Shown here: positions 1-64,000 of the stretch, one piece after another | Position numbering within the stretch: the first letter of the stretch is position 1 | Layout: every line of letters begins with the position of its first letter | Assembly (NCBI RefSeq): GCF_003330845.1 | Contig: NZ_CP026121.1 | Coordinates: 3,019,501 to 3,083,500 of the forward strand | Direction: 5' to 3' | Length of the DNA: 64,000 nucleotides | Origin: Streptomyces sp. Go-475 | GTDB lineage: Bacteria; Actinomycetota; Actinomycetes; Streptomycetales; Streptomycetaceae | The notes under the pieces: generated by a model | What the model saw: only the letters and a program-made list of their open reading frames with translations | The model's database searches: none | What the model was told of the DNA's origin: nothing | Translations under genes and position numbers: made by a program

Positions 1-205
1 CGTCGAACAGCTCCCGCGCGTACACCGTGCTGAAGACCCGCCCGAACAGGGCCCGGTCCTCGGCCTCGGACGCGGTGCCGTCCCCCATCCACCGGGACAC
101 CCGGGTGTCCTGGAACAGGGCGACGAAGTCGTCCTCGTCGTCCGGGGTGTAGGGGGTGAGGAGGAGGCGGGGGGTGCGCAGGGTCGGGGGCAGGGCGGGG
201 CTCAC
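1..205 (-). CDS. GNAT family N-acetyltransferase, N-terminal part only
   Basis: The reverse strand encodes a protein beginning VSPALPPTLRTPRLLLTPY and running off the left edge after about 68 residues. The opening T-x-R-L-x-L-x-P-Y, followed by an acidic stretch and VALFQD, is the usual start of RimJ/RimL-type GNAT acetyltransferases, which transfer an acetyl group from acetyl-CoA to an amine. The GTG start at 205 overlaps the TGA stop of the deaminase gene (GTGA), so the two are probably translationally coupled. The acetyl-CoA binding motif lies outside the window, so the substrate cannot be judged. Confidence 0.75.
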   Translation of the reverse strand, partial: MSPALPPTLRTPRLLLTPYTPDDEDDFVALFQDTRVSRWMGDGTASEAEDRALFGRVFSTVYARELFD

Positions 206-615
206 TCGGCACCGGCCAACTGATCGGCCCAGACGTAGCTCTCGGGCAGCAGGTCCGCGACGGGGACGGCCCGGACATCGTCGCATGTGCCAACGATGAC
301 TTCGACGGCGGGAAAGCAGTCGAGAAGAACCTGCCGGCACCGCCCGCACGGGGGCACGACCCCCCGGCCGCGGTCGCCCACGGCGACGACGGTGTCCAGC
401 TCGTACACCCCCTGGGCGGCCGCCACGCCGATGAGCGTCAGCTCGGCGCAGGGCCCTCCGGTGAAGTGGTAGACGTTCACCGCGGTCACGATCCGCCCGC
501 CCGGGGCACGCCCCGCGGCGGCCACGGTGTGCCTCTCGCCCCGACACCGCGCGCGGGCGACGTCCGCCGCGGCCCGGACGAGCTCATGGTCGACGGGGAG
601 GGTCTGCGTGGTCAT
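202..615 (-). CDS. Cytidine-deaminase-like zinc hydrolase
   Basis: This 137-residue protein has the full zinc-deaminase signature. C56-A57-E58 supplies a cysteine ligand and the catalytic glutamate, and P-C90-G-R-C93-R-Q supplies the other two cysteine ligands. Size and motif layout match the small tetrameric cytidine deaminase and blasticidin-S deaminase family, which hydrolytically deaminate cytosine nucleosides. It is likely a nucleoside salvage enzyme; a role in nucleoside-antibiotic resistance cannot be excluded from sequence alone. It is first in a two-gene unit with the GNAT gene that overlaps its stop codon, and it is divergent from the tandem-GNAT gene at 763. Confidence 0.85.
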   Translation of the reverse strand: MTTQTLPVDHELVRAAADVARARCRGERHTVAAAGRAPGGRIVTAVNVYHFTGGPCAELTLIGVAAAQGVYELDTVVAVGDRGRGVVPPCGRCRQVLLDCFPAVEVIVGTCDDVRAVPVADLLPESYVWADQLAGAE

Positions 616-762
616 CGGCTCTGCTTTCGTCTTTCGTCGGAGTCAAGGGGACGTTGACCCGGGCGGCCGGGTTCGTGCAACCGGAAATCGGCGAGTCACG
701 ACGGGGCCGAAGACGGGAAAGCCGGTCGACAGCACGAGCGAGATCGGCGCAGGATCCGGTGC

Positions 763-1710
763 ATGTCCGCTCCTCCACGACTGCGGCTCCCGCCGGGCCA
801 CCGCAGCCGACCGGCGACCCTCACCGACGTCCCCGCGATCCACCACCTCGTCGCCACCTGCGAGCGCGACCTGCACGGGCGCGTCGACACGGCAGCCGAC
901 GGCATCGCCGCCGACCTGGCACGGCCCGGCCTGGACCCGGAGTTCGACACGCTGCTCGTGCACGACGCCGGTGGAGCACCGGCCGGCTGGGCCTGGGTGC
1001 ACGGAGGCCGCCGCAGCATGATCGACGTCCACCCCCGCCATCGGGGGAAGGGGCTGGGCAGCGCGCTGCTCACCTGGGCCGAGGCACGTGCCCGCCGGGC
1101 GGGCAGCGCACGGCTGGTCCAGACGCTCCCCGACGGCGACCGGACGGCCGCCACGCTGCTGCTCTCCCGCCGGTACCAGCCGTACATCACCCAGTGGCTG
1201 CTGCGGATCGAGATGCCCGGCGAACCCGAGGTCCCCGACGCACCGCCCGGCATCATGGTGCGACCGTTCGGCCCCGGTGACGAGCGGGCGGCGCACCGGC
1301 TCACCGAAGACGCCTTCGACGAATGGCAGCAGCGCCGCAAGGGCTACGAGGAGTGGGCCCGCCTGACGGTCGAACGCCCCACGTTCGCACCGGCCCTGTC
1401 ACCCGTGGCGTTCGCCGACGGCCGGATGGTAGGCGCGGTCCTGTCGCTGTACGTGCCGGACTCCGACGAGGGCTGCATCGACCGCGTCGCGGTACGCCGT
1501 GACCACCGCGACCGCGGCATCGCCCGCTCACTCCTGCGGGAGGCGTTCCACGGTTTCTGGCTGCGCGGCCGGCGCTCGTGCGCTCTGTGGACCCACTCGG
1601 CGACCGGCGCCCTGACGCTGTACGAGCGGGTGGGCATGACGGTCGCGCAAGGCTCGACGGTCTTCAGCAAGGCCCTCGACGACGAGGGGGACGCTGTGGC
1701 AGGGCTGTGA
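763..1710 (+). CDS. Tandem-domain GNAT acetyltransferase
   Basis: This 315-residue protein contains two GNAT modules. The first has the acetyl-CoA loop R94-G-K-G-L-G-S100. The second begins near residue 165 (IMVRPFGPGDE) and has R-D-R-G-I-A-R near residues 249-255. The two-module layout resembles mycothiol synthase (MshD), but the level of likeness visible here does not justify that name. One module may be catalytic and the other structural. It is transcribed divergently from the deaminase across a 147-bp gap and is not obviously part of an operon. The ATG at 763 is used because the two modules are complete from there. Confidence 0.8.
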   Translation: MSAPPRLRLPPGHRSRPATLTDVPAIHHLVATCERDLHGRVDTAADGIAADLARPGLDPEFDTLLVHDAGGAPAGWAWVHGGRRSMIDVHPRHRGKGLGSALLTWAEARARRAGSARLVQTLPDGDRTAATLLLSRRYQPYITQWLLRIEMPGEPEVPDAPPGIMVRPFGPGDERAAHRLTEDAFDEWQQRRKGYEEWARLTVERPTFAPALSPVAFADGRMVGAVLSLYVPDSDEGCIDRVAVRRDHRDRGIARSLLREAFHGFWLRGRRSCALWTHSATGALTLYERVGMTVAQGSTVFSKALDDEGDAVAGL

Positions 1711-1771
1711 CGGTGAGGCTGTTGCGACTGTGATCGCAAACTGTGAACATGGTGTAGGTAGAAACGTTCAT

Positions 1772-1787
1772 CACCGACCAATCGGTG
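1772..1787. promoter_or_regulatory. Inverted repeat upstream of the toxin operon
   Basis: CACCGA and TCGGTG form a perfect 6-bp inverted repeat around CCAA, ending 23 bp before the first gene of the type VII-type operon. Its position fits an operator or promoter-proximal control site, but no dedicated regulator is encoded nearby. The role is inferred from symmetry and position only. Confidence 0.35.
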
Positions 1788-1810
1788 GCCGGGGGAGGCG
1801 AGTTAGCGCG

Positions 1811-2137
1811 ATGAAGTTCGACATGGGTGCGCAGACGCTGTCGACGTTGCAGCGTGACACGCGTGGTTCGACGGATGATCTGGGTGGTCTGGTCCGGCAG
1901 TTGGTGGCGGCGGCGCAGCCGCTGGAGGGGAAGTTCAACGGTTCGGGTCGTGTGATGTTCGACCAGTTCAAGGCGCGGGCGGACCGTATCGCGTCGGATC
2001 TGAACTCGTCGCTGTCGGCGATCCTGGGCGGTCAGTCCGGGATGGACTCGGCGTTCTCCTCGGGTGACCAGGAGCAGGGCGACAACGCGCGTCAGCAGAT
2101 GTCGGCGGCGAACTTCGACGCCGCGCGTTTCCGCTGA
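1811..2137 (+). CDS. WXG100/ESAT-6-like small helical protein
   Basis: This 108-residue protein has heptad-like helices flanking a central turn, as in WXG100 partners of type VII (ESX) secretion. It lacks a strict W-x-G; the turn region is KFNGSGRVMFDQF. Proteins of this kind dimerise and accompany or chaperone LXG-type toxins. ATG 1811 was chosen because GGGGGAGGCGAG lies at about 1790-1801 with normal spacing. An upstream in-frame start at 1730 would add basic, non-helical sequence and is unlikely. It is the first of four co-directional genes leading into the large toxin gene, so the job is inferred from fold and context. Confidence 0.75.
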   Translation: MKFDMGAQTLSTLQRDTRGSTDDLGGLVRQLVAAAQPLEGKFNGSGRVMFDQFKARADRIASDLNSSLSAILGGQSGMDSAFSSGDQEQGDNARQQMSAANFDAARFR

Positions 2138-2200
2138 GTTCCGCGGACGTCGTCGTCAGGGTCCTTTCAGCTTGGCTGTTTTCTCGGGGAGTGGTGTGTG

Positions 2201-2515
2201 ATGGCGGGTGCGGGTTCGGATCGCCGGTCGTATGACACGGGTGCGTCGGCGGATGCGCAGTCGAACATCCAGGGGGTGATCGGCCGTCTGGAGTCGCTGA
2301 TCACCGAGCGTGACAAGCAGGTGAAGGCGGCGATGGCCGATTTCACGGCGGATGGTGTGGCGGATGAGTACCACGGCAAGGAACAGCGGTGGAACAACGC
2401 CTCGCAAGAGGTGAAGAACATTATTCATCTGCTGAAGACGACGCTGGAGAAGAACGACGGCACGGCGCAGTCGACGATTCAGCGCGCGAAGGCGGCGGTC
2501 GACAACATCGGCTGA
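2201..2515 (+). CDS. ESAT-6-like pore-forming/WXG family protein
   Basis: This 104-residue, charged, almost wholly helical protein has a central RWNNASQEV segment between two long amphipathic helices. It resembles the small ESAT-6-like proteins encoded beside Streptomyces LXG-type toxins. ATG 2201 follows GGGGAG at 2186-2191; the GTG immediately before it is a less likely start. It lies 63 bp after the first small gene and 62 bp before the next, consistent with one transcript. It probably forms a helical pair with the product of the 1811 gene, or a targeting complex with the toxin N-terminus. No catalytic residues are expected or seen. Confidence 0.7.
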   Translation: MAGAGSDRRSYDTGASADAQSNIQGVIGRLESLITERDKQVKAAMADFTADGVADEYHGKEQRWNNASQEVKNIIHLLKTTLEKNDGTAQSTIQRAKAAVDNIG

Positions 2516-2577
2516 GTCTGCCGTAGTTGCTGGTCCTTTCGGTGTGGTTCGTTGATGGTTGGTGACGGGGGTTTTCG

Positions 2578-2964
2578 GTGCCCGGCTGGGATTTGAAGCC
2601 GCAGGGTATTTCGCATGTGCTGAAGACGACGGGTGATGCGGCGTCGAAGCTGGAGAAGTACGCGAAGGCGTTCGGTGAGCATCTGACGTCGGCGGCGTCC
2701 AGCGCGGGCACCGTCTCGGCCGAGGGTGGCGGTGAGGGCGGCGAGAAGGCGCAGGGCGGCCTGGTCGCTTTGGCGTTGTCGCAGTTCGCGGAGCACGCGA
2801 CGAAGGATCTGAAGTTCGTCGCGGCGCGGGCGGGCAAGTCGTTGCAGGGCGCGGTGGATGCCACCACGGCGTATCTGAACGGGGACGAGGAGATGGCGGC
2901 CGAGGCGCAGCGCAAGACGCTGCAGGCGCCTGTGGTGGATCTGCCGGGAGTCGGTAAGCGGTGA
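2578..2964 (+). CDS. Small T7SS-associated helical protein (DUF6507-like)
   Basis: This 128-residue protein starts [15 protein letters not shown], then has amphipathic helices interrupted by a glycine-rich loop (residues 47-60). The opening G-W-D-x-x-P-x-G is what I recall for a Streptomyces family catalogued as DUF6507, encoded immediately before LXG-like toxins; I could not verify that. Translation starts at GTG 2578 behind GGTGACGGGGG. Its TGA stop overlaps the GTG start of the toxin (GTGA), so synthesis of the two is probably coupled and stoichiometric. It is a good candidate for the targeting or adaptor factor of the toxin. Confidence 0.65.
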
Positions 2965-5522
2965 TCCAGCCGGAGAAGATCCCCCAGTTCACCGGGAATC
3001 TGGAGCAGCTGGAGACGGACTACGCGGACCTGAAGAAGGACGCGGGTCACGTCCGGGAGGCGGGCGGTGACATCCACTCCCGTTTCCAGGGCTTGTCGGC
3101 GTTCTACCACGCTCCGGAGGCGGAGCAGTTGTTCGCGACGACGAAGCCGGTGAAGGAGAAGGCGGACGCCTTCGCCGACGACCTGGAGAAGGTCTCGGGC
3201 GCGCTGTCGTCGTATGCCACCGAAATCCGTCCGCTGGTGGCGAAGCTGAAGCAGTTGAAGGCGGACGCGGCGGCTTTTGTCTCGTCGGTCAAGGACGATG
3301 ACGAGTGGGAGTACGACGAGGACAAGGTCGACGAGCACAACAAGCTGCGCGATGACATCACCGCGACGGTCGCGGCGTTCTGGGCGGCGGAGCGGACCTG
3401 CCACAACAAGATCACCGCGTTGTGGGGCGGGACGCAGATGGTGGCCGGGGACGGTTCGGACAAGAAGAACCAGTACGGCTTCAACGCCGAGGACATGAAG
3501 AACGCCAAGCTCCCCTGGGGTGACCCGGTGGAGGAGAAGCACAAGTGGTACGAGGTCGGCCACTGGGTGAAGTCGTTCGTGTGGGACGGGCTGATCGTCG
3601 ACGGTATCTGGGGCACGATCAAGGGCCTGGGCACCCTGGTCGGCTTCGGTGGCTGGGAGGCGATGGGCCAGGCGTGGAAGGGCCTGGCCCAGCTCGCGAC
3701 CGGCCTGGCCATCACGGCGATCCCCGGGGCGCAGGCGTGGTTCTGGACGGCGTCGGACAAGGACATGCCCTCCTGGCTGCGTGACTCGCGCACGGCGATG
3801 AAGGAGACCGGCAAGGCGCTGGTGGCCTGGGACCAGTGGGGCAAGAACCCCGCCCGCGCCGCCGGAGCGGTCACCTTCAACGTCCTGACCACGGTCTTCA
3901 CCGGCGGCGCGGGCGCCGCCGCCTCGGGCGCGGGCAAGGCGGGCGCGGTGGCCAAGGCGTTGTCGGTGGCGGGCAAGGCCGGCCGGGTCATCGACCCGAT
4001 GACCTACATCACCAAGGGCGCGGGCGCAGGCCTGTCGAAGATCGGCGACATCACCAAGGGCCTCAAGGGCGTCGGCAACATCGACATCCCCGCCCTGCCC
4101 GAGAACGCCGTCACGCTGCCCGAGGGCACGGTCAAGCTTCCCGACGGCACGGTGCAACTGCCCGAGGGCGCGGCCCTGCCGGACGGCGCGACGAAACTGC
4201 CCGACGGCAACGTCCGACTGCCCGACGACGCCCCGGTCCTGCCCGAAGGCACCACGAAACTCCCCACCGAGGACGGCGCCCCGGCCCGCTACTACGACCC
4301 GGACGGCAACATCCTCGACGAGCACGGCAACGTCCTGCAGAAATCCGCCGACGGCCCCGGCGACGTCGTCGACCAGCCCCACATGCCGGACACGGGCTCG
4401 CCTGCTTCCGGTGCGGACACGCCCCGCGTGGACTCCCCCGCCCAGCAGCCGGCCCTGGTCACCGCGGGAGCGCACACCGCCCAAGACGCCGGCCAGCACA
4501 TCCGCGTGGGCAACAGCCTCGACGAGGGCCTGGGGGATGCCGGCCGAGTCGGCAACGACGGGGCCACTCCGGCCGTCCACGCCGGGGGCAGTAACTTCCC
4601 CGGCAACGCGGCAGGCGACCACATGCCAGGCGGCACCGCAGGCCACTCGCCCGGCGGTCACGCGGGCGACCACATGCCCACGAACGAGTTGGACAACCCG
4701 CTCCACAGCGGCCGCGACGGCACTCCCGCCACAGGCGCCGGCCAGCCGGACACGCCCTCCACCGCGGGCCACACCGACGGTCCGAGCACGAGCGGTACCC
4801 ACAGCGACGGGCCGGGCACCGGTGACGGCCACCATGAGCCGCCATCGGCTGGCGGCGGGCACCCACACTCCGGGGGCATGGACGACGCTGCCCGCGGCGC
4901 GGACGGCGGCGATGACGCACATGACGGTGGTGCTCCGCCGCCCCATGAGAGCAATTCCGGCACGGGCGCCAAGAAACCTGGCCTGATTCGCCAGGACGAC
5001 CACTTCCATGCGGAACACAACAGCAAGGGGCAACGGAAGTCGCACCTCAACGCGAATGGCGATCTCGTCCCCGCCAACCCTGACGGAACGGCGAGCATTG
5101 TCGATCACGTCGTGGGACGTGACCCCGCGAAGTCTGACAGTCCCTTCACATCGCTGAGCGCTGAGGGTGCCAATGCGAAGGCATTCGGTTCGGCCAGGAT
5201 TCGTGTGGACTTGGAGCGGCTGGAGCGTGACATCGCGAACGGCCGAGTTGACGGAGTGGAGGTCTATTCACCGGAGCGGGTGCAGGGCAGCATTCAGCAG
5301 AACGCGGACGAGATCGCGGGAAGGCATGTCGACCTGACCGTTCCGCCTGGCACATCCAAGGCTGAGGCCATCGAGCGCGCACAGTCCATGGGCCTGAGTA
5401 AGAGCAAGGCCAAGCGCGTCGCCCAACGTATGATCGACATGATGAACACTCGGCGCGACCAGGAATGGCTGATCAAGGGCGTCGTGCCGCGTGAGTACAT
5501 CGAGGGGCCGTTTGGTGGCTGA
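2961..5522 (+). CDS. Large polymorphic toxin with T7SS-type N-terminus
   Basis: This 853-residue protein has three parts. Residues 1-165 are a helical LXG/WXG-like domain ending in ALWGG near 153. Residues 200-370 hold hydrophobic glycine-rich segments ([20 protein letters not shown]) that could insert in a membrane. Residues 377-432 are repeats of the form L-P-[ED]-G-x-x-x, followed by a long Gly/His/Asp/Pro-rich linker to about 670. The last 180 residues are a compact domain ([35 protein letters not shown]) that I take as the toxin warhead. I do not recognise its family for certain. The S-P-F-T-S motif after a conserved His recalls ADP-ribosyltransferase-like toxins, but that is speculative. 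The next gene begins 20 bp downstream and is the presumed immunity gene. Confidence 0.8.
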
Positions 5523-5541
5523 CATGGTTAGGGAGCCTGAC

Positions 5542-6348
5542 GTGAGCCGGTTCGACAGGTTGCTCGGCACGGACCTCGACGGTCGGCCGGTCGATGATGT
5601 GGAGGACGTCATCTACGACGCCCTCGAGGACCCGCGCCACCGAGAGCGGGTGCCCGGACTGGTCGAGTTGATGAACGATCGGGAAGCCCCTGAACGGGAG
5701 CGGTTTCTGGCTTGCGTCGCACTGACGACGTGGGCGGAGCCGGCGGGTTACGAGACCGTCATTGCGTGTGCACGCGATCCGAAGCGAGCGCCGTGGTACG
5801 ACATCCTCATCGACCGCAAGTTCTCCGTCGACAACACTTTCGCGCAGTTGTCGCTGGCCGTGGGTGACAGCGACGATCTTGCGCGGGAGAAGGGAACCTG
5901 GGAGCTGAGGACCGAGGCCTTTCGGGCGTTGGTGGGTATCGCGGACCGTGAGTATTTTGACGAGAAACTGGCGGATCTGCTGGACAGAGAGACGGTCGGA
6001 ACTCTCCTCGACGACATTCGGGAGGCTGTCGGCCGAGGTGTTACCCAGCTGGCTGAGCGCCGCCCCCAGAGCTTCGACCTGACCACCCAGCTCGTCGATC
6101 TCGCTGCGGCGGTGGCTACCGTCGACGGGCCCATGGCTCAACGCCTGGCTCAGAACGTCCTGAGCCAGGACACCAGCCCTCGTGCCCTCATCCACGCCGT
6201 GGCCATTGTGCGGCGTTCTGGAACGTCCGATGCCCGTGCGTTCGCGGAGTACCTGTCCAGTGTTGGGGACGACAATGTACGTGATCAGGTGCGTCAGGCG
6301 CTGATGTCCGATGACGACAAGAAGACCCAGACGCCGAATAACGGCTGA
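5542..6348 (+). CDS. Probable immunity protein of the upstream toxin, HEAT-like
   Basis: This 268-residue soluble, acidic, all-helical protein has repeating helix pairs (RERFLACVALTTWAEPAGYE; DDIREAVGRGVTQLAE) like HEAT/ARM-type immunity proteins. It has no signal peptide, as expected for a factor that protects the producer's cytoplasm. I place the start at GTG 5542 behind AGGGAG at 5530-5535 rather than at ATG 5524. The broken duplicate at 7167 keeps the same ribosome site (AGGAGGGAGCCTGA) and a TTG at the equivalent codon. It directly follows the toxin gene. A second intact homologue lies at 8146. The immunity role is inferred from position and duplication pattern. Confidence 0.7.
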   Translation: MSRFDRLLGTDLDGRPVDDVEDVIYDALEDPRHRERVPGLVELMNDREAPERERFLACVALTTWAEPAGYETVIACARDPKRAPWYDILIDRKFSVDNTFAQLSLAVGDSDDLAREKGTWELRTEAFRALVGIADREYFDEKLADLLDRETVGTLLDDIREAVGRGVTQLAERRPQSFDLTTQLVDLAAAVATVDGPMAQRLAQNVLSQDTSPRALIHAVAIVRRSGTSDARAFAEYLSSVGDDNVRDQVRQALMSDDDKKTQTPNNG

Positions 6349-6350
6349 CC

Positions 6351-7165
6351 ATGGAGCGGCAATGCGGCACTGCCCAGTCGGCCTGTGGGACGTGGGGCCG
6401 CGACGACGAGAGGGCTGATGCCCTGGCCCGCTGTCTTCGGGACTTGCTGACTGCTTATCGCGTACTGGCCACTCACAAGCTTGCGATGGATGCGCCCGTT
6501 GTTTATGTCTCGGTTTCTGAGGCCCGTAAAGTCGAACAGTCTTCTTTTCAAGGGAGAGCTTGGACGCGTATGCCGAGTGCTCCGGTGACATCGTGACGGG
6601 CGTTGGAGAGGAGATGTTCCGACAGGAGGCTCTGTTTCGGCTGGGGGCCTCTTCCTTCGCCGACTTCGTCACTGTCGACTTGGTGACGCACACGGACGTA
6701 TGGCTGCCGTACGACCTCAAGGGGCGGCACGCCGAGAACTACTTCAACGCCGATGGCTCTGCGTCGGACGTGTGGTCCAGCTTCGAAGTCCCCGCACGGT
6801 ACGACATCTTCATGCACGCTCCCGGCTTCGGACGTATCGGCTACCGGCGGACTGCTGAAGGTGAAGTCCGGTACGTGCCGGTCCACGGATCGCAAGGTGA
6901 GCTGCTCGGCTACCTGTGGGCCTCGGACGCAGAAAACGCGGCGAGCTTCGAGCCCCTGGACGTCGGCGACAATGCTTCCTACCATGCCGGGTTGGCCTGG
7001 CTGGAACGCCTGCGGTCCGCGCACGACCGCGGGTTGTCACCATCGGCGGCCCTGGCTGAGCTGTCGGCGACGTCTGACACGAGCGCAGGCCGAGTGGACC
7101 CGACGCGCGAACCACGGACCGCCGCCCTTGCTGTACTACGCGACCGATCGCAGGAGGGAGCCTGA
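6351..7165 (+). pseudogene. Decayed copy A of an unknown toxin-locus gene
   Basis: Two frames encode one protein family, the same as copy B at 9016. The first frame (6351-6596) carries TWGRDDERADALARCLRDL and LATHKLAMDAPVV. After position 6536 it goes out of frame because about 90 bp present in copy B is missing. The second frame (from 6560) carries CSGDIVTG, LFRLGASSFADFVTVDLVTH and GYLWASDAENAASFEPLD. Relative to copy B it also lacks a segment of about 40 codons after DLKGRH, but it keeps a 57-codon segment (ENYFNADGSASDVW to HGSQGEL) that copy B lacks. The family is unknown to me. Its place after an immunity gene suggests a toxin-locus accessory or immunity gene. Confidence 0.65.
6394..7164 (+). 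repeat. Direct repeat, copy A
   Basis: This DNA is repeated in the same orientation at 9050-9857. The best blocks are about 6630-6730 against 9381-9480 and 6907-7060 against 9602-9755, with only a few differences. Segments unique to each copy interrupt the match. The near identity points to a recent duplication or gene conversion. Confidence 0.8.
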
Positions 7166-7166
7166 A

Positions 7167-7355
7167 TTGGGCCGGTTCGACCGGTTGTCCGACACGGACT
7201 TCGATGGTCGGCCGGTCGATGACGTGGAGGAGGTCATCTACGACGCTCTCGATGCCCGCACCATCAGGAGCGGGTGCCTGGGCTCGTTGACGTAGGCCGA
7301 GCCGGCGGGTTACGAGACCGTCATTGCGTTGCGCCCGGGATCCGAAGCGGCGGCC
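7167..7355 (+). pseudogene. Truncated second copy of the immunity gene
   Basis: Behind the ribosome site AGGAGGGAG a TTG opens LGRFDRLSDTDFDGRPVDDV, closely matching the start of the immunity protein at 5542. The copy loses frame after about 33 codons and meets TAG at 7293. It also lacks about 66 bp present in the parent, then resumes homology (GAGCCGGCGGGTTACGAGAC) at about 7298-7352. Beyond that it runs into unrelated coding sequence. It cannot make a working immunity protein. The shared ribosome site and start codon position help fix the start of the intact gene. Confidence 0.75.
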
Positions 7356-7424
7356 CAGGCCGTCGTGAACGAGCTGGGTGTCCCGGTCAAGGCGGGACCG
7401 GATCCGCTGCAGAAAAGGCTTCTC

Positions 7425-7808
7425 ATGAAGATTGCGGATCACTTTCAAGAGCTATGGGCGCCTTCTTTTGGGATGCCCAGAGGGAGGGTGCGGGAATTTG
7501 TTGCGGATGCCGCATACGTGGATGAGCGAGAGATTGTCCAGTATTTGCTGGCCGGACATGACCTTTTCAGTGTCATGGGTTCCTCCGAGGACGTTCTGGG
7601 TTCCGGCGAGACAATCATGGGGGGCGACTCCATCTACTCGGATGGAGAATGGGTGTGGCGAGGAGATCTCTGGTTCTATGTGAGGAACCATCACGTCTGT
7701 CTGCCGAACGAGTTTTTGGAGCGAATCAGGTCCTTTGGCTACACCATGCCGGCTGAGGGCTTGTCGAGTCTCATGGAAATCGCCAAGGAAATCCGCCCTC
7801 GATTGTGA
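7425..7808 (+). CDS. Hypothetical immunity-like protein, low GC
   Basis: From ATG 7425 (AAAAGG six bases upstream) this encodes 127 residues. The motif D-G-E-W-V-W-R-G-D-L-W-F-Y-V is followed by H-x-V-C-L-P-N-E-F. Similar tryptophan-rich W-x-W-R-x-D-L-x-x-Y patterns occur in small proteins found after Streptomyces toxin genes, so an immunity role is plausible but unproven. The frame is open further upstream, to GTG 7365 or TTG 7329, where it fuses with the immunity-gene remnant, so the true start is uncertain. Base composition here is visibly lower in GC than neighbouring genes, which suggests recent acquisition. Confidence 0.55.
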   Translation: MKIADHFQELWAPSFGMPRGRVREFVADAAYVDEREIVQYLLAGHDLFSVMGSSEDVLGSGETIMGGDSIYSDGEWVWRGDLWFYVRNHHVCLPNEFLERIRSFGYTMPAEGLSSLMEIAKEIRPRL

Positions 7809-7865
7809 GATGACTGGCAGGGTGACCCAGCGGCTGGGTGGAACCGGTCGTGTCCCCGTCATCCT

Positions 7866-8153
7866 GTGGAACAGGGGTACCTGAAACAGGATGAAGAGCT
7901 GCTGTTCATCGGTGTCAAGCAGAATACCGTTATGGACCGTTTGGCGACCGCCCGGGTCACCTCGTACTCCGGCTTCTGTGCGCCCTTCCCGTCGCAGGCT
8001 TACATCGCGGCTGGCAAATTCAACGGTGTCGAGATCTGGCGCCTTGAACAGATCCAGCGGAGCATCAACGACGAGATCAACAAGGTGGCGGGCAAGAGCC
8101 GGCAAGGTGTACCGCCGGGTCATGGCGTTGCTCAATACTCGGAGAATGGTTGA
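7866..8153 (+). pseudogene. Orphan toxin-like C-terminal tail
   Basis: This 95-codon open segment has no convincing ribosome site and no N-terminal toxin part. Its end reads F-N-G-V-E-I-W-R-L-E-Q-I-Q-R-S-I-N-D-E-I-N. The large toxin has [21 protein letters not shown] in its warhead. I read it as the remains of an alternative toxin C-terminus, the usual silent cassette arrangement in polymorphic toxin loci. Its stop overlaps ATG 8146 of the next immunity-type gene, as in real toxin/immunity pairs. The similarity is short and was judged by eye. Confidence 0.45.
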
Positions 8154-8934
8154 TCAGCGGAGTAGTCCCGAAGGAGTGCGTCGACAGGCCACACCCGACG
8201 ACCAGGACACCGTGAAGCCGTCGGACAGCATGTCCGAGAGTCAGGCTTCGTGGGAACCGAGCCCCCGAGTCGCCCAGCTGCTCTTTGTGGACTTTGACGG
8301 AATGCCGTCGGATCCCGATGAAGTCATCAGCGATGGACTCGACGGCGGTTACAGGGACCGCTCCGAGGCCCTCAGGCAAGTCCTGCGAGACTCGGATGAG
8401 GACCCGGCAGGGCGTTTTCTGGCGTGTGTCGCGCTGACACGCTGGGGTGACGCGATCGGGTACGAAGAGGTGGTCGCTGCCGCTCATTCGCCCGGAGCAG
8501 TCGCTTGGCGGGGCGCCTCGTACGACAGAATGCATGGCGAGGACGACACTTTCGGAGTGCTCGCGGACGCTGTGGGAGACAGCATCGACATGGTGGACGA
8601 ACGCGGCACGGGTGCCGAGCGGGTAAGGGCCGCAGAGGCGTTGCTCGGAGTGGTCGACTCCGTTCAATTCGACCGGCACACCAACTCCCTGCTGCGTGAG
8701 GATCTCCTCGTGGCCTCACTTCCGGTGATCAAAGAAGCGGTGGCACGCGGCACTACGAGGTTGAAGCAAGAGCGCATCTCATACGATCTTGGCCTTCAGC
8801 TGGCCTTGACGATTACTGCGGCTCGTCGTATTGACGCAGACTGGGCTCTGAACGCGGCGCGCGGTCTTGTGGCGGCCAAGCCCGGTGAGCGTGGGTTGGA
8901 AGAACTGCGCGAGGATTTCCCGGAGTTCCGGTGA
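8146..8934 (+). CDS. Second immunity-family protein (paralogue of 5542)
   Basis: This intact protein of up to 262 residues aligns along its length with the immunity protein at 5542. Shared marks include LLFVDFDGMPSDPDEVI against the parent's LLGTDLDGRPVDDVEDVI, RFLACVALTRWGD, GYEEVV and AVGDS. It is helical and cytoplasmic. Several starts are possible: ATG 8146 overlaps the orphan toxin tail by 8 bp, GTG 8212 follows AGGA, and ATG 8230 lies closest to the conserved core. I keep 8146 as the outer limit. It would protect against the toxin variant whose tail precedes it, which is an inference from cassette logic. Confidence 0.65.
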   Translation: MVDQRSSPEGVRRQATPDDQDTVKPSDSMSESQASWEPSPRVAQLLFVDFDGMPSDPDEVISDGLDGGYRDRSEALRQVLRDSDEDPAGRFLACVALTRWGDAIGYEEVVAAAHSPGAVAWRGASYDRMHGEDDTFGVLADAVGDSIDMVDERGTGAERVRAAEALLGVVDSVQFDRHTNSLLREDLLVASLPVIKEAVARGTTRLKQERISYDLGLQLALTITAARRIDADWALNAARGLVAAKPGERGLEELREDFPEFR

Positions 8935-9015
8935 AGGGCTTGGCCATTGCAACTCAGGTTCAACGCGACCGCCGACGCATTGCGTACGACGCCGACATGC
9001 CCGTCGAGGAGGGTT

Positions 9016-9858
9016 GTGCATACTTCTACCCCCGTGGCCCACTGGACCTGGGGGCGTGACGACGAAACGGCTGACGCCTTGGTCCGCTGTCTTCGGGACT
9101 TGATGGCCGCTTATCGCGTACTGGCCACTCACAGGCTCGCGATGGATGCGCCCGTTGTCCATGTCTCGCTTTCTCAGGCCCGTAAGGCGAAGAGCTTCCT
9201 TTGACTGACCGCAACGGCTCGTGGGGCGGGAGAGGGGGACACTGCGGAAGCTGCAATACAGCTGGTTGATCAGATGAGGGCGGATCTCCGCGCCGGCGAG
9301 GTCGGTTCCGTGGACGCGTACGTCCAGTGCTCCGGCGACATCGTGACGGGCGCCGGAGGAGAGTTGGTCCGACAGGAGAACCTGTTTCGGCTGGGGGCCT
9401 CTTCCTTCGCCGACTTCGTCACTGTCGACTTGGTGACGCACACCGACGTATGGCTGCCGTACGACCTCAAGGGGCGGCACCGGCAAGAGGTCTACACGGC
9501 AAACGGCCCTCGCTTGGCGGCGGTGCTGCGCGACCTGTCCGAGGTTCTCGGGTCAGAGACGGATCCAGACGACTCGACGTACTTCGCCAAGCCCACCGAA
9601 ACGCTCGGCTACCTGTGGGCCTCAGACGCAGAGAACGCGGCGAGCTTCGAGCCCCTGGACGTCGGCGACAATGCTTCGTACCATGCCGGGTTGGCCTGGC
9701 TGGAGCGCCTGCGGTCCGCGCACGACCGGGGGTTGTCTCCGTCGGCGGCTCTGGCCGTGGTGTCGGCGACGGCTGATACGAGCGCAGGCAGGGTGGCTCC
9801 GGCGTGCGAACCGCGCACCGTCGCTCTTGCTGTCCTGCGCGACCGATCGCGGGGCTGA
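9016..9858 (+). pseudogene. Decayed copy B of the unknown toxin-locus gene
   Basis: GTG 9016, close behind GAGGAGGG, opens VHTSTPVAHWTWGRDDETAD. The frame continues to an in-frame TGA at 9202-9204 and then carries on in the same frame (LTATARGAGEGDTAEAAIQL, MRADLRAGEVGSVDAY) to 9858. Compared with copy A it keeps the linker and a 40-codon block (RQEVYTANGPRLAAVLRDL onward) but lacks A's 57-codon block before GYLWASDAENAASF. The ancestral protein probably contained both blocks. The downstream part, with ATG at 9274, could still be translated as 194 residues, but no ribosome site is seen. Confidence 0.65.
9050..9857 (+). repeat. Direct repeat, copy B
   Basis: This is the partner of 6394-7164, in the same orientation about 2.7 kb downstream. 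The two copies flank the truncated immunity copy, the immunity-like hypothetical gene, the orphan toxin tail and the second immunity gene. Recombination between them would delete that whole block. Confidence 0.8.
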
Positions 9859-9905
9859 CAGCGGGACTACCCTTCGGCGCGGGACCAGTGTCATGCGAGG
9901 GCGGA

Positions 9906-10442
9906 ATGGATGCCGTAGGCCGTGATCTCAGTGGGGCGGATCTCTCCGGCGGTGATTGGTCGGAGTCGTGGTTCACGGGCGCCGATCTGCGGAACGTCAA
10001 TCTGGCGGGTGCGGAGTTGTATCGCTCGGATGCTCAGGGGGCCGACCTCAGTGGGGCCGATCTGACGGGTGCCTCCCTCGTGCGCGTGAACCTCGACGAC
10101 GCGATCCTGCGGCACGCGACGCTCGACCGTGCCGACCTGGTGAAGGCGTCGTTGTTCGGTGTCGATGCCTTTGGTGCCAGTTGTCGAGGCACCCGGTTCA
10201 TGGGGGCCTCGCTGCTGGAGGTCGATTTTCGATGCGCCGATCTGCGGGATTCCGTGTTCGATCAGAATTCGTTCAAGGTGATCATTGATCGGCGTACGCG
10301 ACTGAGCGGTGCCTCGGGGTCTGTTCTCGGACCCGTGGTTCTCGCGGAGGAGGGGGGATCGCGAGAACTGTCCGGTCCGGAGCTTCAGGAGTGGTTGCGT
10401 GAGCGCGGCGGGTGCGTTCAGGTCGTGACCGGGAGTCGTTGA
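9906..10442 (+). CDS. Pentapeptide-repeat protein
   Basis: This 178-residue protein is built from about 20 tandem A-[DN]-L-x-x repeats (DLSGADLSGGDW, ADLRNVNLAGAELY, ADLSGADLTGASL), giving a right-handed quadrilateral beta-helix. The end is a non-repeat tail with ELSGPELQEWLRERGG. Such proteins can mimic DNA (gyrase protection) or act as scaffolds; nothing here identifies the target. ATG 9906 follows GAGGG at a short but usable distance. It closes the toxin/immunity array and could be a further immunity or accessory factor. Its last 25 bp overlap the convergent MerR gene. Confidence 0.8.
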   Translation: MDAVGRDLSGADLSGGDWSESWFTGADLRNVNLAGAELYRSDAQGADLSGADLTGASLVRVNLDDAILRHATLDRADLVKASLFGVDAFGASCRGTRFMGASLLEVDFRCADLRDSVFDQNSFKVIIDRRTRLSGASGSVLGPVVLAEEGGSRELSGPELQEWLRERGGCVQVVTGSR

Positions 10443-10834
10443 CCTCGCGCTGCCGTGCCGTCGAAGGGTGGGTAGTGCTCGCCCACGCGCTCCGCCGCCT
10501 CGATGTATGCGGTGAGGGCGTCGCGGGACTGGGCGAGCCGTTGCATCTGGTCGTCCAGCCGGCGCAGGCGGGAGCGCATCGCGGTCAGTAGTTCCGGGCA
10601 GCCGGGCAGGGCCGGGGCCTCCCCGACCGCGCAGGGCAGTACGTACGCGATGTCCTCGGAGGACAGGCCCGCGCCCAGCAGGTGCCGGATCTGCTTCACC
10701 CGCAGCACGGCGCTGTCGTCGTACTCGCGGTAGCCGTTCGCGCCGCGGTCCGCCTCCAGCAGCCCCTGGGCCTCGTAGTAGCGCAGTTGGTGGGCGTTGA
10801 CGCCCGTCCGTCGGCTCAGTTCCCCGATCCGCAT
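10418..10834 (-). CDS. MerR family transcriptional regulator
   Basis: This 138-residue protein starts with the classic MerR winged helix (MRIGELSRRTGVNAHQLRYYEAQGLL, then Y-R-E-Y). A dimerising coiled coil follows (LRRLDDQMQRLAQSRDALTAYIEA). No cysteine-rich metal site is obvious, so it may sense a small organic molecule. The single cysteine pair (C68, C78) is not a standard metal-binding loop. It is divergent from the imine-reductase-like gene with 50 bp between starts, the usual layout for a regulator controlling the neighbour from a shared promoter. Confidence 0.85.
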   Translation of the reverse strand: MRIGELSRRTGVNAHQLRYYEAQGLLEADRGANGYREYDDSAVLRVKQIRHLLGAGLSSEDIAYVLPCAVGEAPALPGCPELLTAMRSRLRRLDDQMQRLAQSRDALTAYIEAAERVGEHYPPFDGTAARGQRLPVTT

Positions 10835-10846
10835 CGGAAACCCCCC

Positions 10847-10884
10847 TTGACCTTCACACCGGTCTCAACGTTGACGATGCTGTC
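10847..10884 (+). promoter_or_regulatory. Candidate MerR-controlled promoter with long spacer
   Basis: TTGACC at 10847-10852 is followed after 19 bp by TGACGAT. MerR regulators act on promoters with just such an overlong spacer. If transcription starts about 7 bp after this -10 region, it would begin at or next to ATG 10885, giving a leaderless message. This is inferred from spacing only; the internal symmetry is weak. Confidence 0.4.
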
Positions 10885-11775
10885 ATGGACAAGGACAGCA
10901 CATCTCCAACTCGCGTATCCGTCGTCGGACTTGGGCTGATGGGGCAGGCGCTCGCCGGGGCGTTCCTGCGGGCCGGGCACCCGACGACCGTGTGGAACCG
11001 TACGGCGTCCAAGGCCGAGCGGCTGGTGGCCGAGGGCGCGCGGCTCGCCCCCTCGGTCGGCGACGCGATCCAGGCGGGTGCTCTGACGGTCGTCTGCCTC
11101 ACCGACTACCAGGCCGTGCGCGAACTGCTCGGCGCGGACGGGGTCGACCTGGACGGCGCGATGCTGGTCAACCTGACCTCGGGCGACTCGGCCCAGGCCC
11201 GGGAGACCGCCCGCTGGGCGGAGCAGCGCGGCGCCCGTTACCTGGACGGCGCCATCATGGCCGTGCCGCCGGCGATCGGGACCGCCGAGGCGATGATCCT
11301 GCACAGCGGCGCCCGGGCGGACTTCGACGAGTACGAGTCCGTGCTCGGCGCGCTCGGCACCGTCACCCACCTCGGCGCGGACCACGGGCTCGCGTCCCTG
11401 TACGACGTCGCCGGTCTGGCCATGATGTGGAGCGTGCTCAACGCATGGCTCCAGGGCACGGCGCTGCTCAGGACGGCCGGTGTCGACGCCGGGACGTTCG
11501 CGCCGTTCGCCCGGCAGATCGCCGCCGGCGTGGCCGAGTGGCTCCCGGGGTACGCCGAGCAGATCGACAGCGGCTCGTTCCCGGCCGAGGTGTCGGCCCT
11601 GGAGACCGACGCGCGTGCCATGGCCCACCTGGTCGAGGAGAGCGAGGCGGTGGGTGTCAACGCCGAACTGCCCAAGCTGATCAAGGCGATGGCCGACCGT
11701 GCGATCGCCGCCGGGCACGGCAAGGAGCAGTATCCCGTGCTCATCGAGGAGTTCGGCAAGCCTGGCGGCAGCTGA
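10885..11775 (+). CDS. NAD(P)-dependent imine-reductase-like oxidoreductase
   Basis: This 296-residue protein has an N-terminal Rossmann fold (VVGLGLMGQALAGAFLRAGH, then V-W-N-R-T for NADPH) and a helical dimerisation half. The segments LVNLTSGDSAQARETARWAE, YLDGAIMAVPPAIGT and GLASLYDVAGLAMMW match streptomycete imine reductases and their beta-hydroxyacid-dehydrogenase relatives. These enzymes reduce cyclic imines with NADPH; the natural substrate is usually unknown. It is divergent from a MerR regulator that probably controls it. The IS481 element begins 84 bp after its stop. Confidence 0.85.
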   Translation: MDKDSTSPTRVSVVGLGLMGQALAGAFLRAGHPTTVWNRTASKAERLVAEGARLAPSVGDAIQAGALTVVCLTDYQAVRELLGADGVDLDGAMLVNLTSGDSAQARETARWAEQRGARYLDGAIMAVPPAIGTAEAMILHSGARADFDEYESVLGALGTVTHLGADHGLASLYDVAGLAMMWSVLNAWLQGTALLRTAGVDAGTFAPFARQIAAGVAEWLPGYAEQIDSGSFPAEVSALETDARAMAHLVEESEAVGVNAELPKLIKAMADRAIAAGHGKEQYPVLIEEFGKPGGS

Positions 11776-11852
11776 CCTGGTTCGGATCACCGGCCGCTGC
11801 CCCGCCCCCGGACAGCCAGGGGGCAGGGCAGCGCGCCTGGTGCCGGGCCGTG

Positions 11853-11858
11853 GCTAGC
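11853..11858. repeat. Left target-site duplication of the IS481 element
   Basis: GCTAGC here is repeated at 12911-12916, immediately outside the terminal inverted repeats. It fits the NCTAGN target preference and 6-bp duplication known for IS481. The TAG stop of the transposase lies in this copy. Confidence 0.85.
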
Positions 11859-12810
11859 TGTATTGACCCGCAGGGTTGTTGACGCGGGTGATCGGTGGCT
11901 GGCCGCCGAGTGCGGTGTGGCAGCGGTGGTGGTTGTAGGTGTGCAGGAAGTCTGTCAGGGCGGCGGTGCGTTCGGTGTTGCTGGTGTAGGGCCGCAGGTA
12001 GGCCCATTCGTCGAGCAGGGTGCGGTTGAAGCGTTCGACCTTGCCGTTGGTCTGGGGCCGGTAGATGCGGGTGAGTTTGCCGGTGGCGCCGATCTCGGCG
12101 AGGGCTTGTTTCCAGGCCAGGCCTTTGCGGTAGGCCCAGGCGTTGTCGGTGAGCACGCGCTCGATGCGGGTGATGCCGTGCGCGTGGAAGAACGCGGCCG
12201 CGCGGATGAGGAAGCCTGCGCAGGTGGCGACCTTCTCGTCGTGGTGGATCTCGCTGTAGGCGAGGCGGGTGTGGTCGTCGACGGCGGAGTGGATGTAGTC
12301 GAAGCCCATGCCTCCGCGGGTGGCCCGGCCGGCCTGGCGGCCGAGCATCCTGTGGCCGCCGCCGTCCGGGATCCGGCCGAGTTTCTTGACGTCGATGTGG
12401 ACCAGCTCGCCGGGGCGGGCGCGTTCGTAGCGGCGGATGACCTGTCCGGTGGGGCGGTCCATGAGCGCCAGCCGGTTCAGGCCGTGCCGAGCCAGGACGC
12501 GGTGCACAGTCGAGGCGGGCAGGCCGAGGATCGGGCCGAGGCGGGCGGGGCCGAGTTTGCGGTCCTGGCGCAGGCGGCAGACCCGGGCCTCCACCGCTGG
12601 CGCCGTGCGGTGGGGTGTGGTCTTCGGACGGCTGGGGCGGTCGTGCAGCCCCGGTTCGCCTTCCGCCCGCCAGCGGCGGATCCATTTGTGGGCCGTGACG
12701 CGCGAAATGCCCATTTCCGCAGCGACATGGGCGACCGGGCGGCCGGCGCGGACCCGTTCGACGAGCAGCCGCCTGCCGTGAACGGTCAGCCGGGCATTAC
12801 GGTGGGACAC
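11854..12810 (-). CDS. IS481-family DDE transposase
   Basis: This 318-residue protein has an N-terminal helix-turn-helix (GRPVAHVAAEMGISRVTAHKW) and an rve-type catalytic core. The likely acidic triad is D about 140 in HIDVKKLGRI, D about 221 in LTDNAWAY and E about 257 in GKVERFNRTL. GTG 12810 is the start because GGAGG lies five bases upstream; a longer reading adds 14 residues encoded within the 5' hairpin. The stop TAG falls in the duplicated target DNA two bases beyond the element end (CAA TAC A|GC TAG), so the element relies on its CTAG target to end translation. Confidence 0.92.
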   Translation of the reverse strand: MSHRNARLTVHGRRLLVERVRAGRPVAHVAAEMGISRVTAHKWIRRWRAEGEPGLHDRPSRPKTTPHRTAPAVEARVCRLRQDRKLGPARLGPILGLPASTVHRVLARHGLNRLALMDRPTGQVIRRYERARPGELVHIDVKKLGRIPDGGGHRMLGRQAGRATRGGMGFDYIHSAVDDHTRLAYSEIHHDEKVATCAGFLIRAAAFFHAHGITRIERVLTDNAWAYRKGLAWKQALAEIGATGKLTRIYRPQTNGKVERFNRTLLDEWAYLRPYTSNTERTAALTDFLHTYNHHRCHTALGGQPPITRVNNPAGQYS

Positions 12811-12910
12811 GAAGACCTCCGTGCGGTGCAGTCCTAGACAGCTCCACCACACCGGAGGTCTTCACCATGATCAAGCCCGGTCGGCGTTAACAACGCTCGT
12901 GATCAATACA
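11859..12910 (-). mobile_element. Complete IS481-family insertion sequence
   Basis: The element is 1,052 bp long. Its ends are imperfect inverted repeats: TGTATTGACC...GGTTGTTGACGC at the left and, read inward from the right, TGTATTGATC...CGTTGTTAACGC. It is flanked by 6-bp direct repeats GCTAGC and carries a single intact transposase gene on the reverse strand. Clean ends, a perfect duplication and an open transposase frame indicate a recent, probably still active insertion. It sits between the imine-reductase-like gene and the end of the isomerase gene, without breaking either. Confidence 0.9.
12811..12863 (-). promoter_or_regulatory. Hairpin sequestering the transposase ribosome site
   Basis: GAAGACCTCC at 12811-12820 and GGAGGTCTTC at 12854-12863 are perfect 10-bp inverted repeats, with a further GGTG/CACC match inside. 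In a reverse-strand transcript that enters from outside, the second arm contains the GGAGG ribosome site directly before GTG 12810. Such a message would fold and mask the site. This is the known way many insertion sequences avoid transposase synthesis from read-through transcripts. The upstream isomerase operon runs straight into the element in this direction. Confidence 0.65.
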
Positions 12911-12916
12911 GCTAGC
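12911..12916. repeat. Right target-site duplication of the IS481 element
   Basis: This is the partner of 11853-11858. CTA at 12912-12914 is the reverse-strand TAG stop codon of the isomerase gene, so the element inserted exactly at that stop codon and regenerated it. Confidence 0.85.
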
Positions 12917-13748
12917 GGGTGTGCTCGACGAACCGCGCCGCCGTCTCCGCCAGGACCTCCTGGCCGTCCCGGGCCCACAACCCGTCGTTGAACAGCTCGA
13001 CTTCGATCGCGCCGGTGTAGCCGGCGGCCTCCACGTGGGCCTGCCACTCGCGCATGTCGATCGCGCCGTCGCCGATCTGGCCGCGGCCGGTCAGCACGCC
13101 CTCCGGGAGGGGGGTCGTCCAGTCGGCGAGCTGGAAGGTGTGGATGCGGCCGCCCTCGCCCGCCCGGGCGATCTGCGCGGGAGCCGTGTCGTCCCACCAG
13201 ATGTGGTACGTGTCGACCGTGACGCCGACCTGGTGCGCCGGGAAGCGCTCCGCCAGGTCGAGGGCCTGGGCCAGCGTCGACACCACGCAGCGGTCCGCGG
13301 CGTACATGGGGTGCAGCGGCTCGATCGCGAGGCGGACGCCGTGCCGCTCCGCGTACGGGCCCAGCTCCGCCAGGGCGTCCGCGATGCGTTCCCGCGCCCC
13401 GTGCAGGTCCTTGGAGCCCGCCGGGAGGCCGCCCGAGACCAGGACCAGGGTGTCCGTGCCGAGCGTGGCCGCCTCGTCGATCGCGCGGCGGTTGTCGGCC
13501 AGGGCCTCGGCCCGCTCCCCCGGGTCGATCGCCGTGAAGAAGCCGCCCCGGCACAGCGTCGTCACCGTCAGCCCCGCGTCCCGGACCAGCTTCGCCGTGG
13601 CGTGAAGGCCGTACGACTGCACCGGCTCGCGCCACAGGCCGACGTTGCGGATGCCCAGCCGGCCGCAGCCGTCGACCAGTTCCGGCATCGACAGCTGCTT
13701 CACCGTCATCTGGTTGATGGAGAAGCGGTCCAGCCCGGTCGTGCTCAC
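12912..13748 (-). CDS. Sugar phosphate isomerase/epimerase (AP endonuclease 2-like TIM barrel)
   Basis: This 278-residue protein has the xylose-isomerase-like TIM barrel pattern: VRLAIEPLHP supplies a Glu metal ligand, VGVTVDTYHIWW an Asp/His pair and GAIEVELFND the C-terminal Glu. Such enzymes isomerise or epimerise ketoses or keto-acids using a divalent metal. It is the third gene of a tightly coupled operon: its GTG start overlaps the stop of the aldolase-like gene (GTGA). Its own stop codon is the insertion site of the IS481 element. The pathway is unknown but is probably sugar-acid or cyclitol catabolism. Confidence 0.85.
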   Translation of the reverse strand: MSTTGLDRFSINQMTVKQLSMPELVDGCGRLGIRNVGLWREPVQSYGLHATAKLVRDAGLTVTTLCRGGFFTAIDPGERAEALADNRRAIDEAATLGTDTLVLVSGGLPAGSKDLHGARERIADALAELGPYAERHGVRLAIEPLHPMYAADRCVVSTLAQALDLAERFPAHQVGVTVDTYHIWWDDTAPAQIARAGEGGRIHTFQLADWTTPLPEGVLTGRGQIGDGAIDMREWQAHVEAAGYTGAIEVELFNDGLWARDGQEVLAETAARFVEHTR

Positions 13749-14914
13749 TGGTTCACCCCGTACACGCTCAGCAGGGTCTTCATGCGCTCCTCCGCCAGCT
13801 TGGGGTCGGGGAACAGGCCGAGGCCGTCGGCGAGTTCGTAGGCCTTAGCGAAGTGCGGGAGGGAGCGGGCCGACTGCAGGCCGCCGACCATCGTGAAGTG
13901 GGACTGGTGGCCCGCGAGCCAGGCGAGGAAGACCACGCCCGTCTTGTAGAAGCGGGTGGGGGTCTGGAAGAGGTGGCGGGACAGCTCGACCGTGGGGTCC
14001 AGCAGTCCGCGGAAGCCCCTGACGTCGCCCGTGTCCAGGACCCGGACCGCCTCGGCCGCCAGCGGGCCCAGCGGGTCGAAGATGCCGAGCAGGGCGTGGC
14101 TGAAGCCCTGGTCGTCGCCGGCGATCAGCTCCGGGTAGTTGAAGTCGTCGCCGGTGTAGCAGCGCACGCCCTGCGGCAGCCGGCGGCGGATGTCGATCTC
14201 CCGCTGGGCGTCCAGCAGCGAGACCTTGATGCCGTCGACCTTGTCGGGGTGCGCGGCGATGACGTCCAGGAAGGTGCGGGTGGCGGCGTCCAGGTCCGTG
14301 GCACCCCAGTAGCCCTCCAGCGCCGGGTCGAACATCGGGCCCAGCCAGTGCAGGATCACCGGCTCGGACGCCTGGCGGAGCAGGTGCCCGTAGACCTCCA
14401 GGTAGTCCTCCGGCCCCTTGGCGACCGCGGCCAGCGCCCGCGAGGCCATCAGGATCGCCTGCGCGCCCGACTCCTCCACGAGGGCGAGCTGTTCCTCGTA
14501 CGCGGCCCGGATCTCCGCCAGGCTGTACGGGTGGCCGATCTCGGTCGCGGGCAGCTGGTCGGTGCCCACGCCGCAGGCGATCAGGCCGCCGACCGACTTC
14601 GCCTCGGCCGCCGAGCGGCGGATCAGTTCCGCCGCGCCCGCCCAGTCCAGGCCCATGCCGCGCTGGGCGGTGTCCATGGCCTCGGCGACGCCCAGCCCGT
14701 GCGACCACAGGTGGCGGCGGAAGGCGAGGGTGGCGTCCCAGTCGACGGCGGCGGGCGAGTCGGGGGACACGTCCGCGTACGGGTCGGCGACGACGTGCGC
14801 CGCCGAGAAGACCGTGCGGGAGGTGAAGGGGGTGCCGGGGGTCACGGCGAGGGGCTCGGTGCGGGGCTCGTACGTCCGCAGCGTCCCGCCGCTGTCCGGG
14901 AGTCGGATGGTCAC
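13745..14914 (-). CDS. Dihydrodipicolinate synthase-like protein (DUF993 type)
   Basis: This 389-residue protein has a DapA/NanA-like TIM barrel in an enlarged form. Features include VPA-like AAHVVADPYAD, GLIACGVGTDQL, VILHWLGPMF and a candidate Schiff-base lysine in VDGIKVSLLD. I associate this with the family once called DUF993, which occurs in Streptomyces sugar operons. Class I aldolase or lyase chemistry on a keto-acid is likely by fold. GTG 14914 overlaps the stop of the oxidoreductase gene, and its own stop overlaps the isomerase start, so the three are made together. The substrate is not deducible. Confidence 0.75.
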   Translation of the reverse strand: MTIRLPDSGGTLRTYEPRTEPLAVTPGTPFTSRTVFSAAHVVADPYADVSPDSPAAVDWDATLAFRRHLWSHGLGVAEAMDTAQRGMGLDWAGAAELIRRSAAEAKSVGGLIACGVGTDQLPATEIGHPYSLAEIRAAYEEQLALVEESGAQAILMASRALAAVAKGPEDYLEVYGHLLRQASEPVILHWLGPMFDPALEGYWGATDLDAATRTFLDVIAAHPDKVDGIKVSLLDAQREIDIRRRLPQGVRCYTGDDFNYPELIAGDDQGFSHALLGIFDPLGPLAAEAVRVLDTGDVRGFRGLLDPTVELSRHLFQTPTRFYKTGVVFLAWLAGHQSHFTMVGGLQSARSLPHFAKAYELADGLGLFPDPKLAEERMKTLLSVYGVNQ

Positions 14915-16062
14915 AGCGAGATCTCCGGAACGTCGAGGCGGCGGCCCTCGGCCGAGGACTTCAGGCCCAGCTCGGCGAGCTGGACACCGCGGGCACCGGC
15001 CAGCAGGTCCCAGTGGTAGGGCGCGTCGGCGTAGACGTGCTTGAGGAACAGCTCCCACTGGGCCTTGAAGCCGTTGTCGAAGTCCTGGTTGTCGGGGACC
15101 TCCTGCCACTGGTCGCGGAAGACCTCCGTGACGGGGATGTCCGGGTTCCAGACCGGCTTCGGGGTCGCCGACCTGTGCTGGACCCGGCAGTTCCTCAGGC
15201 CCGCGACCGCGGAGCCCTCGGTGCCGTCGACCTGGAACTCCACCAGCTCGTCGCGGTTGACGCGGACCGCCCAGGAGGAGTTGATCTGTGCGATGGCGCC
15301 GCCGTCGAGCTCGAAGATGCCGTACGCGGCGTCGTCGGCCGTCGCGTCGTAGGGCTTGCCGTTCTCGTCCCAGCGCTCCGGGATGTGGGTGGTGGCGATG
15401 GCCTGGACGGACTTCACGCGGCCGAACAGCTCGTGCAGCACGTACTCCCAGTGCGGGAACATGTCGACGACGATGCCGCCGCCGTCCTCGGCCCGGTAGT
15501 TCCAGGACGGGCGCTGGGCGGCCTGCCAGTCGCCCTCGAAGACCCAGTAGCCGAACTCGCCGCGCACCGACAGGATCCGGCCGAAGAAGCCGCCGTCGAT
15601 GAGGCGCTTCAGCTTCAGCAGGCCGGGGAGGAAGAGCTTGTCCTGGACGACGCCGTGCTTGATGCCGGCCTCGTCGGCCAGGCGGGCGAGGTCGAGGGCG
15701 CCCTCCAGGCCGGTGGCGGTCGGCTTCTCGGTGTAGATGTGCTTGCCGGCGGCGATGGCCTTCTTCAGCGCCTCCTCACGGGCGGAGGTGACCTGCGCGT
15801 CGAAGTAGATGTCCACCGTCTCGTCGGCGAGGACCGCGTCCAGGTCGGTCGAGACGTGCTCCAGCCCGTGCTGCTCCGCCAGCGCCCGGAGCGCGTGCTC
15901 GCGGCGGCCGACCAGGATCGGCTCGGGCCACAGCACGGTGCCGTCGCCGAGGTCGAGGCCGCCCTGCTCGCGCAGGGCCAGGATGGAGCGGACCAGGTGC
16001 TGGCGGTAGCCCATGCGCCCGGTGACGCCGTTCATGGCGATACGCACCGTCTTGCGTGTCAC
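14911..16062 (-). CDS. Gfo/Idh/MocA family oxidoreductase
   Basis: This 383-residue protein has an N-terminal NAD(P)-binding fold (VRIAMNGVTGRMGYRQHLVRS), the family hallmark HIYTEKPTA with the E-K-P dinucleotide/catalytic motif, and a C-terminal beta-sheet domain with DGGGIVVDMFPHWEY. Members oxidise sugars or inositols at one hydroxyl using NAD(P). It is the first gene of the three-gene operon and is divergent from the LacI regulator at 16377. A LacI-type operator sits about 95 bp upstream of its ATG. It likely performs the first step on the inducing sugar. Confidence 0.88.
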   Translation of the reverse strand: MTRKTVRIAMNGVTGRMGYRQHLVRSILALREQGGLDLGDGTVLWPEPILVGRREHALRALAEQHGLEHVSTDLDAVLADETVDIYFDAQVTSAREEALKKAIAAGKHIYTEKPTATGLEGALDLARLADEAGIKHGVVQDKLFLPGLLKLKRLIDGGFFGRILSVRGEFGYWVFEGDWQAAQRPSWNYRAEDGGGIVVDMFPHWEYVLHELFGRVKSVQAIATTHIPERWDENGKPYDATADDAAYGIFELDGGAIAQINSSWAVRVNRDELVEFQVDGTEGSAVAGLRNCRVQHRSATPKPVWNPDIPVTEVFRDQWQEVPDNQDFDNGFKAQWELFLKHVYADAPYHWDLLAGARGVQLAELGLKSSAEGRRLDVPEISL

Positions 16063-16156
16063 GTCGTTCCCTTCGTACGCGGTCGTCGCGCCGCGTACGC
16101 CCCACCCGTCACCGGGGGCGGGCCGGTGAGCCGCCCTGTGGACTGGTGAGCGTTAC

Positions 16157-16170
16157 AGCAAGCGCTTTCT
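16157..16170. promoter_or_regulatory. LacI-family operator
   Basis: AGCAAGCGCTTTCT is a near-perfect palindrome centred on AAGCGCTT, the signature of LacI/GalR operators. It lies between the Gfo/Idh/MocA operon and the divergent LacI gene, where the regulator would repress the operon until inducer binds. Confidence 0.7.
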
Positions 16171-16277
16171 ATATACGGAGAAGCTAGCCTCTGAACCGCG
16201 GTCCGGACAAGACCGTGACCAGGACGAGTTGTTCGAGGGGGCGAACAACAGGGGCTCGGGGGCTTAAGGTCTGCTCA

Positions 16278-16324
16278 AACCATGGCCATAGGTCCGTCGG
16301 AACCAGCGGAACCATGGTCATAGG
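16278..16324. repeat. Paired 15-bp direct repeats before the LacI gene
   Basis: AACCATGGCCATAGG (16278-16292) and AACCATGGTCATAGG (16310-16324) differ at one base and start 32 bp apart, about three helical turns. Each contains the palindrome CCATGG. They lie 53-99 bp before the LacI start codon, so they may bind a second regulator or form an autoregulatory site. Confidence 0.6.
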
Positions 16325-16376
16325 TATGGGTGTGTAGGAGGGCGGACGACGAGATGCGCGACCGGAGGACGACGAG

Positions 16377-17426
16377 ATGACGGTGACCCTGGCGGATGTG
16401 GCGGCCCGCGCACAGGTCTCCCCCGCGACGGTGTCGCGCGTGCTGAACGGGAACTACCCCGTGGCCGCCTCCACCCGGGAGCGGGTGCTGAAGGCCGTGG
16501 ACGAGCTGGACTACGTGCTCAACGGGCCCGCGAGCGCCCTCGCCGCCGCCACCTCCGACCTGGTCGGGATCCTGGTGAACGACATCGCCGACCCGTTCTT
16601 CGGGATCATGGCGAGCGCGATCCAGGCCGAGATCGGCGGGCCGGGCGGCCGCGCGGGCGGGGAGAGACTCGCGGTGGTCTGCAACACGGGCGGCTCGCCG
16701 GAGCGGGAGCTGACGTACCTCACGCTGCTGCAGCGGCAGCGGGCGGCGGCCGTGGTGCTCACCGGCGGGGCGATCGAGGACGCGGCGCACCAGGCGGCGA
16801 TGGACGCGAAGGTGCGGAAGCTGGCGGACGCCGGGACGCGGGTCGTGCTGTGCGGGCGGCCGCCGGCGCCGGAGACCGGGGCGATCGCGCTGACCTTCGA
16901 CAACCGCGGGGGCGGGCAGGAGCTGACCGAGCACCTCATCGGGCTCGGGCACCGGCGGCTGGGGTACATCGCGGGGCCGGAGGAGCGGACGACGACGCGG
17001 CACCGGCTGGAGGGGCACCGGGCCGCGCTGGCCGCGCACGGGATCGAGGAGGACCCCCGGTGGACGGTGCACGGGCGCTACGACCGCCGCTCCGGGTACG
17101 AGGCGACGCTGGAGCTGCTGCGGCGGGACCCGTCGCTGACGGCGGTCGTCGCGGCGAACGACTCCGTCGCGCTGGGGGCGTGCGCGGCGCTGCGGGACTC
17201 CGGACTGCGGATTCCGGAGGACGTGTCGGTGGCGGGCTTCGACGACCTGCCGTTCAGCATCGACGCGGTGCCGTCGCTGACGACGGTGCGGTTGCCGCTC
17301 GCGGAGGCCGGGGCTCGGGCCGGGCGGATCGCCATGGGGCGGGAGGAGGCGCCGCCCGGGGGGATCGCGTCGGTGCGGGGGGAATTGATGGTGCGGGGGT
17401 CCTCCGGGGTGCCGCGGGTTTCGTAG
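16377..17426 (+). CDS. LacI family transcriptional regulator
   Basis: This 349-residue protein has an N-terminal LacI headpiece (TLADVAARAQVSPATVSRVLNG, residues 4-25), a hinge helix (GPASALAAATSDLVGIL) and a periplasmic-binding-protein-like sensor domain. DPFFGIMASAIQ and AAVVAANDSVALGACAALR are typical family motifs. ATG 16377 follows GGAGGACGACGAG. It is divergent from the oxidoreductase operon and almost certainly represses it through the AAGCGCTT site at 16157. The natural inducer is not evident. Two direct repeats upstream of the gene suggest additional control. Confidence 0.9.
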   Translation: MTVTLADVAARAQVSPATVSRVLNGNYPVAASTRERVLKAVDELDYVLNGPASALAAATSDLVGILVNDIADPFFGIMASAIQAEIGGPGGRAGGERLAVVCNTGGSPERELTYLTLLQRQRAAAVVLTGGAIEDAAHQAAMDAKVRKLADAGTRVVLCGRPPAPETGAIALTFDNRGGGQELTEHLIGLGHRRLGYIAGPEERTTTRHRLEGHRAALAAHGIEEDPRWTVHGRYDRRSGYEATLELLRRDPSLTAVVAANDSVALGACAALRDSGLRIPEDVSVAGFDDLPFSIDAVPSLTTVRLPLAEAGARAGRIAMGREEAPPGGIASVRGELMVRGSSGVPRVS

Positions 17427-17504
17427 TGCCGCGGGTTTCGTGGTGCTGGGCGTTGCTGCCCGGGCCGTGCTGGGGACTGCCGCCCCCAGACCCCGGCTTG
17501 GCCT

Positions 17505-17848
17505 GAACGGCCTCGTCCTCAAACGCCGGACGGGCTGGATGGTGACTGATCGGCGTCGTCATCAGGCGCGCTTCGGACTGGATCGTGGCTGATCGGCGTC
17601 GCCATCGGACGCCAACGGGTTGGGCGGCGAGAGAACGCCGTCAACCTCAGACGCCGCCTCGGGCCGGGATGTGGTTGACCGGCGTCGCCATCGGACGCCA
17701 ACGGGTTGGGCGGCGAGAGAACGCCGTCAACCTCAGACGCCGCGTCGGGCCGGGATGTGGTTGGCCGGCGTCGTGATCCGACGCCTGTGGGTCGGCGGTG
17801 GGTGAGGGCCGTCGCCTTCGGGGGCCGTCCGAGGCCGGGACGGGGCCG
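17505..17848. repeat. 43-bp-period tandem array able to form hairpins
   Basis: Seven to eight units of 43 bp start at 17505, 17548, 17591, 17634, 17677, 17720, 17763 and, weakly, 17806. Units 3+4 and 5+6 form an 86-bp dimer duplicated with only two changes. Units 3, 5 and 7 contain GGCGTC-N7-GACGCC, a perfect 6-bp stem; units 4 and 6 keep 5 of the 6 pairs. The first unit contains TCAAACGCCGGACGGGCTGG, which I recall as a common Streptomyces intergenic sequence. The 546-bp gap holds no credible gene. Confidence 0.8.
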
Positions 17849-17972
17849 TTGCCATCGGCCTCGCGCTTCGCCGTCGTGCCCGGACATGGGGCGGGTCGTG
17901 TGACAGAAGCCTCATCGTCAGGTCTGTCCAAGAGATCGCCCTCCCACCCGCGCAGGGGCGATCGTGGGCGGT

Positions 17973-18887
17973 ATGAGTGATCAGCCTGGGGCGGCCGGCG
18001 GCTCCGAGGAGGCCGGTGAGGTGCGGCGGTTCTGGGGGCGGCTCGGGGTTCCGGGGCTGGTCGACGTCCACACGCACTTCATGCCCGAGCGGGTCCTGCG
18101 CAAGGTGTGGGACTACTTCGACACCGCCGGGCCGCTGGTCGGCGGGCTGGAGTGGCCGATCACGTACCGGACGGCGGAGGCGGAGCGAGCGGCCCTGCTG
18201 CGGGAGTTCGGCGTGCGGGCCTTCACCTCGATGCTCTACCCGCACAAGCCGGGCATGGCCGCGTGGCTCAACGGATGGGCGGTCGACTTCGCCCGCCGCA
18301 CCCCCGACTGCCTGCACACCGCCACCCTCTTCCCCGAGCCGGGGGTCGCGGACTACGTCCGCGAGGCCGTCGAAGCGGGCGCGCGCGTGTTCAAGGCGCA
18401 TGTGCAGGTGGGGGCGTACGATCCGGCCGACGAGCTCCTCCAGCCGGTGTGGGGGCTGCTGGCCGAGGCCGGGATCCCCGTGGTGGTGCACTGCGGCTCC
18501 GGGCCCGCGCCCGGCAAGCACACCGGCCCCGAGCCCATCGCCCGGGTGCTGGCGCGGCACCCGAGGCTGCGGCTGATCGTCGCGCACATGGGCATGCCCG
18601 AGTACGAGGAGTTCTTCGGCCTCGCCGAGCGGTACGACGAGGTGCGGCTGGACACGACGATGGCGTTCACCGACTTCGGCGAGAAACTCATGCCGTTCCC
18701 GCGCCGCGCCCTGCCCCGGCTCGCCGCGCTCGGCGACCGCGTCCTGCTCGGCTCGGACTTCCCCAACATCCCCTACCGCTACCTGCACCAGCTCCACGCC
18801 CTGGAGCGACTCGGCCTCGGGCAGCAGTGGCTGCGGGCCGTGTGCCACGACAACGCGGCGGAGCTGTTCGGCCTCCGGGCCGGGTGA
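17973..18887 (+). CDS. Amidohydrolase family protein
   Basis: This 304-residue protein of the amidohydrolase-2 TIM-barrel superfamily has D31-V-H33-T-H35 as the metal-binding strand, IPVVVHCGSG and LIVAHMGMPEY carrying further histidines, and LLGSDFPNIPYR with the catalytic Asp. This layout fits metal-dependent hydrolases or decarboxylases related to ACMS decarboxylase. ATG 17973 is preceded by GGGCGG; a GTG nine bases earlier is possible. It stands alone after the tandem repeat array, with no operon partner, so no pathway can be proposed. Confidence 0.85.
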   Translation: MSDQPGAAGGSEEAGEVRRFWGRLGVPGLVDVHTHFMPERVLRKVWDYFDTAGPLVGGLEWPITYRTAEAERAALLREFGVRAFTSMLYPHKPGMAAWLNGWAVDFARRTPDCLHTATLFPEPGVADYVREAVEAGARVFKAHVQVGAYDPADELLQPVWGLLAEAGIPVVVHCGSGPAPGKHTGPEPIARVLARHPRLRLIVAHMGMPEYEEFFGLAERYDEVRLDTTMAFTDFGEKLMPFPRRALPRLAALGDRVLLGSDFPNIPYRYLHQLHALERLGLGQQWLRAVCHDNAAELFGLRAG

Positions 18888-18933
18888 CAGGGTCGTGCGC
18901 AGACACTCCGGCCTCCGGGGGCGTCAACTCGTC

Positions 18934-19010
18934 TGTCCTCTGACACTGAACGTGGACCGATTGCCAGGGAAGTTGGACAACCACTACGTTCCTGCCATTG
19001 ATGTTGGACC
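18934..19010 (+). mobile_element. Candidate left end of a Tn7-like element
   Basis: The stretch begins TGTCCTCTGACACTGAACG and contains three direct TGGAC motifs at 18953, 18974 and 19005, in the contexts GTGGACC, GTTGGACA and GTTGGACC. The spacings of 21 and 31 bp are helical multiples. Tn7/Mu-type elements start with TG and carry several transposase-binding sites at each end. It lies just upstream of the TnsA-like pseudogene. No matching inverted right end was found downstream, so the element appears truncated. Confidence 0.45.
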
Positions 19011-19115
19011 GGAGGGGCTGGGGGCAGGGCGGGAGCACCGGCTCTTGCGTACGGGAACGCCGCGTTATCGACCTTTGAGCCGGACTTTCTTGAGCGCGGA
19101 CGGCGACGCCGACAG

Positions 19116-19768
19116 CCTCTGGGTCAGGGGTGGAGTACGCCTTTCGAGGCCGTTGAGCCGGTCCGGGACTTCCGCTGGGCCAAGGGCGTCGAGAGCTTCG
19201 CGGGCTGGTACTACTGCGTGACGGCCCGAGACCACGTCGGATACGAATCCTGGCTGGAGCGGGACCACCTGATCCTGCTGGACCGCGATCCGCAGGGGGT
19301 GGGCATCGCCTCGCAGCCGTTCTGGCTGCACTGGCACGACGGCACCCGAAGGCGTCGGCACGCGCCGGACTGCTTCGTCCGGCTCGCCGACGGCCGAGGC
19401 CGCGTCGTGGACGTGCGGGCCGACGACCAGGTCGATGACGCGGCCGCCGAGTCCTTCGAGGCGATGGAACTGGCCTGCCGGGCGGTGGGCTGGAGTTCGT
19501 CCGGGCCGGGACACCTGAGCCGGTCTTCATGGCGAACGTGCGGTGGCCGGCCCGCTACCGGCGGCGCCGGTGTCTGCGGTGGTTGATCACGGCACGGGTG
19601 CTGGAGGCCTTCGAGGGACCCGCCCCGCTGATGGAGGGGGCGGTGGCGGCGGGCGACCGGCTGCTGGAGCTGCCGGTGCTGTTCCACCTGATGTGGGCCG
19701 GCATCCTGACCGCCGACCTGCGGGGCGAGTTGCTGCACGACCACAGCATCGTGGAAGGAGCGGGGCCG
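19116..19768 (+). pseudogene. TnsA-like transposase endonuclease, frameshifted
   Basis: One frame reads PFEAVEPVRDFRWAKGVESF, YESWLERDHLILLDRDP, SQPFWLHWHDG, RRHAPDCFVRLADG and VVDVRADDQVDD. It keeps the TnsA nuclease pattern of Glu in YESWLE and Asp in APDCF, with VVDVRADD at the third position. Near 19485 the protein continues in another frame (FVRAGTPEPVFMANVRW, APLMEGAVAAGDRLLELPV), so the gene is frameshifted. TnsA cuts the 5' ends during heteromeric Tn7-like transposition. The start is not preserved clearly. It is followed directly by a broken TnsB-type gene, showing the remains of a TnsAB module. Confidence 0.75.
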
Positions 19769-20935
19769 GTGAACGCGATGCGACGCCCGGCGGGCATCGA
19801 GGTCGGGGGCTGGGTCCGCTTCGGCGGGCAGGTCCGCGCGGTGACCGCGGTGACCACGACGACGGTCACGCTGACCGAGACGGACGGGCGGGCGGTCGCC
19901 GTCGAACTGGCCGTGCTTCTGCAGGGGGAGGACTTTGCAGTCGTCGACGTCCCGGTGCGGCAGCCGCTGCCGGGAGCGTCGCTGCTGGAGACGTTCCCGA
20001 AGCCGGTGAGGGAGAAGGCCCTGTGGCGGGAGGGGCACATCCTGGAGGTCCTGCACGGGCTGCCACCCCGGCGCCGAGCCGGGGGCGTCGCCACGGGCCG
20101 AGTACGGGCCGGACCGCTCGCTGACGGCCCGGCAGCGGGCCAAGGCCGCCGAGCTGACCGCTGCCGGGCACAAAGTGGCTGCTCAGACGGTCGCCAACTA
20201 CCGGCGCCGCACCAGGCCGCGGGGTCGTCGGGCTCGCGGACCACCGTCCGCTCCGCAAGAAACGCGAGTTCGGGTCCGTGGACGACGCCGTGGTCGCGGC
20301 CATGCGGCAGGCGATCGCCGAGGCGACCGACGCCTCGACCCGGCGAGGAACGTTCCTGCTCTGGCGGACCGGCGAGATCCTCCGGCAGACGCCCGCCGGC
20401 CGGGCGGTCAAGCTGCCGTCCGAGCGGACCCTCTACCGGCTGCTGGACAAGCTCACCCGGAACACGCACACCTTCAGCTCGGCCACGACCCGCAGATCAC
20501 GCGCCCACGGGGCCAGCGTCGAGTTCGGCGAGCTGCCGGTGTTCGCGCCGGGCGACGTGATGCAGATCGACTCCACCCCACTCGACGTCCTGGTCCTGCT
20601 GGACAACGGGGTGATGGGCAAGGTCGAGCTCACGGCCATGATCGACGTCGCGACGAGGTCGCTGACCGCGGCGGTGCTGCGGCCCACCACGAAGTCGGTC
20701 AACGCCAGCGTGCTGCTGGCCCGCACCCTCACCCCGGAGCCGATGCGGCCCGGCTGGGTCGACGCGCTGAAGGTGTCCCGGTCAGTGCTACCGCACCGCC
20801 GCCTGCTGACGCTGGACGAACGGCTCGAGCACGCCGCCGCCCGGCCCGTGATCGTCCCGGAGGCGATCGTCTGCGACCACGGCAAGGTCTGCGACCACGG
20901 CAAGGTCTTCATCTCGCGGAACTTCAAGTCGTCCC
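19769..20935 (+). pseudogene. TnsB/Mu-type transposase, several frameshifts, C-terminus lost
   Basis: GTG 19769 behind GGAAGGAG opens the frame. Coding then jumps between frames near 20073 (one extra C in a C run), near 20205 and near 20225. The recoverable parts include RSLTARQRAKAAELTAAGHK, a helix-turn-helix-like region, FLLWRTGEILRQTPAG, MQIDSTPLDVLVLLDNG with the first catalytic Asp, and VCDHGK with the second. VCDHGK is doubled by an 18-bp tandem duplication (20869-20904). Homology ends after FISRNFKSS, losing the catalytic Glu and the C-terminal third. The gene is dead. Confidence 0.8.
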
Positions 20936-21368
20936 GTCAAGCTCAATCGCCTCCTGCACAAGTGCGTCACCAGCCGCTCCCCATCACCGGCCACCTCCAT
21001 CACATGGTCGGCGTTCGCTCGCCGTCCGCGCTCGATCAGCGCTCGAGTTTCGCCGTGGATCTGCACCACTGAGCCAATGCGGACCGCGCCTTCAGGTCCC
21101 CCGCCACTGCGTCAGCAGCTACCGGAGTACCCCCTGCCTCACGGCCAGAGCCGTGAGGCGAACGGTCAGCTTCTGCATGTCGACTGCGGTCGACCGATGG
21201 CGAGTCACCGCGACTCACCGGCAGCCCGCCCCTGCATGACGCCCGCCGAAGCCCGGCCACGCGGCAGGCGGCACACGTCAGCCCCGGGAGCTCCTCGCTG
21301 CTCCCAAGGCACCCGCACTCGCAACCGCCCCGCCCGACACCCGCGCACGAGAGTGACCCAGATCTCTG
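20936..21368. other. Gap without a recognisable gene
   Basis: These 433 bp follow the broken transposase. Both strands have short open frames with arginine-rich, non-native composition and no ribosome site. I see no tRNA, terminator or transposon right end. It is probably residual DNA from the decayed element. Confidence 0.6.
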
Positions 21369-21395
21369 ACTGACCAGATGACGAATCTGGTCAGT
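21369..21395. promoter_or_regulatory. TetR-type operator
   Basis: ACTGACCAGAT and ATCTGGTCAGT are perfect 11-bp inverted repeats around GACGA, ending 17 bp before the monooxygenase ATG at 21413. The TetR regulator encoded two genes away (22694) is the obvious candidate binder and would autoregulate the operon. Confidence 0.75.
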
Positions 21396-21412
21396 TCGTC
21401 TAACGTGGAGGC

Positions 21413-22642
21413 ATGGAGATCAAGGACAGCAAAGACAGCAAGGACCGCCGGGCACTGGTAGTGGGTCTGGGGATCAGCGGGATCGCAACCGCCCTGCGAC
21501 TACGGCAGATCGGCTGGACGCCGGTCATCGTCGAGAGGGCTCCGGCACGACGCACGGGTGGATACTTCATCGCCCTCTTCGGCGGCGGCCGGCCTCCCGC
21601 TGAACGCCTGGGCATCCTCGACAATCTGCAGGACCGGCTGCCTGCCGGCGGCCGTCAGTACGAGGTCGACCGTGCGGGGAACCGGAAGCCGGCTCTGGGA
21701 TACGGAGACCTGCCCGGCAGCCCCTGGATGATGGTGCGCGGCGACGTCGAGGAGGCCGCCTTCGCGGCCCTTCCCAAGGATGTGGAGATCCGTTACTCGA
21801 CCGTGCCGACCCGTATCGAACAGGACGCCGAGGGCGTGGACGTCACGCTGACCGACACCTCGGACGACAGCACTGTCACCGAACGGTTCGATCTGGTGGT
21901 CGGCGCGGACGGACTGCGCTCCACCGTGCGCTCGCTCGTGTTCGGCCCACACGAGAAGTACCTGCACCGGCTGAACTACATGGCGGTCGCTTTCCAACTC
22001 CCCGCCCCGCTCAGCGAGATCCATCCGGACGACGGGGCGATCCTGATGGAGCCCAACCGGTCGATGTGGCTCTTCCCCTTCGCGGGCAGTCCTCAGACGG
22101 TACTGCTCAGCTACCACACCGACGACGTCGACGCCGAGTTCACCGAGCCGCCGGCCAAGCGTGTGCGCGCGGCATTCGGCACCGAACCCACCGGCCGGAT
22201 GCTCGGCGAGGTGCTGGACGCCCTGGACACCGCGGACGACCTGCTGTTCGACTCGGTCGAGCAGACGCGCATGGACCGCTGGCACCGCGGCCGGGTCGTG
22301 CTCGTCGGTGACTCGGCCTGGTGCGTCAGCCTCTACGCCGGCATGGGCGTCTCGATGGGAATCACCGGCGCGGACCTGCTCGGGACCATGCTGGAGCGCC
22401 ACTCGGACGTGCGCCACGCCCTCGCCGCCTGGGAACAGACGCTGCGCCCCCACCTCGACGTGTTCCAGCGCAACGGAATCCAGCAGCGCATGTTCTTCGT
22501 CCCGGCCAACAACAAGGAGCTGGCTCTGCGCAAGGCCATGAACGTGGGGATGCGGCTCCCCGGCACCTCGCACCTGCTGAGGCAGCTGCAGGCCAGGGAC
22601 AAGGCAGGCCGGCTGAAGGACACGGACCTCGCCCTAGCATGA
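21413..22642 (+). CDS. FAD-dependent monooxygenase (TetX/PHBH-like)
   Basis: This 409-residue group A flavoprotein has the FAD-binding G18-L-G-I-S-G23 near the N-terminus, the second FAD motif in DLVVGADGLRSTVRSL and the GD motif in VVLVGDSAWCVSLYAGMGV. Enzymes of this type hydroxylate aromatic substrates or inactivate tetracyclines using NADPH and O2. ATG 21413 follows GTGGAGGC. It leads an operon with a TetR regulator and a SnoaL-like protein, under a strong palindromic operator. That suggests induction by its own substrate, a xenobiotic or polyketide-like compound. Confidence 0.85.
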   Translation: MEIKDSKDSKDRRALVVGLGISGIATALRLRQIGWTPVIVERAPARRTGGYFIALFGGGRPPAERLGILDNLQDRLPAGGRQYEVDRAGNRKPALGYGDLPGSPWMMVRGDVEEAAFAALPKDVEIRYSTVPTRIEQDAEGVDVTLTDTSDDSTVTERFDLVVGADGLRSTVRSLVFGPHEKYLHRLNYMAVAFQLPAPLSEIHPDDGAILMEPNRSMWLFPFAGSPQTVLLSYHTDDVDAEFTEPPAKRVRAAFGTEPTGRMLGEVLDALDTADDLLFDSVEQTRMDRWHRGRVVLVGDSAWCVSLYAGMGVSMGITGADLLGTMLERHSDVRHALAAWEQTLRPHLDVFQRNGIQQRMFFVPANNKELALRKAMNVGMRLPGTSHLLRQLQARDKAGRLKDTDLALA

Positions 22643-22693
22643 GGCCGGCCCCGCTCCCCGGGGTCACCGCTCTGTACAGGCAAGGACGCGACC

Positions 22694-23416
22694 ATGACTG
22701 CACCGACTGAACACGACTCCGCGACGGCCACCCGGATCCTCGCCGCCGCCAGGGAACTGGTCCTCAAACGCGGCGTCAAGGGCCTGACCGTCGCCGAGAT
22801 CGCGGAGAAGGCGCACGTCGGCAAGGGCACGGCGTACCTGTACTGGGGCACCAAGCATGACCTCCTGTTCGGCCTGTTCGCCAGGGACTTCCTGGCCGTC
22901 CTCGATGACGGGATCGACGCGCTGAGTGCCGATCACGAACAGTGCCGGCCGCACCGGCTCTGCCCACAGCTCGTCCGCGACTCCCTCGACCGCCCGTTCG
23001 TGCAGGCGTTGCAGACCGGCGACGCCGACCTGCTGGGCGTCCTCACCCAGCAGCCACGCAGCACTGAGCTGCTCGACCTGGCGGGCCCCGCCGCGCTGAT
23101 GTACACCGTGCTGCCGGTGTGGCGCCGGTACCGGCTCGTCCGTACCGACTGGCCCCTCGATGACCAGGCCTACGCGCTCCAAGCGCTGATGACCGGCTTC
23201 CTCAGCAACGTCACCCGCCCGCAGACGCCTCGGAGCATCACCGTCAGCGAGCCCTACACGGTCATCTCGACCGCGGTGACAGCCCTGCTGGGCCCGGAGG
23301 AAGCCGACCCGGCCGAGGTCCGCGCGACCGCCGAAGAAGGCATGCAGCTGCTGCGCGAGAAGCGCGCGGCCGTCATCGCGCTGATCACCGCCAACCAGGA
23401 AAACAAAGAGAGTTAG
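22694..23416 (+). CDS. TetR family transcriptional regulator
   Basis: This 240-residue protein has an N-terminal TetR helix-turn-helix (ATRILAAARELVLKRGVKGLTVAEIAEKAHVGKGTAYLYWGTK, residues 11-54) and a helical ligand domain. It sits between the monooxygenase and SnoaL-like genes on the same strand and probably represses all three through the ACTGACCAGAT palindrome at 21369. Its length is usual for the family. The ligand is presumably the monooxygenase substrate. Confidence 0.88.
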   Translation: MTAPTEHDSATATRILAAARELVLKRGVKGLTVAEIAEKAHVGKGTAYLYWGTKHDLLFGLFARDFLAVLDDGIDALSADHEQCRPHRLCPQLVRDSLDRPFVQALQTGDADLLGVLTQQPRSTELLDLAGPAALMYTVLPVWRRYRLVRTDWPLDDQAYALQALMTGFLSNVTRPQTPRSITVSEPYTVISTAVTALLGPEEADPAEVRATAEEGMQLLREKRAAVIALITANQENKES

Positions 23417-23460
23417 CCACCGGAACGACTCCGGTGCACGCGATCAACGGAGGCATTGTC

Positions 23461-23883
23461 ATGGCTCAGGCGACCGAGACGGTCAGGACGGCCGGATCGA
23501 CCAACCCGACCGAGACGGTGATCGACCGCTACATCAGGATCTTCGACCGCACGGCGCACGAGCCCGCGGCCGTGGAGGAGCTCCAACCGCTCTTCGCGCC
23601 GGACGCCACCGTGCAGCTCGACCAAGGCCTCGAACCGGTGACCGGCCTGCCCGCGATCATGGATTTCTACCGGAACTTCCCCTCGCTCATGGCGGACAGC
23701 CAGCGCTTCTGGACCAGCACGGTGCTCGACGACGGCAGGATCGAGTGCCACTGGGTCCAGGCGGGACGTGGCACGGACGGCAGCCTCGTGACCCTGGCCG
23801 GCATCGAGCACGCGACCGTCAACGCCGACGGACAGATCACGGACCTGCGCAACCGCATGGTGGACCCCACCGGCTGGGCATGA
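23461..23883 (+). CDS. SnoaL-like / NTF2-fold protein
   Basis: This 140-residue protein has the alpha+beta cone of the NTF2 superfamily: VIDRYIRIFDRTA, LFAPDATVQLDQGLEPVTG, IMDFYRNFP and the strands WTSTVLDDGRIECHWVQAG and VTLAGIEHATVNADGQITDLRN. SnoaL relatives are small hydrolases, cyclases or isomerases acting on polyketide-like or steroid rings. ATG 23461 follows CGGAGG. As last gene of the monooxygenase/TetR operon, directly before a strong terminator, it likely acts on the monooxygenase product or substrate. Confidence 0.8.
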   Translation: MAQATETVRTAGSTNPTETVIDRYIRIFDRTAHEPAAVEELQPLFAPDATVQLDQGLEPVTGLPAIMDFYRNFPSLMADSQRFWTSTVLDDGRIECHWVQAGRGTDGSLVTLAGIEHATVNADGQITDLRNRMVDPTGWA

Positions 23884-23921
23884 CCTGACCGGGCCGACGA
23901 GGCTCGTACGAAGCGCCGCTG

Positions 23922-23953
23922 AAGACCCCCGGCCGGCAAGGCCGGGGGTCTTT
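23922..23953 (+). terminator. Strong intrinsic terminator
   Basis: AAGACCCCCGGCC and GGCCGGGGGTCTT form a perfect 13-bp stem with loop GGCAA, followed by a short T tract. It lies 38 bp after the SnoaL-like stop codon and closes that operon. Confidence 0.9.
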
Positions 23954-24211
23954 CGTCGCTCAGCGCCGGTGATCTGTGCAGAGAGCCCAGCAGCGCACGC
24001 CGTCTTCCCCGGCGACCACGCCACGTGCATGATGCACCTTGAACGCCCACCCTGGAGGAGGTGGCAACCGCGGCCCGGGGCCGGCTCGGCAGCGTACCTG
24101 CCTGACCGGCGAAAGGGGCGCTGGGACAGCCCCGGTGGCGCCCGACAGCCGGGCCCGGCGCCCCCGGACGGCTTCAGGGGGATGCTCTCCGCCCCGGTCG
24201 CCCGTCGTGGG

Positions 24212-24302
24212 TCAGCCCGCCCACGGCAGCAGGACCACCTTTCCGGTGCTCTGCCGGCTCTCGATCAGCAGGTGGGCCTCGGCCGCCGCGGACAGCAGCA
24301 TC
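24212..24302 (-). pseudogene. C-terminal scrap of a quinone oxidoreductase-type dehydrogenase
   Basis: The reverse strand reads LSAAAEAHLLIESRQSTGKVV, then LLPWAG and a stop. This matches the C-terminal end of zinc-type NADPH:quinone oxidoreductases (A-x-E-A-H-x-x-[IL]-E-S-R-x-S-T-G-K-[IV]-V-L). Nothing upstream continues the protein; coding ends abruptly at 24302, where a fragment of a different gene begins on the other strand. Confidence 0.6.
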
Positions 24303-24482
24303 CCTCGACTCTCTTCCCGGTGGCCGTACGCCGCCTGGAGCCGTCGGTGCCCTGGACCACCAGCGGGGTCACGTTGCTCGGCGACGCCATTCACGCCATG
24401 CCGCCCGGCTTCGGCGCCGGCGCCATCAGCGCGCTGCGGGACGCCGCCGCCCTGACCCGGGCGCTCACCGCCGAGGTCCATG
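24303..24482 (+). pseudogene. C-terminal fragment of an FAD monooxygenase
   Basis: The forward strand reads PSTLFPVAVRRLEPSVPW, then VTLLGDAIHAMPPGFGAG and ALRDAAALTRAL. This is the GD-motif region of a group A flavin monooxygenase. It closely parallels STIFPVSTRHLQPAEPW and VTLLGDAIHAMPPSFGSG in the intact enzyme at 26494, which lies on the opposite strand. No N-terminal FAD domain is present. It begins exactly where the oxidoreductase scrap ends, so the junction is a deletion or rearrangement scar. Confidence 0.65.
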
Positions 24483-24508
24483 GTTCCCGAGAGCCCGCGA
24501 ACGGTCCT

Positions 24509-25468
24509 CTACGGCCGCGGTGGGCGCAGGACGGGGACGCTGTCGCGGAACGCGGCGGCGTGCTTGTCGATTTCCTGGGGGTCCGGCTCCAGTGCGGCGG
24601 CGCTCAGCAGTTCCCGGTAGTGCTCCTCCAGCTCCGTGAGGGTGTGGACGGAGGAAGCGGTGTCGGCGGGGGAGAAGTCGACCCGGACGTCGCCGTCCTC
24701 GACGACGAAACGGCCCGCGGCCCCACAGGTGCCGCATTCGGCGCGGCCTCCGCGCAGCACGATCAGGTCGAGGTGGCACATCGGACAGGTGCCGGGCTCC
24801 CCCAGGAACCGGACCTCGTCGTGGGGCAGGCCGAGCTGCCGGGCAACCGCGCCGCCCAGCCGCTCGGCGCGCAACACGGCCGCCGGGTCGGTGGCTATGC
24901 CGCCCAGGCCACCGGGGGTGGGGACTTCCATCTGGTCGGCGACGGCCATGTGCAGGGGGAAGGCCAGGGCGTGCAGAGTGGGCAGCGTCAGCGTGCGCCA
25001 GTGGGGTGACGGGCAGCCGCCCACGGCGATGAAGCCGGCCACGCGCGGCTTGAGGACCCGCGGGTCGGGTGCCGTGTCGAGGCCCAGAAGGCCGCGAGTC
25101 TCCTTCTGCTCGGCCCGGCCGTGTTCCTGCTCGGCCCGGCCGTGTTCGCCGCGGGCGAGGGCCTCACGGACGAAGACCACGTCCGTGCGCGGACCGAAGG
25201 CGCGGTCGATGAGGAGCTTCAACGCGCCCGGTGCGCTGCGGGTGTAGGTGGGGGAGCTGACGATCACGCCGTCCGCGTCGAGCAGCCGGTCGCAGAACCA
25301 GGCCGCGTCGTCCCCGGCGTCCGCGGTGGCGGCGGTCACCAGGGACAGGTCGGTCAGCCGTACCATCTCGACGGCTGCCCCCTCGCGCGCGGCCGCGGTG
25401 AGCGCGGCCTTCAGCAGTACCTCGGCACTGCCGTCCTGCTGCCCGCAGGCAAGTCCGAGCAGACGCAT
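24509..25468 (-). CDS. NADPH-dependent FMN reductase/flavodoxin-like protein with C-terminal zinc ribbon
   Basis: This 319-residue protein has a flavodoxin-like N-terminal half (MRLLGLACGQQDGSAEVLLK, VIVSSPTYTRSAPGALKLLIDR) that binds FMN, and a C-terminal extension with C-P-M-C and C-G-T-C-G pairs, a likely zinc ribbon. Flavin reductases can feed reduced flavin or reduce quinones. A 21-bp tandem duplication in the middle (25106-25147) doubles EHGRAEQ. The start is ATG 25468. It is downstream of the hydrolase and FAD monooxygenase on the same strand and may serve the same aromatic pathway. Confidence 0.75.
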   Translation of the reverse strand: MRLLGLACGQQDGSAEVLLKAALTAAAREGAAVEMVRLTDLSLVTAATADAGDDAAWFCDRLLDADGVIVSSPTYTRSAPGALKLLIDRAFGPRTDVVFVREALARGEHGRAEQEHGRAEQKETRGLLGLDTAPDPRVLKPRVAGFIAVGGCPSPHWRTLTLPTLHALAFPLHMAVADQMEVPTPGGLGGIATDPAAVLRAERLGGAVARQLGLPHDEVRFLGEPGTCPMCHLDLIVLRGGRAECGTCGAAGRFVVEDGDVRVDFSPADTASSVHTLTELEEHYRELLSAAALEPDPQEIDKHAAAFRDSVPVLRPPRP

Positions 25469-25560
25469 CGACGACACCTCTCTGTGTGGTCGGGGGACGG
25501 GGACGGTCCGCCGGGCCACGCGGGCTCCGGCGGACCGGACGGGAGCGGATGGCGGGGCGG

Positions 25561-26454
25561 TCAACCGCGCAGGGTGGCGGCCAGCCAGTCGGCGCTGCGG
25601 GTGATGATCTCGGGGAAGTGGTTCGAGAGGATCTCGTAGTGCTGGCCCGGGTACTCGATGACCTCCTTCGGGCCGGGGATCCGCTCGTACATCTCGCGGG
25701 CCTCCTCGACGGGGGCGACGGTGTCCTTGGAGGCGAGGATCATCAGGACCGGGGCGGTGATGCGTTCGGCGTAGGCGCGCACCTCCATCTCGTAGATGCG
25801 GTCGAGAGTCGAGATGGTGATCTCGTTCCGGAAGCTGGGCAGCTGGTGGATCATGTTCTCGACGAATTCCAGTCCCTCCTGGTCGCTGAACATGACCGGG
25901 TCCCCGGGTTCCGGGACGCCGTGCAGGCGGATGCTCGCGGCCGGCTCGCCGCGCAGCTGGGCCTGACGGTCGGCGGGGATGAGGGCTTCCAGCTCCGCGA
26001 GCGTGTCGGCCGGTTGGAGGGTGCGTGCGCTCCAGCCGCTGACCGGGGGGATGACGCTGACGACGGCTTTGACCCGGCGATCGGTGGCGGCCGTGAAGAG
26101 GGAGTTGGCGCCACCGATGCTGATGCCCCACAGGGCGATGCGGTCGGGGTCGACGTCCTCGCGCAGGGTCAGATGGGTGATGACGTCGCGCAGGTCCCGG
26201 CACTGCTGCCAGGGATCGAACTGCTGACGGGGTTCGCCGTCGCTGTAGCCGGTGTTGCGGTGGTCGTAGATCAGGCAGGCCAGACCGGCGTCGGTGAAGC
26301 CCCGGGCCATGGCGAACATGGATTCCGCGGGACCGCCCAGGCCGCTCTGGAGGATGGCGACGGGCGGGCGTTCGGGGCCGTCGGTCGGGCGGAACAGTTT
26401 GCCCCGCAGGGTCAGTTCCGACACGCGGAACTCGATGTCTTCGGCGACAGGCAT
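25561..26454 (-). CDS. Alpha/beta hydrolase (dienelactone hydrolase-like)
   Basis: This 297-residue protein has the alpha/beta hydrolase core: oxyanion strand VAILQSGLGGPAESM, nucleophile elbow G110-I-S112-I-G-G, acid in MILASKDTVAPVEEA and catalytic His in YPGQHYEIL. There is no signal peptide, so it acts in the cytoplasm, cleaving an ester, lactone or C-C bond. Its ATG lies 40 bp after the stop of the FAD monooxygenase (26494) and the flavin reductase follows, giving a plausible three-gene degradative unit under the divergent LysR regulator. Confidence 0.82.
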   Translation of the reverse strand: MPVAEDIEFRVSELTLRGKLFRPTDGPERPPVAILQSGLGGPAESMFAMARGFTDAGLACLIYDHRNTGYSDGEPRQQFDPWQQCRDLRDVITHLTLREDVDPDRIALWGISIGGANSLFTAATDRRVKAVVSVIPPVSGWSARTLQPADTLAELEALIPADRQAQLRGEPAASIRLHGVPEPGDPVMFSDQEGLEFVENMIHQLPSFRNEITISTLDRIYEMEVRAYAERITAPVLMILASKDTVAPVEEAREMYERIPGPKEVIEYPGQHYEILSNHFPEIITRSADWLAATLRG

Positions 26455-26493
26455 GGTTCTCCTCGTGGTGCGGCTCGTGTCGGGAGGCGGCGA

Positions 26494-27714
26494 TCAGGTG
26501 TGACTGACGGGGAGGTCGTCCGGCAGGAAGTCGGCGTCGAGGCCCCGCGGGTCGGCCGAGGCACGCAGGATGGGGAAGACCTCGGCGCGCATCTCGGTCT
26601 CGTACTCGGCCACGGCCTCCGCCACGGGGGTGTCGCCGTGGGCGGCGCGCTCCAGGGCCCGGGCGAGAGCCGCGGCGTCGCGCAGTGCCGTGTTGGCGCC
26701 GGAGCCGAACGAGGGAGGCATGGCGTGGATCGCGTCACCGAGCAGGGTGACACGGCCGGCCGGCCAGGGCTCTGCCGGCTGCAGGTGACGCGTGGACACC
26801 GGGAAGATCGTCGACGCGTCGACGTGCTCGACGAGGTCGGCCAGGGCGGGATCCCAGCCCCGTACCGCGGTGCGCATCAGTGTGTGCAGGGTTTCAGGGG
26901 AGCTGTGCCACAGGTCGGGAGCCCCGGCGGCGACAGGGCTCCCGGGCGGAAGGCCGAGGTTGACCATGATGTACGGGTCGACGGGATCGACGGCGGCGCC
27001 GGGCGCCAGTTCGGCCACCGCCTCGGCGACCGGCCTGCGCGGCCGGTACACGCCGTAGGCGAACATCGCGCCGTTCGGCCCTGTGGCGATGGCGAAACCG
27101 TCGAACAGTGCCTCGGGCAGGCGCGCTGCCAGATCGTCGGTCAGCGGTGCGATGGAGTACAGGCCGCGCATTCCGGTGTCCACGACCGCAACGTCGGGCA
27201 GCAACTGCCTGCGCACGACGGAGTTGATGCCGTCGGCGCCCACCAGTACGTCCCCGGTCTCACTCGTGCCGTCGTCGAGCAGCACCCGCACCTTCTCGCC
27301 GTCCGTCTCGAAGCCGGTGACGGTGCTGTCGTAGCGGACGATGTCCTCCAGGCCCACGCCCATGATCTGGCGCAGGGTGCGCCTGTTGACCGCCGTGTGA
27401 GGCCGTCGCGGGTCGTTGGGCGGGCCGATGTGGGGGCGGGCGCCGAGTTCGCGGGCCTGGTGGTCGAGCACGACCATGACCTCACGGCGTGGCGTCTCGC
27501 GCGAGGTCTGCATGTACAGCTCGAAGAGGTTGTCCGGCAGGCACTGCTGGAGAGCGCGGCCACCCGCGCCGTTCATGTGCAGGCGGTAGCCGGCCCGCCC
27601 GACGCCCGGCGCGCTCTCGTGGACGGTGCAGCTGATGCCCGCGCGGCGAAGACCCTGCGCCAGACAGAGCCCTCCCATGCCTCCGCCGGCGATCAGGACA
27701 TGGAACGACGGCAT
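26494..27714 (-). CDS. FAD-dependent aromatic monooxygenase
   Basis: This 406-residue group A flavoprotein has G10-G-G-M-G-G15 for FAD, VLVGADGINSVVRRQL as the second FAD motif and VTLLGDAIHAMPPSFGSGANTAL as the GD motif. It likely hydroxylates an aromatic or polyketide ring using NAD(P)H and oxygen. ATG 27714 has AAGGAGGC just upstream on this strand; open codons beyond it lack coding character. It is first in a unit with the hydrolase and flavin reductase. A 20-bp palindrome and a LysR box lie between it and the divergent LysR gene. Confidence 0.87.
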   Translation of the reverse strand: MPSFHVLIAGGGMGGLCLAQGLRRAGISCTVHESAPGVGRAGYRLHMNGAGGRALQQCLPDNLFELYMQTSRETPRREVMVVLDHQARELGARPHIGPPNDPRRPHTAVNRRTLRQIMGVGLEDIVRYDSTVTGFETDGEKVRVLLDDGTSETGDVLVGADGINSVVRRQLLPDVAVVDTGMRGLYSIAPLTDDLAARLPEALFDGFAIATGPNGAMFAYGVYRPRRPVAEAVAELAPGAAVDPVDPYIMVNLGLPPGSPVAAGAPDLWHSSPETLHTLMRTAVRGWDPALADLVEHVDASTIFPVSTRHLQPAEPWPAGRVTLLGDAIHAMPPSFGSGANTALRDAAALARALERAAHGDTPVAEAVAEYETEMRAEVFPILRASADPRGLDADFLPDDLPVSHT

Positions 27715-27741
27715 GGTCGCCTCCTTGATGGGCTCGGAACA

Positions 27742-27761
27742 CCTGCATCGATCGATGCAGG
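27742..27761. promoter_or_regulatory. Perfect 20-bp palindrome upstream of the monooxygenase
   Basis: CCTGCATCGATCGATGCAGG is fully self-complementary with no spacer and ends 28 bp upstream of the monooxygenase start codon. Position and symmetry suggest a dimeric repressor operator or a leader hairpin. It is distinct from the LysR-type box 110 bp further upstream. Confidence 0.6.
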
Positions 27762-27870
27762 CCCGAGAATGCGAACGTCTGGGGCGGTGGCGGTCCGTCT
27801 GACACGAGGTCCCGCCGAGCCGTGTCACCACTCTCGCGTCCGCCCGGGGATCAGGGAAGCCGAAATCACT

Positions 27871-27883
27871 TATGCTCGGCATA
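27871..27883. promoter_or_regulatory. LysR-type T-N11-A box
   Basis: TATGC-TCG-GCATA is a perfect inverted repeat of the T-N11-A type, 33 bp before the LysR start codon and 157 bp before the divergent monooxygenase gene. It fits the primary recognition site for autoregulation and divergent activation. Confidence 0.75.
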
Positions 27884-27915
27884 GACAGAGCTGATGATCA
27901 TTCGAGGTGAGTGCC

Positions 27916-28824
27916 GTGACTCTGGACCTCAACCTGCTGCCGTCGCTGGGCGCGCTCCTCCAGGAGCGCAGTGTGACGCGGGCGGCACAACGGCTCGGTC
28001 TGAGCCAGCCCTCGCTGAGCGCGGCCCTGGCCCGGCTGCGTCGGCACTACGGCGACGAACTCCTCGTCAGGGTGGGCAACAGCTACGAGCTGACCCCCCT
28101 GGCGGAACGGCTGCTGGAACACACCGAGCAGGCCCTGAACTGGGCGGACCGGGCCCTCCGGACGCGCCCCGACTTCGATCCCACGCAGGCCCGGCACGAG
28201 TTCACCGTGATCATGGCCGACTGCCAACTGCCCACGTTCGGGCGGGCCTTGGCCGACCTGGTCCGCACCGCCGCGCCGAACGTGCGGCTGCGATTCCAGC
28301 ACAGCACCGAACGGGTCGTGCAGCAGGCGCTGGACAACCTGCGCACGGTGGACGCCCTCGTCCTGCCCCAGGGCATCCTGTCGAACATCCCCACCTTCGA
28401 CCTGTACAAGGACCGTTGGGTGTGCGTGGTGTCCGCCGACCGCGCCCCGGCCGTCCTCGGGCGGGAGGAACTGGCGGAACACCCTTGGGTGCTGCCCTAC
28501 CGTCACCCGTCGCCGGTCTTCTCCCCCCTGAACCGCCTGCACGCCGAGGGCATCGAACCGCACGCGGAGATCGTCACGGAGAACTTCCTGGCCATCCCCC
28601 ACCTGGTCGCGGGGACCGACCGGATCGGCCTGATGCCCGAACGGGCCGCGATCCCCACCCTCTCCGGACAACCGATCACCGTCGTCCGACCCGCCTTCGA
28701 GATCGGCCACTTGGTGGAGTCCCTGTGGTGGCATCCCCTCCATGAGCGGGAACCGGCCCACATATGGCTGCGCCGTATCGCCGCTCAGGCCGGCCAGGCG
28801 GTCGAGAGCGGCCCTGTGGTTTGA
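27916..28824 (+). CDS. LysR family transcriptional regulator
   Basis: This 302-residue protein has an N-terminal LysR winged helix (LNLLPSLGALLQERSVTRAAQRLGLSQPSLSAALARLR) and a substrate-binding domain (DALVLPQGIL, WVLPYRHPSPVFSPL). The layout is close to NodD/NahR-type activators of aromatic catabolism. GTG 27916 is preferred because GAGGTGA lies five bases before it; GTG 27907 falls inside that ribosome site. It is divergent from the monooxygenase operon and probably activates it through the T-N11-A box between them. Confidence 0.88.
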   Translation: MTLDLNLLPSLGALLQERSVTRAAQRLGLSQPSLSAALARLRRHYGDELLVRVGNSYELTPLAERLLEHTEQALNWADRALRTRPDFDPTQARHEFTVIMADCQLPTFGRALADLVRTAAPNVRLRFQHSTERVVQQALDNLRTVDALVLPQGILSNIPTFDLYKDRWVCVVSADRAPAVLGREELAEHPWVLPYRHPSPVFSPLNRLHAEGIEPHAEIVTENFLAIPHLVAGTDRIGLMPERAAIPTLSGQPITVVRPAFEIGHLVESLWWHPLHEREPAHIWLRRIAAQAGQAVESGPVV

Positions 28825-29179
28825 GGACAGGGAGCCGAGGCCGTTGCGATGGCACAGCCGATCGGGCGGCTGAGTCGGCAATGCCCGCCGGGGATGCCCT
28901 GTCGTTCAAAGCGGTGACCACCTCTTGGGTCAGCGGGCGAAGGGCATAGACGTGACTCCGATGGCAAACGGTCCAACTTCGATGTCAGAGGACATCGTCC
29001 ACCGATCGGTGTGTTCGTCGTACACCGTCGTCCTCTTCGAGGAACCATGGCCCGGACGCCGGCGCCCCGGGCGTGACGGACGAATCCGCGGCCGGGGCGA
29101 TGAGTTTCGCGTCGCAGACCGGTCTGCAGTGCCGTATCGAATGTCCTCATCGCCTGTGCGAGAAAGCGGAGTGAGTCCC
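28825..29179. other. Non-coding gap with a 12-bp palindrome
   Basis: No gene is supported in this 355-bp stretch; the open frame through it has no family resemblance before MRIVVTEF at 29180. It contains the perfect palindrome CACCGATCGGTG at 29000-29011, a possible operator for the DHFR-like gene. Confidence 0.5.
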
Positions 29180-29779
29180 ATGCGTATCGTCGTCACCGAG
29201 TTCATCAGCCTGGACGGTGTGGTGCAGGCCCCGGGCGGGCCGGAGGAGGACACCGACGGGGGCTTCGCGCACGGCGGGTGGTCGCACCCGTACTTCGACG
29301 AGGAGGTGCTGGGCGGCGCCTTCGACGCGGGGCTGGGCAGAGCGGAGGCGCTGCTGTTCGGGCGGCGGACGTGGCAGACGATGGCGGCGGCCTGGCCGGA
29401 GCGGGACGGGGACCCGTTCGCGGACCGGATGAACTCCCTGAAGAAGTACGTGGTGTCCAGCACGCTCGGCGAGGACGACCTCACCTGGAACAACTCCTCG
29501 CTGATCCCCGGCGACCAGGCCGTGGCCCGGATCCGGGAGCTGCGCGCGAGCGAGGGCGGCGACCTCGCGATGATGGGCAGCCCGACGCTCGTGCGGACGC
29601 TGCTGTCCGAGGGTCTCGTGGACGAGCTCCAGCTCGTCGTCATGCCGGTGCTCCTCGGCGGCGGCAAGACGATCTTCCCCGGGGACGGGGCGAAGCGCCC
29701 GATGGAGCTGGTCTCGACGACCACCGCCAAGACCGGGGCGCAGGTGTGCGTGTACCGGCCGGCGACGACCGAGGGGTAG
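29180..29779 (+). CDS. Dihydrofolate reductase-like (RibD C-terminal domain) protein
   Basis: This 199-residue protein starts MRIVVTEFISLDGVVQAPGG and has LLFGRRTWQTMAAAWPERD, KYVVSSTL, GDLAMMGSPTLVRTLL and MPVLLGGGKTIFP. These are the marks of the widespread RibD-C/YwjB-type NADPH-reductase family. True DHFR activity is unlikely; the usual substrate is unknown. ATG 29180 follows GGAG at eight bases. It is monocistronic by spacing: the MarR-GNAT gene starts 73 bp later. Confidence 0.88.
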   Translation: MRIVVTEFISLDGVVQAPGGPEEDTDGGFAHGGWSHPYFDEEVLGGAFDAGLGRAEALLFGRRTWQTMAAAWPERDGDPFADRMNSLKKYVVSSTLGEDDLTWNNSSLIPGDQAVARIRELRASEGGDLAMMGSPTLVRTLLSEGLVDELQLVVMPVLLGGGKTIFPGDGAKRPMELVSTTTAKTGAQVCVYRPATTEG

Positions 29780-29852
29780 TCCCGGCGTCCTGGGCGGCCT
29801 AGGCTCACCCCCATCGGAACCTCTGACTGAGTCAAGGACCGGGGTGGTGGCC

Positions 29853-30833
29853 ATGACCGTCCAGGACATCCGCTCCTTCAACCGCTTCTACACGAACGTC
29901 ATCGGCGCCCTCGACTACGGCCGTCAGCTGTACGCCCCCTACACCCTCACCGAGTCCCGGGTGATCTACGAGCTGGCCCACGCGCCGCGCACGGACGCCG
30001 CCGACCTGCGGGCCCAGTTGCACCTGGACGCCGGATACCTGAGCCGCATCCTGAACCGGTTCGAGGAGGACGGGCTGATCGAGCGCGGTCCGTCCGAGTC
30101 GGATCCGCGCCGTCGCCGGATCACGCTCACCACCCGCGGCCGGGAGGTAGCCGCGCTCCTCGACGAGCGGGCCCGGGAGTCGGTCGGGGCGCTGCTGGGC
30201 ACCGTACGGGCGGCGGACCGGCCGCGGCTGGCGGAGGCGCTGGGGACCGTCCGGGCGATTCTCGGCGGCGGCCGGGACCCGCGCCCCGAGGACGTCGTCC
30301 TGCGCGAGCCCGCCCCCGGCGACCTCGGCTGGATCGTGCAGCGCAACGCCGCGCTGTACGCCGCCGAGTACCGCTGGAACGCCGACTACGAGGGGCTGGT
30401 CGCGAGGATCGTCGCCGACTACGCCGAGGACCACGACCCCCACCTGGAGCGGACGTGGATCGCCGAGCTGGACGGCCGGCCGGTGGGGTGCGTGATGTGC
30501 GTACGGGACGAGGCGCCCGGGGCCGCCCGCCTGCGCCTGCTGCTCGTCGAGCCGGACGCGCGGGGGCTCGGCATCGGCGACCGGCTGGTGCAGGCCGTCG
30601 TCGACTTCGCCCGCGAGGCCGGCTACCGCGAGGTCGTCCTGTGGACCAACGACGTCCTCGCCGCGGCCCGCCGCATCTACCGGCGCCACGGCTTCGTCCT
30701 GGTGGCCGAGAAACCGCACCGCTCCTTCGGCCGGGACCTGACCGGCCAGGACTGGCGACTGGATCTTCACGCAACACCCGACCGGCGAAAGGGAGTCGCG
30801 GGCGGGGACGCCGGGTATGGTCCGTCGACATGA
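29853..30833 (+). CDS. MarR-type regulator fused to GNAT acetyltransferase
   Basis: This 326-residue protein has a MarR winged helix in residues 1-145 (ESRVIYELAHAPRTDAADLRAQL, DGLIERGPSESDPRRRRITL). A GNAT domain follows in residues 150-320, with the acetyl-CoA site in LLLVEPDARGLGIGDRLVQ and R-R-I-Y-R-R-H-G-F-V. The fusion is a known bifunctional architecture in actinobacteria and may regulate by acetylation or couple a metabolite signal to DNA binding. ATG 29853 was chosen; GTGs at 29844 and 29847 are alternatives. Its TGA overlaps the ATG of the TIM-barrel gene (ATGA). Confidence 0.85.
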   Translation: MTVQDIRSFNRFYTNVIGALDYGRQLYAPYTLTESRVIYELAHAPRTDAADLRAQLHLDAGYLSRILNRFEEDGLIERGPSESDPRRRRITLTTRGREVAALLDERARESVGALLGTVRAADRPRLAEALGTVRAILGGGRDPRPEDVVLREPAPGDLGWIVQRNAALYAAEYRWNADYEGLVARIVADYAEDHDPHLERTWIAELDGRPVGCVMCVRDEAPGAARLRLLLVEPDARGLGIGDRLVQAVVDFAREAGYREVVLWTNDVLAAARRIYRRHGFVLVAEKPHRSFGRDLTGQDWRLDLHATPDRRKGVAGGDAGYGPST

Positions 30834-31633
30834 AGCTGGCGTTCTCCACCCTCGGTGTCCCCGGCCTGCCCCTGACCGACGTACTGCGGCTCGCCAGTAC
30901 GCACGGCTATCACGGCGTCGAGTTGCGCACCCACCCCGAGGAGCCGGTCCACACCGGCCTCGATCCGGATCGGCGGGCCGAGGTGGCGGCCGAGTTCAAG
31001 GGGGCGGGCGTAGAGATCCTGGGTCTCGCGGGATACGCGCGGGTCGCCGCCCCGGGCGACGACGAGCCCGTCCTGGCCGAGATCCGCGCCCTCCTCGACC
31101 TGGCCCACGACCTCGGTGCCCCGTACGTCCGCGTCTTCCCCGGCGGCGACCTGGACGTCCAGACCCCTGAGGAGGCGGACGCGACGGCCGCCCGCCGCCT
31201 GGGTACGGCCGCCGAGTACGCGGGCGACCGCAACGTGCGCGTGCTCCTGGAGACCCACGACTCGCACCGCACCGCCGCCGACGCCATGCGCGTCCTCGGG
31301 CTCGTCGGCCATCGTCAGGTCGGCGCGCTCTGGGACGTCATGCACACCTGGCTGGGCGGTGAGCAGCCCTCGGAGACCTACGCGGCCCTCTCCCCCCATC
31401 TCGGCTACGTCCAGGTCAAGGACATCGCCTCCGCCGAGGACACGACCCCGCTGCCCCTCGGCGAGGGTGTCCTGCCCCTGGCCGAGTGCGTGGAAGTCCT
31501 CTCCCGGCACGGCTGGGACGGCTGGCTGTGCTGGGAGTACGAGAAGCGCTGGTACGAGGGCGCGGCGCCGCTGGCCGATCTGCTGGGCCCGGGGCGTGAG
31601 CACCTGAGCCGACTGCTCAACGAATCGGCGTAA
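30830..31633 (+). CDS. Sugar phosphate isomerase/epimerase (TIM barrel)
   Basis: This 267-residue xylose-isomerase-like barrel opens MKLAFSTLGVPGLPLTDVLRLA. Metal ligands are probable in VRVLLETHDSH (Glu), VGALWDVMHTW (Asp/His) and WDGWLCWEYEKRW (C-terminal Glu). It is a second, distant relative of the protein at 12912, with about 10 fewer residues and no operon partners of the sugar type. It is translationally coupled to the MarR-GNAT gene by ATGA, which suggests that regulator's ligand or target relates to this enzyme's substrate. Confidence 0.85.
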   Translation: MKLAFSTLGVPGLPLTDVLRLASTHGYHGVELRTHPEEPVHTGLDPDRRAEVAAEFKGAGVEILGLAGYARVAAPGDDEPVLAEIRALLDLAHDLGAPYVRVFPGGDLDVQTPEEADATAARRLGTAAEYAGDRNVRVLLETHDSHRTAADAMRVLGLVGHRQVGALWDVMHTWLGGEQPSETYAALSPHLGYVQVKDIASAEDTTPLPLGEGVLPLAECVEVLSRHGWDGWLCWEYEKRWYEGAAPLADLLGPGREHLSRLLNESA

Positions 31634-31808
31634 TGGACCCGCATTCTGACGACGCCGTCAACAATTGAATACGAAACGGCGGTTCACGGCTCGAGTGGGC
31701 AATTCGGCCCGTCAAAGTCTAGGCTGGAAAGAGAAGTTGGATCGCGAATGCCGCGTTTCATCGGCACCCGACATACCGGAGGACTGAAACGGAAAGGGGG
31801 TGCACGAA

Positions 31809-31919
31809 ATGCGTGCGTACGAGCGTCCGACGCTGACTGCGGTCGGCACTTTCCGCGCCACCGGCCTCGGCACGAACAGAGGGCCCGAGCGGCTCATCCG
31901 CCTGAGGTTCAGCCTGTGA
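31809..31919 (+). CDS. Lasso peptide precursor
   Basis: This 36-residue gene product begins MRAYERPTLTAVGTFRATG. The leader carries the lasso recognition motif Y4-x-x-P7-x-L9-x-x-x-G13-x-F15 and a Thr (T18) at -2 of the predicted cut. The predicted core is LGTNRGPERLIRLRFSL (residues 20-36), with a macrolactam from Leu1 to Glu8 (an eight-residue ring) and a nine-residue tail. Four arginines make it strongly cationic. ATG 31809 follows AAAGGGGG; an in-frame GTG at 31800 is possible. It lies 58 bp before the cyclase gene and opens the cluster. Leader and ring assignment rest on known lasso rules. Confidence 0.88.
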   Translation: MRAYERPTLTAVGTFRATGLGTNRGPERLIRLRFSL

Positions 31920-31977
31920 CGCGTCGGTCGTTCCCCCTGGGGGAGCGACCGGGCCCGGGAGCAAGGAGGGCGTCCAC

Positions 31978-33810
31978 GTGGACCGTTTCGCCGACCCCGA
32001 CGCGCTCCCGGGCTGGTTCGCCGCCCTGCCCGACCGTGCCGAAGCCGCCCCGGTCGGCGCCGCGCTGCGCCGCTGGGCCGTGCGGGAGGTCAGCCATGCG
32101 TCGGGGCGGCCCTGGCTGCTCGGCCGCTGGGACGACGGCGCCCTGACCGTCGGCGCGGCCGGGCCCTCCCGCGTCGCGGTGCTCGGTGAACACGCCGTCA
32201 CCGGCGCGGAGCTGAGCGCGGTCGCCGGGCGGCTGCGCACCGCCGCCGACAGCGACAGGGCGGTCGGTTCGTTCGCCGGGAGTTTCCATCTGGTCGCGTC
32301 CGCCGGCGGATGTGTACGCATTCAGGGCAGTGTCACCGGGCTGCGGCCCGTTTTCCATGCCCGCGTCGGTGATGTGGTGGTGGCCGGTGACCGGGCCGAT
32401 GTCCTCGCCCGGCTGCTCGACGCGCAACTCGACGAGCGGCTGCTGGCGGTGCGTCTGCTGAATTCGTTCGCGCTGCACCCGGTGGCGGGCCTGCCCGTGT
32501 GGCAGGGCGTCGCGGTGTTGCCGGGCGGCCACTGCCTGCTGCTCGACCGGGACGGCCGGGAGCGGCAGGTCCGGTGGTGGAGTCCGCCCGAGCCGGTCGT
32601 GCCGATGGCCGAGGGCGCCGCGAGGCTGCGGGAGGAGCTGGGTGCCGCCGTGGCGGCCCGGGTCCGGGGGCGTGAGCTGGTGAGCTGCGATCTGGGCGGG
32701 CTGGACTCCACCTCCGTGTGCGCCCTGGCGGCCGGCGGGAGCGCCCGGGTCGTCGCCTACACCGCCGACGGCCGTGATCCCATGAGCGACGACGTGGCCT
32801 GGGCCCGCCGTACCGTGGCCGGGCTGGACGGCGTCGAGCACCACGTCTTCGCCGGGGACGCGGTGCCGTTGGTCTACGACGGGCTGGACGAGGCGGACGA
32901 CCTGTTCGACGAGCCGTGCCCGGCCGTCGTGCATCGCGGCGGATGGCTGGTGATCCCGCGGTCCGCCGCGGCGCGCGGCTCACGGCTGCATCTGACCGGG
33001 TTCGGCGGGGACGAGCTGCTGGCGGGTTCGCCGGCGCATCTGCACGCGCTGCTGCGCAGCCACCCCCGCGTGGCGTGGCAGCGGGTGCGCGGGTTCGCCG
33101 CCCAGCGGCCCTGGTCGTACCGGCAGACGCTGCGGCAGTTGCGGGACGGCAGCCCCTACCGGGCCTGGCTCGCCCGGGTCGCGGAGCAGCTCACCGCCGT
33201 ACCGCCCCCGGAGGACACCCCGACCCTGGACTGGGGGATGCCGCCGCGGCTGCCGCCGTGGGCGACCGGGGACGCCGTCGCGGCCGTGCGGGACGTGATC
33301 CGCGACGCGGCCCGGACGGCGGAGCCGCTGGCCCCCACGCGCGGGCAGCACGTCGAGCTGGAGGCGATGCGGAGCACCTCGCGGATGGTCCGGCAGTTGG
33401 GGCAGATGGCCGCGCGGCTGGGGGTGGGCCTCGCCGCCCCGTACTACGACGACCGGGTCGTGGAGGCGGGCCTGGCGGTGCGGCCGCAGGACCGGGTCAC
33501 GCCCTGGCGGTACAAGCCGCTGATCGTCGAGGCCATGCGGGGTGTGGTGCCCGAGGAGAGCCTGTCCCGGCACACCAAGGACGAGGGCGCGCACGACGTG
33601 GAGGCCGGGCTGCGGGAGAACCGGGCCGGGCTGCTCGCCCTGTGCGAGGACTCGCGGCTGGCCCGGCTGGGCCTGGTCGACGCCGACGCCCTGCGCGAGG
33701 TGTGCCGCCGTCCGCTGCCGCCGTCGCTGCAGTTCGACGCCCTGTACCAGACGGTGGCGTGCGAGGTCTGGCTGCGCGCGCTGCAGGGCGCCGCGGCCGT
33801 ACCGTCCTGA
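31978..33810 (+). CDS. Lasso peptide macrolactam synthetase (asparagine synthase-like)
   Basis: This 610-residue protein resembles asparagine synthetase B. The N-terminal third is a degenerate glutaminase-like domain without the catalytic Cys. The rest is an ATP pyrophosphatase domain with a modified PP-loop, S-C-D-L-G-G-L-D-S-T-S near residues 236-246, and LTGFGGDELLAG. In lasso pathways this enzyme adenylates the Asp/Glu side chain of the precursor, here Glu8 of the core, and closes the ring on residue 1 within the folded peptide. GTG 31978 follows AAGGAGGG. It is the second gene of the cluster. Confidence 0.9.
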   Translation: MDRFADPDALPGWFAALPDRAEAAPVGAALRRWAVREVSHASGRPWLLGRWDDGALTVGAAGPSRVAVLGEHAVTGAELSAVAGRLRTAADSDRAVGSFAGSFHLVASAGGCVRIQGSVTGLRPVFHARVGDVVVAGDRADVLARLLDAQLDERLLAVRLLNSFALHPVAGLPVWQGVAVLPGGHCLLLDRDGRERQVRWWSPPEPVVPMAEGAARLREELGAAVAARVRGRELVSCDLGGLDSTSVCALAAGGSARVVAYTADGRDPMSDDVAWARRTVAGLDGVEHHVFAGDAVPLVYDGLDEADDLFDEPCPAVVHRGGWLVIPRSAAARGSRLHLTGFGGDELLAGSPAHLHALLRSHPRVAWQRVRGFAAQRPWSYRQTLRQLRDGSPYRAWLARVAEQLTAVPPPEDTPTLDWGMPPRLPPWATGDAVAAVRDVIRDAARTAEPLAPTRGQHVELEAMRSTSRMVRQLGQMAARLGVGLAAPYYDDRVVEAGLAVRPQDRVTPWRYKPLIVEAMRGVVPEESLSRHTKDEGAHDVEAGLRENRAGLLALCEDSRLARLGLVDADALREVCRRPLPPSLQFDALYQTVACEVWLRALQGAAAVPS

Positions 33811-33826
33811 GTCCGAAGGAGACGTC

Positions 33827-34117
33827 ATGACGCTCAAGCTGCGTGCGGGTGTGTACACCGCCGAGACCGAGTACGGGATCGCGCTGCTGGACGAGGACCG
33901 CGACCAGTACTGGACCCTCAACCCCACCGCCGCCGTCGTCGTGCGGGCCCTGCTGGACGGCGGGGGCGCCGAGGACGCCGTGCGGGAGCTGACCGCCGAG
34001 TACGAGGTGGACGCCGACAGCGCCGGGCGGGACGTCCGGGAACTGGTCGGCGAACTGCGGGCGGCGGGCCTGGTGGAGGAGGACACCCGGCGTGGCGTGC
34101 GCGGGCGGTCGTCATGA
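33827..34117 (+). CDS. Lasso peptide RRE protein (PqqD-like, B1)
   Basis: This 96-residue winged-helix protein is of PqqD type: GIALLDEDRDQYWTLNPTAAVVVRALL, then A-V-R-E-L-T-A-E-Y-E-V-D and LVGELRAAGLVE. It binds the YxxPxL leader motif of the precursor and delivers it to the peptidase and cyclase. ATG 33827 follows GAAGGAGA, 16 bp after the cyclase stop. Its TGA overlaps the ATG of the B2 peptidase (ATGA), as expected because B1 and B2 act as a complex. Confidence 0.9.
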   Translation: MTLKLRAGVYTAETEYGIALLDEDRDQYWTLNPTAAVVVRALLDGGGAEDAVRELTAEYEVDADSAGRDVRELVGELRAAGLVEEDTRRGVRGRSS

Positions 34118-34605
34118 GTTCGCCGGAGGTCGTCGCGCACGCGCCGCGTGCGGTGCCGCCGCTGCGGCGGCTGGAGGTGCGGCTGGTGGTGGCCGTAGCG
34201 CGGCTGCTGGCCACCCGGCGGCCCCGGCGCGTACGGACCGTGCTGGAGCGGCTCAGCCGGGGTGCCCGCCCGGCCACCGTCGAGGAGACGCGGGCGGCCC
34301 GGGACGCCGTGGTCGCCGTCAGCCTGGCGTGCGCGGGGCGGGAGGGCTGCCTGCCCCGGTCCCTGTCCACGGCCCTGCTGTGCCGGCTGCACGGCCGGTG
34401 GCCCACCTGGTGCGTGGGGGCGCGGCGGCTGCCGCCGTTCGGTGCGCACGCCTGGGTGGAGGCGGAGGGGGTGCCGGTGGGCGAGGAGTACCCGCCCGGC
34501 TACTTCCGGCCGCTGTTCACCGTGCCGTGCGCGGAGGACGGACACCGGGGCCGGTCGGCGGTGCGTGCCGGACGGGACGCGGACGCCGGGTCCCGGCTGC
34601 CGTGA
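34114..34605 (+). CDS. Lasso peptide leader peptidase (transglutaminase-like, B2)
   Basis: This 163-residue protein carries the cysteine-protease core of lasso B2 enzymes: Cys about 77 in REGCLPRSLSTALLCRL and His about 111 in FGAHAWVEAEG. The usual acidic third residue is not obvious; a glutamate in VGEEYP may serve. It removes the leader after T-G so the new Leu1 amine can be cyclised. The last 30 residues are basic and divergent. It overlaps the B1 gene by four bases and precedes the exporter gene by 28 bp. Confidence 0.9.
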   Translation: MSSPEVVAHAPRAVPPLRRLEVRLVVAVARLLATRRPRRVRTVLERLSRGARPATVEETRAARDAVVAVSLACAGREGCLPRSLSTALLCRLHGRWPTWCVGARRLPPFGAHAWVEAEGVPVGEEYPPGYFRPLFTVPCAEDGHRGRSAVRAGRDADAGSRLP

Positions 34606-34633
34606 GCGCCGGGCGTGGGAGGAAGCGTCAGCC

Positions 34634-36424
34634 GTGACTTCCTGGCGTGGGAGGAGGACCACGGGTAACCGGGTGGGTCCCCGGGACGTCCTGCGCCTGC
34701 TGCGCGGGCACCGCCGGCGGGTCGCCCTCGCCGTGCTGCTGACGCTGGGCGCGACGGGCCTCGGTCTCGCCCAGCCGCTGCTGGTGCGGCGGGTCATCGA
34801 GTCGGCCGCGTCCGGGAGCGCGATCGGGCCGGTCGTCGGTCTCCTCGTGGTGTTCTTCCTGGCCCAGGCGCTGGTGCAGGGCCTCGCCCAGTACGTCCTG
34901 GCCCGCACCGGCGAGGGTGTCGTGCTGGGCGTCCGGCTCGGGCTGATCCGGCATGTGCTGCGGCTGCCCATGGCCTCCTACGACCGGCATCGCGTCGGTG
35001 ACCTGATCTCCCGGGTCAGCACCGACAGCACCACGCTGCGGCTGCTGGTCGCCGAGGGGTTCACGGACGCGGTGACGGGCGGCATCGGACTGGCCGGGGT
35101 CGTGGCGCTGATGATCTGGCTGGACTGGACGATGTTCCTCGTCGTGCTGGCCGTGGTGACGCTGGGCACGGTCCTGGTCGGCTCGGTGCTGCGCGGCATC
35201 GCGTCGGCGTCCCTGGCCACGCAGCGGGCCACGGGGGCGATGACCGCCGACCTGGAGCGGGCGCTCGGCGCCATCCGCACCGTCCGGGCCAGCCGTGCCG
35301 AGCAGCGCGAGTCGGAGCGCATCGGCGGCGGGGCCAGGTCGGCGTACGCGGGGAGCGTGCGGATGGCGAAGCTGGACGCGGTGGTGGCCCCGGCCGTCGA
35401 ACTGGCCGTGAAGGGGTCGTTCATCGTCGTGCTGCTGATCGGCGGACTGCGGGTCGCCGACCGGCAGGGGTCGCTGGCGGATCTGGCCGCCTTCCTGCTG
35501 TACATGATCTATCTGGTGGGTCCGATCGGGACGGTGTTCCAGTCCGTCAGCACCATGCAGCAGGGCGTGGGCGCCTACCGCCGGATCACCGAGGTGCTGG
35601 CGCTGCCCACCGAGCGGGACGCGGCGCCCCGGCGGCCGGCGCCCCGCCCCGACGGTGCCGCCCGGCCGCCCCTGCTGGCGTTCCGGGACGTCTGGTTCGG
35701 CTACGAACCGGACCGGCCCGTGCTGCGCGGGGTGTCCTTCGAGGTGCCCGAGCACGCCCATGTCGCCCTGATCGGCAGCTCCGGCGTCGGAAAGTCGACC
35801 GTCTTCGCGCTCGTCGAGCGGTTCTACGACCCCGACCGCGGCCGGATCGAGTTCGACGGCCGGGACGTACGGGCGGTGGGCCGCGCGGCGCACCGGGCCC
35901 GGGTCGGCCTGGTGGAGCAGCAGGCGCCGGTGCTCTACGGCACGCTGCGGGAGAACCTGACGTACGCCGTTCCCGACGCGCCGCCCGAGGAGGTGGAGCG
36001 GGTCGTCGGCATGGTGCACCTGACGGACCTGGTGGCACGGCTGCCGCAGGGCCTGGACACCGACGCCGGGGAGCACGGCACGGCGCTGTCCGGCGGGGAG
36101 CGGCAGCGGATCGCCATCGCCCGGTCGCTGCTGGCCCGGCCCCGGCTGCTGTTGCTGGACGAGCCGACCGCGCACCTGGACGCCGTCAGTGAGGAGGCGT
36201 TGCGCCGGTCGATCCGCGAGGTGTCGGCGGAGTGCACCCTGCTGGTGATCGCCCACCGCATGTCGACGATCCGCGCCGCGGACCTGGTCCTGGTGCTCGA
36301 CGAGGGCCGCGTCGTCGCCGCGGGCAGTCACGCCCACCTGGCCGCCACCAGTGAGCACTACCGGCGCCTCGTCCACACCCGGCAGCCGGGGGAGGCCGGC
36401 GCGTCCCGTGCGGGGGCCGGGTGA
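34634..36424 (+). CDS. Lasso peptide ABC exporter (TMD-NBD half transporter)
   Basis: This 596-residue half transporter has six membrane helices in residues 30-320 and an ATPase domain in residues 350-585. The ATPase has Walker A G-S-S-G-V-G-K-S-T, signature L-S-G-G-E-R-Q-R, Walker B LLLLDEPTAHLD and the H-loop in LVIAHRMST. It should work as a homodimer and export the mature lasso peptide, which also gives self-protection. GTG 34634 follows GGAGGA. Position as last gene of the cluster is typical of the D gene. No isopeptidase or regulator gene is present. Confidence 0.9.
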   Translation: MTSWRGRRTTGNRVGPRDVLRLLRGHRRRVALAVLLTLGATGLGLAQPLLVRRVIESAASGSAIGPVVGLLVVFFLAQALVQGLAQYVLARTGEGVVLGVRLGLIRHVLRLPMASYDRHRVGDLISRVSTDSTTLRLLVAEGFTDAVTGGIGLAGVVALMIWLDWTMFLVVLAVVTLGTVLVGSVLRGIASASLATQRATGAMTADLERALGAIRTVRASRAEQRESERIGGGARSAYAGSVRMAKLDAVVAPAVELAVKGSFIVVLLIGGLRVADRQGSLADLAAFLLYMIYLVGPIGTVFQSVSTMQQGVGAYRRITEVLALPTERDAAPRRPAPRPDGAARPPLLAFRDVWFGYEPDRPVLRGVSFEVPEHAHVALIGSSGVGKSTVFALVERFYDPDRGRIEFDGRDVRAVGRAAHRARVGLVEQQAPVLYGTLRENLTYAVPDAPPEEVERVVGMVHLTDLVARLPQGLDTDAGEHGTALSGGERQRIAIARSLLARPRLLLLDEPTAHLDAVSEEALRRSIREVSAECTLLVIAHRMSTIRAADLVLVLDEGRVVAAGSHAHLAATSEHYRRLVHTRQPGEAGASRAGAG

Positions 36425-36803
36425 CGCGTGGCCGAAAGCAGCGGCTCACCCGCCCCGTCCCGCCGCCGGCGCCTCTCGCGTACCGATTTCCGGAAATCCG
36501 GGCCGAGTCGGGAACCCGGGCCGGACTCGCGTCGTCCAATCCCAGGCCGCCGGGGAGTCACCTCGGTGCGGTGTCGGCCCTCGCTGCTGGCTGCGATCGC
36601 TGACCACCCTCTCCGCCGTACCGCGGCCGGCGGCACCGCCGCCATCGGCGCGCCCCCCTCCAACCGCGCCGGTGGCGGCCCCTTCCCGGTTACTGTGCAT
36701 TCCCTTGACTGGCAGAAACTTCCCGGTTATTGCTGACCTCTTGGAAGTTTCCTTCAGATTTCCTTCAGCGGATCCGAGCGGATCACCTCCGGAAGGAGCC
36801 CAC
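36425..36803. promoter_or_regulatory. Upstream region of the GH3 gene with symmetric elements
   Basis: This 379-bp gap has no credible gene. It contains the palindrome GATTTCCGGAAATC (36485-36498) and an inverted repeat GAAACTTCC (36715-36723) / GGAAGTTTC (36743-36751) with a 19-bp spacer. A doubled TTTCCTTCAG follows, then the GGAAGGAG ribosome site of the hexosaminidase gene. The paired arms are good candidates for a repressor site or leader stem-loop. Confidence 0.5.
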
Positions 36804-38648
36804 GTGCACGACACCGGCACGGGAAGCACGGGAAGCACGGGAAACACCGCACAGCCCTCCAGACGTACCGTCCTCGCCGCCACCGCGGGAGTCACCGCCG
36901 CCCTCGCGGCCGCCGGGCCCGCGTCCGCCGCCGACACCCCGGACGACCGCCGGCTCCGCGCCCTCGTCTCCCGCATGACGCCGGAGGAGAAGGTCGGGCA
37001 GCTCTTCGTGATGCGGGTCTACGGCCACTCCGCCACCGCCCCCGACCAGGCCGACATCGACGCCAACCTCAAGGAGATCGGGGTCCGTACGGCCGCCGAG
37101 CTGGTCGCGAAGTACCGGGTCGGCGGCATCATCTACTTCGCCTGGGCGCACAACACCCGCGAACCGCACCAGATCGCGGACCTGTCCAACGGCATCCAGA
37201 AGGCGTCCCTGGAGCTGCCGCGCGGGCTGCCGGTGCTCATCTCCACCGACCAGGAGCACGGGATCGTCGCCCGGGTGGGCAAACCCGCCACGCTGTTCCC
37301 GGGCGCCATGGCCGTGGGGGCGGGCGGGTCGCGGCCGGACGCCCGGACGCTGGGCCGGATCGCGGGCGCCGAGCTGCGCGCGATGGGCATCCGGCAGGAC
37401 TACTCCCCCGTCGCCGACGTGAACGTCAACCCGGCCAACCCGGTCATCGGCGTACGGTCCTTCGGCGCCGCACCGCGGGCGGTGGCCGCGCTGGTGGCCG
37501 CCGAGGTCGCCGGGTACCAGGGGTCCGGGGTCGCCGCGACCGCCAAGCACTTCCCCGGGCACGGGGACACCAACGTCGACAGCCACACCGGCTTCCCCAC
37601 CATCACGCACAGCCGGGAGCTGTGGGAGAAGCTGGACGCCCCGCCGTTCCGGGCCGCCATCGCCGCCGGCATCGACTCGATCATGACCGCGCACCTGATG
37701 GTCCCCGCCCTGGACGACTCCGGCGACCCGGCCACCCTCTCCCGCCCGATCCTCACCGGCATCCTGCGCGAGAAGCTCGGCTACGACGGGGTCGTGGTCA
37801 CCGACTCCCTCGGCATGGAGGGCGTGCGGACCAAGTACGGCGACGACCGGGTGCCGGTGCTCGCGCTGAAGGCGGGCGTGGACCAGCTCCTCAACCCGCC
37901 CGACCTGGACCTCGCGTGGAACGCCGTCCTGGCCGCCGTGCGCGGGGGCGAGCTGACCGAAGCCCGGCTGGACACCTCGGTCCTGCGGATCCTGCGGCTC
38001 AAGGCGAAGCTCGGGCTGTTCCGTTCGCCGTACGTCACCCACGGCGGCGTCGACCGGACCGTCGGGACCCGGGCGCATCTGGCGGCGGCCGACCGGATCG
38101 CCGAGCGGACGACCACACTGCTCGTCAACGAGGGGCGGCTGCTGCCGCTGTCCCGGCGCCGGTACCCCAAGGTGCTCGTGGTCGGGGCCGACCCGGCCTC
38201 GCCGACCGGGACGACCGGGCCGCCCACCGGCGTGCTCGCGGGCGCGCTGACCGAACTGGGCTTCGCGGCCACCGCCCTGCCGACCGGCACGGCACCCTCC
38301 GCGGCGACCGTCGCCCGGGCGGTCGCGGCGGCGCGGGACGCGGACGCGGTGGTGGCCGCCACCTACAACGTCGGCGCGGGCAGCGCCCAGCAGACACTGG
38401 TCGAGCAGCTCGCGGCGACCGGGCGGCCGGTCGTGGCGGTCGCGATCCGCAACCCGTACGACGTGGCCCGGCTGCCGTCCGCCGCGGCCTGCCTGGCCGC
38501 CTACTCCTGGACCGACGTCGAACTGCGGGCCGCCGCCCGGGTGATCGCCGGGCGGGTGGAGCCGCGCGGGAAGCTCCCGGTGGCGGTGCGGCGGGCGGAT
38601 GATCCGGAGCAGGTGCTGTACCCGATCGGGTACGGGCTGACGTACTAG
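36804..38648 (+). CDS. Tat-exported glycoside hydrolase family 3 (beta-N-acetylhexosaminidase type)
   Basis: This 614-residue protein starts with a twin-arginine signal (SRRTVLAATAGVTAALAAAGPASA, cut after residue about 46). The GH3 barrel has the NagZ-type acid/base loop K-H-F-P-G-H-G-D-T-N-V-D-S-H near residues 247-260 and the nucleophile Asp in VVVTDSLGMEGV near 333. A second alpha/beta domain ends in YPIGYGLTY. The KHFPGHG loop marks enzymes that cleave N-acetylglucosamine from cell-wall or chitin fragments. GTG 36804 follows GGAAGGAG. It acts outside the membrane. Confidence 0.9.
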   Translation: MHDTGTGSTGSTGNTAQPSRRTVLAATAGVTAALAAAGPASAADTPDDRRLRALVSRMTPEEKVGQLFVMRVYGHSATAPDQADIDANLKEIGVRTAAELVAKYRVGGIIYFAWAHNTREPHQIADLSNGIQKASLELPRGLPVLISTDQEHGIVARVGKPATLFPGAMAVGAGGSRPDARTLGRIAGAELRAMGIRQDYSPVADVNVNPANPVIGVRSFGAAPRAVAALVAAEVAGYQGSGVAATAKHFPGHGDTNVDSHTGFPTITHSRELWEKLDAPPFRAAIAAGIDSIMTAHLMVPALDDSGDPATLSRPILTGILREKLGYDGVVVTDSLGMEGVRTKYGDDRVPVLALKAGVDQLLNPPDLDLAWNAVLAAVRGGELTEARLDTSVLRILRLKAKLGLFRSPYVTHGGVDRTVGTRAHLAAADRIAERTTTLLVNEGRLLPLSRRRYPKVLVVGADPASPTGTTGPPTGVLAGALTELGFAATALPTGTAPSAATVARAVAAARDADAVVAATYNVGAGSAQQTLVEQLAATGRPVVAVAIRNPYDVARLPSAAACLAAYSWTDVELRAAARVIAGRVEPRGKLPVAVRRADDPEQVLYPIGYGLTY

Positions 38649-38794
38649 ACGTACGCCACGGACCGGGCACACCACCCCCAAGGTGCGCAAACCGACCCGT
38701 GAGCCTGGCGTGCGCCCACCCGGAGAGTCACGCTGGGCCAGGGCCTGTCGTTTGTGATCTGGACGACGGGCCCTGGGCACTCGGGGGGATGGCG

Positions 38795-39451
38795 ATGCGC
38801 GAGAGAAGTTCGGCGGGGGTGGTGTGCGGGCTGCTGGTGCTGCTCGGAGCGCTGCTGACCGGGTGCCAGAGCCCGTCGGCGGGCGTGGCGGAGGACGGCC
38901 GGCCGGGCGAGCCGGCGACCGGGAGTCCCTCCGCGGTGTCGCCGCCGCCGACCCGGCCGTCCGGGTACGGGGCGGTGTTCCTCGCGGTCGACGAGTGCAG
39001 TTCGTTCGGCACGACGAGCTTCACCGAGGTGCCGTGCTCCGGGGAGCGGGCGGCGGCGCGGGTCGTGGCGCGGCACGACGGCGCGGTGCGGGACGGGCCG
39101 CGCTGCCCGGCGACCACCGACTTCGTGCTGCACATCAGCGAGCAGCGGCCCGCGTCCGACGAGGACGGCGACGGGGCGGTGCCGCAGGGCTACGCGTGCA
39201 TGCGCAACCTCCAGCCGCCGCATCCGGGCGACCCGGGCGGCGGGGGCGGTCCGCGCACCATCGTCGGCGACTGCGTCTACAGCTCCGGCGACGGGCAGGT
39301 CCGCGAGGCGGCGTGCGACGGGAAGGGCGAGCAGCGGCCGGAGTTCAAGGTGACCCGGGCGGTCGCCGCGCGGGGCGACTGCCCCGCCTCGACCGCCCTG
39401 TACGTCCGCCTCGGCGGGGACCGGCCGGTGGGGTGCGCCCGGCCGCTGTGA
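38795..39451 (+). CDS. Cysteine-rich lipoprotein of unknown function
   Basis: This 218-residue protein has a lipoprotein signal ending in the lipobox L-L-T-G-C. A proline/serine-rich linker and a domain with eight further cysteines, likely four disulfides, follow. Two similar halves (YGAVFLAVDECSSF...VPCSG...RCPA and TIVGDCVYSS...ACDGK...GDCPA) suggest an internal duplication. It would be anchored on the outer face of the membrane. I do not recognise the family. ATG 38795 is preferred over 38789 because of the GGGGGG run before it. Confidence 0.75.
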   Translation: MRERSSAGVVCGLLVLLGALLTGCQSPSAGVAEDGRPGEPATGSPSAVSPPPTRPSGYGAVFLAVDECSSFGTTSFTEVPCSGERAAARVVARHDGAVRDGPRCPATTDFVLHISEQRPASDEDGDGAVPQGYACMRNLQPPHPGDPGGGGGPRTIVGDCVYSSGDGQVREAACDGKGEQRPEFKVTRAVAARGDCPASTALYVRLGGDRPVGCARPL

Positions 39452-39476
39452 GCGGCCGGGCGCGGGGACTACGAAT

Positions 39477-40913
39477 TTACGGACGCAGCGTCATCTCGCG
39501 CTGCACGTCCCGCTTGTCCAGCTTGGCGTCGAACTTCGCCAGCGGCTTGGCCGTCTGCGGGTCGGCCTGCACCGTGCTCGGGGCGACACCGGCCCAGTCG
39601 AGGATGCGGGCGGTGGCGAGCGCCTTCTGCTCGGGGACGAGGCCGGCGACGTTGGCGCCGTGGTTCATGCCCGGGGCGGTGAAGACGTAGGAGTCCTTCG
39701 CGCCCTTGCCGAGGCGGAACGGCTCCGCGCTCCACGGGTCGTTCTGGCCGTTGACGAAGAGCATCTGCCGGGCGTTGTGCCGCACCCAGCTGTCGACGTC
39801 CCGCATCGCCTGCGGCTGGAACCGCATGGGGATGTCCCGGGGGACGAAGTTCCGGGGCGGCTGGTAGCCGTAGCGGATGTACTGCTTCTCGATGTGCGGG
39901 AAGCCGATCGTCGGCGCGCCGAGCTGCGTGCCGGCCTGGTAGTAGTACGGCGTGTACTGCTCCAGGCCCTGGTCGGCGTAGGCGGAGAAGCCGGCGATCG
40001 TGTCGACGGAGTCCCAGATCTCGTCGTCGGTGGCGTTCTTGGCGTCGGCCGGGATCTGGTCGCAGTCGGACAGCAGGCTGTACTGCCAGAAGCCCCACAC
40101 GTAGTCCAGGACGGTGGCCTCGTAGGCCTTGTCCAGGCTGCCGATGGTGGTGAAGGTGAGGCCGTTGTCCTGCGCGTAGGCGGCGTACTTCCTCTCCAGC
40201 GGCTCGCGGCGCACCAGCGCCTCGCGCTGCACGGCGTTCAGGCGGTCGCGGCACTCCTTGGTGCCGACGCGGGCGAAGAACCGGTCGTAGGCCGAGTCCT
40301 CCTTGTTCACCACGTCGTTGGGGGCGACGTAGGCGACGACGCCGTCCATGTCACGCGGGTAGAAGCGCTCGTAGTAGGTGGCGGTCATGCCGCCCTTCGA
40401 GCCGCCCGTGGAGATCCACTTCTTGCCGTAGATGCCCTTCAGCGCCGTGAAGACGCGGTGCTGGTCGCTGGCGGCCTGCCAGATGTCCAGCTTGGACCAG
40501 TCGGCCGGCTGGGGCCGGGACGGGGTGAAGAAGCGGTACTCCAGGGAGACCTGGTTGCCGTCCACGATCTGCGTGGGCTCGCTGCGGCGGGGCGTCGTGG
40601 AGACGTTGTAGCCGCTGGTGAAGAAGACCGTCGGGCGCGAGACGTCCTTGTGCAGCACGGTGATGCGCTGCTGGAACGTGCCCTTGGAGGGCCTGCGGTG
40701 ATCGACCGGCTGCGTGTAGTTCAGGACGAAGAAGCGGTAGCCCGTGTACGGCTTCTCCTCGACCAGGCTCATGCCCGGTATGGAGAGCAGCCTTTCCTTG
40801 ATGTCGGTGGTGGCGTCGGTGCCGGTGGCGTCGGCGGCGGTGGCCGCTCCCGCCGTGCCCAAGGTGCCTATGAGCACCGTGAGCGCCAGCAGCCATCTGA
40901 GCGCCTTGCGCAT
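39477..40913 (-). CDS. Secreted tripeptidyl aminopeptidase (peptidase family S37/PS-10)
   Basis: This 478-residue protein has a Sec signal peptide (MRKALRWLLALTVLIGTLG to A-A-T-A-A-D) and a mature alpha/beta-hydrolase-like peptidase. The nucleophile motif W-I-S-T-G-G-S-K-G-G lies near residue 170. FVNGQNDPWSAEPF and APGMNHGAN supply the likely Asp and His. The family removes tripeptides from protein N-termini outside the cell and is abundant in Streptomyces culture fluids. ATG 40913 follows AGGGGAG. An inverted repeat at 40981 may control it. Confidence 0.88.
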   Translation of the reverse strand: MRKALRWLLALTVLIGTLGTAGAATAADATGTDATTDIKERLLSIPGMSLVEEKPYTGYRFFVLNYTQPVDHRRPSKGTFQQRITVLHKDVSRPTVFFTSGYNVSTTPRRSEPTQIVDGNQVSLEYRFFTPSRPQPADWSKLDIWQAASDQHRVFTALKGIYGKKWISTGGSKGGMTATYYERFYPRDMDGVVAYVAPNDVVNKEDSAYDRFFARVGTKECRDRLNAVQREALVRREPLERKYAAYAQDNGLTFTTIGSLDKAYEATVLDYVWGFWQYSLLSDCDQIPADAKNATDDEIWDSVDTIAGFSAYADQGLEQYTPYYYQAGTQLGAPTIGFPHIEKQYIRYGYQPPRNFVPRDIPMRFQPQAMRDVDSWVRHNARQMLFVNGQNDPWSAEPFRLGKGAKDSYVFTAPGMNHGANVAGLVPEQKALATARILDWAGVAPSTVQADPQTAKPLAKFDAKLDKRDVQREMTLRP

Positions 40914-40980
40914 GCACACTCCCCTGTGAGACAGATGTGCGCCGGAAGCTAGCGGACCAACTCGCCCAAGCACCAGGGGA

Positions 40981-40998
40981 CATAGGGAAATCCCTGTG
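40981..40998. promoter_or_regulatory. Inverted repeat upstream of the tripeptidyl aminopeptidase
   Basis: CATAGGGA-AA-TCCCTGTG is an 8-bp inverted repeat with one mismatch, 68 bp upstream of the start codon on the reverse strand. It could be an operator in the promoter region. Confidence 0.4.
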
Positions 40999-41027
40999 CG
41001 CGGGCGCACTTCGGAGGGTGCGGGGAG

Positions 41028-41420
41028 TCAGCACAGGATCCAGCCGGAGCTGTACTTCCCCCGGCCCACCTTGCCCTTGAGCCACACGCAGCGGCGCCCG
41101 GCGTGCACGGTCACCGGGCCCGCGTGGTAGGCGTACCTGCCCTGGTCGACGACCGGCAGGTTGCCGCGCGCCTGCACGCTCACCGACATCGTGCGCCGCA
41201 CGCCGGGCTTCTTGGTGAGGGTCACGGCGCAGACGTAGCCGCCGCGCTTGTAGACGAGCACGGTCCCGGTGGAGAACGGCAGGGTGCGGACCTTGCGGCC
41301 GGGGCAGTAGGCGGCGGAGGCGGCCTGCGCCTCGCCCGGGGCCGCGACGGCGAGCAGGCCGGAGGCGGTCAGCACGGCCAGGCCGAGCGCGAGCCGCCGG
41401 CGTATCGCTCCACTGTCCAC
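41028..41420 (-). CDS. Small secreted cysteine-containing protein
   Basis: This 130-residue protein has a clear signal peptide (LALGLAVLTASGLLAVAAPGEAQA) and a 95-residue basic mature part with four cysteines (AYCPG, YVCAV, RRCVW, WILC), probably two disulfides. KRGGYVCAVTLTK and WLKGKVGRGKYSSGWILC suggest a small beta-rich fold. Similar short secreted proteins are common in Streptomyces without known function. The GTG at 41420 is the start. It lies between the S37 peptidase and the ABC transporter genes, all on the reverse strand. Confidence 0.75.
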   Translation of the reverse strand: MDSGAIRRRLALGLAVLTASGLLAVAAPGEAQAASAAYCPGRKVRTLPFSTGTVLVYKRGGYVCAVTLTKKPGVRRTMSVSVQARGNLPVVDQGRYAYHAGPVTVHAGRRCVWLKGKVGRGKYSSGWILC

Positions 41421-41532
41421 TGTCGTCCTCCCGTACCGCGTCGTCCGCGACCATCGACGTACGGGTGTACGGACGCATGACGTATGTCGGACGGTTGCAC
41501 GAGCGTTACGGAAACGCGGTCCCGGGGAGGGC

Positions 41533-44500
41533 TCAGCGGGACGCGCCGACCGGCTCCTCCGGCTCGGCGGCGCCGATGAAGGTCCGCCACAGCTCCGCGT
41601 ACCGGCCGCCGCGCGCGAGCAGTTCCTCGTGCGTGCCGTCCTCGGCGACCCGGCCGTGGTCCATGACGACGACCCGGTCGGCGCGGGCGGCGGTGGTGAG
41701 CCGGTGGGCGACGACGAGGGTCGTACGGCGCCCGGCGAGGCGGTCGGTGGCCTGGTTGACCTGGGCCTCCGTGGCCAGGTCGAGGGCGGCCGTGGCCTCG
41801 TCGAGCAGCAGCACGTCCGGGTCGACCAGCTCGGCCCGGGCCAGGGCGATGAGCTGGCGCTGCCCGGCGGAGAGGTTGCGGCCGCGCTCGGCGACCTCGT
41901 GCAGGTAGCCGCCCTCCAGGGTGGCGATCATGTCGTGGGCGCCGACCGCCCGGGCCGCCGCCTCCACCTCGGCGTCGGTGGCGTCGGGGCGGCCGTAGGC
42001 GATGGCGTCGCGGACGGTGCCCTGGAAGAGGTACGCCTCCTGCGGGACGACCCCCAGACGGTGCCGGTACGAGGTGAGGTCCAGGGTGCGCAGATCGGCG
42101 CCGTCGACGGTGACCCGGCCGCCGGTCGGGTCGTAGAAGCGGGCCACGAGCTTGACCAGGGTCGACTTGCCCGCGCCGGTCTCGCCGACGAACGCGACGG
42201 TCTGCCCGGCCGGGATGCGCAGGTCGACCCCGCCGAGGGCCTCCTCGTCGTCGCCGTACGCGAAGTGCACGTCCTCGAAGGCGATCTCGCCGCGCAGGGA
42301 CAGGACCTCGCGGGGTTCGTCGGCGGACTTCGTCGACGTCGGCTCCCGCAGCAGCTCCTGGATGCGGCCCAGCGAGACGGACGCCTGCTGGTAGCCGTCG
42401 AAGACCTGGGAGAGCTGCTGCACGGGTGCGAAGAACAGGTCGATGTAGAGCAGGTACGCCACCAGGGAGCCGATGGCCAGCGTGCCGTCGTCGACCCGGG
42501 CTCCGCCCACGATCAGCACGGCCGCGGCCGCCACCGACGACAGGAACTGCACGAACGGGAAGTACACGGAGATCAGCCACTGGCCCCGGATGCGCGCCCG
42601 GCGGTAGCTGTCGCTGCGCTCGGCGAACCGCCGCCCGCCGTCCCGCTCGCGCCGGAACGCCTGCACGATCCGCAGCCCCGACACGGACTCCTGGAGGTCG
42701 GCGTTGACCACCGACACGCGCTCGCGCGCCAGTTCGTACGCCTTCACGCTCGCCCGGCGGAAGAAGTACGTGGCGATGATCAGCGGCGGCAGCGTCGCGA
42801 AGACGACCAGGGCGAGCTCGAGGTCGATGACCAGCAGGGCCACCATGATGCCGAAGAAGGTGACGACCGAGACGAAGGCGGTGACCAGGCCCGTCTGCAG
42901 GAACGTCGACAGCGCGTCGACGTCGGTCGTCATCCGGGTCATGATCCGGCCGGTCAGCTCGCGCTCGTAGTAGTCGAGCCCGAGGCGCTGGAGCTGGGCG
43001 AAGATCTTCAGGCGGAGCGCGTACAGGACCCGCTCGCCGGTGCGTCCGGTCATCCGGGTCTCGCCGACCTGGGCCGCCCACTGCACGGCCACCGTCAGCA
43101 GCGCGAGCAGGGACGCGGCCCACACGGCGCCGAGCGCGGCCTGCGTGACGCCGGAGTCGATGCCGTGCCGGATCAGCACCGGCAGCAGCAGGCCCATGCC
43201 CGCGTCGGTGGCGACCAGGGCCAGGCTGACCAGCAGCGGCAGCCCGAAGCCGCGCAGCAGCCGGCGCAGGCCGTAGGACTCCTCCGGCTGGACGGCCCGG
43301 GACTCGTCGACGTCCGGCACGTCGGTGGCCGGGGGCAGCGCCTCGACCTGCGCGAGCAGCTCGGGGGTGGCGGGGCTCTCGGCGAGGGCCAGGTCCTTGC
43401 GCTCGCGGTCACCGCTCCACAGCCGCGGGGTGACGCCGCGCTCGGCGTCGAACTCGGCGTCCAGCTCCTCCCGTACGGAGGTGTCCTCCTGGGGGCAGGC
43501 GGGCGGGGTGTGGCCCGGGGAGACCGCGCCCAGCTCGTCCGGGTCGGTGAGCAGGCGGCGGTAGAGGGCCGAGCGCTCCTGGAGTTCCTCGTGGGTGCCG
43601 ATGTCGGCGAGCCGGCCGCCGTCCAGGACGGCGATGCGGTCGGCGAGGTTCAGGGTGGAGCGGCGGTGGGCGATCAGCAGGGTCGTGCGGCCGCGCATGA
43701 CGCCCTTGAGCGCCTCGTGGATCTCGTGCTCGACGCGGGCGTCCACGGCGGAGGTGGCGTCGTCCAGGACCAGCAGGCGCGGGTCGCTGAGGATCGCGCG
43801 GGCCAGGGCGACGCGCTGGCGCTGGCCGCCGGAGAGAGTGAGGCCGTGCTCGCCGACGGTGGTGTCGTAGCCGTCGGGCAGCTCGGCGATGAACCGGTCC
43901 GCCTGGGCGGCGCGGGCGGCCTTCTCGATCTCCTCCTGGGTGGCGTCCGGGCGGCCGTAGGCGATGTTGTTGCGGACGGTGTCGGAGAAGAGGAAGGAGT
44001 CCTCCGGGACCAGTCCGATCGCGGCCCGCAGCGACTCCAACGTCAGTTCGCGCACGTCGTGCCCGCCGACCAGGACGGCACCGCGGCTGACGTCGTAGAA
44101 GCGCGGCAGGAGCAGGGAGACGGTGGACTTGCCGGAGCCGGAGGAGCCGACGACGGCGAGGGTCTCGCCGGGGCGGATCTCGAAGGAGAGCCCGTCGAGG
44201 ACCGGGCGGCCGTCCTCGTAGCCGAAGGAGACGTCGTCGAACTCGACGGTCGCGGGCGCGTCGGCGGGCAGCTCCTTGGTGCCGTCGGTCAGGGACGGCT
44301 CGGTGTCGATCAGCTCCAGGACCCGCTCGGTGCCGGCGCGGGCCTGCTGGCCGACGGTGAGCACCATGGCCAGCATGCGGACCGGGCCGACCAGCTGGGC
44401 GAGGTAGGTGGAGAAGGCGACGAACGTGCCGAGCGTGATGTGCCCGCGCACCGCCAGCCAGCCGCCGAGCGCCAGCATCGCCACCTGGCCGAGGGCGGGC

Positions 44501-45252
44501 ACGGACTGCAGGGCCGGGGTGTAGACGGAGTTCAGGCGGATGGTGCGCAGCCGGCCCGCGAAGAGCCTGCGGCTGACGTCCCGGAGCTTGCCGGTCTCCT
44601 GCTCCTCCTGCCCGAAGCCCTTCACCACGCGCACGCCGCTGACGGCCCCGTCGACCACGCCCGCGACGGCGGCGGCCTGGGCCTGGGCGTACCAGGTGGA
44701 GGGGTGCAGCCGGGTGCGGCTGCGCTTGGCGATCCACCACAGGGCGGGGGCCACGGCCAGGGCGACCAGGGTGAGCGGGACGGACAGCCACGCCATGATC
44801 ACCAGGGAGATCAGGAAGAGCATGAAGTTCCCGATGGTCATCGGGAGCATGAAGAGCAGGCCCTGGATCAGCTGGAGGTCGCTGGTGGCGCGGCCGACGA
44901 CCTGGCCGGTGGACAGCTCGTCCTGGCGGCGGCCGTCGAGCCGGGTGATCGTGCCGAACATCTCCGTCCGCAGGTCGTGCTGGACGTCGAGGGCGAGACG
45001 GCCGCCGTAGTAGCGGCGGATGTACGTGAGGACGTAGACGGCCAGGGCGGCGGCGACGAGGAGACCGGCCCAGGTGGTCATGGACCTGGTGTGCTCGGTG
45101 ATGACGTCGTCGATGATCACCTTCGTGATCAGCGGGACGAGGGCCATCACGGCCATGCCGGCGAGGGAGGACCCGAGGGCGAGTACGACGTCCTTGGGGT
45201 GGCGCCACGCGTACGCCCACAGCCGTCGTGCCCATCCCCGTTTCGGTGTCAC
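41533..45252 (-). CDS. Fused full-length ABC exporter (TMD-NBD-TMD-NBD)
   Basis: This 1,239-residue protein is two multidrug-type half transporters in one chain. NBD1 has Walker [10 protein letters not shown] near 367, signature LSGGQRQR and Walker [16 protein letters not shown]2 has G-E-T-G-A-G-K-S-T near 1024, signature LSAGQRQL and [15 protein letters not shown]1 carries Asp where the catalytic Glu should be, so one composite ATP site looks degenerate, as in heterodimeric exporters. An acidic linker joins the halves (residues about 590-680). GTG 45252 follows AGGAAGG. Substrates are likely drugs or lipids. Confidence 0.92.
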
Positions 45253-45394
45253 GCCGATGCCTTCCTGTCGTCCTGCTCTGCCGGAAGGCACCAACGCGGA
45301 GAGCCCCGGATTTCATCCCGCGCCGCCCCTTCCCCGACCAGCGGACGAGGAACACCCGACCAAGGTCGTAGGACTGGGCTAAGGTCGTCCGATC

Positions 45395-45760
45395 ATGCAT
45401 GCGACACTCGCCCGGTCCTGGCGGCGACCGCGCTTCGCGCGCGCCGAAGCCGTGGTGGCGCTGTGCGCCGCCCTGTGCTGGCGGGTGCTCGCGTTCGCCA
45501 TGTACGCGGAGGGCTACGACCTGGACCCGAGCGCGCCGCGCCAGGTGTCCGGCGACGCGGAGATCGCCCGGCTCGCCCTGCTCCTCGCCGTCTCGGTCGC
45601 GGTGACCTGGACGCTGCGCCCGCTGCCCTGGCCGCCGCTGCGCACCGCGGTGGACGCGCTCGCCGTGGTGCGCCTCGCCGCGGTGCTGCTGCTGTCGGCG
45701 GTGCTCGTCCTGGCCCTGCTCACCGGGGTCCGTGTCCCGCTGCTGGGCTGGGAGATGTGA
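45395..45760 (+). CDS. Small membrane protein of unknown function
   Basis: This 121-residue protein has three probable membrane helices (VVALCAALCWRVLAFAMYA, LALLLAVSVAVTWTL, AAVLLLSAVLVLALLTGV). It resembles uncharacterised actinobacterial membrane proteins. It is divergent from the fused ABC exporter (142 bp between starts) and its stop abuts the stop of the convergent esterase gene. No conserved catalytic residues are visible. Confidence 0.65.
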   Translation: MHATLARSWRRPRFARAEAVVALCAALCWRVLAFAMYAEGYDLDPSAPRQVSGDAEIARLALLLAVSVAVTWTLRPLPWPPLRTAVDALAVVRLAAVLLLSAVLVLALLTGVRVPLLGWEM

Positions 45761-46726
45761 TCAGAGGCGTACCCGCAGTGCGTAGAAGCGGGTCGTCTGG
45801 GCCGGGTTCTCGTTGTCGTCGCTGACCAGCAGGACCCTCAGGGTGTTCTTGGTGCGACCCGTGACCGTCATGCCCTCGATGTTGTCGAGGAGGGGGTTCG
45901 GCTGGGGCTGCCTGGCCGTGGCGCCCAGGGACGGGCAGGTCACGAGGTCCGTGAGCAGGGTCTTCCGCGGGCCGTGGCGCGGGTCGGCCAGGTAGAGGCG
46001 GACCGTGTTGCCGACGCCGGCGGTGAAGCCGCGCTCCAGGACGAGGAGGCGGCCGTCGGGAGTGGCCCGGATCTCGGGGACGCCCAGGCCGGGGTCGGTG
46101 CGGTAGGTGTACTGGGCGCCGAGCCGGAAGCGGGAGCCGTGGCGCTGCCAGGTCTGGAGGCGGACGGTGTCGGCGGGGTCGCCGGCCAGGGGGTACTCCA
46201 TGGACGCGACGAGGGTGCGGCCGCCGGGCAGCAGGGTCAGGCCCTCGAAGGTGCCGTTGGACCGGGCGCGGCCGGCGGGGGCCACGCGCAGGTCGTCCGG
46301 GACGGGGAGCCGGTCGAGGATCGCGCCGGTGCGGGAGTAGCGGCGTACCGACGGCTCGGTCTCGGAGGAGACGAGGTAGCTGCCGTCCCGGTCCACGACC
46401 AGGCCCTCGGAGTCGAGCGCGGCCCCGTTCTCGTCGGAGAGGGGGAGCACGGACCGGGGCCGCAGCGTCCGCGCGTCCAGGCGGAACAGGGACGAGCGGT
46501 CGGAGAGGGCGGCCAGGGAGCCGTCCCGGTCGACGGCCAGGGCGGAGAAGTTGCCGACGACGGTGTGCTCGTACGTCGTCTTGTCGAGCGCGTCGGAGAA
46601 GCCGTCGATGGAGACGGAGGGCGAGCAGGCGTGGGACGTCGACGCCTGGGCGGGGCCGGCGGCGGTCAGGCACGTGGCCGCCGCCAGGCCCGCCGTGAGG
46701 AGAGCGAGGTGGGTTCTCAGAGGCAT
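45761..46726 (-). CDS. Secreted esterase-like activity of phytase family protein
   Basis: This 321-residue protein has a Sec signal peptide ([22 protein letters not shown]) and a beta-propeller mature part: [78 protein letters not shown] and DNIEGMTV. This pattern matches the phytase-like/esterase-like propeller family seen in secreted bacterial phosphodiesterase-type enzymes. Activity is uncertain. ATG 46726. It is followed on the same strand 53 bp upstream by the beta-lactamase-like gene, but a shared promoter is not evident. Confidence 0.78.
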
Positions 46727-46779
46727 GGGCGTCACCGTAGGGCGGGCCGGTGACGCCGGGTGGGCGACGGGGTGAAGGG

Positions 46780-47631
46780 TCAGCTCGCCGCCAGGTCCCG
46801 GTGGATGACCTTGGCCACGGCCTGGATGGTGGCGATGCCGTAGTTCATGGTGCTGTTGCCGTGGGTGAGCACGCTCATCGTGTAGTCGTGGCCGCCGCCC
46901 TTGAACGCGCCGATGCTGTGCACCCGCCAGCCGTTCGTGGAGCGCTGCAGCCAGCCGTTCTTGACGGCGACGGTGACGCCCGCGGGCACGCCGTACGGGG
47001 TGCCCCAGCGCTGGGACGAGACGACCTGGCTCATCAGCTTGAGGATGTAGGCGCGGGAGTTGTCGCTCAGGACGGTGTTCTTGCCGGTGATGAGCTTCAG
47101 CAGCTTCTGCTCGTCGGTGACGGTGATCTGGGTCAGGCCCCAGTAGCCGTTCGCGCCGGGCTTGGTCTGGGTCATGCCGGCCGCGGCGAGGAAGCCCTTG
47201 ATCTTCGTCATGCCGAGCTGCTTCCACAGGGTGGAGGTCGCGGCGTTGTCCGACTTGGTGATCATGGCCTTGGCGAGGGTGTTCTCGCGGTCGGTGAGAT
47301 ACCGGTTCGACTTCTTCGCGTCCCACAGCAGCGCGGCGAGGACGGTGACCTTGACGACACTGGCCGAGTCGTAGGCGGAGTTCGCGCGCAGGGTGCAGGT
47401 CGTGTTGGTGCTGCGGTCGTGGAGGCCGACGGCGACGGTGCCCTTGCGGGTGGCGAGCGCGGCGGTGATGTCCTTCTGCAGCTTGGCGGCGAGGCCGGCC
47501 TTGGCCGAGGTGCAGCTCACGGCCGGGGTGGCGGCGGCCGCGGGCGTGGCGGCGGCGACGAGCGGCACGAGCACACCCGTGCCCACGGCCACCGCCAGCA
47601 CTCTGGCACGGCGGGATATCCCAGGAGTCAT
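46780..47631 (-). CDS. Secreted class A beta-lactamase-like serine hydrolase
   Basis: This 283-residue protein has a signal peptide ([24 protein letters not shown]) and a class A fold. Ser-x-x-Lys occurs in ASVVKVT near residue 90, Ser-Asp-Asn in ITKSDNAAT and Lys-Asn-Gly (KNGW) replaces the usual Lys-Thr-Gly triad. The altered third motif suggests a serine hydrolase or DD-peptidase-like role rather than strong penicillinase activity. ATG 47631 is used; 14 codons earlier lies an alternative ATG without signal character. It is divergent from the GT39 gene. Confidence 0.82.
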
Positions 47632-47776
47632 GCACGTCTTGACACACGAGCGCGGGGTAAAGGTTGTAGGCATTGGCGAAGGCTTATACGAGTCGTTACC
47701 TCGCGCCGTGCGGTTTCACAGGAAAGGGCCAGCTTCGGCACAGCGGCCACCAACCGGGGCTGTCCACGATGCTCGG

Positions 47777-49975
47777 GTGACATCTGCCACCGAAACCCAG
47801 CTCAGCACCGCCGAGCCCCCCGCGAACCCGCCCCGAGGCGACGCCGCCGCTCCGCGCTGGTCGCTCCCCGTCCTGCTCGCGATCCTCGCCCTGGCCGCGG
47901 TGCTGTACTCCTGGAACCTGTCCGGCGCCGGCCTCAACAGCTTCTACAGCGCCGCCGTGCTGAGCGGCACGGAGAGCTGGAAGGCCTGGTTCTTCGGCTC
48001 GTTGGACGCCGGGAACTTCCTCACCGTCGACAAGCCGCCGCTCGCGCTGATGGTCATGGGCCTGTCGTGCCGGGTCTTCGGGTACGGCACCTGGCAGATG
48101 ATGGCGCCGATGATCGTGGCGGCCCTGGCCACGATCTGGATCCTGCACGCCTGCGTGAAGCGGGTGTTCGGGCACGCGGCGGCGGCCGTGGCGGCCCTCG
48201 TCCTGGCCCTCACCCCGATCACGGTCGCCATCAACCGGGACAACAACCCCGACACCCTGCTGGTGTTCCTCATGGTGTCCGGCGCGGCCCTCGCCCTGCG
48301 CGCGACGCGCGACGGTCGGCTGCTGCCGCTGCTCGGCTCGGCGGCCTGCTTCGGGCTCGCCTTCAACACCAAGATGCTCCAGGGGTACATCGCGCTGCCC
48401 GCCGTGTTCCTGGTCCACCTGTACGCGGCCCGGCCCGCGTGGCCGAAGCGGATCGTGAACCTGCTGCTCGCCGGTGTCGTGCTGGCGGTGTCCAGCTTCT
48501 GGTGGGCGGCGGCCGTGTCGCTGGTGCCGGCCTCCGAGCGGCCCTACATCGGCGGTTCGACGGACGGCACCGCCTGGAACCTGATCATGGGCTACAACGG
48601 CCTCGGCCGGATCCTCGGGGGTGACGGCAACGGCGGGGGCGGCGGGGGCGGCGGCTTCTCCGGCACGGCGGGCCTCGGCCGGATGTTCAACGACATCCTC
48701 GGCGGCCAGATCTCCTGGCTGCTCCCCTTCGCCGGCGTCGCCCTCGCCGGTGGCCTGGTGCTGTGCGGCCGCGCCCCGCGCACGGACCCCACCCGGGCCG
48801 CGCTCGTGCTGTGGGGCGGCTGGACCGCCCTGCACTACCTGACGTTCGCGCTGGCCGAGGGCACGATGCACCCGTACTACACGACCGCGCTCGCCCCGGG
48901 CGTCGCGGCACTGTGCGGGGGCGGCGGGGTCATGCTGCTGCGCGCCTTCCGGGCCGACCGGCGGTGGCTGTGGGTGCTGCCGCTCGGGCTGGGCGTCACG
49001 GCCGTCTGGGCCGTGGTGCTGCTGCGGCGGGCCTCCGGCTGGAACACCTGGCTGTGGCCTTCCGTCCTGGTCGTGATGGCACTGGCGATCGCGGGCCTGT
49101 TCGTCTTCCGCTCCGGCACCTCCGGCCTGCGGCTGCGGTTGCTCGGGGTGTCGGTGGCGGCGGCGGTCGTGGCGGCGGTGGCGGGACCGGCCGCGTACGC
49201 CTGGTCGGTGCCGTCGTCCGGAGCCGGCGGAGGCATGGGCGGCACGAACCCGACGGCGGGGCCGTCCACGGGGAGCGGCTTCGGCGGGCCTGGAGGCGGA
49301 GGCGGGCGCGGGGGCACCGGCGGCCGGGGATTCCCGGGCGGCGGGATGCCGCCCGGGGCGCAGAACGGGCAGGGCGGGCAGGGCGGCCCGGCCAGCCAGA
49401 ACGGACAGGCCGGGCAGACCGGCCGGAACAGCCAGGGCGGTCAGGCGTCTGGAGGGGCGGTCGGCACACCCCCGGGCAGCGCCGGCGGCTCGGCCGAGGG
49501 CAGCAGCTCCGGCGCCCGGCAGCCCGGCGGCATGTGGGGCGGCATGGGCGGCGGCGCGAGCAGCGAGCTGATCGCGTACCTGAAGAAGCACCGGGACGGC
49601 GCCACGTGGCTGCTGGCGTTGTCCAGTTCGCAGGGCGCGGCCCAGCTCATCGTCAGCAGCGGCGAGCCCGTCATCTCCATGTGGGGCTGGTCCGGCAGCG
49701 ACAAGGCGATGACGCTCACCCGGCTCAAGGAGCTGGTGAGGAACGGCGAGCTGCACTACATCCAGCTCGGCGGCGGCATGGGGGGCGGCCCGGGCGGCGG
49801 CTCCACCGTCAGCTCCGAGGTCACGGCGTGGGTGCGGAAGCACGGCACGGCGGTGCGGGAGAGCGACTACAGCAAGAGCACGAATTCGGCATCGAGTTCG
49901 GGATCGGCCTCCGGCTCCGCGGCGCGGTCGAACCAGTCGACGATCTACCGCCTGGACGCGTCCGACGTCAGCTGA
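47777..49975 (+). CDS. Glycosyltransferase family 39 membrane protein (ArnT/PMT-like)
   Basis: This 732-residue protein has about 11-12 membrane helices. The first outer loop contains SWKAWFFGSLDAGNFLTVDKPPLALMVMG, with acidic residues expected for a polyprenyl-phosphate-sugar transferase. Family 39 enzymes move mannose or aminoarabinose from a lipid carrier to protein or lipid A-like acceptors outside the membrane. The soluble region after residue 475 contains a long Gly/Gln/Ser-rich tract, then a compact domain (ELIAYLKKHRDGATWLLALS, VISMWGWSGSD). GTG 47777 is used; its ribosome site is weak. A terminator follows at 50007. Confidence 0.87.
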   Translation: MTSATETQLSTAEPPANPPRGDAAAPRWSLPVLLAILALAAVLYSWNLSGAGLNSFYSAAVLSGTESWKAWFFGSLDAGNFLTVDKPPLALMVMGLSCRVFGYGTWQMMAPMIVAALATIWILHACVKRVFGHAAAAVAALVLALTPITVAINRDNNPDTLLVFLMVSGAALALRATRDGRLLPLLGSAACFGLAFNTKMLQGYIALPAVFLVHLYAARPAWPKRIVNLLLAGVVLAVSSFWWAAAVSLVPASERPYIGGSTDGTAWNLIMGYNGLGRILGGDGNGGGGGGGGFSGTAGLGRMFNDILGGQISWLLPFAGVALAGGLVLCGRAPRTDPTRAALVLWGGWTALHYLTFALAEGTMHPYYTTALAPGVAALCGGGGVMLLRAFRADRRWLWVLPLGLGVTAVWAVVLLRRASGWNTWLWPSVLVVMALAIAGLFVFRSGTSGLRLRLLGVSVAAAVVAAVAGPAAYAWSVPSSGAGGGMGGTNPTAGPSTGSGFGGPGGGGGRGGTGGRGFPGGGMPPGAQNGQGGQGGPASQNGQAGQTGRNSQGGQASGGAVGTPPGSAGGSAEGSSSGARQPGGMWGGMGGGASSELIAYLKKHRDGATWLLALSSSQGAAQLIVSSGEPVISMWGWSGSDKAMTLTRLKELVRNGELHYIQLGGGMGGGPGGGSTVSSEVTAWVRKHGTAVRESDYSKSTNSASSSGSASGSAARSNQSTIYRLDASDVS

Positions 49976-50006
49976 CGTCACGTCACCCCGGCGGTACGCA
50001 CGGTCG

Positions 50007-50040
50007 AACGGCCCCGACCCCTCGGTCCGGGGCCGTTCCC
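50007..50040 (+). terminator. Intrinsic terminator after the GT39 gene
   Basis: AACGGCCCC and GGGGCCGTT form a 9-bp stem extended inward by GACC/GGTC around a CCTC loop, with one bulged C, 32 bp after the stop codon. The T tract is short, as usual in Streptomyces. Confidence 0.8.
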
Positions 50041-50095
50041 CCGTCCCCGATCATGGACACCGGGTGTCCGGCGAACGGGTGAAGGGAAACGAGCG

Positions 50096-50716
50096 GTGGG
50101 CTACTGCCTGGAGATGAGCACCGGCGACATGCGGACGGTGGTGCGGCTGCTCACCGCGGTGGAGCGGACCGAGGAGCAGGAGCGCACGCTCGCCCGGGTG
50201 CGCACGGAGTGCGAGCGCACCGACGCCCGGTTCCTGGAGCAGGGCATCGAGCTGGACGTCTCCATCCGCCAGGCCCTGGAGGAGCTGATCGACGGCACCC
50301 CGAGCACCGACCTCTGTCCTTCGTACAGTTACGCCTTCTACCAGGTCGTCGCCGCGCACTTCTCGGACCCCACCGACCTCGGCGACTGGCGGCGCCCGGC
50401 GTGGTTCTACGCCCTGGACGACGAACTGGCCCGGCACGGCGTCCCGTCCGACCTGCTCCCCGGCACGTTCCTGTTCAGCGGCCCGCCCCTGCGCCTGCCC
50501 CACCCCGGCGACGCGGTGCCCGCCATCGGCACCCTGCCGGCCCAGCGGGCCGGTGCCCTCGCCGACGCCTACGCGTCCGTGCTGGACCGGCTGGACGCCG
50601 AATTCCGCGACGCGGCCCGCCGGTTCGCCGAGGTCATGCGGTTCGAGGCGGAGGAGTGGGAGCGTTCGCGGAAGCTCGGGATGAACCCGGACACGCTGCT
50701 CTTCTGGTTCCACTGA
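50096..50716 (+). CDS. Uncharacterised cytoplasmic protein (DUF7691-like)
   Basis: This 206-residue soluble protein opens MGYCLEMSTGDMRTVVRLLTAVERTEEQ, has a conserved-looking SYSYAFYQVVAAHF, then WYALDDE-type WFYALDDELARHG, and ends ERSRKLGMNPDTLLFWFH. The L-x-F-W-F-H end and S-Y-x-x-A-F motif are seen in a Streptomyces family I only tentatively match to DUF7691. No catalytic residues are clear. GTG 50096 follows GAAGGGA. It stands alone between a terminator and the metalloprotease gene. Confidence 0.65.
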   Translation: MGYCLEMSTGDMRTVVRLLTAVERTEEQERTLARVRTECERTDARFLEQGIELDVSIRQALEELIDGTPSTDLCPSYSYAFYQVVAAHFSDPTDLGDWRRPAWFYALDDELARHGVPSDLLPGTFLFSGPPLRLPHPGDAVPAIGTLPAQRAGALADAYASVLDRLDAEFRDAARRFAEVMRFEAEEWERSRKLGMNPDTLLFWFH

Positions 50717-50909
50717 CCTCTGCACGAACCCTTGACGTCACCTTTCCCACCGGGATACTTGCGGTCGACAGCGCGCCAACTGCCGTGTCGGGCAAGGGGT
50801 TTCGTTTCATCCGCTCCGATGGGGACCGCGGCGCCGTATGTCCGAGATCCCGAACGCCGTGCGAAGTATCGAAGACTTCGTGACGGCCACCCCCACAGGA
50901 GGATCCGCA

Positions 50910-51512
50910 ATGAGCCCACGCAAGGCACTCGTGGCCGCCCTGACGGCCGCGCTGCTGGCCGGACCCGGTGTCGCCCAGGCCGCCACCCCCCAGACCGCGC
51001 CCGCCCCGGCCCGGGAACGCGCCGCCGCGGCCACCATCACCTGGTCCCTCGTCCGCGCGAGCAACCCCACCGCGGACCAGCGCTCCGCCTACGACCTCAT
51101 CACCAAGGCCATGAACGCGGCCGTGGCCCGCTACAACAACCTCAGCGACCTGGGCAAGACCATCACCGTCCGCTACGAGCCGGGCGTCCCCACCGCCGAC
51201 GGCAGCACGAACGGCACGATCCGCTTCGGCAGCAACCGCAGTTACATGACCGAGCGGACGGCCCTGCACGAGATCTCCCACACCCTCGGCGTGGGACTGA
51301 GCGGCGGCTGGTCCCGCCTCGGCGGCAGCGGCACCTGGACCGGCGCGCAGGCCACCGCGCTCGTCAAGCAGTACGACGGCTCGGGCGCCAAGATCTCCAC
51401 CGGCGGCGGCCACTTCTGGCCCTACGGCCTGAACTACGACAACGAGTGGTCGAACACGGCGGCCGACCGCCACGTCCACATCGTCGCCGCGATGGTCCGC
51501 GACGGCCTCTAG
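50910..51512 (+). CDS. Secreted small zinc metalloprotease (metzincin-like)
   Basis: This 200-residue protein has a signal peptide (LVAALTAALLAGPGVAQA) and the zinc motif T-A-L-H-E-I-S-H-T-L-G-V-G near residues 116-128, an H-E-x-x-H-x-x-G metzincin signature. The short mature domain recalls snapalysin-type Streptomyces proteases, although the motif is H-E-I-S-H instead of H-E-F-G-H. The third His may be in GGGHFWPYG or DRHVH. ATG 50910 follows AGGAGG. It probably degrades protein outside the cell. Confidence 0.82.
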   Translation: MSPRKALVAALTAALLAGPGVAQAATPQTAPAPARERAAAATITWSLVRASNPTADQRSAYDLITKAMNAAVARYNNLSDLGKTITVRYEPGVPTADGSTNGTIRFGSNRSYMTERTALHEISHTLGVGLSGGWSRLGGSGTWTGAQATALVKQYDGSGAKISTGGGHFWPYGLNYDNEWSNTAADRHVHIVAAMVRDGL

Positions 51513-51597
51513 CAACGCGTCTCGTCACGCGACCAGGAACACGACATCCTCCGGCGACCGGCGACCGGTGCGGGTGGGCCGCCGCGGACGGTGAGCG

Positions 51598-52554
51598 TCA
51601 GCCGGTTTCCGGGTGGCGGCCCGGGCCGTCGGCGCCGGAGGACAGGGGGGTGGGTGACAGGGTGGTGTCCTCCTCACCGGGCTCCAGAAGTGTGTCGGCG
51701 GCGCCGACGACGAGGGGGTCCGGTGTGCCGACCGCCTCCTCGTCCTTGCTGGCGTAGTCGATGCGCGACAGCAGACTGCGCATGGTCTCCAGCCGGGCGC
51801 GCCGCTTGTCGTTGCTCTTGACCACGGTCCAGGGCGCGTGCGCGGTGTCCGTGGCACGGAACATGTCGACCTTCGCCTCGGTGTAGTCGTCCCAGAGGTC
51901 CAGCGAGGCCAGGTCGGTCGGGGACAGCTTCCACTGGCGCACCGGGTCGATCTGCCGTATCGCGAAGCGGGTGCGCTGCTCCGCGCGGGAGACGGAGAAC
52001 CAGAACTTCACGAGCAGGATGCCGTCGTCGACCAGCATCCGTTCGAAGACCGGGCACTGGTCGAGGAACAGCTCGTACTCGTCCTTGGAGCAGAAGCCCA
52101 TCACCCGCTCCACCCCGGCCCGGTTGTACCAGGAACGGTCGAAGAAGACGATCTCCCCGGCCGTGGGCAGCTGTGCGATGTACCGCTGGAAGTACCACTG
52201 GCCCCTCTCGCGCTCGGTGGGCTTGTCCAAGGCGACCACGCGGGCGCCGCGCGGGTTCAGCCGCTCGGTGAGCCGCTGGATGGTGCCGCCCTTGCCCGCC
52301 GCGTCACGGCCCTCGCACACGACGACCACGCGTGCGCCGGTGTCCTTGACCCACCGCTGGAGCTTGAGCAGCTCGATCTGCAGGACGCGCTTGGTCCGCT
52401 CGTACTCCTTGCGCCGCACCTTGCGGTCGTACGGGTAGTTCTCCCGCCAGGTGCGGAGGGGACGCCCGTCGGCGTCCAGCACGATGGGCTGCTCGCGTCT
52501 GCTGTCGTCGACGGTGAGCCCTTCCAGCAGCTTGTCGGCGTCTTCGGCGTTCAT
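51598..52554 (-). CDS. ppk2: Polyphosphate kinase 2
   Basis: This 318-residue protein is a PPK2-family nucleotide kinase that uses polyphosphate to phosphorylate nucleotides. Walker A is in E81-G-R-D-A-A-G-K-G-G90 and the lid/Walker B region in F137-F-D-R-S-W-Y-N-R145. RGQWYFQRYIAQLP, KFWFSVSRAEQRTRF and DPVRQWKLSP are family-wide. A 30-residue acidic, poorly conserved tail ends the chain. It lies 30 bp upstream (5') of nothing coupled; the small membrane gene at 52585 is on the same strand. It likely serves phosphate storage and energy balance. Confidence 0.93.
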   Translation of the reverse strand: MNAEDADKLLEGLTVDDSRREQPIVLDADGRPLRTWRENYPYDRKVRRKEYERTKRVLQIELLKLQRWVKDTGARVVVVCEGRDAAGKGGTIQRLTERLNPRGARVVALDKPTERERGQWYFQRYIAQLPTAGEIVFFDRSWYNRAGVERVMGFCSKDEYELFLDQCPVFERMLVDDGILLVKFWFSVSRAEQRTRFAIRQIDPVRQWKLSPTDLASLDLWDDYTEAKVDMFRATDTAHAPWTVVKSNDKRRARLETMRSLLSRIDYASKDEEAVGTPDPLVVGAADTLLEPGEEDTTLSPTPLSSGADGPGRHPETG

Positions 52555-52584
52555 GTCCTCGCTCCCGCTGGGCCGGCGCGCCGG

Positions 52585-52827
52585 TCAGAAGGGCAGGCGG
52601 CCGCGGGTACGGCGGCCCGCCGAACCGCTGCGGCTCACCGCCCGCGAGCTGGTGCGGAAGGGCTTGCTGAAGAGCCGGCCCAGGGGGCCGGGCGCCTTGC
52701 CCCCGGCCCGGGCGCCGGCACCGAGCGTGCGCTGTGTGCCGCGTTCGGGATGGCGGGAGAGGCGGGGGACGAGGAACGCCAGGACGGCCAGGACGACACA
52801 GACGCCTATGACGGCGGCGATTGCCAT
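52585..52827 (-). CDS. Small basic membrane protein (DUF6411-like)
   Basis: This 80-residue protein has one N-terminal membrane helix (MAIAAVIGVCVVLAVLAFLV) and a basic tail (RLSRHPERGTQRTLGAGARAGGKAPGP, SRSGSAGRRTRGRLPF). I recall an almost identical pattern in a conserved Streptomyces family, possibly DUF6411, but this is unverified. ATG 52827 follows GGGGAGCAG. The role is unknown; the basic tail could contact phospholipid, nucleic acid or polyphosphate. It lies directly upstream of ppk2 on the same strand. Confidence 0.72.
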   Translation of the reverse strand: MAIAAVIGVCVVLAVLAFLVPRLSRHPERGTQRTLGAGARAGGKAPGPLGRLFSKPFRTSSRAVSRSGSAGRRTRGRLPF

Positions 52828-52927
52828 GATCTGCTCCCCTTCGCTGGTGGGCGGATACTCCAGGTGCCCCCTCCCGGCCCTCCCATGTGAGGAGCGGGAA
52901 ACTCCGCCCGGCCGGTCCGGCCGCCGG

Positions 52928-54613
52928 TCAGTCCAGATGCGTCGGCGCGAACATCCGCAGCACGGCGGGGAGCAGGACCACCGAGGGCCCGGGCGAGGCC
53001 AGCGCCTTGGCGAGGTCACGCTCCAGGTTCTCCGGGGTGGTGCGGACGCCGGGGACGCCGAAGGACTCGGCCAGCGCCACGAAGTCCGGCCGGGTCAGTT
53101 CCGTCGCGGTCGCCTCGCCGAACGCGTCGGTCATGTACTCGCGAAGGATGCCGTAGCCGCCGTCGTCGACGATGAGCCAGGTGACGTTCAGGCCGTACTG
53201 GCGGGCCGTCGCCAGCTCGGCGATCGAGTACGGGGCGCCGCCGTCGCCGGAGACCGCGAGGACCGGGCGGGTCGGGTCGGCCACCGCCGCGCCGAGGGCC
53301 GCCGGGAAGGCGTAGCCGAGGCCGCCCGCGCCCTGGGCGGAGTGCAGGTGGTTGGGGCCCTTGGCGTCGAAGGCCGACCAGGCCCAGTAGGCCAGGATGG
53401 TCATGTCCCAGAAGGACGGGGAGTCGGCCGGCAGCGCCCGGCGCACGGCCGCCAGCACGTCCTGCTCCAGGGTGAGGTCCTGCGCGGCGATGCGGTCGGC
53501 GACCTTCGCGAGCAGGTCCCGGACCCGGTCCGGGGCCGTCGCGTCCTCGCGGGGCGTCACCGTCTCCAGCAGCGCCTGGAGCGCGAGCCGGGCGTCCGCG
53601 TGGATGCCGAGGGCCGGGTGGTTGGACTCCAGCTTGCCGAGGTCGGCCTCGATCTGGACGATCCGGCCGCGCGGCTGGAACGTGTGGTAATTCGAGGAGA
53701 GTTCGCCGAGGCCCGACCCGACGACGAGGAGGACGTCGGCGTCCTCCAGGAAGTCGGTGGTGTGCCGGTCCTCCAGCCAGGACTGGAGGGACAGCGGGTG
53801 CGTCCAGGGGAACGCGCCCTTGCCGCCGGGGGTCGTGACGACCGGCGCCCGGAGCCTCTCCGCCAGCTGCTTCAGCTTGCCGGAGGCGTCCGCCCGGACC
53901 ACTCCCCCGCCCGCGATGATCGCCGGGCGGGCCGCGTTCGACAGCAGGTCGGCGGCGACGGCGGTGAGCTCGGGGCGGGGCGGCAGTTCCTCGGGGAACG
54001 CGTCGCCGCCCGTCACCACCGGGATGGCCGTCTCCGCGAGCAGCACGTCCTGCGGGATCTCCACCCACACCGGCCCGTGCGGGGCGCTCAGCGCCGACTT
54101 CCAGGCCGCCTCGATCGCGGAGGGGATCTGCGACTGGGCGCGCACGGTGTGGACGGACTTCACCACGCCGCGGAACGAGGCCGCCTGGTCGGGCAGTTCG
54201 TGGAGGTAGCCGTGGCGTCCGCCGCCGAGGCCCGCCGTCGGGACCTGGCTGCTGATCGCCAGCACGGGCGCGGACGCGGCCGCCGCCTCCTGGAGCGCGG
54301 GCAGGGAGGTCAGGGCGCCCGGGCCCGTCGACAGCAGCAGGGGCGCCGCCTCGCCGGTGATCCGGCCGTAGGCGTCCGCCGCGAACCCGGCGTTGTTCTC
54401 GACCCGCAGGCCGATGTAGCGCAGGTCCGAGCGGCGCAGCGCGTCGAACATGCCGAGGGCGTGCTGGCCGGGCAGGCCGAAGACGGTCGTCGCGCCCAGG
54501 GCGGCCAGGGTCTCCACGACCAGGTCTCCGCCGGTGCGGCCGGCAGGAGGGTTGAGCGCGGCCTCCGTCTGGGCGGGCGTCGGGCGGAGCACCAGGTCGT
54601 GGTCGTGGGTCAC
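52928..54613 (-). CDS. Thiamine diphosphate-dependent enzyme (acetolactate synthase-like)
   Basis: This 561-residue protein has the three-domain ThDP fold. [17 protein letters not shown], then the activating Glu in [16 protein letters not shown], form the pyrimidine domain. [20 protein letters not shown] to LIVDDGGYG form the Mg-ThDP site, with Asp-Asp where many relatives have Asn-Asn. The gene is coupled to the agmatinase-family gene (GTG start overlapping TGA). That pairing fits decarboxylation of 2-ketoarginine (AruI-like) followed by guanidino hydrolysis, but acetolactate synthase or another 2-ketoacid decarboxylase cannot be ruled out. Confidence 0.85.
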
Positions 54614-55590
54614 TTGGCTTCCGAGTCCTTCCGGGCCGCGGCGATCTGGCGGGACATGATCGTGGTCAGTTCGTACGCCGTGTGGGAGGCGGCCACCGAC
54701 GTGATCTCCGCGTGATCGTACGCGGGGGCCACCTCGACGACGTCCGCCGAGACCAGGTTGCAGGACGCCAGCCCGCGCAGGATCTCCAGCAGCTCGCGCG
54801 AGGTCATGCCGCCGGCCTCGGGCGTGCCGGTGCCGGGGGCGTGGGCCGGGTCGAGGCAGTCGATGTCGATGGAGATGTACAGCGGCCGGTCGCCGATGCG
54901 CTGGCGGAGCTGGTCGGCGACCTCGTCGGCACCGCGCCGGTAGACGTCCGCCGAGGTGACGATGCCGAAGCCCATCTTCTCGTCGTCGGTGAGGTCCTGC
55001 TTGCCGTAGAGCGGGCCGCGGATGCCGACGTGCGAGAGCGCCTCGGTGTCGAGGATGCCCTCCTCCACCGCGCGGCGGAACGGGGTGCCGTGCGTGTACT
55101 CGGCGCCGAAGTAGGTGTCCCAGGTGTCGAGGTGGGCGTCGAAGTGCAGCAGGGCGACGGGGCCGTGCTTCTTCGCGACCGAGCGCAGCAGGGGCAGCGC
55201 GATGGTGTGGTCGCCGCCGAGGGTCATCAGCCGGGCGCCCGTGCCGAGCAGGTCGTCCGCGGCGGCCTCGACGGTCTCCACGGCCTCGTTGATGTTGAAC
55301 GGGTTCACGGCGATGTCACCGCCGTCCGCGACCTGCGCGAGGGCGAACGGGGAGGCGTCCTGCGCCGGGTTGTACGGGCGCAGCAGCCGGGACGCCTCGC
55401 GGATCGCGTTGCCGCCGAAGCGGGCGCCCGGCCGGTACGAGACACCCGAGTCGAACGGCACGCCCACCACGGCGACATCGGCCCGGCCGACCTCGTCCAG
55501 CCGGGGCAGCCGGGCGAAGGTCGCGGGACCGGCGTACCGCGGGATGCGGGAGGAGTCGACGGGCCCGCGCGGAGTCTCGTTGCTGCTCAT
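54610..55590 (-). CDS. Agmatinase-family ureohydrolase (agmatinase/guanidinobutyrase)
   Basis: This 326-residue binuclear manganese ureohydrolase has metal motifs [17 protein letters not shown] and [20 protein letters not shown], which together supply the His/Asp ligands. It hydrolyses a guanidino compound to an amine and urea. Family members act on agmatine, guanidinobutyrate or guanidinopropionate; the partner ThDP enzyme favours 4-guanidinobutyrate. It follows the symporter remnant and precedes the ThDP gene on one strand, opposite the PucR regulator, a layout of an inducible catabolic operon. Confidence 0.9.
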
Positions 55591-55646
55591 GAAGAAATGC
55601 CTTCTTTCCTACGCTTCATCGCGTATGTACTGCTTGCTCTACGACT

Positions 55647-55975
55647 CTACTGGGGAGCCGCGACCGGTTCGAACGGGAGTTCGGAAGACCGTCCGGCGAG
55701 CCGCTCGCGCCAGGCGACCAGGACGGCGGCGCCGGTGGCGGGGGTGGCCGGCGAGACGATCACGTACGCGGCCAGCGAGGCGAGCAGGCCGTAGCAGACG
55801 GGCTCGTTGGCGAGGATGCCGTGGGTCGCCATCAGGTACTGGAGTACATGGCCGGGCCGAGCCGGCGACCGGCCACGAGGAACTCGCTCTTGGACCGGGC
55901 GCGGCGCATGCCCCACCAGCCCATGGCCGGCAACCCGGCCAGGTAGACGACGATCACGAGGTAGTCGACGGCCAT
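55647..55975 (-). pseudogene. Internally deleted sodium:solute symporter
   Basis: The first 47 codons (MAVDYLVIVVYLAGLPAMGW, FLVAGRRLGPAMYS) are a typical N-terminus of SSS-family transporters. They are joined out of frame to the C-terminal end (YLMATHGILANEPVCYGLLA, YVIVSPATPATGAAVLVAWR). The joint is near 55830, where about 1.2 kb of a normal 500-residue symporter is missing. It is in the place where an intact importer would serve the downstream agmatinase and ThDP genes. Confidence 0.75.
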
Positions 55976-56091
55976 GCGGCCTCCTTCGCACGCGCTCGGT
56001 CGCGGGGGACGACGAGGGGGACGAGGACTGACCCTAGGTGGCCGGAAAGCGACTGCGAAGTGTACGTTTCATCCATTCGAGGGGGCTGCGA

Positions 56092-57741
56092 ATGGAGGGA
56101 ACGCACACCATGCCGGAGTCGGCTGCTCCCCCTACCCCGCCGGTGGAGCTGTCCGCGCTGCTGGCCCGCGAGGAGCTGGCGCTGCGGCAGATCGCGGGAC
56201 CGCCCGCCGCCGGCACCGTCGTGCACTGGGTGCACACCTCGGAGATGGCCGACCCGTATCCGTACCTGCTGGGCGGGGAGCTGCTGCTCACGGCGGGCGT
56301 GCACATCCCGGAGGCGACGGGGTCCGAAACCTACTTCGACGACTACGTGTCCCGGATCGTCGCGGCGGGCGGAGCGGCCCTCGGCTTCGGGGTGGCTCCG
56401 GTGCACGACACGGTGCCGAGGGCGCTGGTCGAGGCCTGCGAGGCGCACGGCCTGCCGCTGCTGGAGGTGCCGCCGCAGACCACGTTCTCGGGTGTGGCCA
56501 GGGCGGTCTGGCAGCTGATGTCCCGGGCCCGCCTGGCCGAACTCCGCCGGGTGACCGAGGCCCAGCAGAGCCTCGCCTCCGCCGCCTCCCGCCCCGACCC
56601 GGTCCCGTCGGTCCTCCGCCGGCTGGCCCAGCGGCTGGGCGGCCGGGCCGTGCTGTACGGGCCGGAAGGGGCGGAGCTCGCGGGGGCGGGGAGGGAGCCG
56701 GGAGGTGAGGTGCGCGCGGCGCTGGCGCGGCTGGCGGAGGTCGTACAGCCGGACCGCCAGGGGCTTCCGGCGGACGGCGCACCACGGTCCGGCTCCGGAT
56801 CGCTGGACCACCCGGCCGGGACCCGGCCGGGTGAGGCGGAGGCGGCTCGGCCTCACGCAGGGCACCGCCCCGGCCGCGAGATCGGCCAGCCCGGCCCGGC
56901 CTCGACCGCCGGCCCCTCTCCCGCCAACCGCCCGGCCTCCGCCACCGACACCGTCTCCGGCGCCCACCTCGCGGTCTACGCCCTCGGCGCCGGGCACGGC
57001 TTCGTGCTCGGGGTGGCCACCCCGCACCGCGCGCCCGGGGACCACACCATCGCCTCCGTCGCCGCCGTGCTGCTGTCCCTCCTCACCGGGGAGCAGCACA
57101 GCGGCACGGGGGCGGCCCGTTCCGCCGCGCTGGTGCGGCTGCTGCTGGGCGCGCCGCCCGAGGAGGTCGCGCCGCTGCTGGGCGGGGAGCGGTGGCTCGT
57201 CGTGCACGCCCGGCCGGACGGGAACGGCGCCCCCGACCCCGTCGCGGCCTCCGCGCTGGGCGCCGCGCTCGGCTCCGCCCTGGTCGACCCGGCGGGCGAC
57301 GTCGTCCGCGTCCTGGTCCCGGCCGACCGGGAACCGGCCCCGCTGCCCGGCTGGACCCTGGGCGTCAGCGCCGCCGTGACGCCGGCCGACTGGCCCGCCG
57401 CCGACACCCAGGCGGCCCGCGCCCTGGCCCGGGCCCGCGCCACCCGGACCCCGCTGCTCCGGCACGGTCCGCGCCCCGCCCTCGCCGACCTGGTCCCGCC
57501 CGGCGAGGCGACGGCCCACGCCCGCGCCCTGCTCGCGCCCGTCACGGCCCACCCCGCGCTCACCGAGACCCTGCGCGCCTGGCTCTCCCTGCACGGCAGT
57601 TGGGACCGCACGGCCGTCGCCCTGTCCGTGCACCGCAACACCGTCCGGCAACGCATCGCCCGCTGCGCGGCCCTGCTGGAGACGGACCTCGACGACCCGG
57701 ACGTCCGCATGGAACTCTGGTTCGCGCTGCGGCACGTCTGA
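56092..57741 (+). CDS. PucR family transcriptional regulator
   Basis: This 549-residue protein has an N-terminal PucR sensor domain (ELSALLAREELALRQIAGP, LLLTAGVHIPE, GAAALGFGVAPVHDTVP). A low-complexity Pro/Ala/Gly segment (residues about 230-290) follows, then a C-terminal helix-turn-helix (LHGSWDRTAVALSVHRNTVRQ near 500-520). PucR regulators respond to purine or amino-acid breakdown products. It is divergent from the symporter remnant/agmatinase/ThDP operon and probably controls it. ATG 56092 (after GAGGGGG) and ATG 56110 (after GGAGGG) are both acceptable. Confidence 0.88.
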   Translation: MEGTHTMPESAAPPTPPVELSALLAREELALRQIAGPPAAGTVVHWVHTSEMADPYPYLLGGELLLTAGVHIPEATGSETYFDDYVSRIVAAGGAALGFGVAPVHDTVPRALVEACEAHGLPLLEVPPQTTFSGVARAVWQLMSRARLAELRRVTEAQQSLASAASRPDPVPSVLRRLAQRLGGRAVLYGPEGAELAGAGREPGGEVRAALARLAEVVQPDRQGLPADGAPRSGSGSLDHPAGTRPGEAEAARPHAGHRPGREIGQPGPASTAGPSPANRPASATDTVSGAHLAVYALGAGHGFVLGVATPHRAPGDHTIASVAAVLLSLLTGEQHSGTGAARSAALVRLLLGAPPEEVAPLLGGERWLVVHARPDGNGAPDPVAASALGAALGSALVDPAGDVVRVLVPADREPAPLPGWTLGVSAAVTPADWPAADTQAARALARARATRTPLLRHGPRPALADLVPPGEATAHARALLAPVTAHPALTETLRAWLSLHGSWDRTAVALSVHRNTVRQRIARCAALLETDLDDPDVRMELWFALRHV

Positions 57742-57825
57742 GTACGTGAGCGGGGCCCCACTGAGTACGTGACGCACGTCCCAGCGTGCGATACGCCAGG
57801 GTCGGCCGCTGGGGGCTGCCTCACA

Positions 57826-58623
57826 ATGGGTGCCATGCCGATACCCGGGACACCCAGCCGCGCCGAACTCGTCGAGCACCTCGTCAGGACGCGCATCGCG
57901 GGCGACGTCGCCACCCCGCGCGAGAACAACCTCTCCCACTACCGCAAGCTGGCGAACGGCGACCGCCACTACTGGCTCGGCCTGGAACTCGGCGACCGCT
58001 GGAGCGACGAGCAGGACGTCCTCGCGGTGATGGCGGAACGCGTCGGGGTGAACGACGACCCCGAGCACCGGTACGGCCAGGACACCATCGACCCGGAGCT
58101 GACCGTGGCCGGGCTGGAGCGGATGGCCGGGCGGCTGCGCAAGGCGGCCGACGGGCAGCAGCGGGTCCTCTTCGCCACCGGCCACCCCGGCGGGCTGCTC
58201 GACGTGCACCGCGCGACCGCGGCGGCCCTGCGCGCGGCCGGCTGCGAGATCGTCGTCATCCCGGAGGGGCTGACGACGGAGGAGGGCTACGTCATGCAGT
58301 TCGCGGACGTGGCGGTCCTGGAGCACGGCGCCACCCTGTGGCACACCCACTCGGGCGAACCGATGAAGGCGATCCTGACGGGCCTGGAGCGCGAGGGGCG
58401 CCCGCTGCCCGACCTGGTCGTCGCCGACCACGGCTGGGCGGGCTACGCCGGGCAGCACGGCGTCGACTCCGTCGGCTACGCCGACTGCAACGACCCGGCC
58501 TTGTTCATCGCCGAGGCGGAGGGGACCGTGCAGGTGACGGTGCCCCTCGACGACCACGTGGTCAGCCCGCGCCACTACGACCCGATGACGGCGTACCTGC
58601 TGGCGGAGGCGGGCCTCAGCTAG
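57826..58623 (+). CDS. Conserved actinobacterial phosphatase-like protein
   Basis: This 265-residue protein contains HYRKLANGDRHYWLGLELGDR, FATGHPGGLLDVHRA, VVIPEGLTTEEGYV, ADHGWAGYAGQHG and VPLDDHVVSPRHYDPM. It belongs to a Streptomyces family usually labelled phosphatase, on unclear evidence; His and Asp residues recur near its core. No signal peptide or membrane helix is present. ATG 57826 is used, with ATG 57835 possible. It converges on the thioesterase gene, whose stop overlaps its 3' end by 8 bp. Confidence 0.65.
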   Translation: MGAMPIPGTPSRAELVEHLVRTRIAGDVATPRENNLSHYRKLANGDRHYWLGLELGDRWSDEQDVLAVMAERVGVNDDPEHRYGQDTIDPELTVAGLERMAGRLRKAADGQQRVLFATGHPGGLLDVHRATAAALRAAGCEIVVIPEGLTTEEGYVMQFADVAVLEHGATLWHTHSGEPMKAILTGLEREGRPLPDLVVADHGWAGYAGQHGVDSVGYADCNDPALFIAEAEGTVQVTVPLDDHVVSPRHYDPMTAYLLAEAGLS

Positions 58624-59497
58624 CGCCCGGCTCGCGCGGGACGCGGACCACGCCCTCCTGGATGACGGTGATGGCCAGCCGGCCGTCCTGCGTGTAGATC
58701 CGCGCCTGCCCCAGTCCCCGGCCGCCGTACGCGGACGGGGACTCCTGGTCGTACAGCAGCCACTCGTCCGCGCGGAACGGCCGGTGGAACCACATCGCGT
58801 GGTCCAGCGAGGCCCCGACGACGTCCCCGACGGCCCAGCCGCCCCGCCCGTGCGCGAGCAGCACGGAGTCCAGCAGCGTCATGTCGGAGACGTACGTGGC
58901 GAGGACGACGTGCAGCAGCGGGTCGTCGGCCAGCTTGCCGTTGGTGCGGAACCACACCTGCGAGTGCGGCTCGCGCGGCTCGCCGAACTTCCCGTACGGC
59001 GGCTCGTCGACGTACCGCAGATCGACGGCGGCCCGCGCCTCCAGGAACTTCTCCACCACGACCGGGTCGAGATGGCCGTACCCCCGCAGCCGCTCCTCCC
59101 CGGTCGGCAGGGTCGCCGGGTCGGGCGAGGCGGGCATCGGCTCCTGGTGGTCCAGCCCGTCCTCGTCCACCTGGAACGACGCCGACAGATGGAAGATCGG
59201 CTTGCCGTGCTGGACGGCGACCACCCGGCGGGTGGTGAAGGAGCGGCCGTCGCGGATGCGGTCGACGGTGTAGACGATGGGCGCGCCCGGGTCGCCGGGG
59301 CGCAGGAAGTACGCGTGGAGGGAGTGCGCGGGCCGGTCCTCGGGGACCGTCCGCCCGGCGGCGACGAGCGCCTGCGCCGCGACCTGCCCGCCGAAGACCC
59401 GGGGGACGACGGCGGACCGGGACCGGCCGCGGAATATGTCCTCCTCGATCTGCTCCAGGTCGAGCAGATCGAGGAGGTCCTGAAGTGCCTGGCTCAT
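58616..59497 (-). CDS. tesB: Acyl-CoA thioesterase II
   Basis: This 293-residue protein is a double hot-dog thioesterase: RVFGGQVAAQALVAAGRTV and HSLHAYFLRPGDP in the first half, SLDHAMWFHRPFRADEWLLYDQESP and GRGLGQARIYTQDGRLA in the second. The Asp-rich DHAMW and Q/T motifs match TesB. It hydrolyses medium- and long-chain acyl-CoA. ATG 59497 is used; an upstream TTG would add seven residues. The gene lies 35 bp downstream of the acyl-CoA dehydrogenase stop codon region on the same strand, so the two may be cotranscribed. Confidence 0.92.
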   Translation of the reverse strand: MSQALQDLLDLLDLEQIEEDIFRGRSRSAVVPRVFGGQVAAQALVAAGRTVPEDRPAHSLHAYFLRPGDPGAPIVYTVDRIRDGRSFTTRRVVAVQHGKPIFHLSASFQVDEDGLDHQEPMPASPDPATLPTGEERLRGYGHLDPVVVEKFLEARAAVDLRYVDEPPYGKFGEPREPHSQVWFRTNGKLADDPLLHVVLATYVSDMTLLDSVLLAHGRGGWAVGDVVGASLDHAMWFHRPFRADEWLLYDQESPSAYGGRGLGQARIYTQDGRLAITVIQEGVVRVPREPGAS

Positions 59498-59532
59498 GAG
59501 GACTGTTGTACCGGCCAATGACTACGGCCGGC

Positions 59533-60690
59533 CTACAGCCCCATGTCCTTCGCGATGATCGACTTCATGATCTCGCTGGTGCCGCCGTAGATGCGGTTGA
59601 CGCGGTTGTCCGCGTACAGGCGGGCGATCGGGTACTCGTTCATGTAGCCGTAGCCGCCGTGCAGCTGGAGGCAGCGGTCGATGACGCGGTGGGCGACCTC
59701 GGTGCAGAACAGCTTCGCGGAGGCGGCCTCGGCGGGGGTGAGCTCACCGGCGTCGAGGGCCTCGGTCGCGCGGTCCGCGACGGCCTCGGCGGCGTCCACC
59801 TCGGCCTGGCAGGCGGCCAGCTCGAACTTGGTGTTCTGGAAGTGCGCGACGGGCTTGCCGAAGACGGTGCGCTCCTGCACGTACTGCTTGGCGAACCGGA
59901 CGGCGGCCTTGGCCTGCGCGTAGGCGCCGAAGGCGATGCCCCAGCGCTCGGAGGCCAGGTTGTGGCCGAGGTAGTAGAAGCCCTTGTTCTCCTCGCCGAG
60001 GAGGTCCTCGACGGGCACCTTGACGTCGACGAACGCCAGCTCGGCCGTGTCGGAGGTCTTCAGGCCGAGCTTGTCGAGCTTGCGGCCGACGGAGTAGCCC
60101 TCGGACTTGGTGTCGACGGCGAAGAGGGAGATGCCGTGGCGGCGGTCCTCGGCGGTGGGCGGGGAGGTGCGGGCGCAGACGATCACGCGGTCGGCGTGCA
60201 CGCCGCCGGTGATGAACGTCTTGGCGCCGTTGAGGACGTAGTGCGTGCCGTCCTCGCTCAGCTTGGCGGTGGACTTCATGCCCGCGAGGTCGGAACCGGT
60301 GCCCGGCTCCGTCATCGCGATGGCCCACATCTCCTCGCCGGTGACGAACTTCGGCAGGTACCGCTTCTTCTGCTCGTCCGTCGCCAGCATCTTGATGTAG
60401 GGCAGGGCGAGCAGCACGTGCACGCCGGAGCCGCCGAACTGGACGCCGGCGCGAGCGGTCTCCTCGTACAGCACGGCCTCGAACTTGTGGCTGTCCAGGC
60501 CCGCGCCGCCGTACTCCTCCGGCACGTTGATCCCGAAGATGCCCAGCTCACCGAGCTTGTAGTAGAAGTCGCGGGGCGCCTGGCCCGCCGCGAACCACTC
60601 GTCGTACACCGGCACGACCTCGGCCTCGATGAAGGCGCGAAGGGTCTCCCGGAACGCCTCGTGATCCTCATTGAACACCGTACGGCGCAC
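59533..60690 (-). CDS. Acyl-CoA dehydrogenase
   Basis: This 385-residue FAD enzyme has the family signatures MTEPGTGSDLAGMKSTA and QLHGGYGYMNEYPIARLYAD. The catalytic Glu is probably in G-Y-M-N-E-Y-P. It introduces the alpha-beta double bond in fatty or branched acyl-CoA substrates; chain specificity is not deducible. It comes before tesB in the same direction. A GTCTAAGC-GCTT-GCTCAGAC operator lies 26 bp upstream of its ATG. Confidence 0.93.
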   Translation of the reverse strand: MRRTVFNEDHEAFRETLRAFIEAEVVPVYDEWFAAGQAPRDFYYKLGELGIFGINVPEEYGGAGLDSHKFEAVLYEETARAGVQFGGSGVHVLLALPYIKMLATDEQKKRYLPKFVTGEEMWAIAMTEPGTGSDLAGMKSTAKLSEDGTHYVLNGAKTFITGGVHADRVIVCARTSPPTAEDRRHGISLFAVDTKSEGYSVGRKLDKLGLKTSDTAELAFVDVKVPVEDLLGEENKGFYYLGHNLASERWGIAFGAYAQAKAAVRFAKQYVQERTVFGKPVAHFQNTKFELAACQAEVDAAEAVADRATEALDAGELTPAEAASAKLFCTEVAHRVIDRCLQLHGGYGYMNEYPIARLYADNRVNRIYGGTSEIMKSIIAKDMGL

Positions 60691-60715
60691 GCCGCCACCT
60701 CCACGGACTTCATAT

Positions 60716-60735
60716 GTCTAAGCGCTTGCTCAGAC
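60716..60735. promoter_or_regulatory. TetR-type operator before the acyl-CoA dehydrogenase
   Basis: GTCTAAGC-GCTT-GCTCAGAC is an inverted repeat with 7 of 8 matching pairs. TetR regulators of fatty-acid and acyl-CoA genes in actinobacteria often bind sites of this shape. The regulator may be encoded outside the window, since the TetR at 61030 has different sites upstream of its own gene. Confidence 0.6.
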
Positions 60736-61029
60736 CAAGGTACCGGTGAGTAGCGAGGAGCGTCCAGGGTGGGGGTGGGGTAACGCTCGTCACGGTGAGG
60801 GTGCCGATACCCGACGGGAGTCCCAGTTCCGCCTCGAAGACCGCTACGTGCCGCCGGAACCATGCGGGAGGCCCCGTCGGACGGGTTCCACAGGGTCTCG
60901 TCGCCCATGCCGAAGCTCTGGCCCGCCGTGGCCCCTTCAGCCGATCACGGCAGGCCGGCGCATCCAGCGGGATCACCGGCGTCGCCGGTGTTGCGCCCTG
61001 GCCGGACGGCGGCCGCGGACGCCGTCCGC
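60736..61029. other. Non-coding gap between acyl-CoA dehydrogenase and TetR genes
   Basis: This roughly 290-bp stretch has no supported gene on either strand. The reverse-strand open frames are arginine/proline-rich shadows without a ribosome site. The TetR gene ends at 61030 and reads toward this gap, so it should hold its terminator, but I see only weak GC-rich symmetry. Confidence 0.5.
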
Positions 61030-61626
61030 TCAGCCCCCCGCCGCCGCGAACGCCCCCCGAGCCATCCGATGCAGCAACTCCGCCGTGGCCCCCCGCCCGG
61101 GCAACGACCCGGCCCGCCCCAGATGCGGCGTGGAGTTCAGCAGCCCGAACACCGAGTGCACGGCGGACCGAGCCGCCGGCTCCCCCAGCCCCGGGTACAC
61201 CTCCCGCACCACCCCCACCCACAGCTCCACGTACTGCCGCTGCAGCTGCCGCACCATCTTCCGGTCGCTGTCCCGGAGGCGATCCAGCTCCCGGTCGTGC
61301 AGGGTGATCAGAGGCCGGTCGTCGAGCGCGAAGTCGATATGCCCCTCGATCAGCGAGTCGAGGACCGCCTCCGCCCCCGCACCCCCGTCCGCCTCCGCAA
61401 CCCGCCGCTTCGCCCCGGTCAGCAACTGCCCGCTGATCCCCACCAGCAGCTCCGCGAGCATCGCGTCCTTGCCCGCGAAGTGCCGGTACAGCCCGGGCCC
61501 GCTGATCCCGACCGCGGCGCCTATCTCGTCGACTCCGACCCCGTGGAAGCCCCGCTCGGCGAAGAGCCGGGCGGCCTCCTTCAGGATCTGCTCGCGTCGG
61601 GTGGGGGCGTCGGTTCTCGTGGCCAT
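61030..61626 (-). CDS. TetR family regulator of the acyl-CoA carboxylase operon
   Basis: This 198-residue protein has the helix-turn-helix REQILKEAARLFAERGFHGV and IGAAVGISGPGLYRHFAGKD, and a helical ligand domain. It is divergent from the acyl-CoA carboxylase beta gene, with 86 bp between starts. Two 16-bp GTTA-N8-TAAC-like sites there make it the probable local repressor. By context it senses an acyl-CoA of leucine or isovalerate breakdown; SACE- or LiuR-like names would be premature. Confidence 0.88.
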   Translation of the reverse strand: MATRTDAPTRREQILKEAARLFAERGFHGVGVDEIGAAVGISGPGLYRHFAGKDAMLAELLVGISGQLLTGAKRRVAEADGGAGAEAVLDSLIEGHIDFALDDRPLITLHDRELDRLRDSDRKMVRQLQRQYVELWVGVVREVYPGLGEPAARSAVHSVFGLLNSTPHLGRAGSLPGRGATAELLHRMARGAFAAAGG

Positions 61627-61648
61627 GAAAGCAATTCTAGACAGGGAG

Positions 61649-61693
61649 GTTAGCGGTCGTTAACCTGAAGGAAATGCGTTAACGCTCATTAAC
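61649..61693. promoter_or_regulatory. Tandem TetR operators
   Basis: GTTAGCGGTCGTTAAC (61649-61664) and GTTAACGCTCATTAAC (61678-61693) match at 13 of 16 positions, start 29 bp apart and are each nearly palindromic. They lie between the divergent TetR and carboxylase genes and likely bind two TetR dimers. Confidence 0.8.
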
Positions 61694-61712
61694 AAGGTGA
61701 GGGGACCGCAGG

Positions 61713-63329
61713 ATGCACGAGGCACCGGAGCTCACGAGCGCGGCAGACCCCGCGTCGGAGGCCTTTCGGGCCAACGAGGAGGCGCACCGCACCCTCGTGG
61801 CGGAGCTGCGCGCCAAGCTGGCCGCGGCCGCCCAGGGCGGCGGCGAGAAGGCCCGCGCCCGCCACACCGCGCGCGGCAAGCTGCTCCCCCGCGACCGCGT
61901 CGACACCCTCCTCGACCCCGGCTCGCCCTTCCTGGAGCTGGCCCCGCTCGCGGCCGACGGGATGTACGAGGGCCAGGCCCCGGCCGCCGGCGTCATCGCC
62001 GGCATCGGCCGGGTCAGCGGCCGCGAGACGGTGATCATCGCCAACGACGCCACGGTCAAGGGCGGCACGTACTACCCGATGACGGTCAAGAAGCACCTCC
62101 GCGCCCAGGAGGTCGCCCTCGACAACCGCCTCCCCTGCGTCTACCTGGTGGATTCCGGCGGCGCCTTCCTGCCCATGCAGGACGAGGTCTTCCCGGACCG
62201 GGACCACTTCGGCCGGATCTTCTACAACCAGGCCCGCATGTCCGGCGCCGGCATCCCCCAGATCGCCGCGGTCCTCGGCTCGTGCACGGCCGGCGGCGCG
62301 TACGTCCCGGCGATGAGCGACGAGGCGGTGATCGTCCGCAACCAGGGCACGATCTTCCTCGGCGGCCCGCCCCTGGTGAAGGCGGCCACGGGCGAGGTCG
62401 TCACGGCGGAGGAGCTGGGCGGCGGCGAGGTCCACTCCCGCGTCTCGGGCGTCACGGACCACCTCGCGGAGAACGACGCCCACGCGCTCCGCATCGTCCG
62501 TACGATCGTCTCCACCCTGCCCGCGCGCGGGGCGCTCCCCTGGGAGGTCACGGAGTCGATCGAGCCCAAGGTCGACCCGCACGGCCTCTACGGCGCGGTC
62601 CCGGTCGACTCCCGCACCCCGTACGACGTGCGCGAGATCATCGCCCGGGTCGTCGACGGCTCCCGCTTCGCCGAGTTCAAGTCCGAGTTCGGCCAGACCC
62701 TGGTCACCGGCTTCGCCCGGATCCACGGGCATCCGGTGGGCATCGTCGCCAACAACGGCATCCTGTTCGCCGAGTCCGCCCAGAAGGGCGCCCACTTCAT
62801 CGAGCTGTGCGACCAGCGCGGCATCCCGCTGGTCTTCCTGCAGAACATCTCGGGCTTCATGGTGGGCAAGGACTACGAGGCGGGCGGCATCGCCAAGCAC
62901 GGCGCCAAGATGGTCACGGCCGTGGCCTGCACCCGCGTACCGAAGCTCACGGTCGTGGTCGGCGGCTCGTACGGCGCGGGCAACTACTCCATGTGCGGCA
63001 GGGCGTACTCCCCCCGCTTCCTGTGGATGTGGCCGAACGCCAAGATCTCGGTCATGGGCGGCGAGCAGGCCGCCTCGGTCCTCGCCACGGTCAAGCGGGA
63101 CCAGCTGGAGGCCCGCGGCGAGTCCTGGCCCGCGGAGGAGGAGGACGCCTTCAAAGCCCCGATCCGCGCCCAGTACGAGCGCCAGGGCAACGCCTACTAC
63201 GCGACGGCCCGCCTCTGGGACGACGGTGTGATCGACCCGCTGGACACCCGCCAGGTCCTGGGCCTGGCCCTGACCGCGTGCGCCAACGCGCCCCTGGGTG
63301 ACCCCCAGTTCGGCGTCTTCCGGATGTGA
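61713..63329 (+). CDS. Acyl-CoA carboxylase beta subunit (methylcrotonyl-CoA carboxylase type)
   Basis: This 538-residue carboxyltransferase has the crotonase-like double domain. [74 protein letters not shown] and [38 protein letters not shown] are typical of the methylcrotonyl/geranyl-CoA beta subunits. It transfers carboxyl from biotin to the acyl-CoA. ATG 61713 follows GTGAGGGGACCGCAGG. The alpha subunit starts 14 bp after its stop, so the two form one operon under the divergent TetR. Confidence 0.92.
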
Positions 63330-63343
63330 GGGGACGGACGACG

Positions 63344-64000
63344 ATGTTCGAGACAGTGCTGGTGGCCAACCGGGGCGAGATCGCCGTACGCGTCATCCGG
63401 ACGCTGCGGTCGATGGGCGTGCGCTCGGTGGCCGTCTTCTCCGACGCGGACGCCGACGCCCGGCACGTCCGCGAGGCGGACACGGCGGTGCGGATCGGCC
63501 CGGCCCCGGCGTCCGAGAGCTACCTGTCGGCGGAGCGCCTGCTGGAGGCGGCGGCCCGCACGGGCGCGCAGGCGGTCCACCCGGGCTACGGCTTCCTCGC
63601 CGAGAACGCCGCCTTCGCGCGCGCCTGCGCCGAGGCCGGCCTGGTCTTCATCGGCCCTCCGGCGGACGCGATCGCCCTGATGGGCGACAAGATCCGCGCC
63701 AAGGAGACGGTCCGGGAGGCCGGGGTGCCGGTGGTGCCCGGCGGCCGGGACCCGGAGCTGGCCGAGGCGGCCCGCGAGCTGGGCGCCCCGGTGCTGCTGA
63801 AGCCCAGCGCGGGCGGCGGCGGCAAGGGCATGCGCCTGGTGCGGGACCTGACCCGGCTGGAGGACGAGATCGCCTCGGCCCGCCGCGAGGCCCGCGCCTC
63901 CTTCGGCGACGACACGCTCCTCGTGGAGCGCTGGATCGACCGGCCCCGCCACATCGAGATCCAGGTCCTCGCGGACGGCCACGGCAACGTGGTCCACCTG
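63344..64000 (+). CDS. Acyl-CoA carboxylase alpha subunit, biotin carboxylase part (truncated by window)
   Basis: The first 219 residues of a biotin-dependent carboxylase alpha subunit run to the window edge. [69 protein letters not shown] and [16 protein letters not shown] are the biotin carboxylase N-domain and ATP-grasp glycine loop. The biotin carrier domain lies beyond the window. It is the ATP- and bicarbonate-using partner of the beta subunit. Downstream genes would test whether this is a leucine catabolic operon. Confidence 0.93.

Follow-up and report, generated by a model that had tools for sequence, protein, structure and literature searches.

The question raised by this locus of Streptomyces sp. 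Go-475, which lies in a stretch of 64,000 nucleotides referred to here as the window, is whether its genes encode a lasso peptide and, if so, of which lineage. We hold with high confidence that this is a complete class II lasso cluster with a cyclase of the lagmysin lineage, whose exported peptide would carry a ring between Leu1 and Glu8. The genes, the conservation of the core, the lineage and the PP-loop of the cyclase can be read directly from the DNA. The features are collected in Table 1.

Table 1. Features of the lasso peptide locus and its borders, in window positions.
Feature	Positions	Strand	Basis
Left flank, putative sugar-phosphate isomerase-like gene, insertion-site border (named by reading, not family search)	30830..31633	+	Near GH3 without lasso genes in L134, L143, L144, L147
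Lasso precursor gene A, 36 aa (MRAYERPTLTAVGTFRATG leader + LGTNRGPERLIRLRFSL core)	31809..31919	+	DUF5972, lasso_leader_L3, 11 intact orthologues
Leader peptide, 19 aa, YxxPxL motif, Thr -2, Gly -1	31809..31865	+	Leader alignment
Core peptide LGTNRGPERLIRLRFSL, predicted ring Leu1-Glu8	31866..31916	+	E8 in 12/12 intact cores
Lasso cyclase C, asparagine-synthetase fold, 610 aa	31978..33810	+	Asn_synthase match, AlphaFold, Foldseek
Shortened PP-loop codons, D238-L-G-G-L-D-S244	32689..32709	+	One residue less than DLSGGxDS of other lasso cyclases
B1, PqqD-like RRE, predicted leader binder	33827..34117	+	NF033530, 108 bits
B2 leader peptidase, transglutaminase-like	34114..34605	+	NF033537, 123 bits; PF13471
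D, predicted ABC exporter, ABC_membrane + ABC_tran	34634..36424	+	PF00664, PF00005
Right flank, putative GH3-type glycosidase gene, insertion-site border (named by reading)	36807..38648	+

The set of precursor, cyclase, RRE protein, leader peptidase and exporter proposed in an earlier note on this DNA was borne out by family matches over cut-off for A, B1 and B2, and the cluster end that it gave, 36424, proved exact. Gene A runs from an ATG at 31809 to a stop codon at 31917-31919, with the ribosome-binding stretch GGAAAGGGGG upstream of its start, and its product matches Pfam DUF5972 at 26.7 bits (cut-off 22.6) and NCBIfam lasso_leader_L3 at 19.3 (cut-off 19). The leader bears a YxxPxL motif as in the portion of PMC6856326 consulted, and its residues, including Thr(-2)-Gly(-1), are invariant in an alignment of five sequences; the core boundary drawn earlier, with Thr-Gly preceding Leu1, is supported. 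The core LGTNRGPERLIRLRFSL contains no Cys and has Glu8 as the acidic residue within positions 7-9. Together with the leader motif and Thr -2, this is the predicted make-up of a class II lasso precursor.

Among the biosynthetic proteins, B1 scores 108 bits against lasso_PqqD_Strm (NF033530, cut-off 70) and B2 123 bits against lasso_biosyn_B2 (NF033537, cut-off 33). The cyclase matches Asn_synthase at 135.5 bits and falls under the NCBIfam cut-offs of both the albusnodin/ikarugamycin model (272.5 vs 300) and lass_lactam_cya (52 vs 525). The genes for cyclase, RRE and leader peptidase are adjacent, the cyclase shares a tree with those of lagmysin and the citrulassins, and the exporter gene has a possible alternative start at 34673. 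A home-made gene caller, whose size limit lies above gene A, was applied to 19 loci (the window plus L035-L052) to look for a further tailoring gene shared among them; no gene group beyond C, B1, B2 and D was present in more than four. The gene groups that did recur resemble chromosomal neighbours.

The precursor type occurs in 5 of 392 genomes of the genus, this one included, and a collection scan yielded 12 loci (11 intact, one frameshifted), some of them from genomes also counted among the 392; the gene order is the same in 11 of the 12 LG-type loci of the collection. Since the precursor type recurs with its gene order, the cluster is not a product of chance. The window core and the 11 intact relatives come from Streptomyces, Actinomadura and actinobacterial bins, and L1, G2, R5, G6, P7, E8, F15 and S16 are invariant in all 12. 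A conserved lasso family is thereby defined, with ring motif RGPE and tail end FSL, in Streptomyces, Actinomadura and uncultured actinobacteria; the constancy of ring and tail-end residues suggests that it may act on a constant target. Of eight core or leader strings, none was found in the literature searched, genome-mining supplements aside, and within that literature the earlier suggestion of an undescribed core holds.

From these data a pathway may be proposed, in which cleavage, ring, threading and export are all inferred. B1 would bind the YxxPxL leader and B2 would cleave after Thr-Gly, upon which C would adenylate Glu8 and join it to the amine of Leu1. The tail RLIRLRFSL, whose cationic character had been correctly noted before, would be trapped in the eight-residue ring and the mature peptide exported by D. 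The expected product has a computed monoisotopic mass of 1979.154 Da and a net charge of about +3, and its role would likely be that of a narrow-spectrum antibacterial or signalling peptide.

Two neighbouring genes appear to mark the borders of an insertion. In L134, L143, L144 and L147 both flanking genes lie close together and the lasso genes are absent; because these four relatives keep both flanks, the cluster looks like a cassette inserted between the isomerase-like and GH3-type genes. A MarR-GNAT gene (29844-30833) was considered for acetyltransferase self-protection and rejected, as it was matched only in S. lomondensis among 30 collection loci and also adjoins the isomerase-like gene in loci that have no lasso cyclase within the stretch examined.

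The cyclase model has a mean pLDDT of 91.2, and its best Foldseek matches among solved structures, TsnB9 and beta-lactam synthetase, are of the asparagine-synthetase/beta-lactam-synthetase fold, with TM-scores by query length of 0.63 for TsnB9 and about 0.45-0.53 for the next matches. Searches of solved structures with phmmer gave no match for C (E 0.01) or B2 (E 0.1), and a profile of C found beta-lactam synthetase and a hydroxyamidotransferase, each one residue longer at the PP-loop. The part consulted of a 2026 review (PMC13352647) states that a crystal structure of a lasso cyclase does not exist. In the tree the window cyclase groups with that of lagmysin, outside the citrulassin clade, with support of 100/100; the same split had 62/64 in an earlier tree that included three long-branch rows and left out the lagmysin rows. 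The ATP PP-loop (SGGxDS) is one residue short in all 29 cyclases of the lagmysin-containing clade and complete in all aligned cyclases from outside it. By tree and loop alike, the window cyclase is assigned to the lagmysin lineage, of which the shortened PP-loop is a mark. That an ATP PP-loop can lose one residue in a lineage that includes lagmysin clusters amounts to a natural experiment, of use in studying how these cyclases work and in engineering them.

The shortened loop also raises the alternative that the cluster is decaying or silent and its cyclase inactive, for a normally constant ATP motif lacks a residue, and in the closest relative, S. lomondensis, a one-base deletion has frameshifted the core-coding part, while the S. 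africanus cluster is broken. These last two cases indicate that the family may be decaying in some lineages. In the window, however, the five genes are all open, and the short loop is fixed throughout a clade whose cores are conserved and to which two clusters encoding the lagmysin core itself belong; since those clusters share it, a cyclase with the short loop can probably be active, and we regard an inactive cyclase here as very unlikely. Slimmer still is the probability that the ring closes elsewhere or that the core begins at a different residue. Cleavage and ring are predictions, and Asp4 is additionally present in two of the 12 intact cores, but all sequences of the five-sequence alignment have Thr(-2)-Gly(-1), and Glu8 is the sole acidic residue at positions 7-9 in every intact core. 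The ring Leu1-Glu8, as predicted before, is supported by the eight invariant positions.

The earlier note was reminded of the citrulassins. Those described in the part of PMC12971885 consulted have Leu1, an acidic residue 8 and Arg9, as does the window core, and so much of the likeness stands; citrulassins (LLxxxGNDRLILSKN) also share the YxxPxL leader, and two citrulassin clusters compared have the same cyclase-RRE-peptidase-exporter order. However, citrulassins have Asp8, an SKN tail, an SGGLDS loop and a cyclase clade of their own, whereas the window has Glu8, an FSL end and the short loop, and position 9, Arg in the window, is Lys in three of the 12 intact cores. Cyclase tree and tail rule out membership, and the resemblance, judged on these features, is one of shape only. 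A true citrulassin variant of the same lineage, deiminated at Arg9 by a PAD encoded elsewhere, is highly improbable, being refuted as a lineage by the tree, even though the genome carries two PAD genes (PF03068), of which PAD1 aligns with human PAD3 across the WxQD, VGHVDEF and EVHCGTN stretches.

No citrulassin was found in the genome itself, and given its two PAD genes citrullination of Arg9 in the window peptide is possible. Of 362 genomes to which no citrulassin was assigned, 54 also have a PAD. A PAD match is present in six of the eight family-bearing, citrulassin-free Streptomyces (this one and seven named), against 53 of 361 background genomes, a set from which broken matches and one window-family genome were not removed (p 0.0003). 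The count is 4/6 (p 0.006) when the sister species and the broken cluster are left out, 4/8 (p 0.02) with unbroken PAD matches only, and would be 2/6 with both cuts combined; among the 11 named citrulassin-free relatives, Actinomadura and three uncultured bins included, it is five. Because of relatedness among the genomes, and because citrulassin labels in the background were partly assigned by row pattern, the association of PAD genes with the family is a hint only. That a genome PAD deiminates the window peptide at Arg9, so that citrulline is borne by a lasso peptide which is no citrulassin and comes from a cyclase clade with a contracted ATP-binding PP-loop, is unlikely in our judgement; the question bears on whether lasso deimination reaches beyond citrulassins.

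Comparison with other clusters places the peptide more closely. The same chromosome holds another lasso cluster, of anantin type (L002), whose core matches anantin as tabulated at every residue, with a cyclase that is 44% identical to the window cyclase and has a full SGGMDS loop. Precursors of the type [LI]GF[RK][AD]GPER-[FY]WFFRR[RK]FF, from S. viridochromogenes and others (L047-L052), have leader and GPER ring motif in common with the window, and of their cyclases the tree includes four (L047-L050), all nesting inside the window family; unlike the window core, theirs are of 18 residues with an aromatic, arginine-rich tail. To our knowledge these have no known product. Lagmysin, with core LAGQGSPDLLGGHSLL, shares with the window the leader YERPTL...TG, Leu1, Pro7, an acidic residue 8, the cyclase clade and the short PP-loop, with cyclase identity of about 51-54% over the aligned region. 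The part of PMC12427821 consulted lists it among the class II lasso peptides. Residue 8 is Asp in lagmysin and Glu in the window, and the Gly-rich tail LLGGHSLL contrasts with the cationic one of the window core, from which the lagmysin-type DLLGGxxLL is absent. With its tail RLIRLRFSL, the window peptide is of the lagmysin lineage but not a lagmysin.

The genome is a single contig of 8.57 Mb, of which the window spans 3.02-3.08 Mb. Its five lasso genes run, as the earlier note had read them, in the order precursor, cyclase, RRE protein, leader peptidase and exporter (A-C-B1-B2-D), all on the plus strand within 31809-36424. The cyclase, C, falls under the cut-off for both lasso-related NCBIfam models. 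The product has a computed expected mass of 1979.154 Da and a net charge of about +3, making lassomycin and lariocidin (sequences tabulated in PMC12427821) comparable as cationic lasso peptides, with no sequence kinship to the window core seen. By analogy with the lasso class as a whole, its role is most likely antibacterial or signalling.

Coordinates of features in the window, elsewhere in the same genome (contig C1) and in S. lomondensis
Feature	Location	Strand	Remarks
Lasso precursor A	window 31809-31919	+	lasso or lasso-type by Pfam and NCBIfam, above cut-off
Cyclase C	window 31978-33810	+	strong Asn_synthase match
RRE protein B1	window 33827-34117	+	as for A
Leader peptidase B2	window 34114-34605	+	as for A
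ABC exporter D	window 34634-36424	+	
Small-protein locus	window 1811-9858		
Similar ~200-residue copies	window 6560-7165 and 9274-9858		
1207-residue protein	window 41533-45156	-	two ABC_membrane and two ABC_tran stretches
PAD gene	L110 5870-7708		C1 near 30 kb
PAD gene	L111 4859-7132		C1 near 101 kb
Second lasso cluster (L002)	C1 1391401-1396173		
Frameshifted S. lomondensis precursor	L046 8001-8107		

Precursor matches were present in 40 of 392 genus genomes, own included (threshold E 0.01); only the 30 matches with a locus were typed, and these comprised five of window type, one of FWFF type, 19 of citrulassin type and five of other types with a YERPTL leader. A scan of an 84,980-species collection with an alignment of five precursors likewise gave 30 loci, namely 12 of window type (11 intact, one frameshifted), six with WFFRR tails and 12 others, the two sets overlapping at several places (e.g. 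L006 and L037 are the same S. cyaneochromogenes locus). Such overlap of the genus set with named Streptomyces records points to Streptomyces as the genus of the window. The window-type family is also found in Actinomadura macrotermitis and in three bins of uncultured actinobacteria. The 12 intact cores (window plus 11, the frameshifted S. lomondensis locus excluded) agree without exception at positions 1, 2, 5, 6, 7, 8, 15 and 16; 11 of them have Leu at position 17, and position 9 is Arg in nine and Lys in three. The Leu1-Glu8 ring predicted earlier fits this conservation of Glu8. S. lomondensis is the closest relative, its C, B1, B2 and D proteins being 90-95% identical to those of the window; its precursor gene lacks one base where the core is encoded, from either decay or an assembly error. 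Eight core and leader strings of the family were not found in 5.39 million papers searched, but an earlier computational listing of such cores is likely.

Of 91 cyclase sequences tried, 88 were aligned, three having no match covering the loop, and ten rows are second copies of loci already present. The ATP-binding PP-loop is one residue short in all 41 aligned cyclases beside YERPTL-leader precursors (mostly DL-GGLDS; also GGVDS, GGFDT, GGLES, SGLDS and AGLDS) and full-length, mostly DLSGGxDS, in the remaining 47 of 47. Loop columns were kept in the alignment used for the trees. In a 53-row tree of near full-length sequences, omitting three long-branch rows (L062, L063, L087) and shorter or unplaced ones, a branch of support 100/100 sets 29 short-loop cyclases apart; the same split received only 62/64 in a 52-row tree with those three rows but without the lagmysin rows and two citrulassin rows. 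In the 53-row tree the Actinomadura cyclase pairs with that of Streptomyces sp. CB03234 (100/99), which suggests transfer between genera.

The AlphaFold model of C has a mean pLDDT of 91.2, the PP-loop lying within a confident stretch, and among solved structures it best matches TsnB9, beta-lactam synthetase and carbapenam synthetase. In a profile alignment the SGG serine of beta-lactam synthetase falls opposite a gap. A literature search combining lasso peptide, cyclase and PP-loop found no paper, though other wordings would escape it. Further short-loop relatives (L053, L058, L061 and L064, from 8001, and L021 at the place of L061) have cores such as MALKRTGPPDFLGQHSILR and KPFRKGKGPPDIVIKGNLL; if cut after Thr-Gly, their sole acidic residue falls at core position 10 or 11 rather than the usual 7-9, implying a larger ring or a different cleavage rule.

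Gene order and strand are identical in 11 of the 12 window-type loci; the exception is L044, whose best exporter match is upstream. Of the WFFRR-type loci, the L052 cluster is broken and the L051 cyclase match covers only 40%, in one stretch. Naming neighbour genes by reading of the sequences, we find the cluster in at least three chromosomal settings: between an isomerase-like gene and the glycosidase gene GH3 (window, S. lomondensis and S. calvus, the last with two further genes separating exporter from GH3), between argG/argH and argR/argD/argB (L038, L042 and L043, three Streptomyces), and adjoining an era-like GTPase gene (L048-L050). In S. regalis an isomerase-like gene is downstream of the exporter. 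The isomerase-like gene had matches in 51 of 61 genus genomes. Among the 30 loci listed, GH3 lies near it, in a stretch without a lasso cyclase, with the same orientation at L134, L143, L144 and L147 and reversed at L140; GH3 was not matched at the other 24 (own aside), where at most 1.5 kb was covered on that side. The four same-direction empty sites suggest that the cluster is a cassette acquired between the two genes in the window's lineage.

Arg9 of citrulassin is deiminated by a protein-arginine deiminase (PAD) encoded outside the cluster, according to passages of PMC12971885 and PMC8498205. The present genome has two PAD genes and no citrulassin precursor, the sole match at E 1 being the window precursor. 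On alignment, PAD1 retains stretches corresponding to those with the human catalytic residues. PADs are present in 66 of 392 genus genomes and nine of 18 named relatives; of these 18 relatives, seven have citrulassin. PADs are commoner with assigned citrulassin (12/30 versus 54/362 genus genomes, p 0.0014), the 30 assignments being 19 by sequence, three confirmed separately and eight from the row pattern of matches. Six of eight Streptomyces with the window-type family and without citrulassin also have a PAD, or four of eight counting only unbroken ones; with two of these PADs split and their hosts related to one another, this apparent association is only a lead. Arg9 deimination cannot be a family-wide requirement, given Lys9 in three relatives.

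The second lasso cluster of the genome encodes a precursor core, GFIGWGNDIFGHYSGDF, identical to anantin (tabulated in PMC12427821). Two other loci were observed in the window. In one, a series of small proteins and another of 853 residues precede two similar copies of a protein of roughly 200 residues; the four proteins tested had no Pfam match, and the locus may encode secreted polymorphic proteins and have its ends duplicated. The other encodes two ABC transporter units in a single chain.

Lagmysin is a lasso peptide that has been isolated as a product. The pattern of its tail (sequence tabulated in PMC12427821) matched in four of the 392 genus genomes, with exact LAGQGSPDLLGGHSLL in two and LAGTGSPDLLGGHSLL in two. 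The cyclases of all four have the short loop, as GGVDS.
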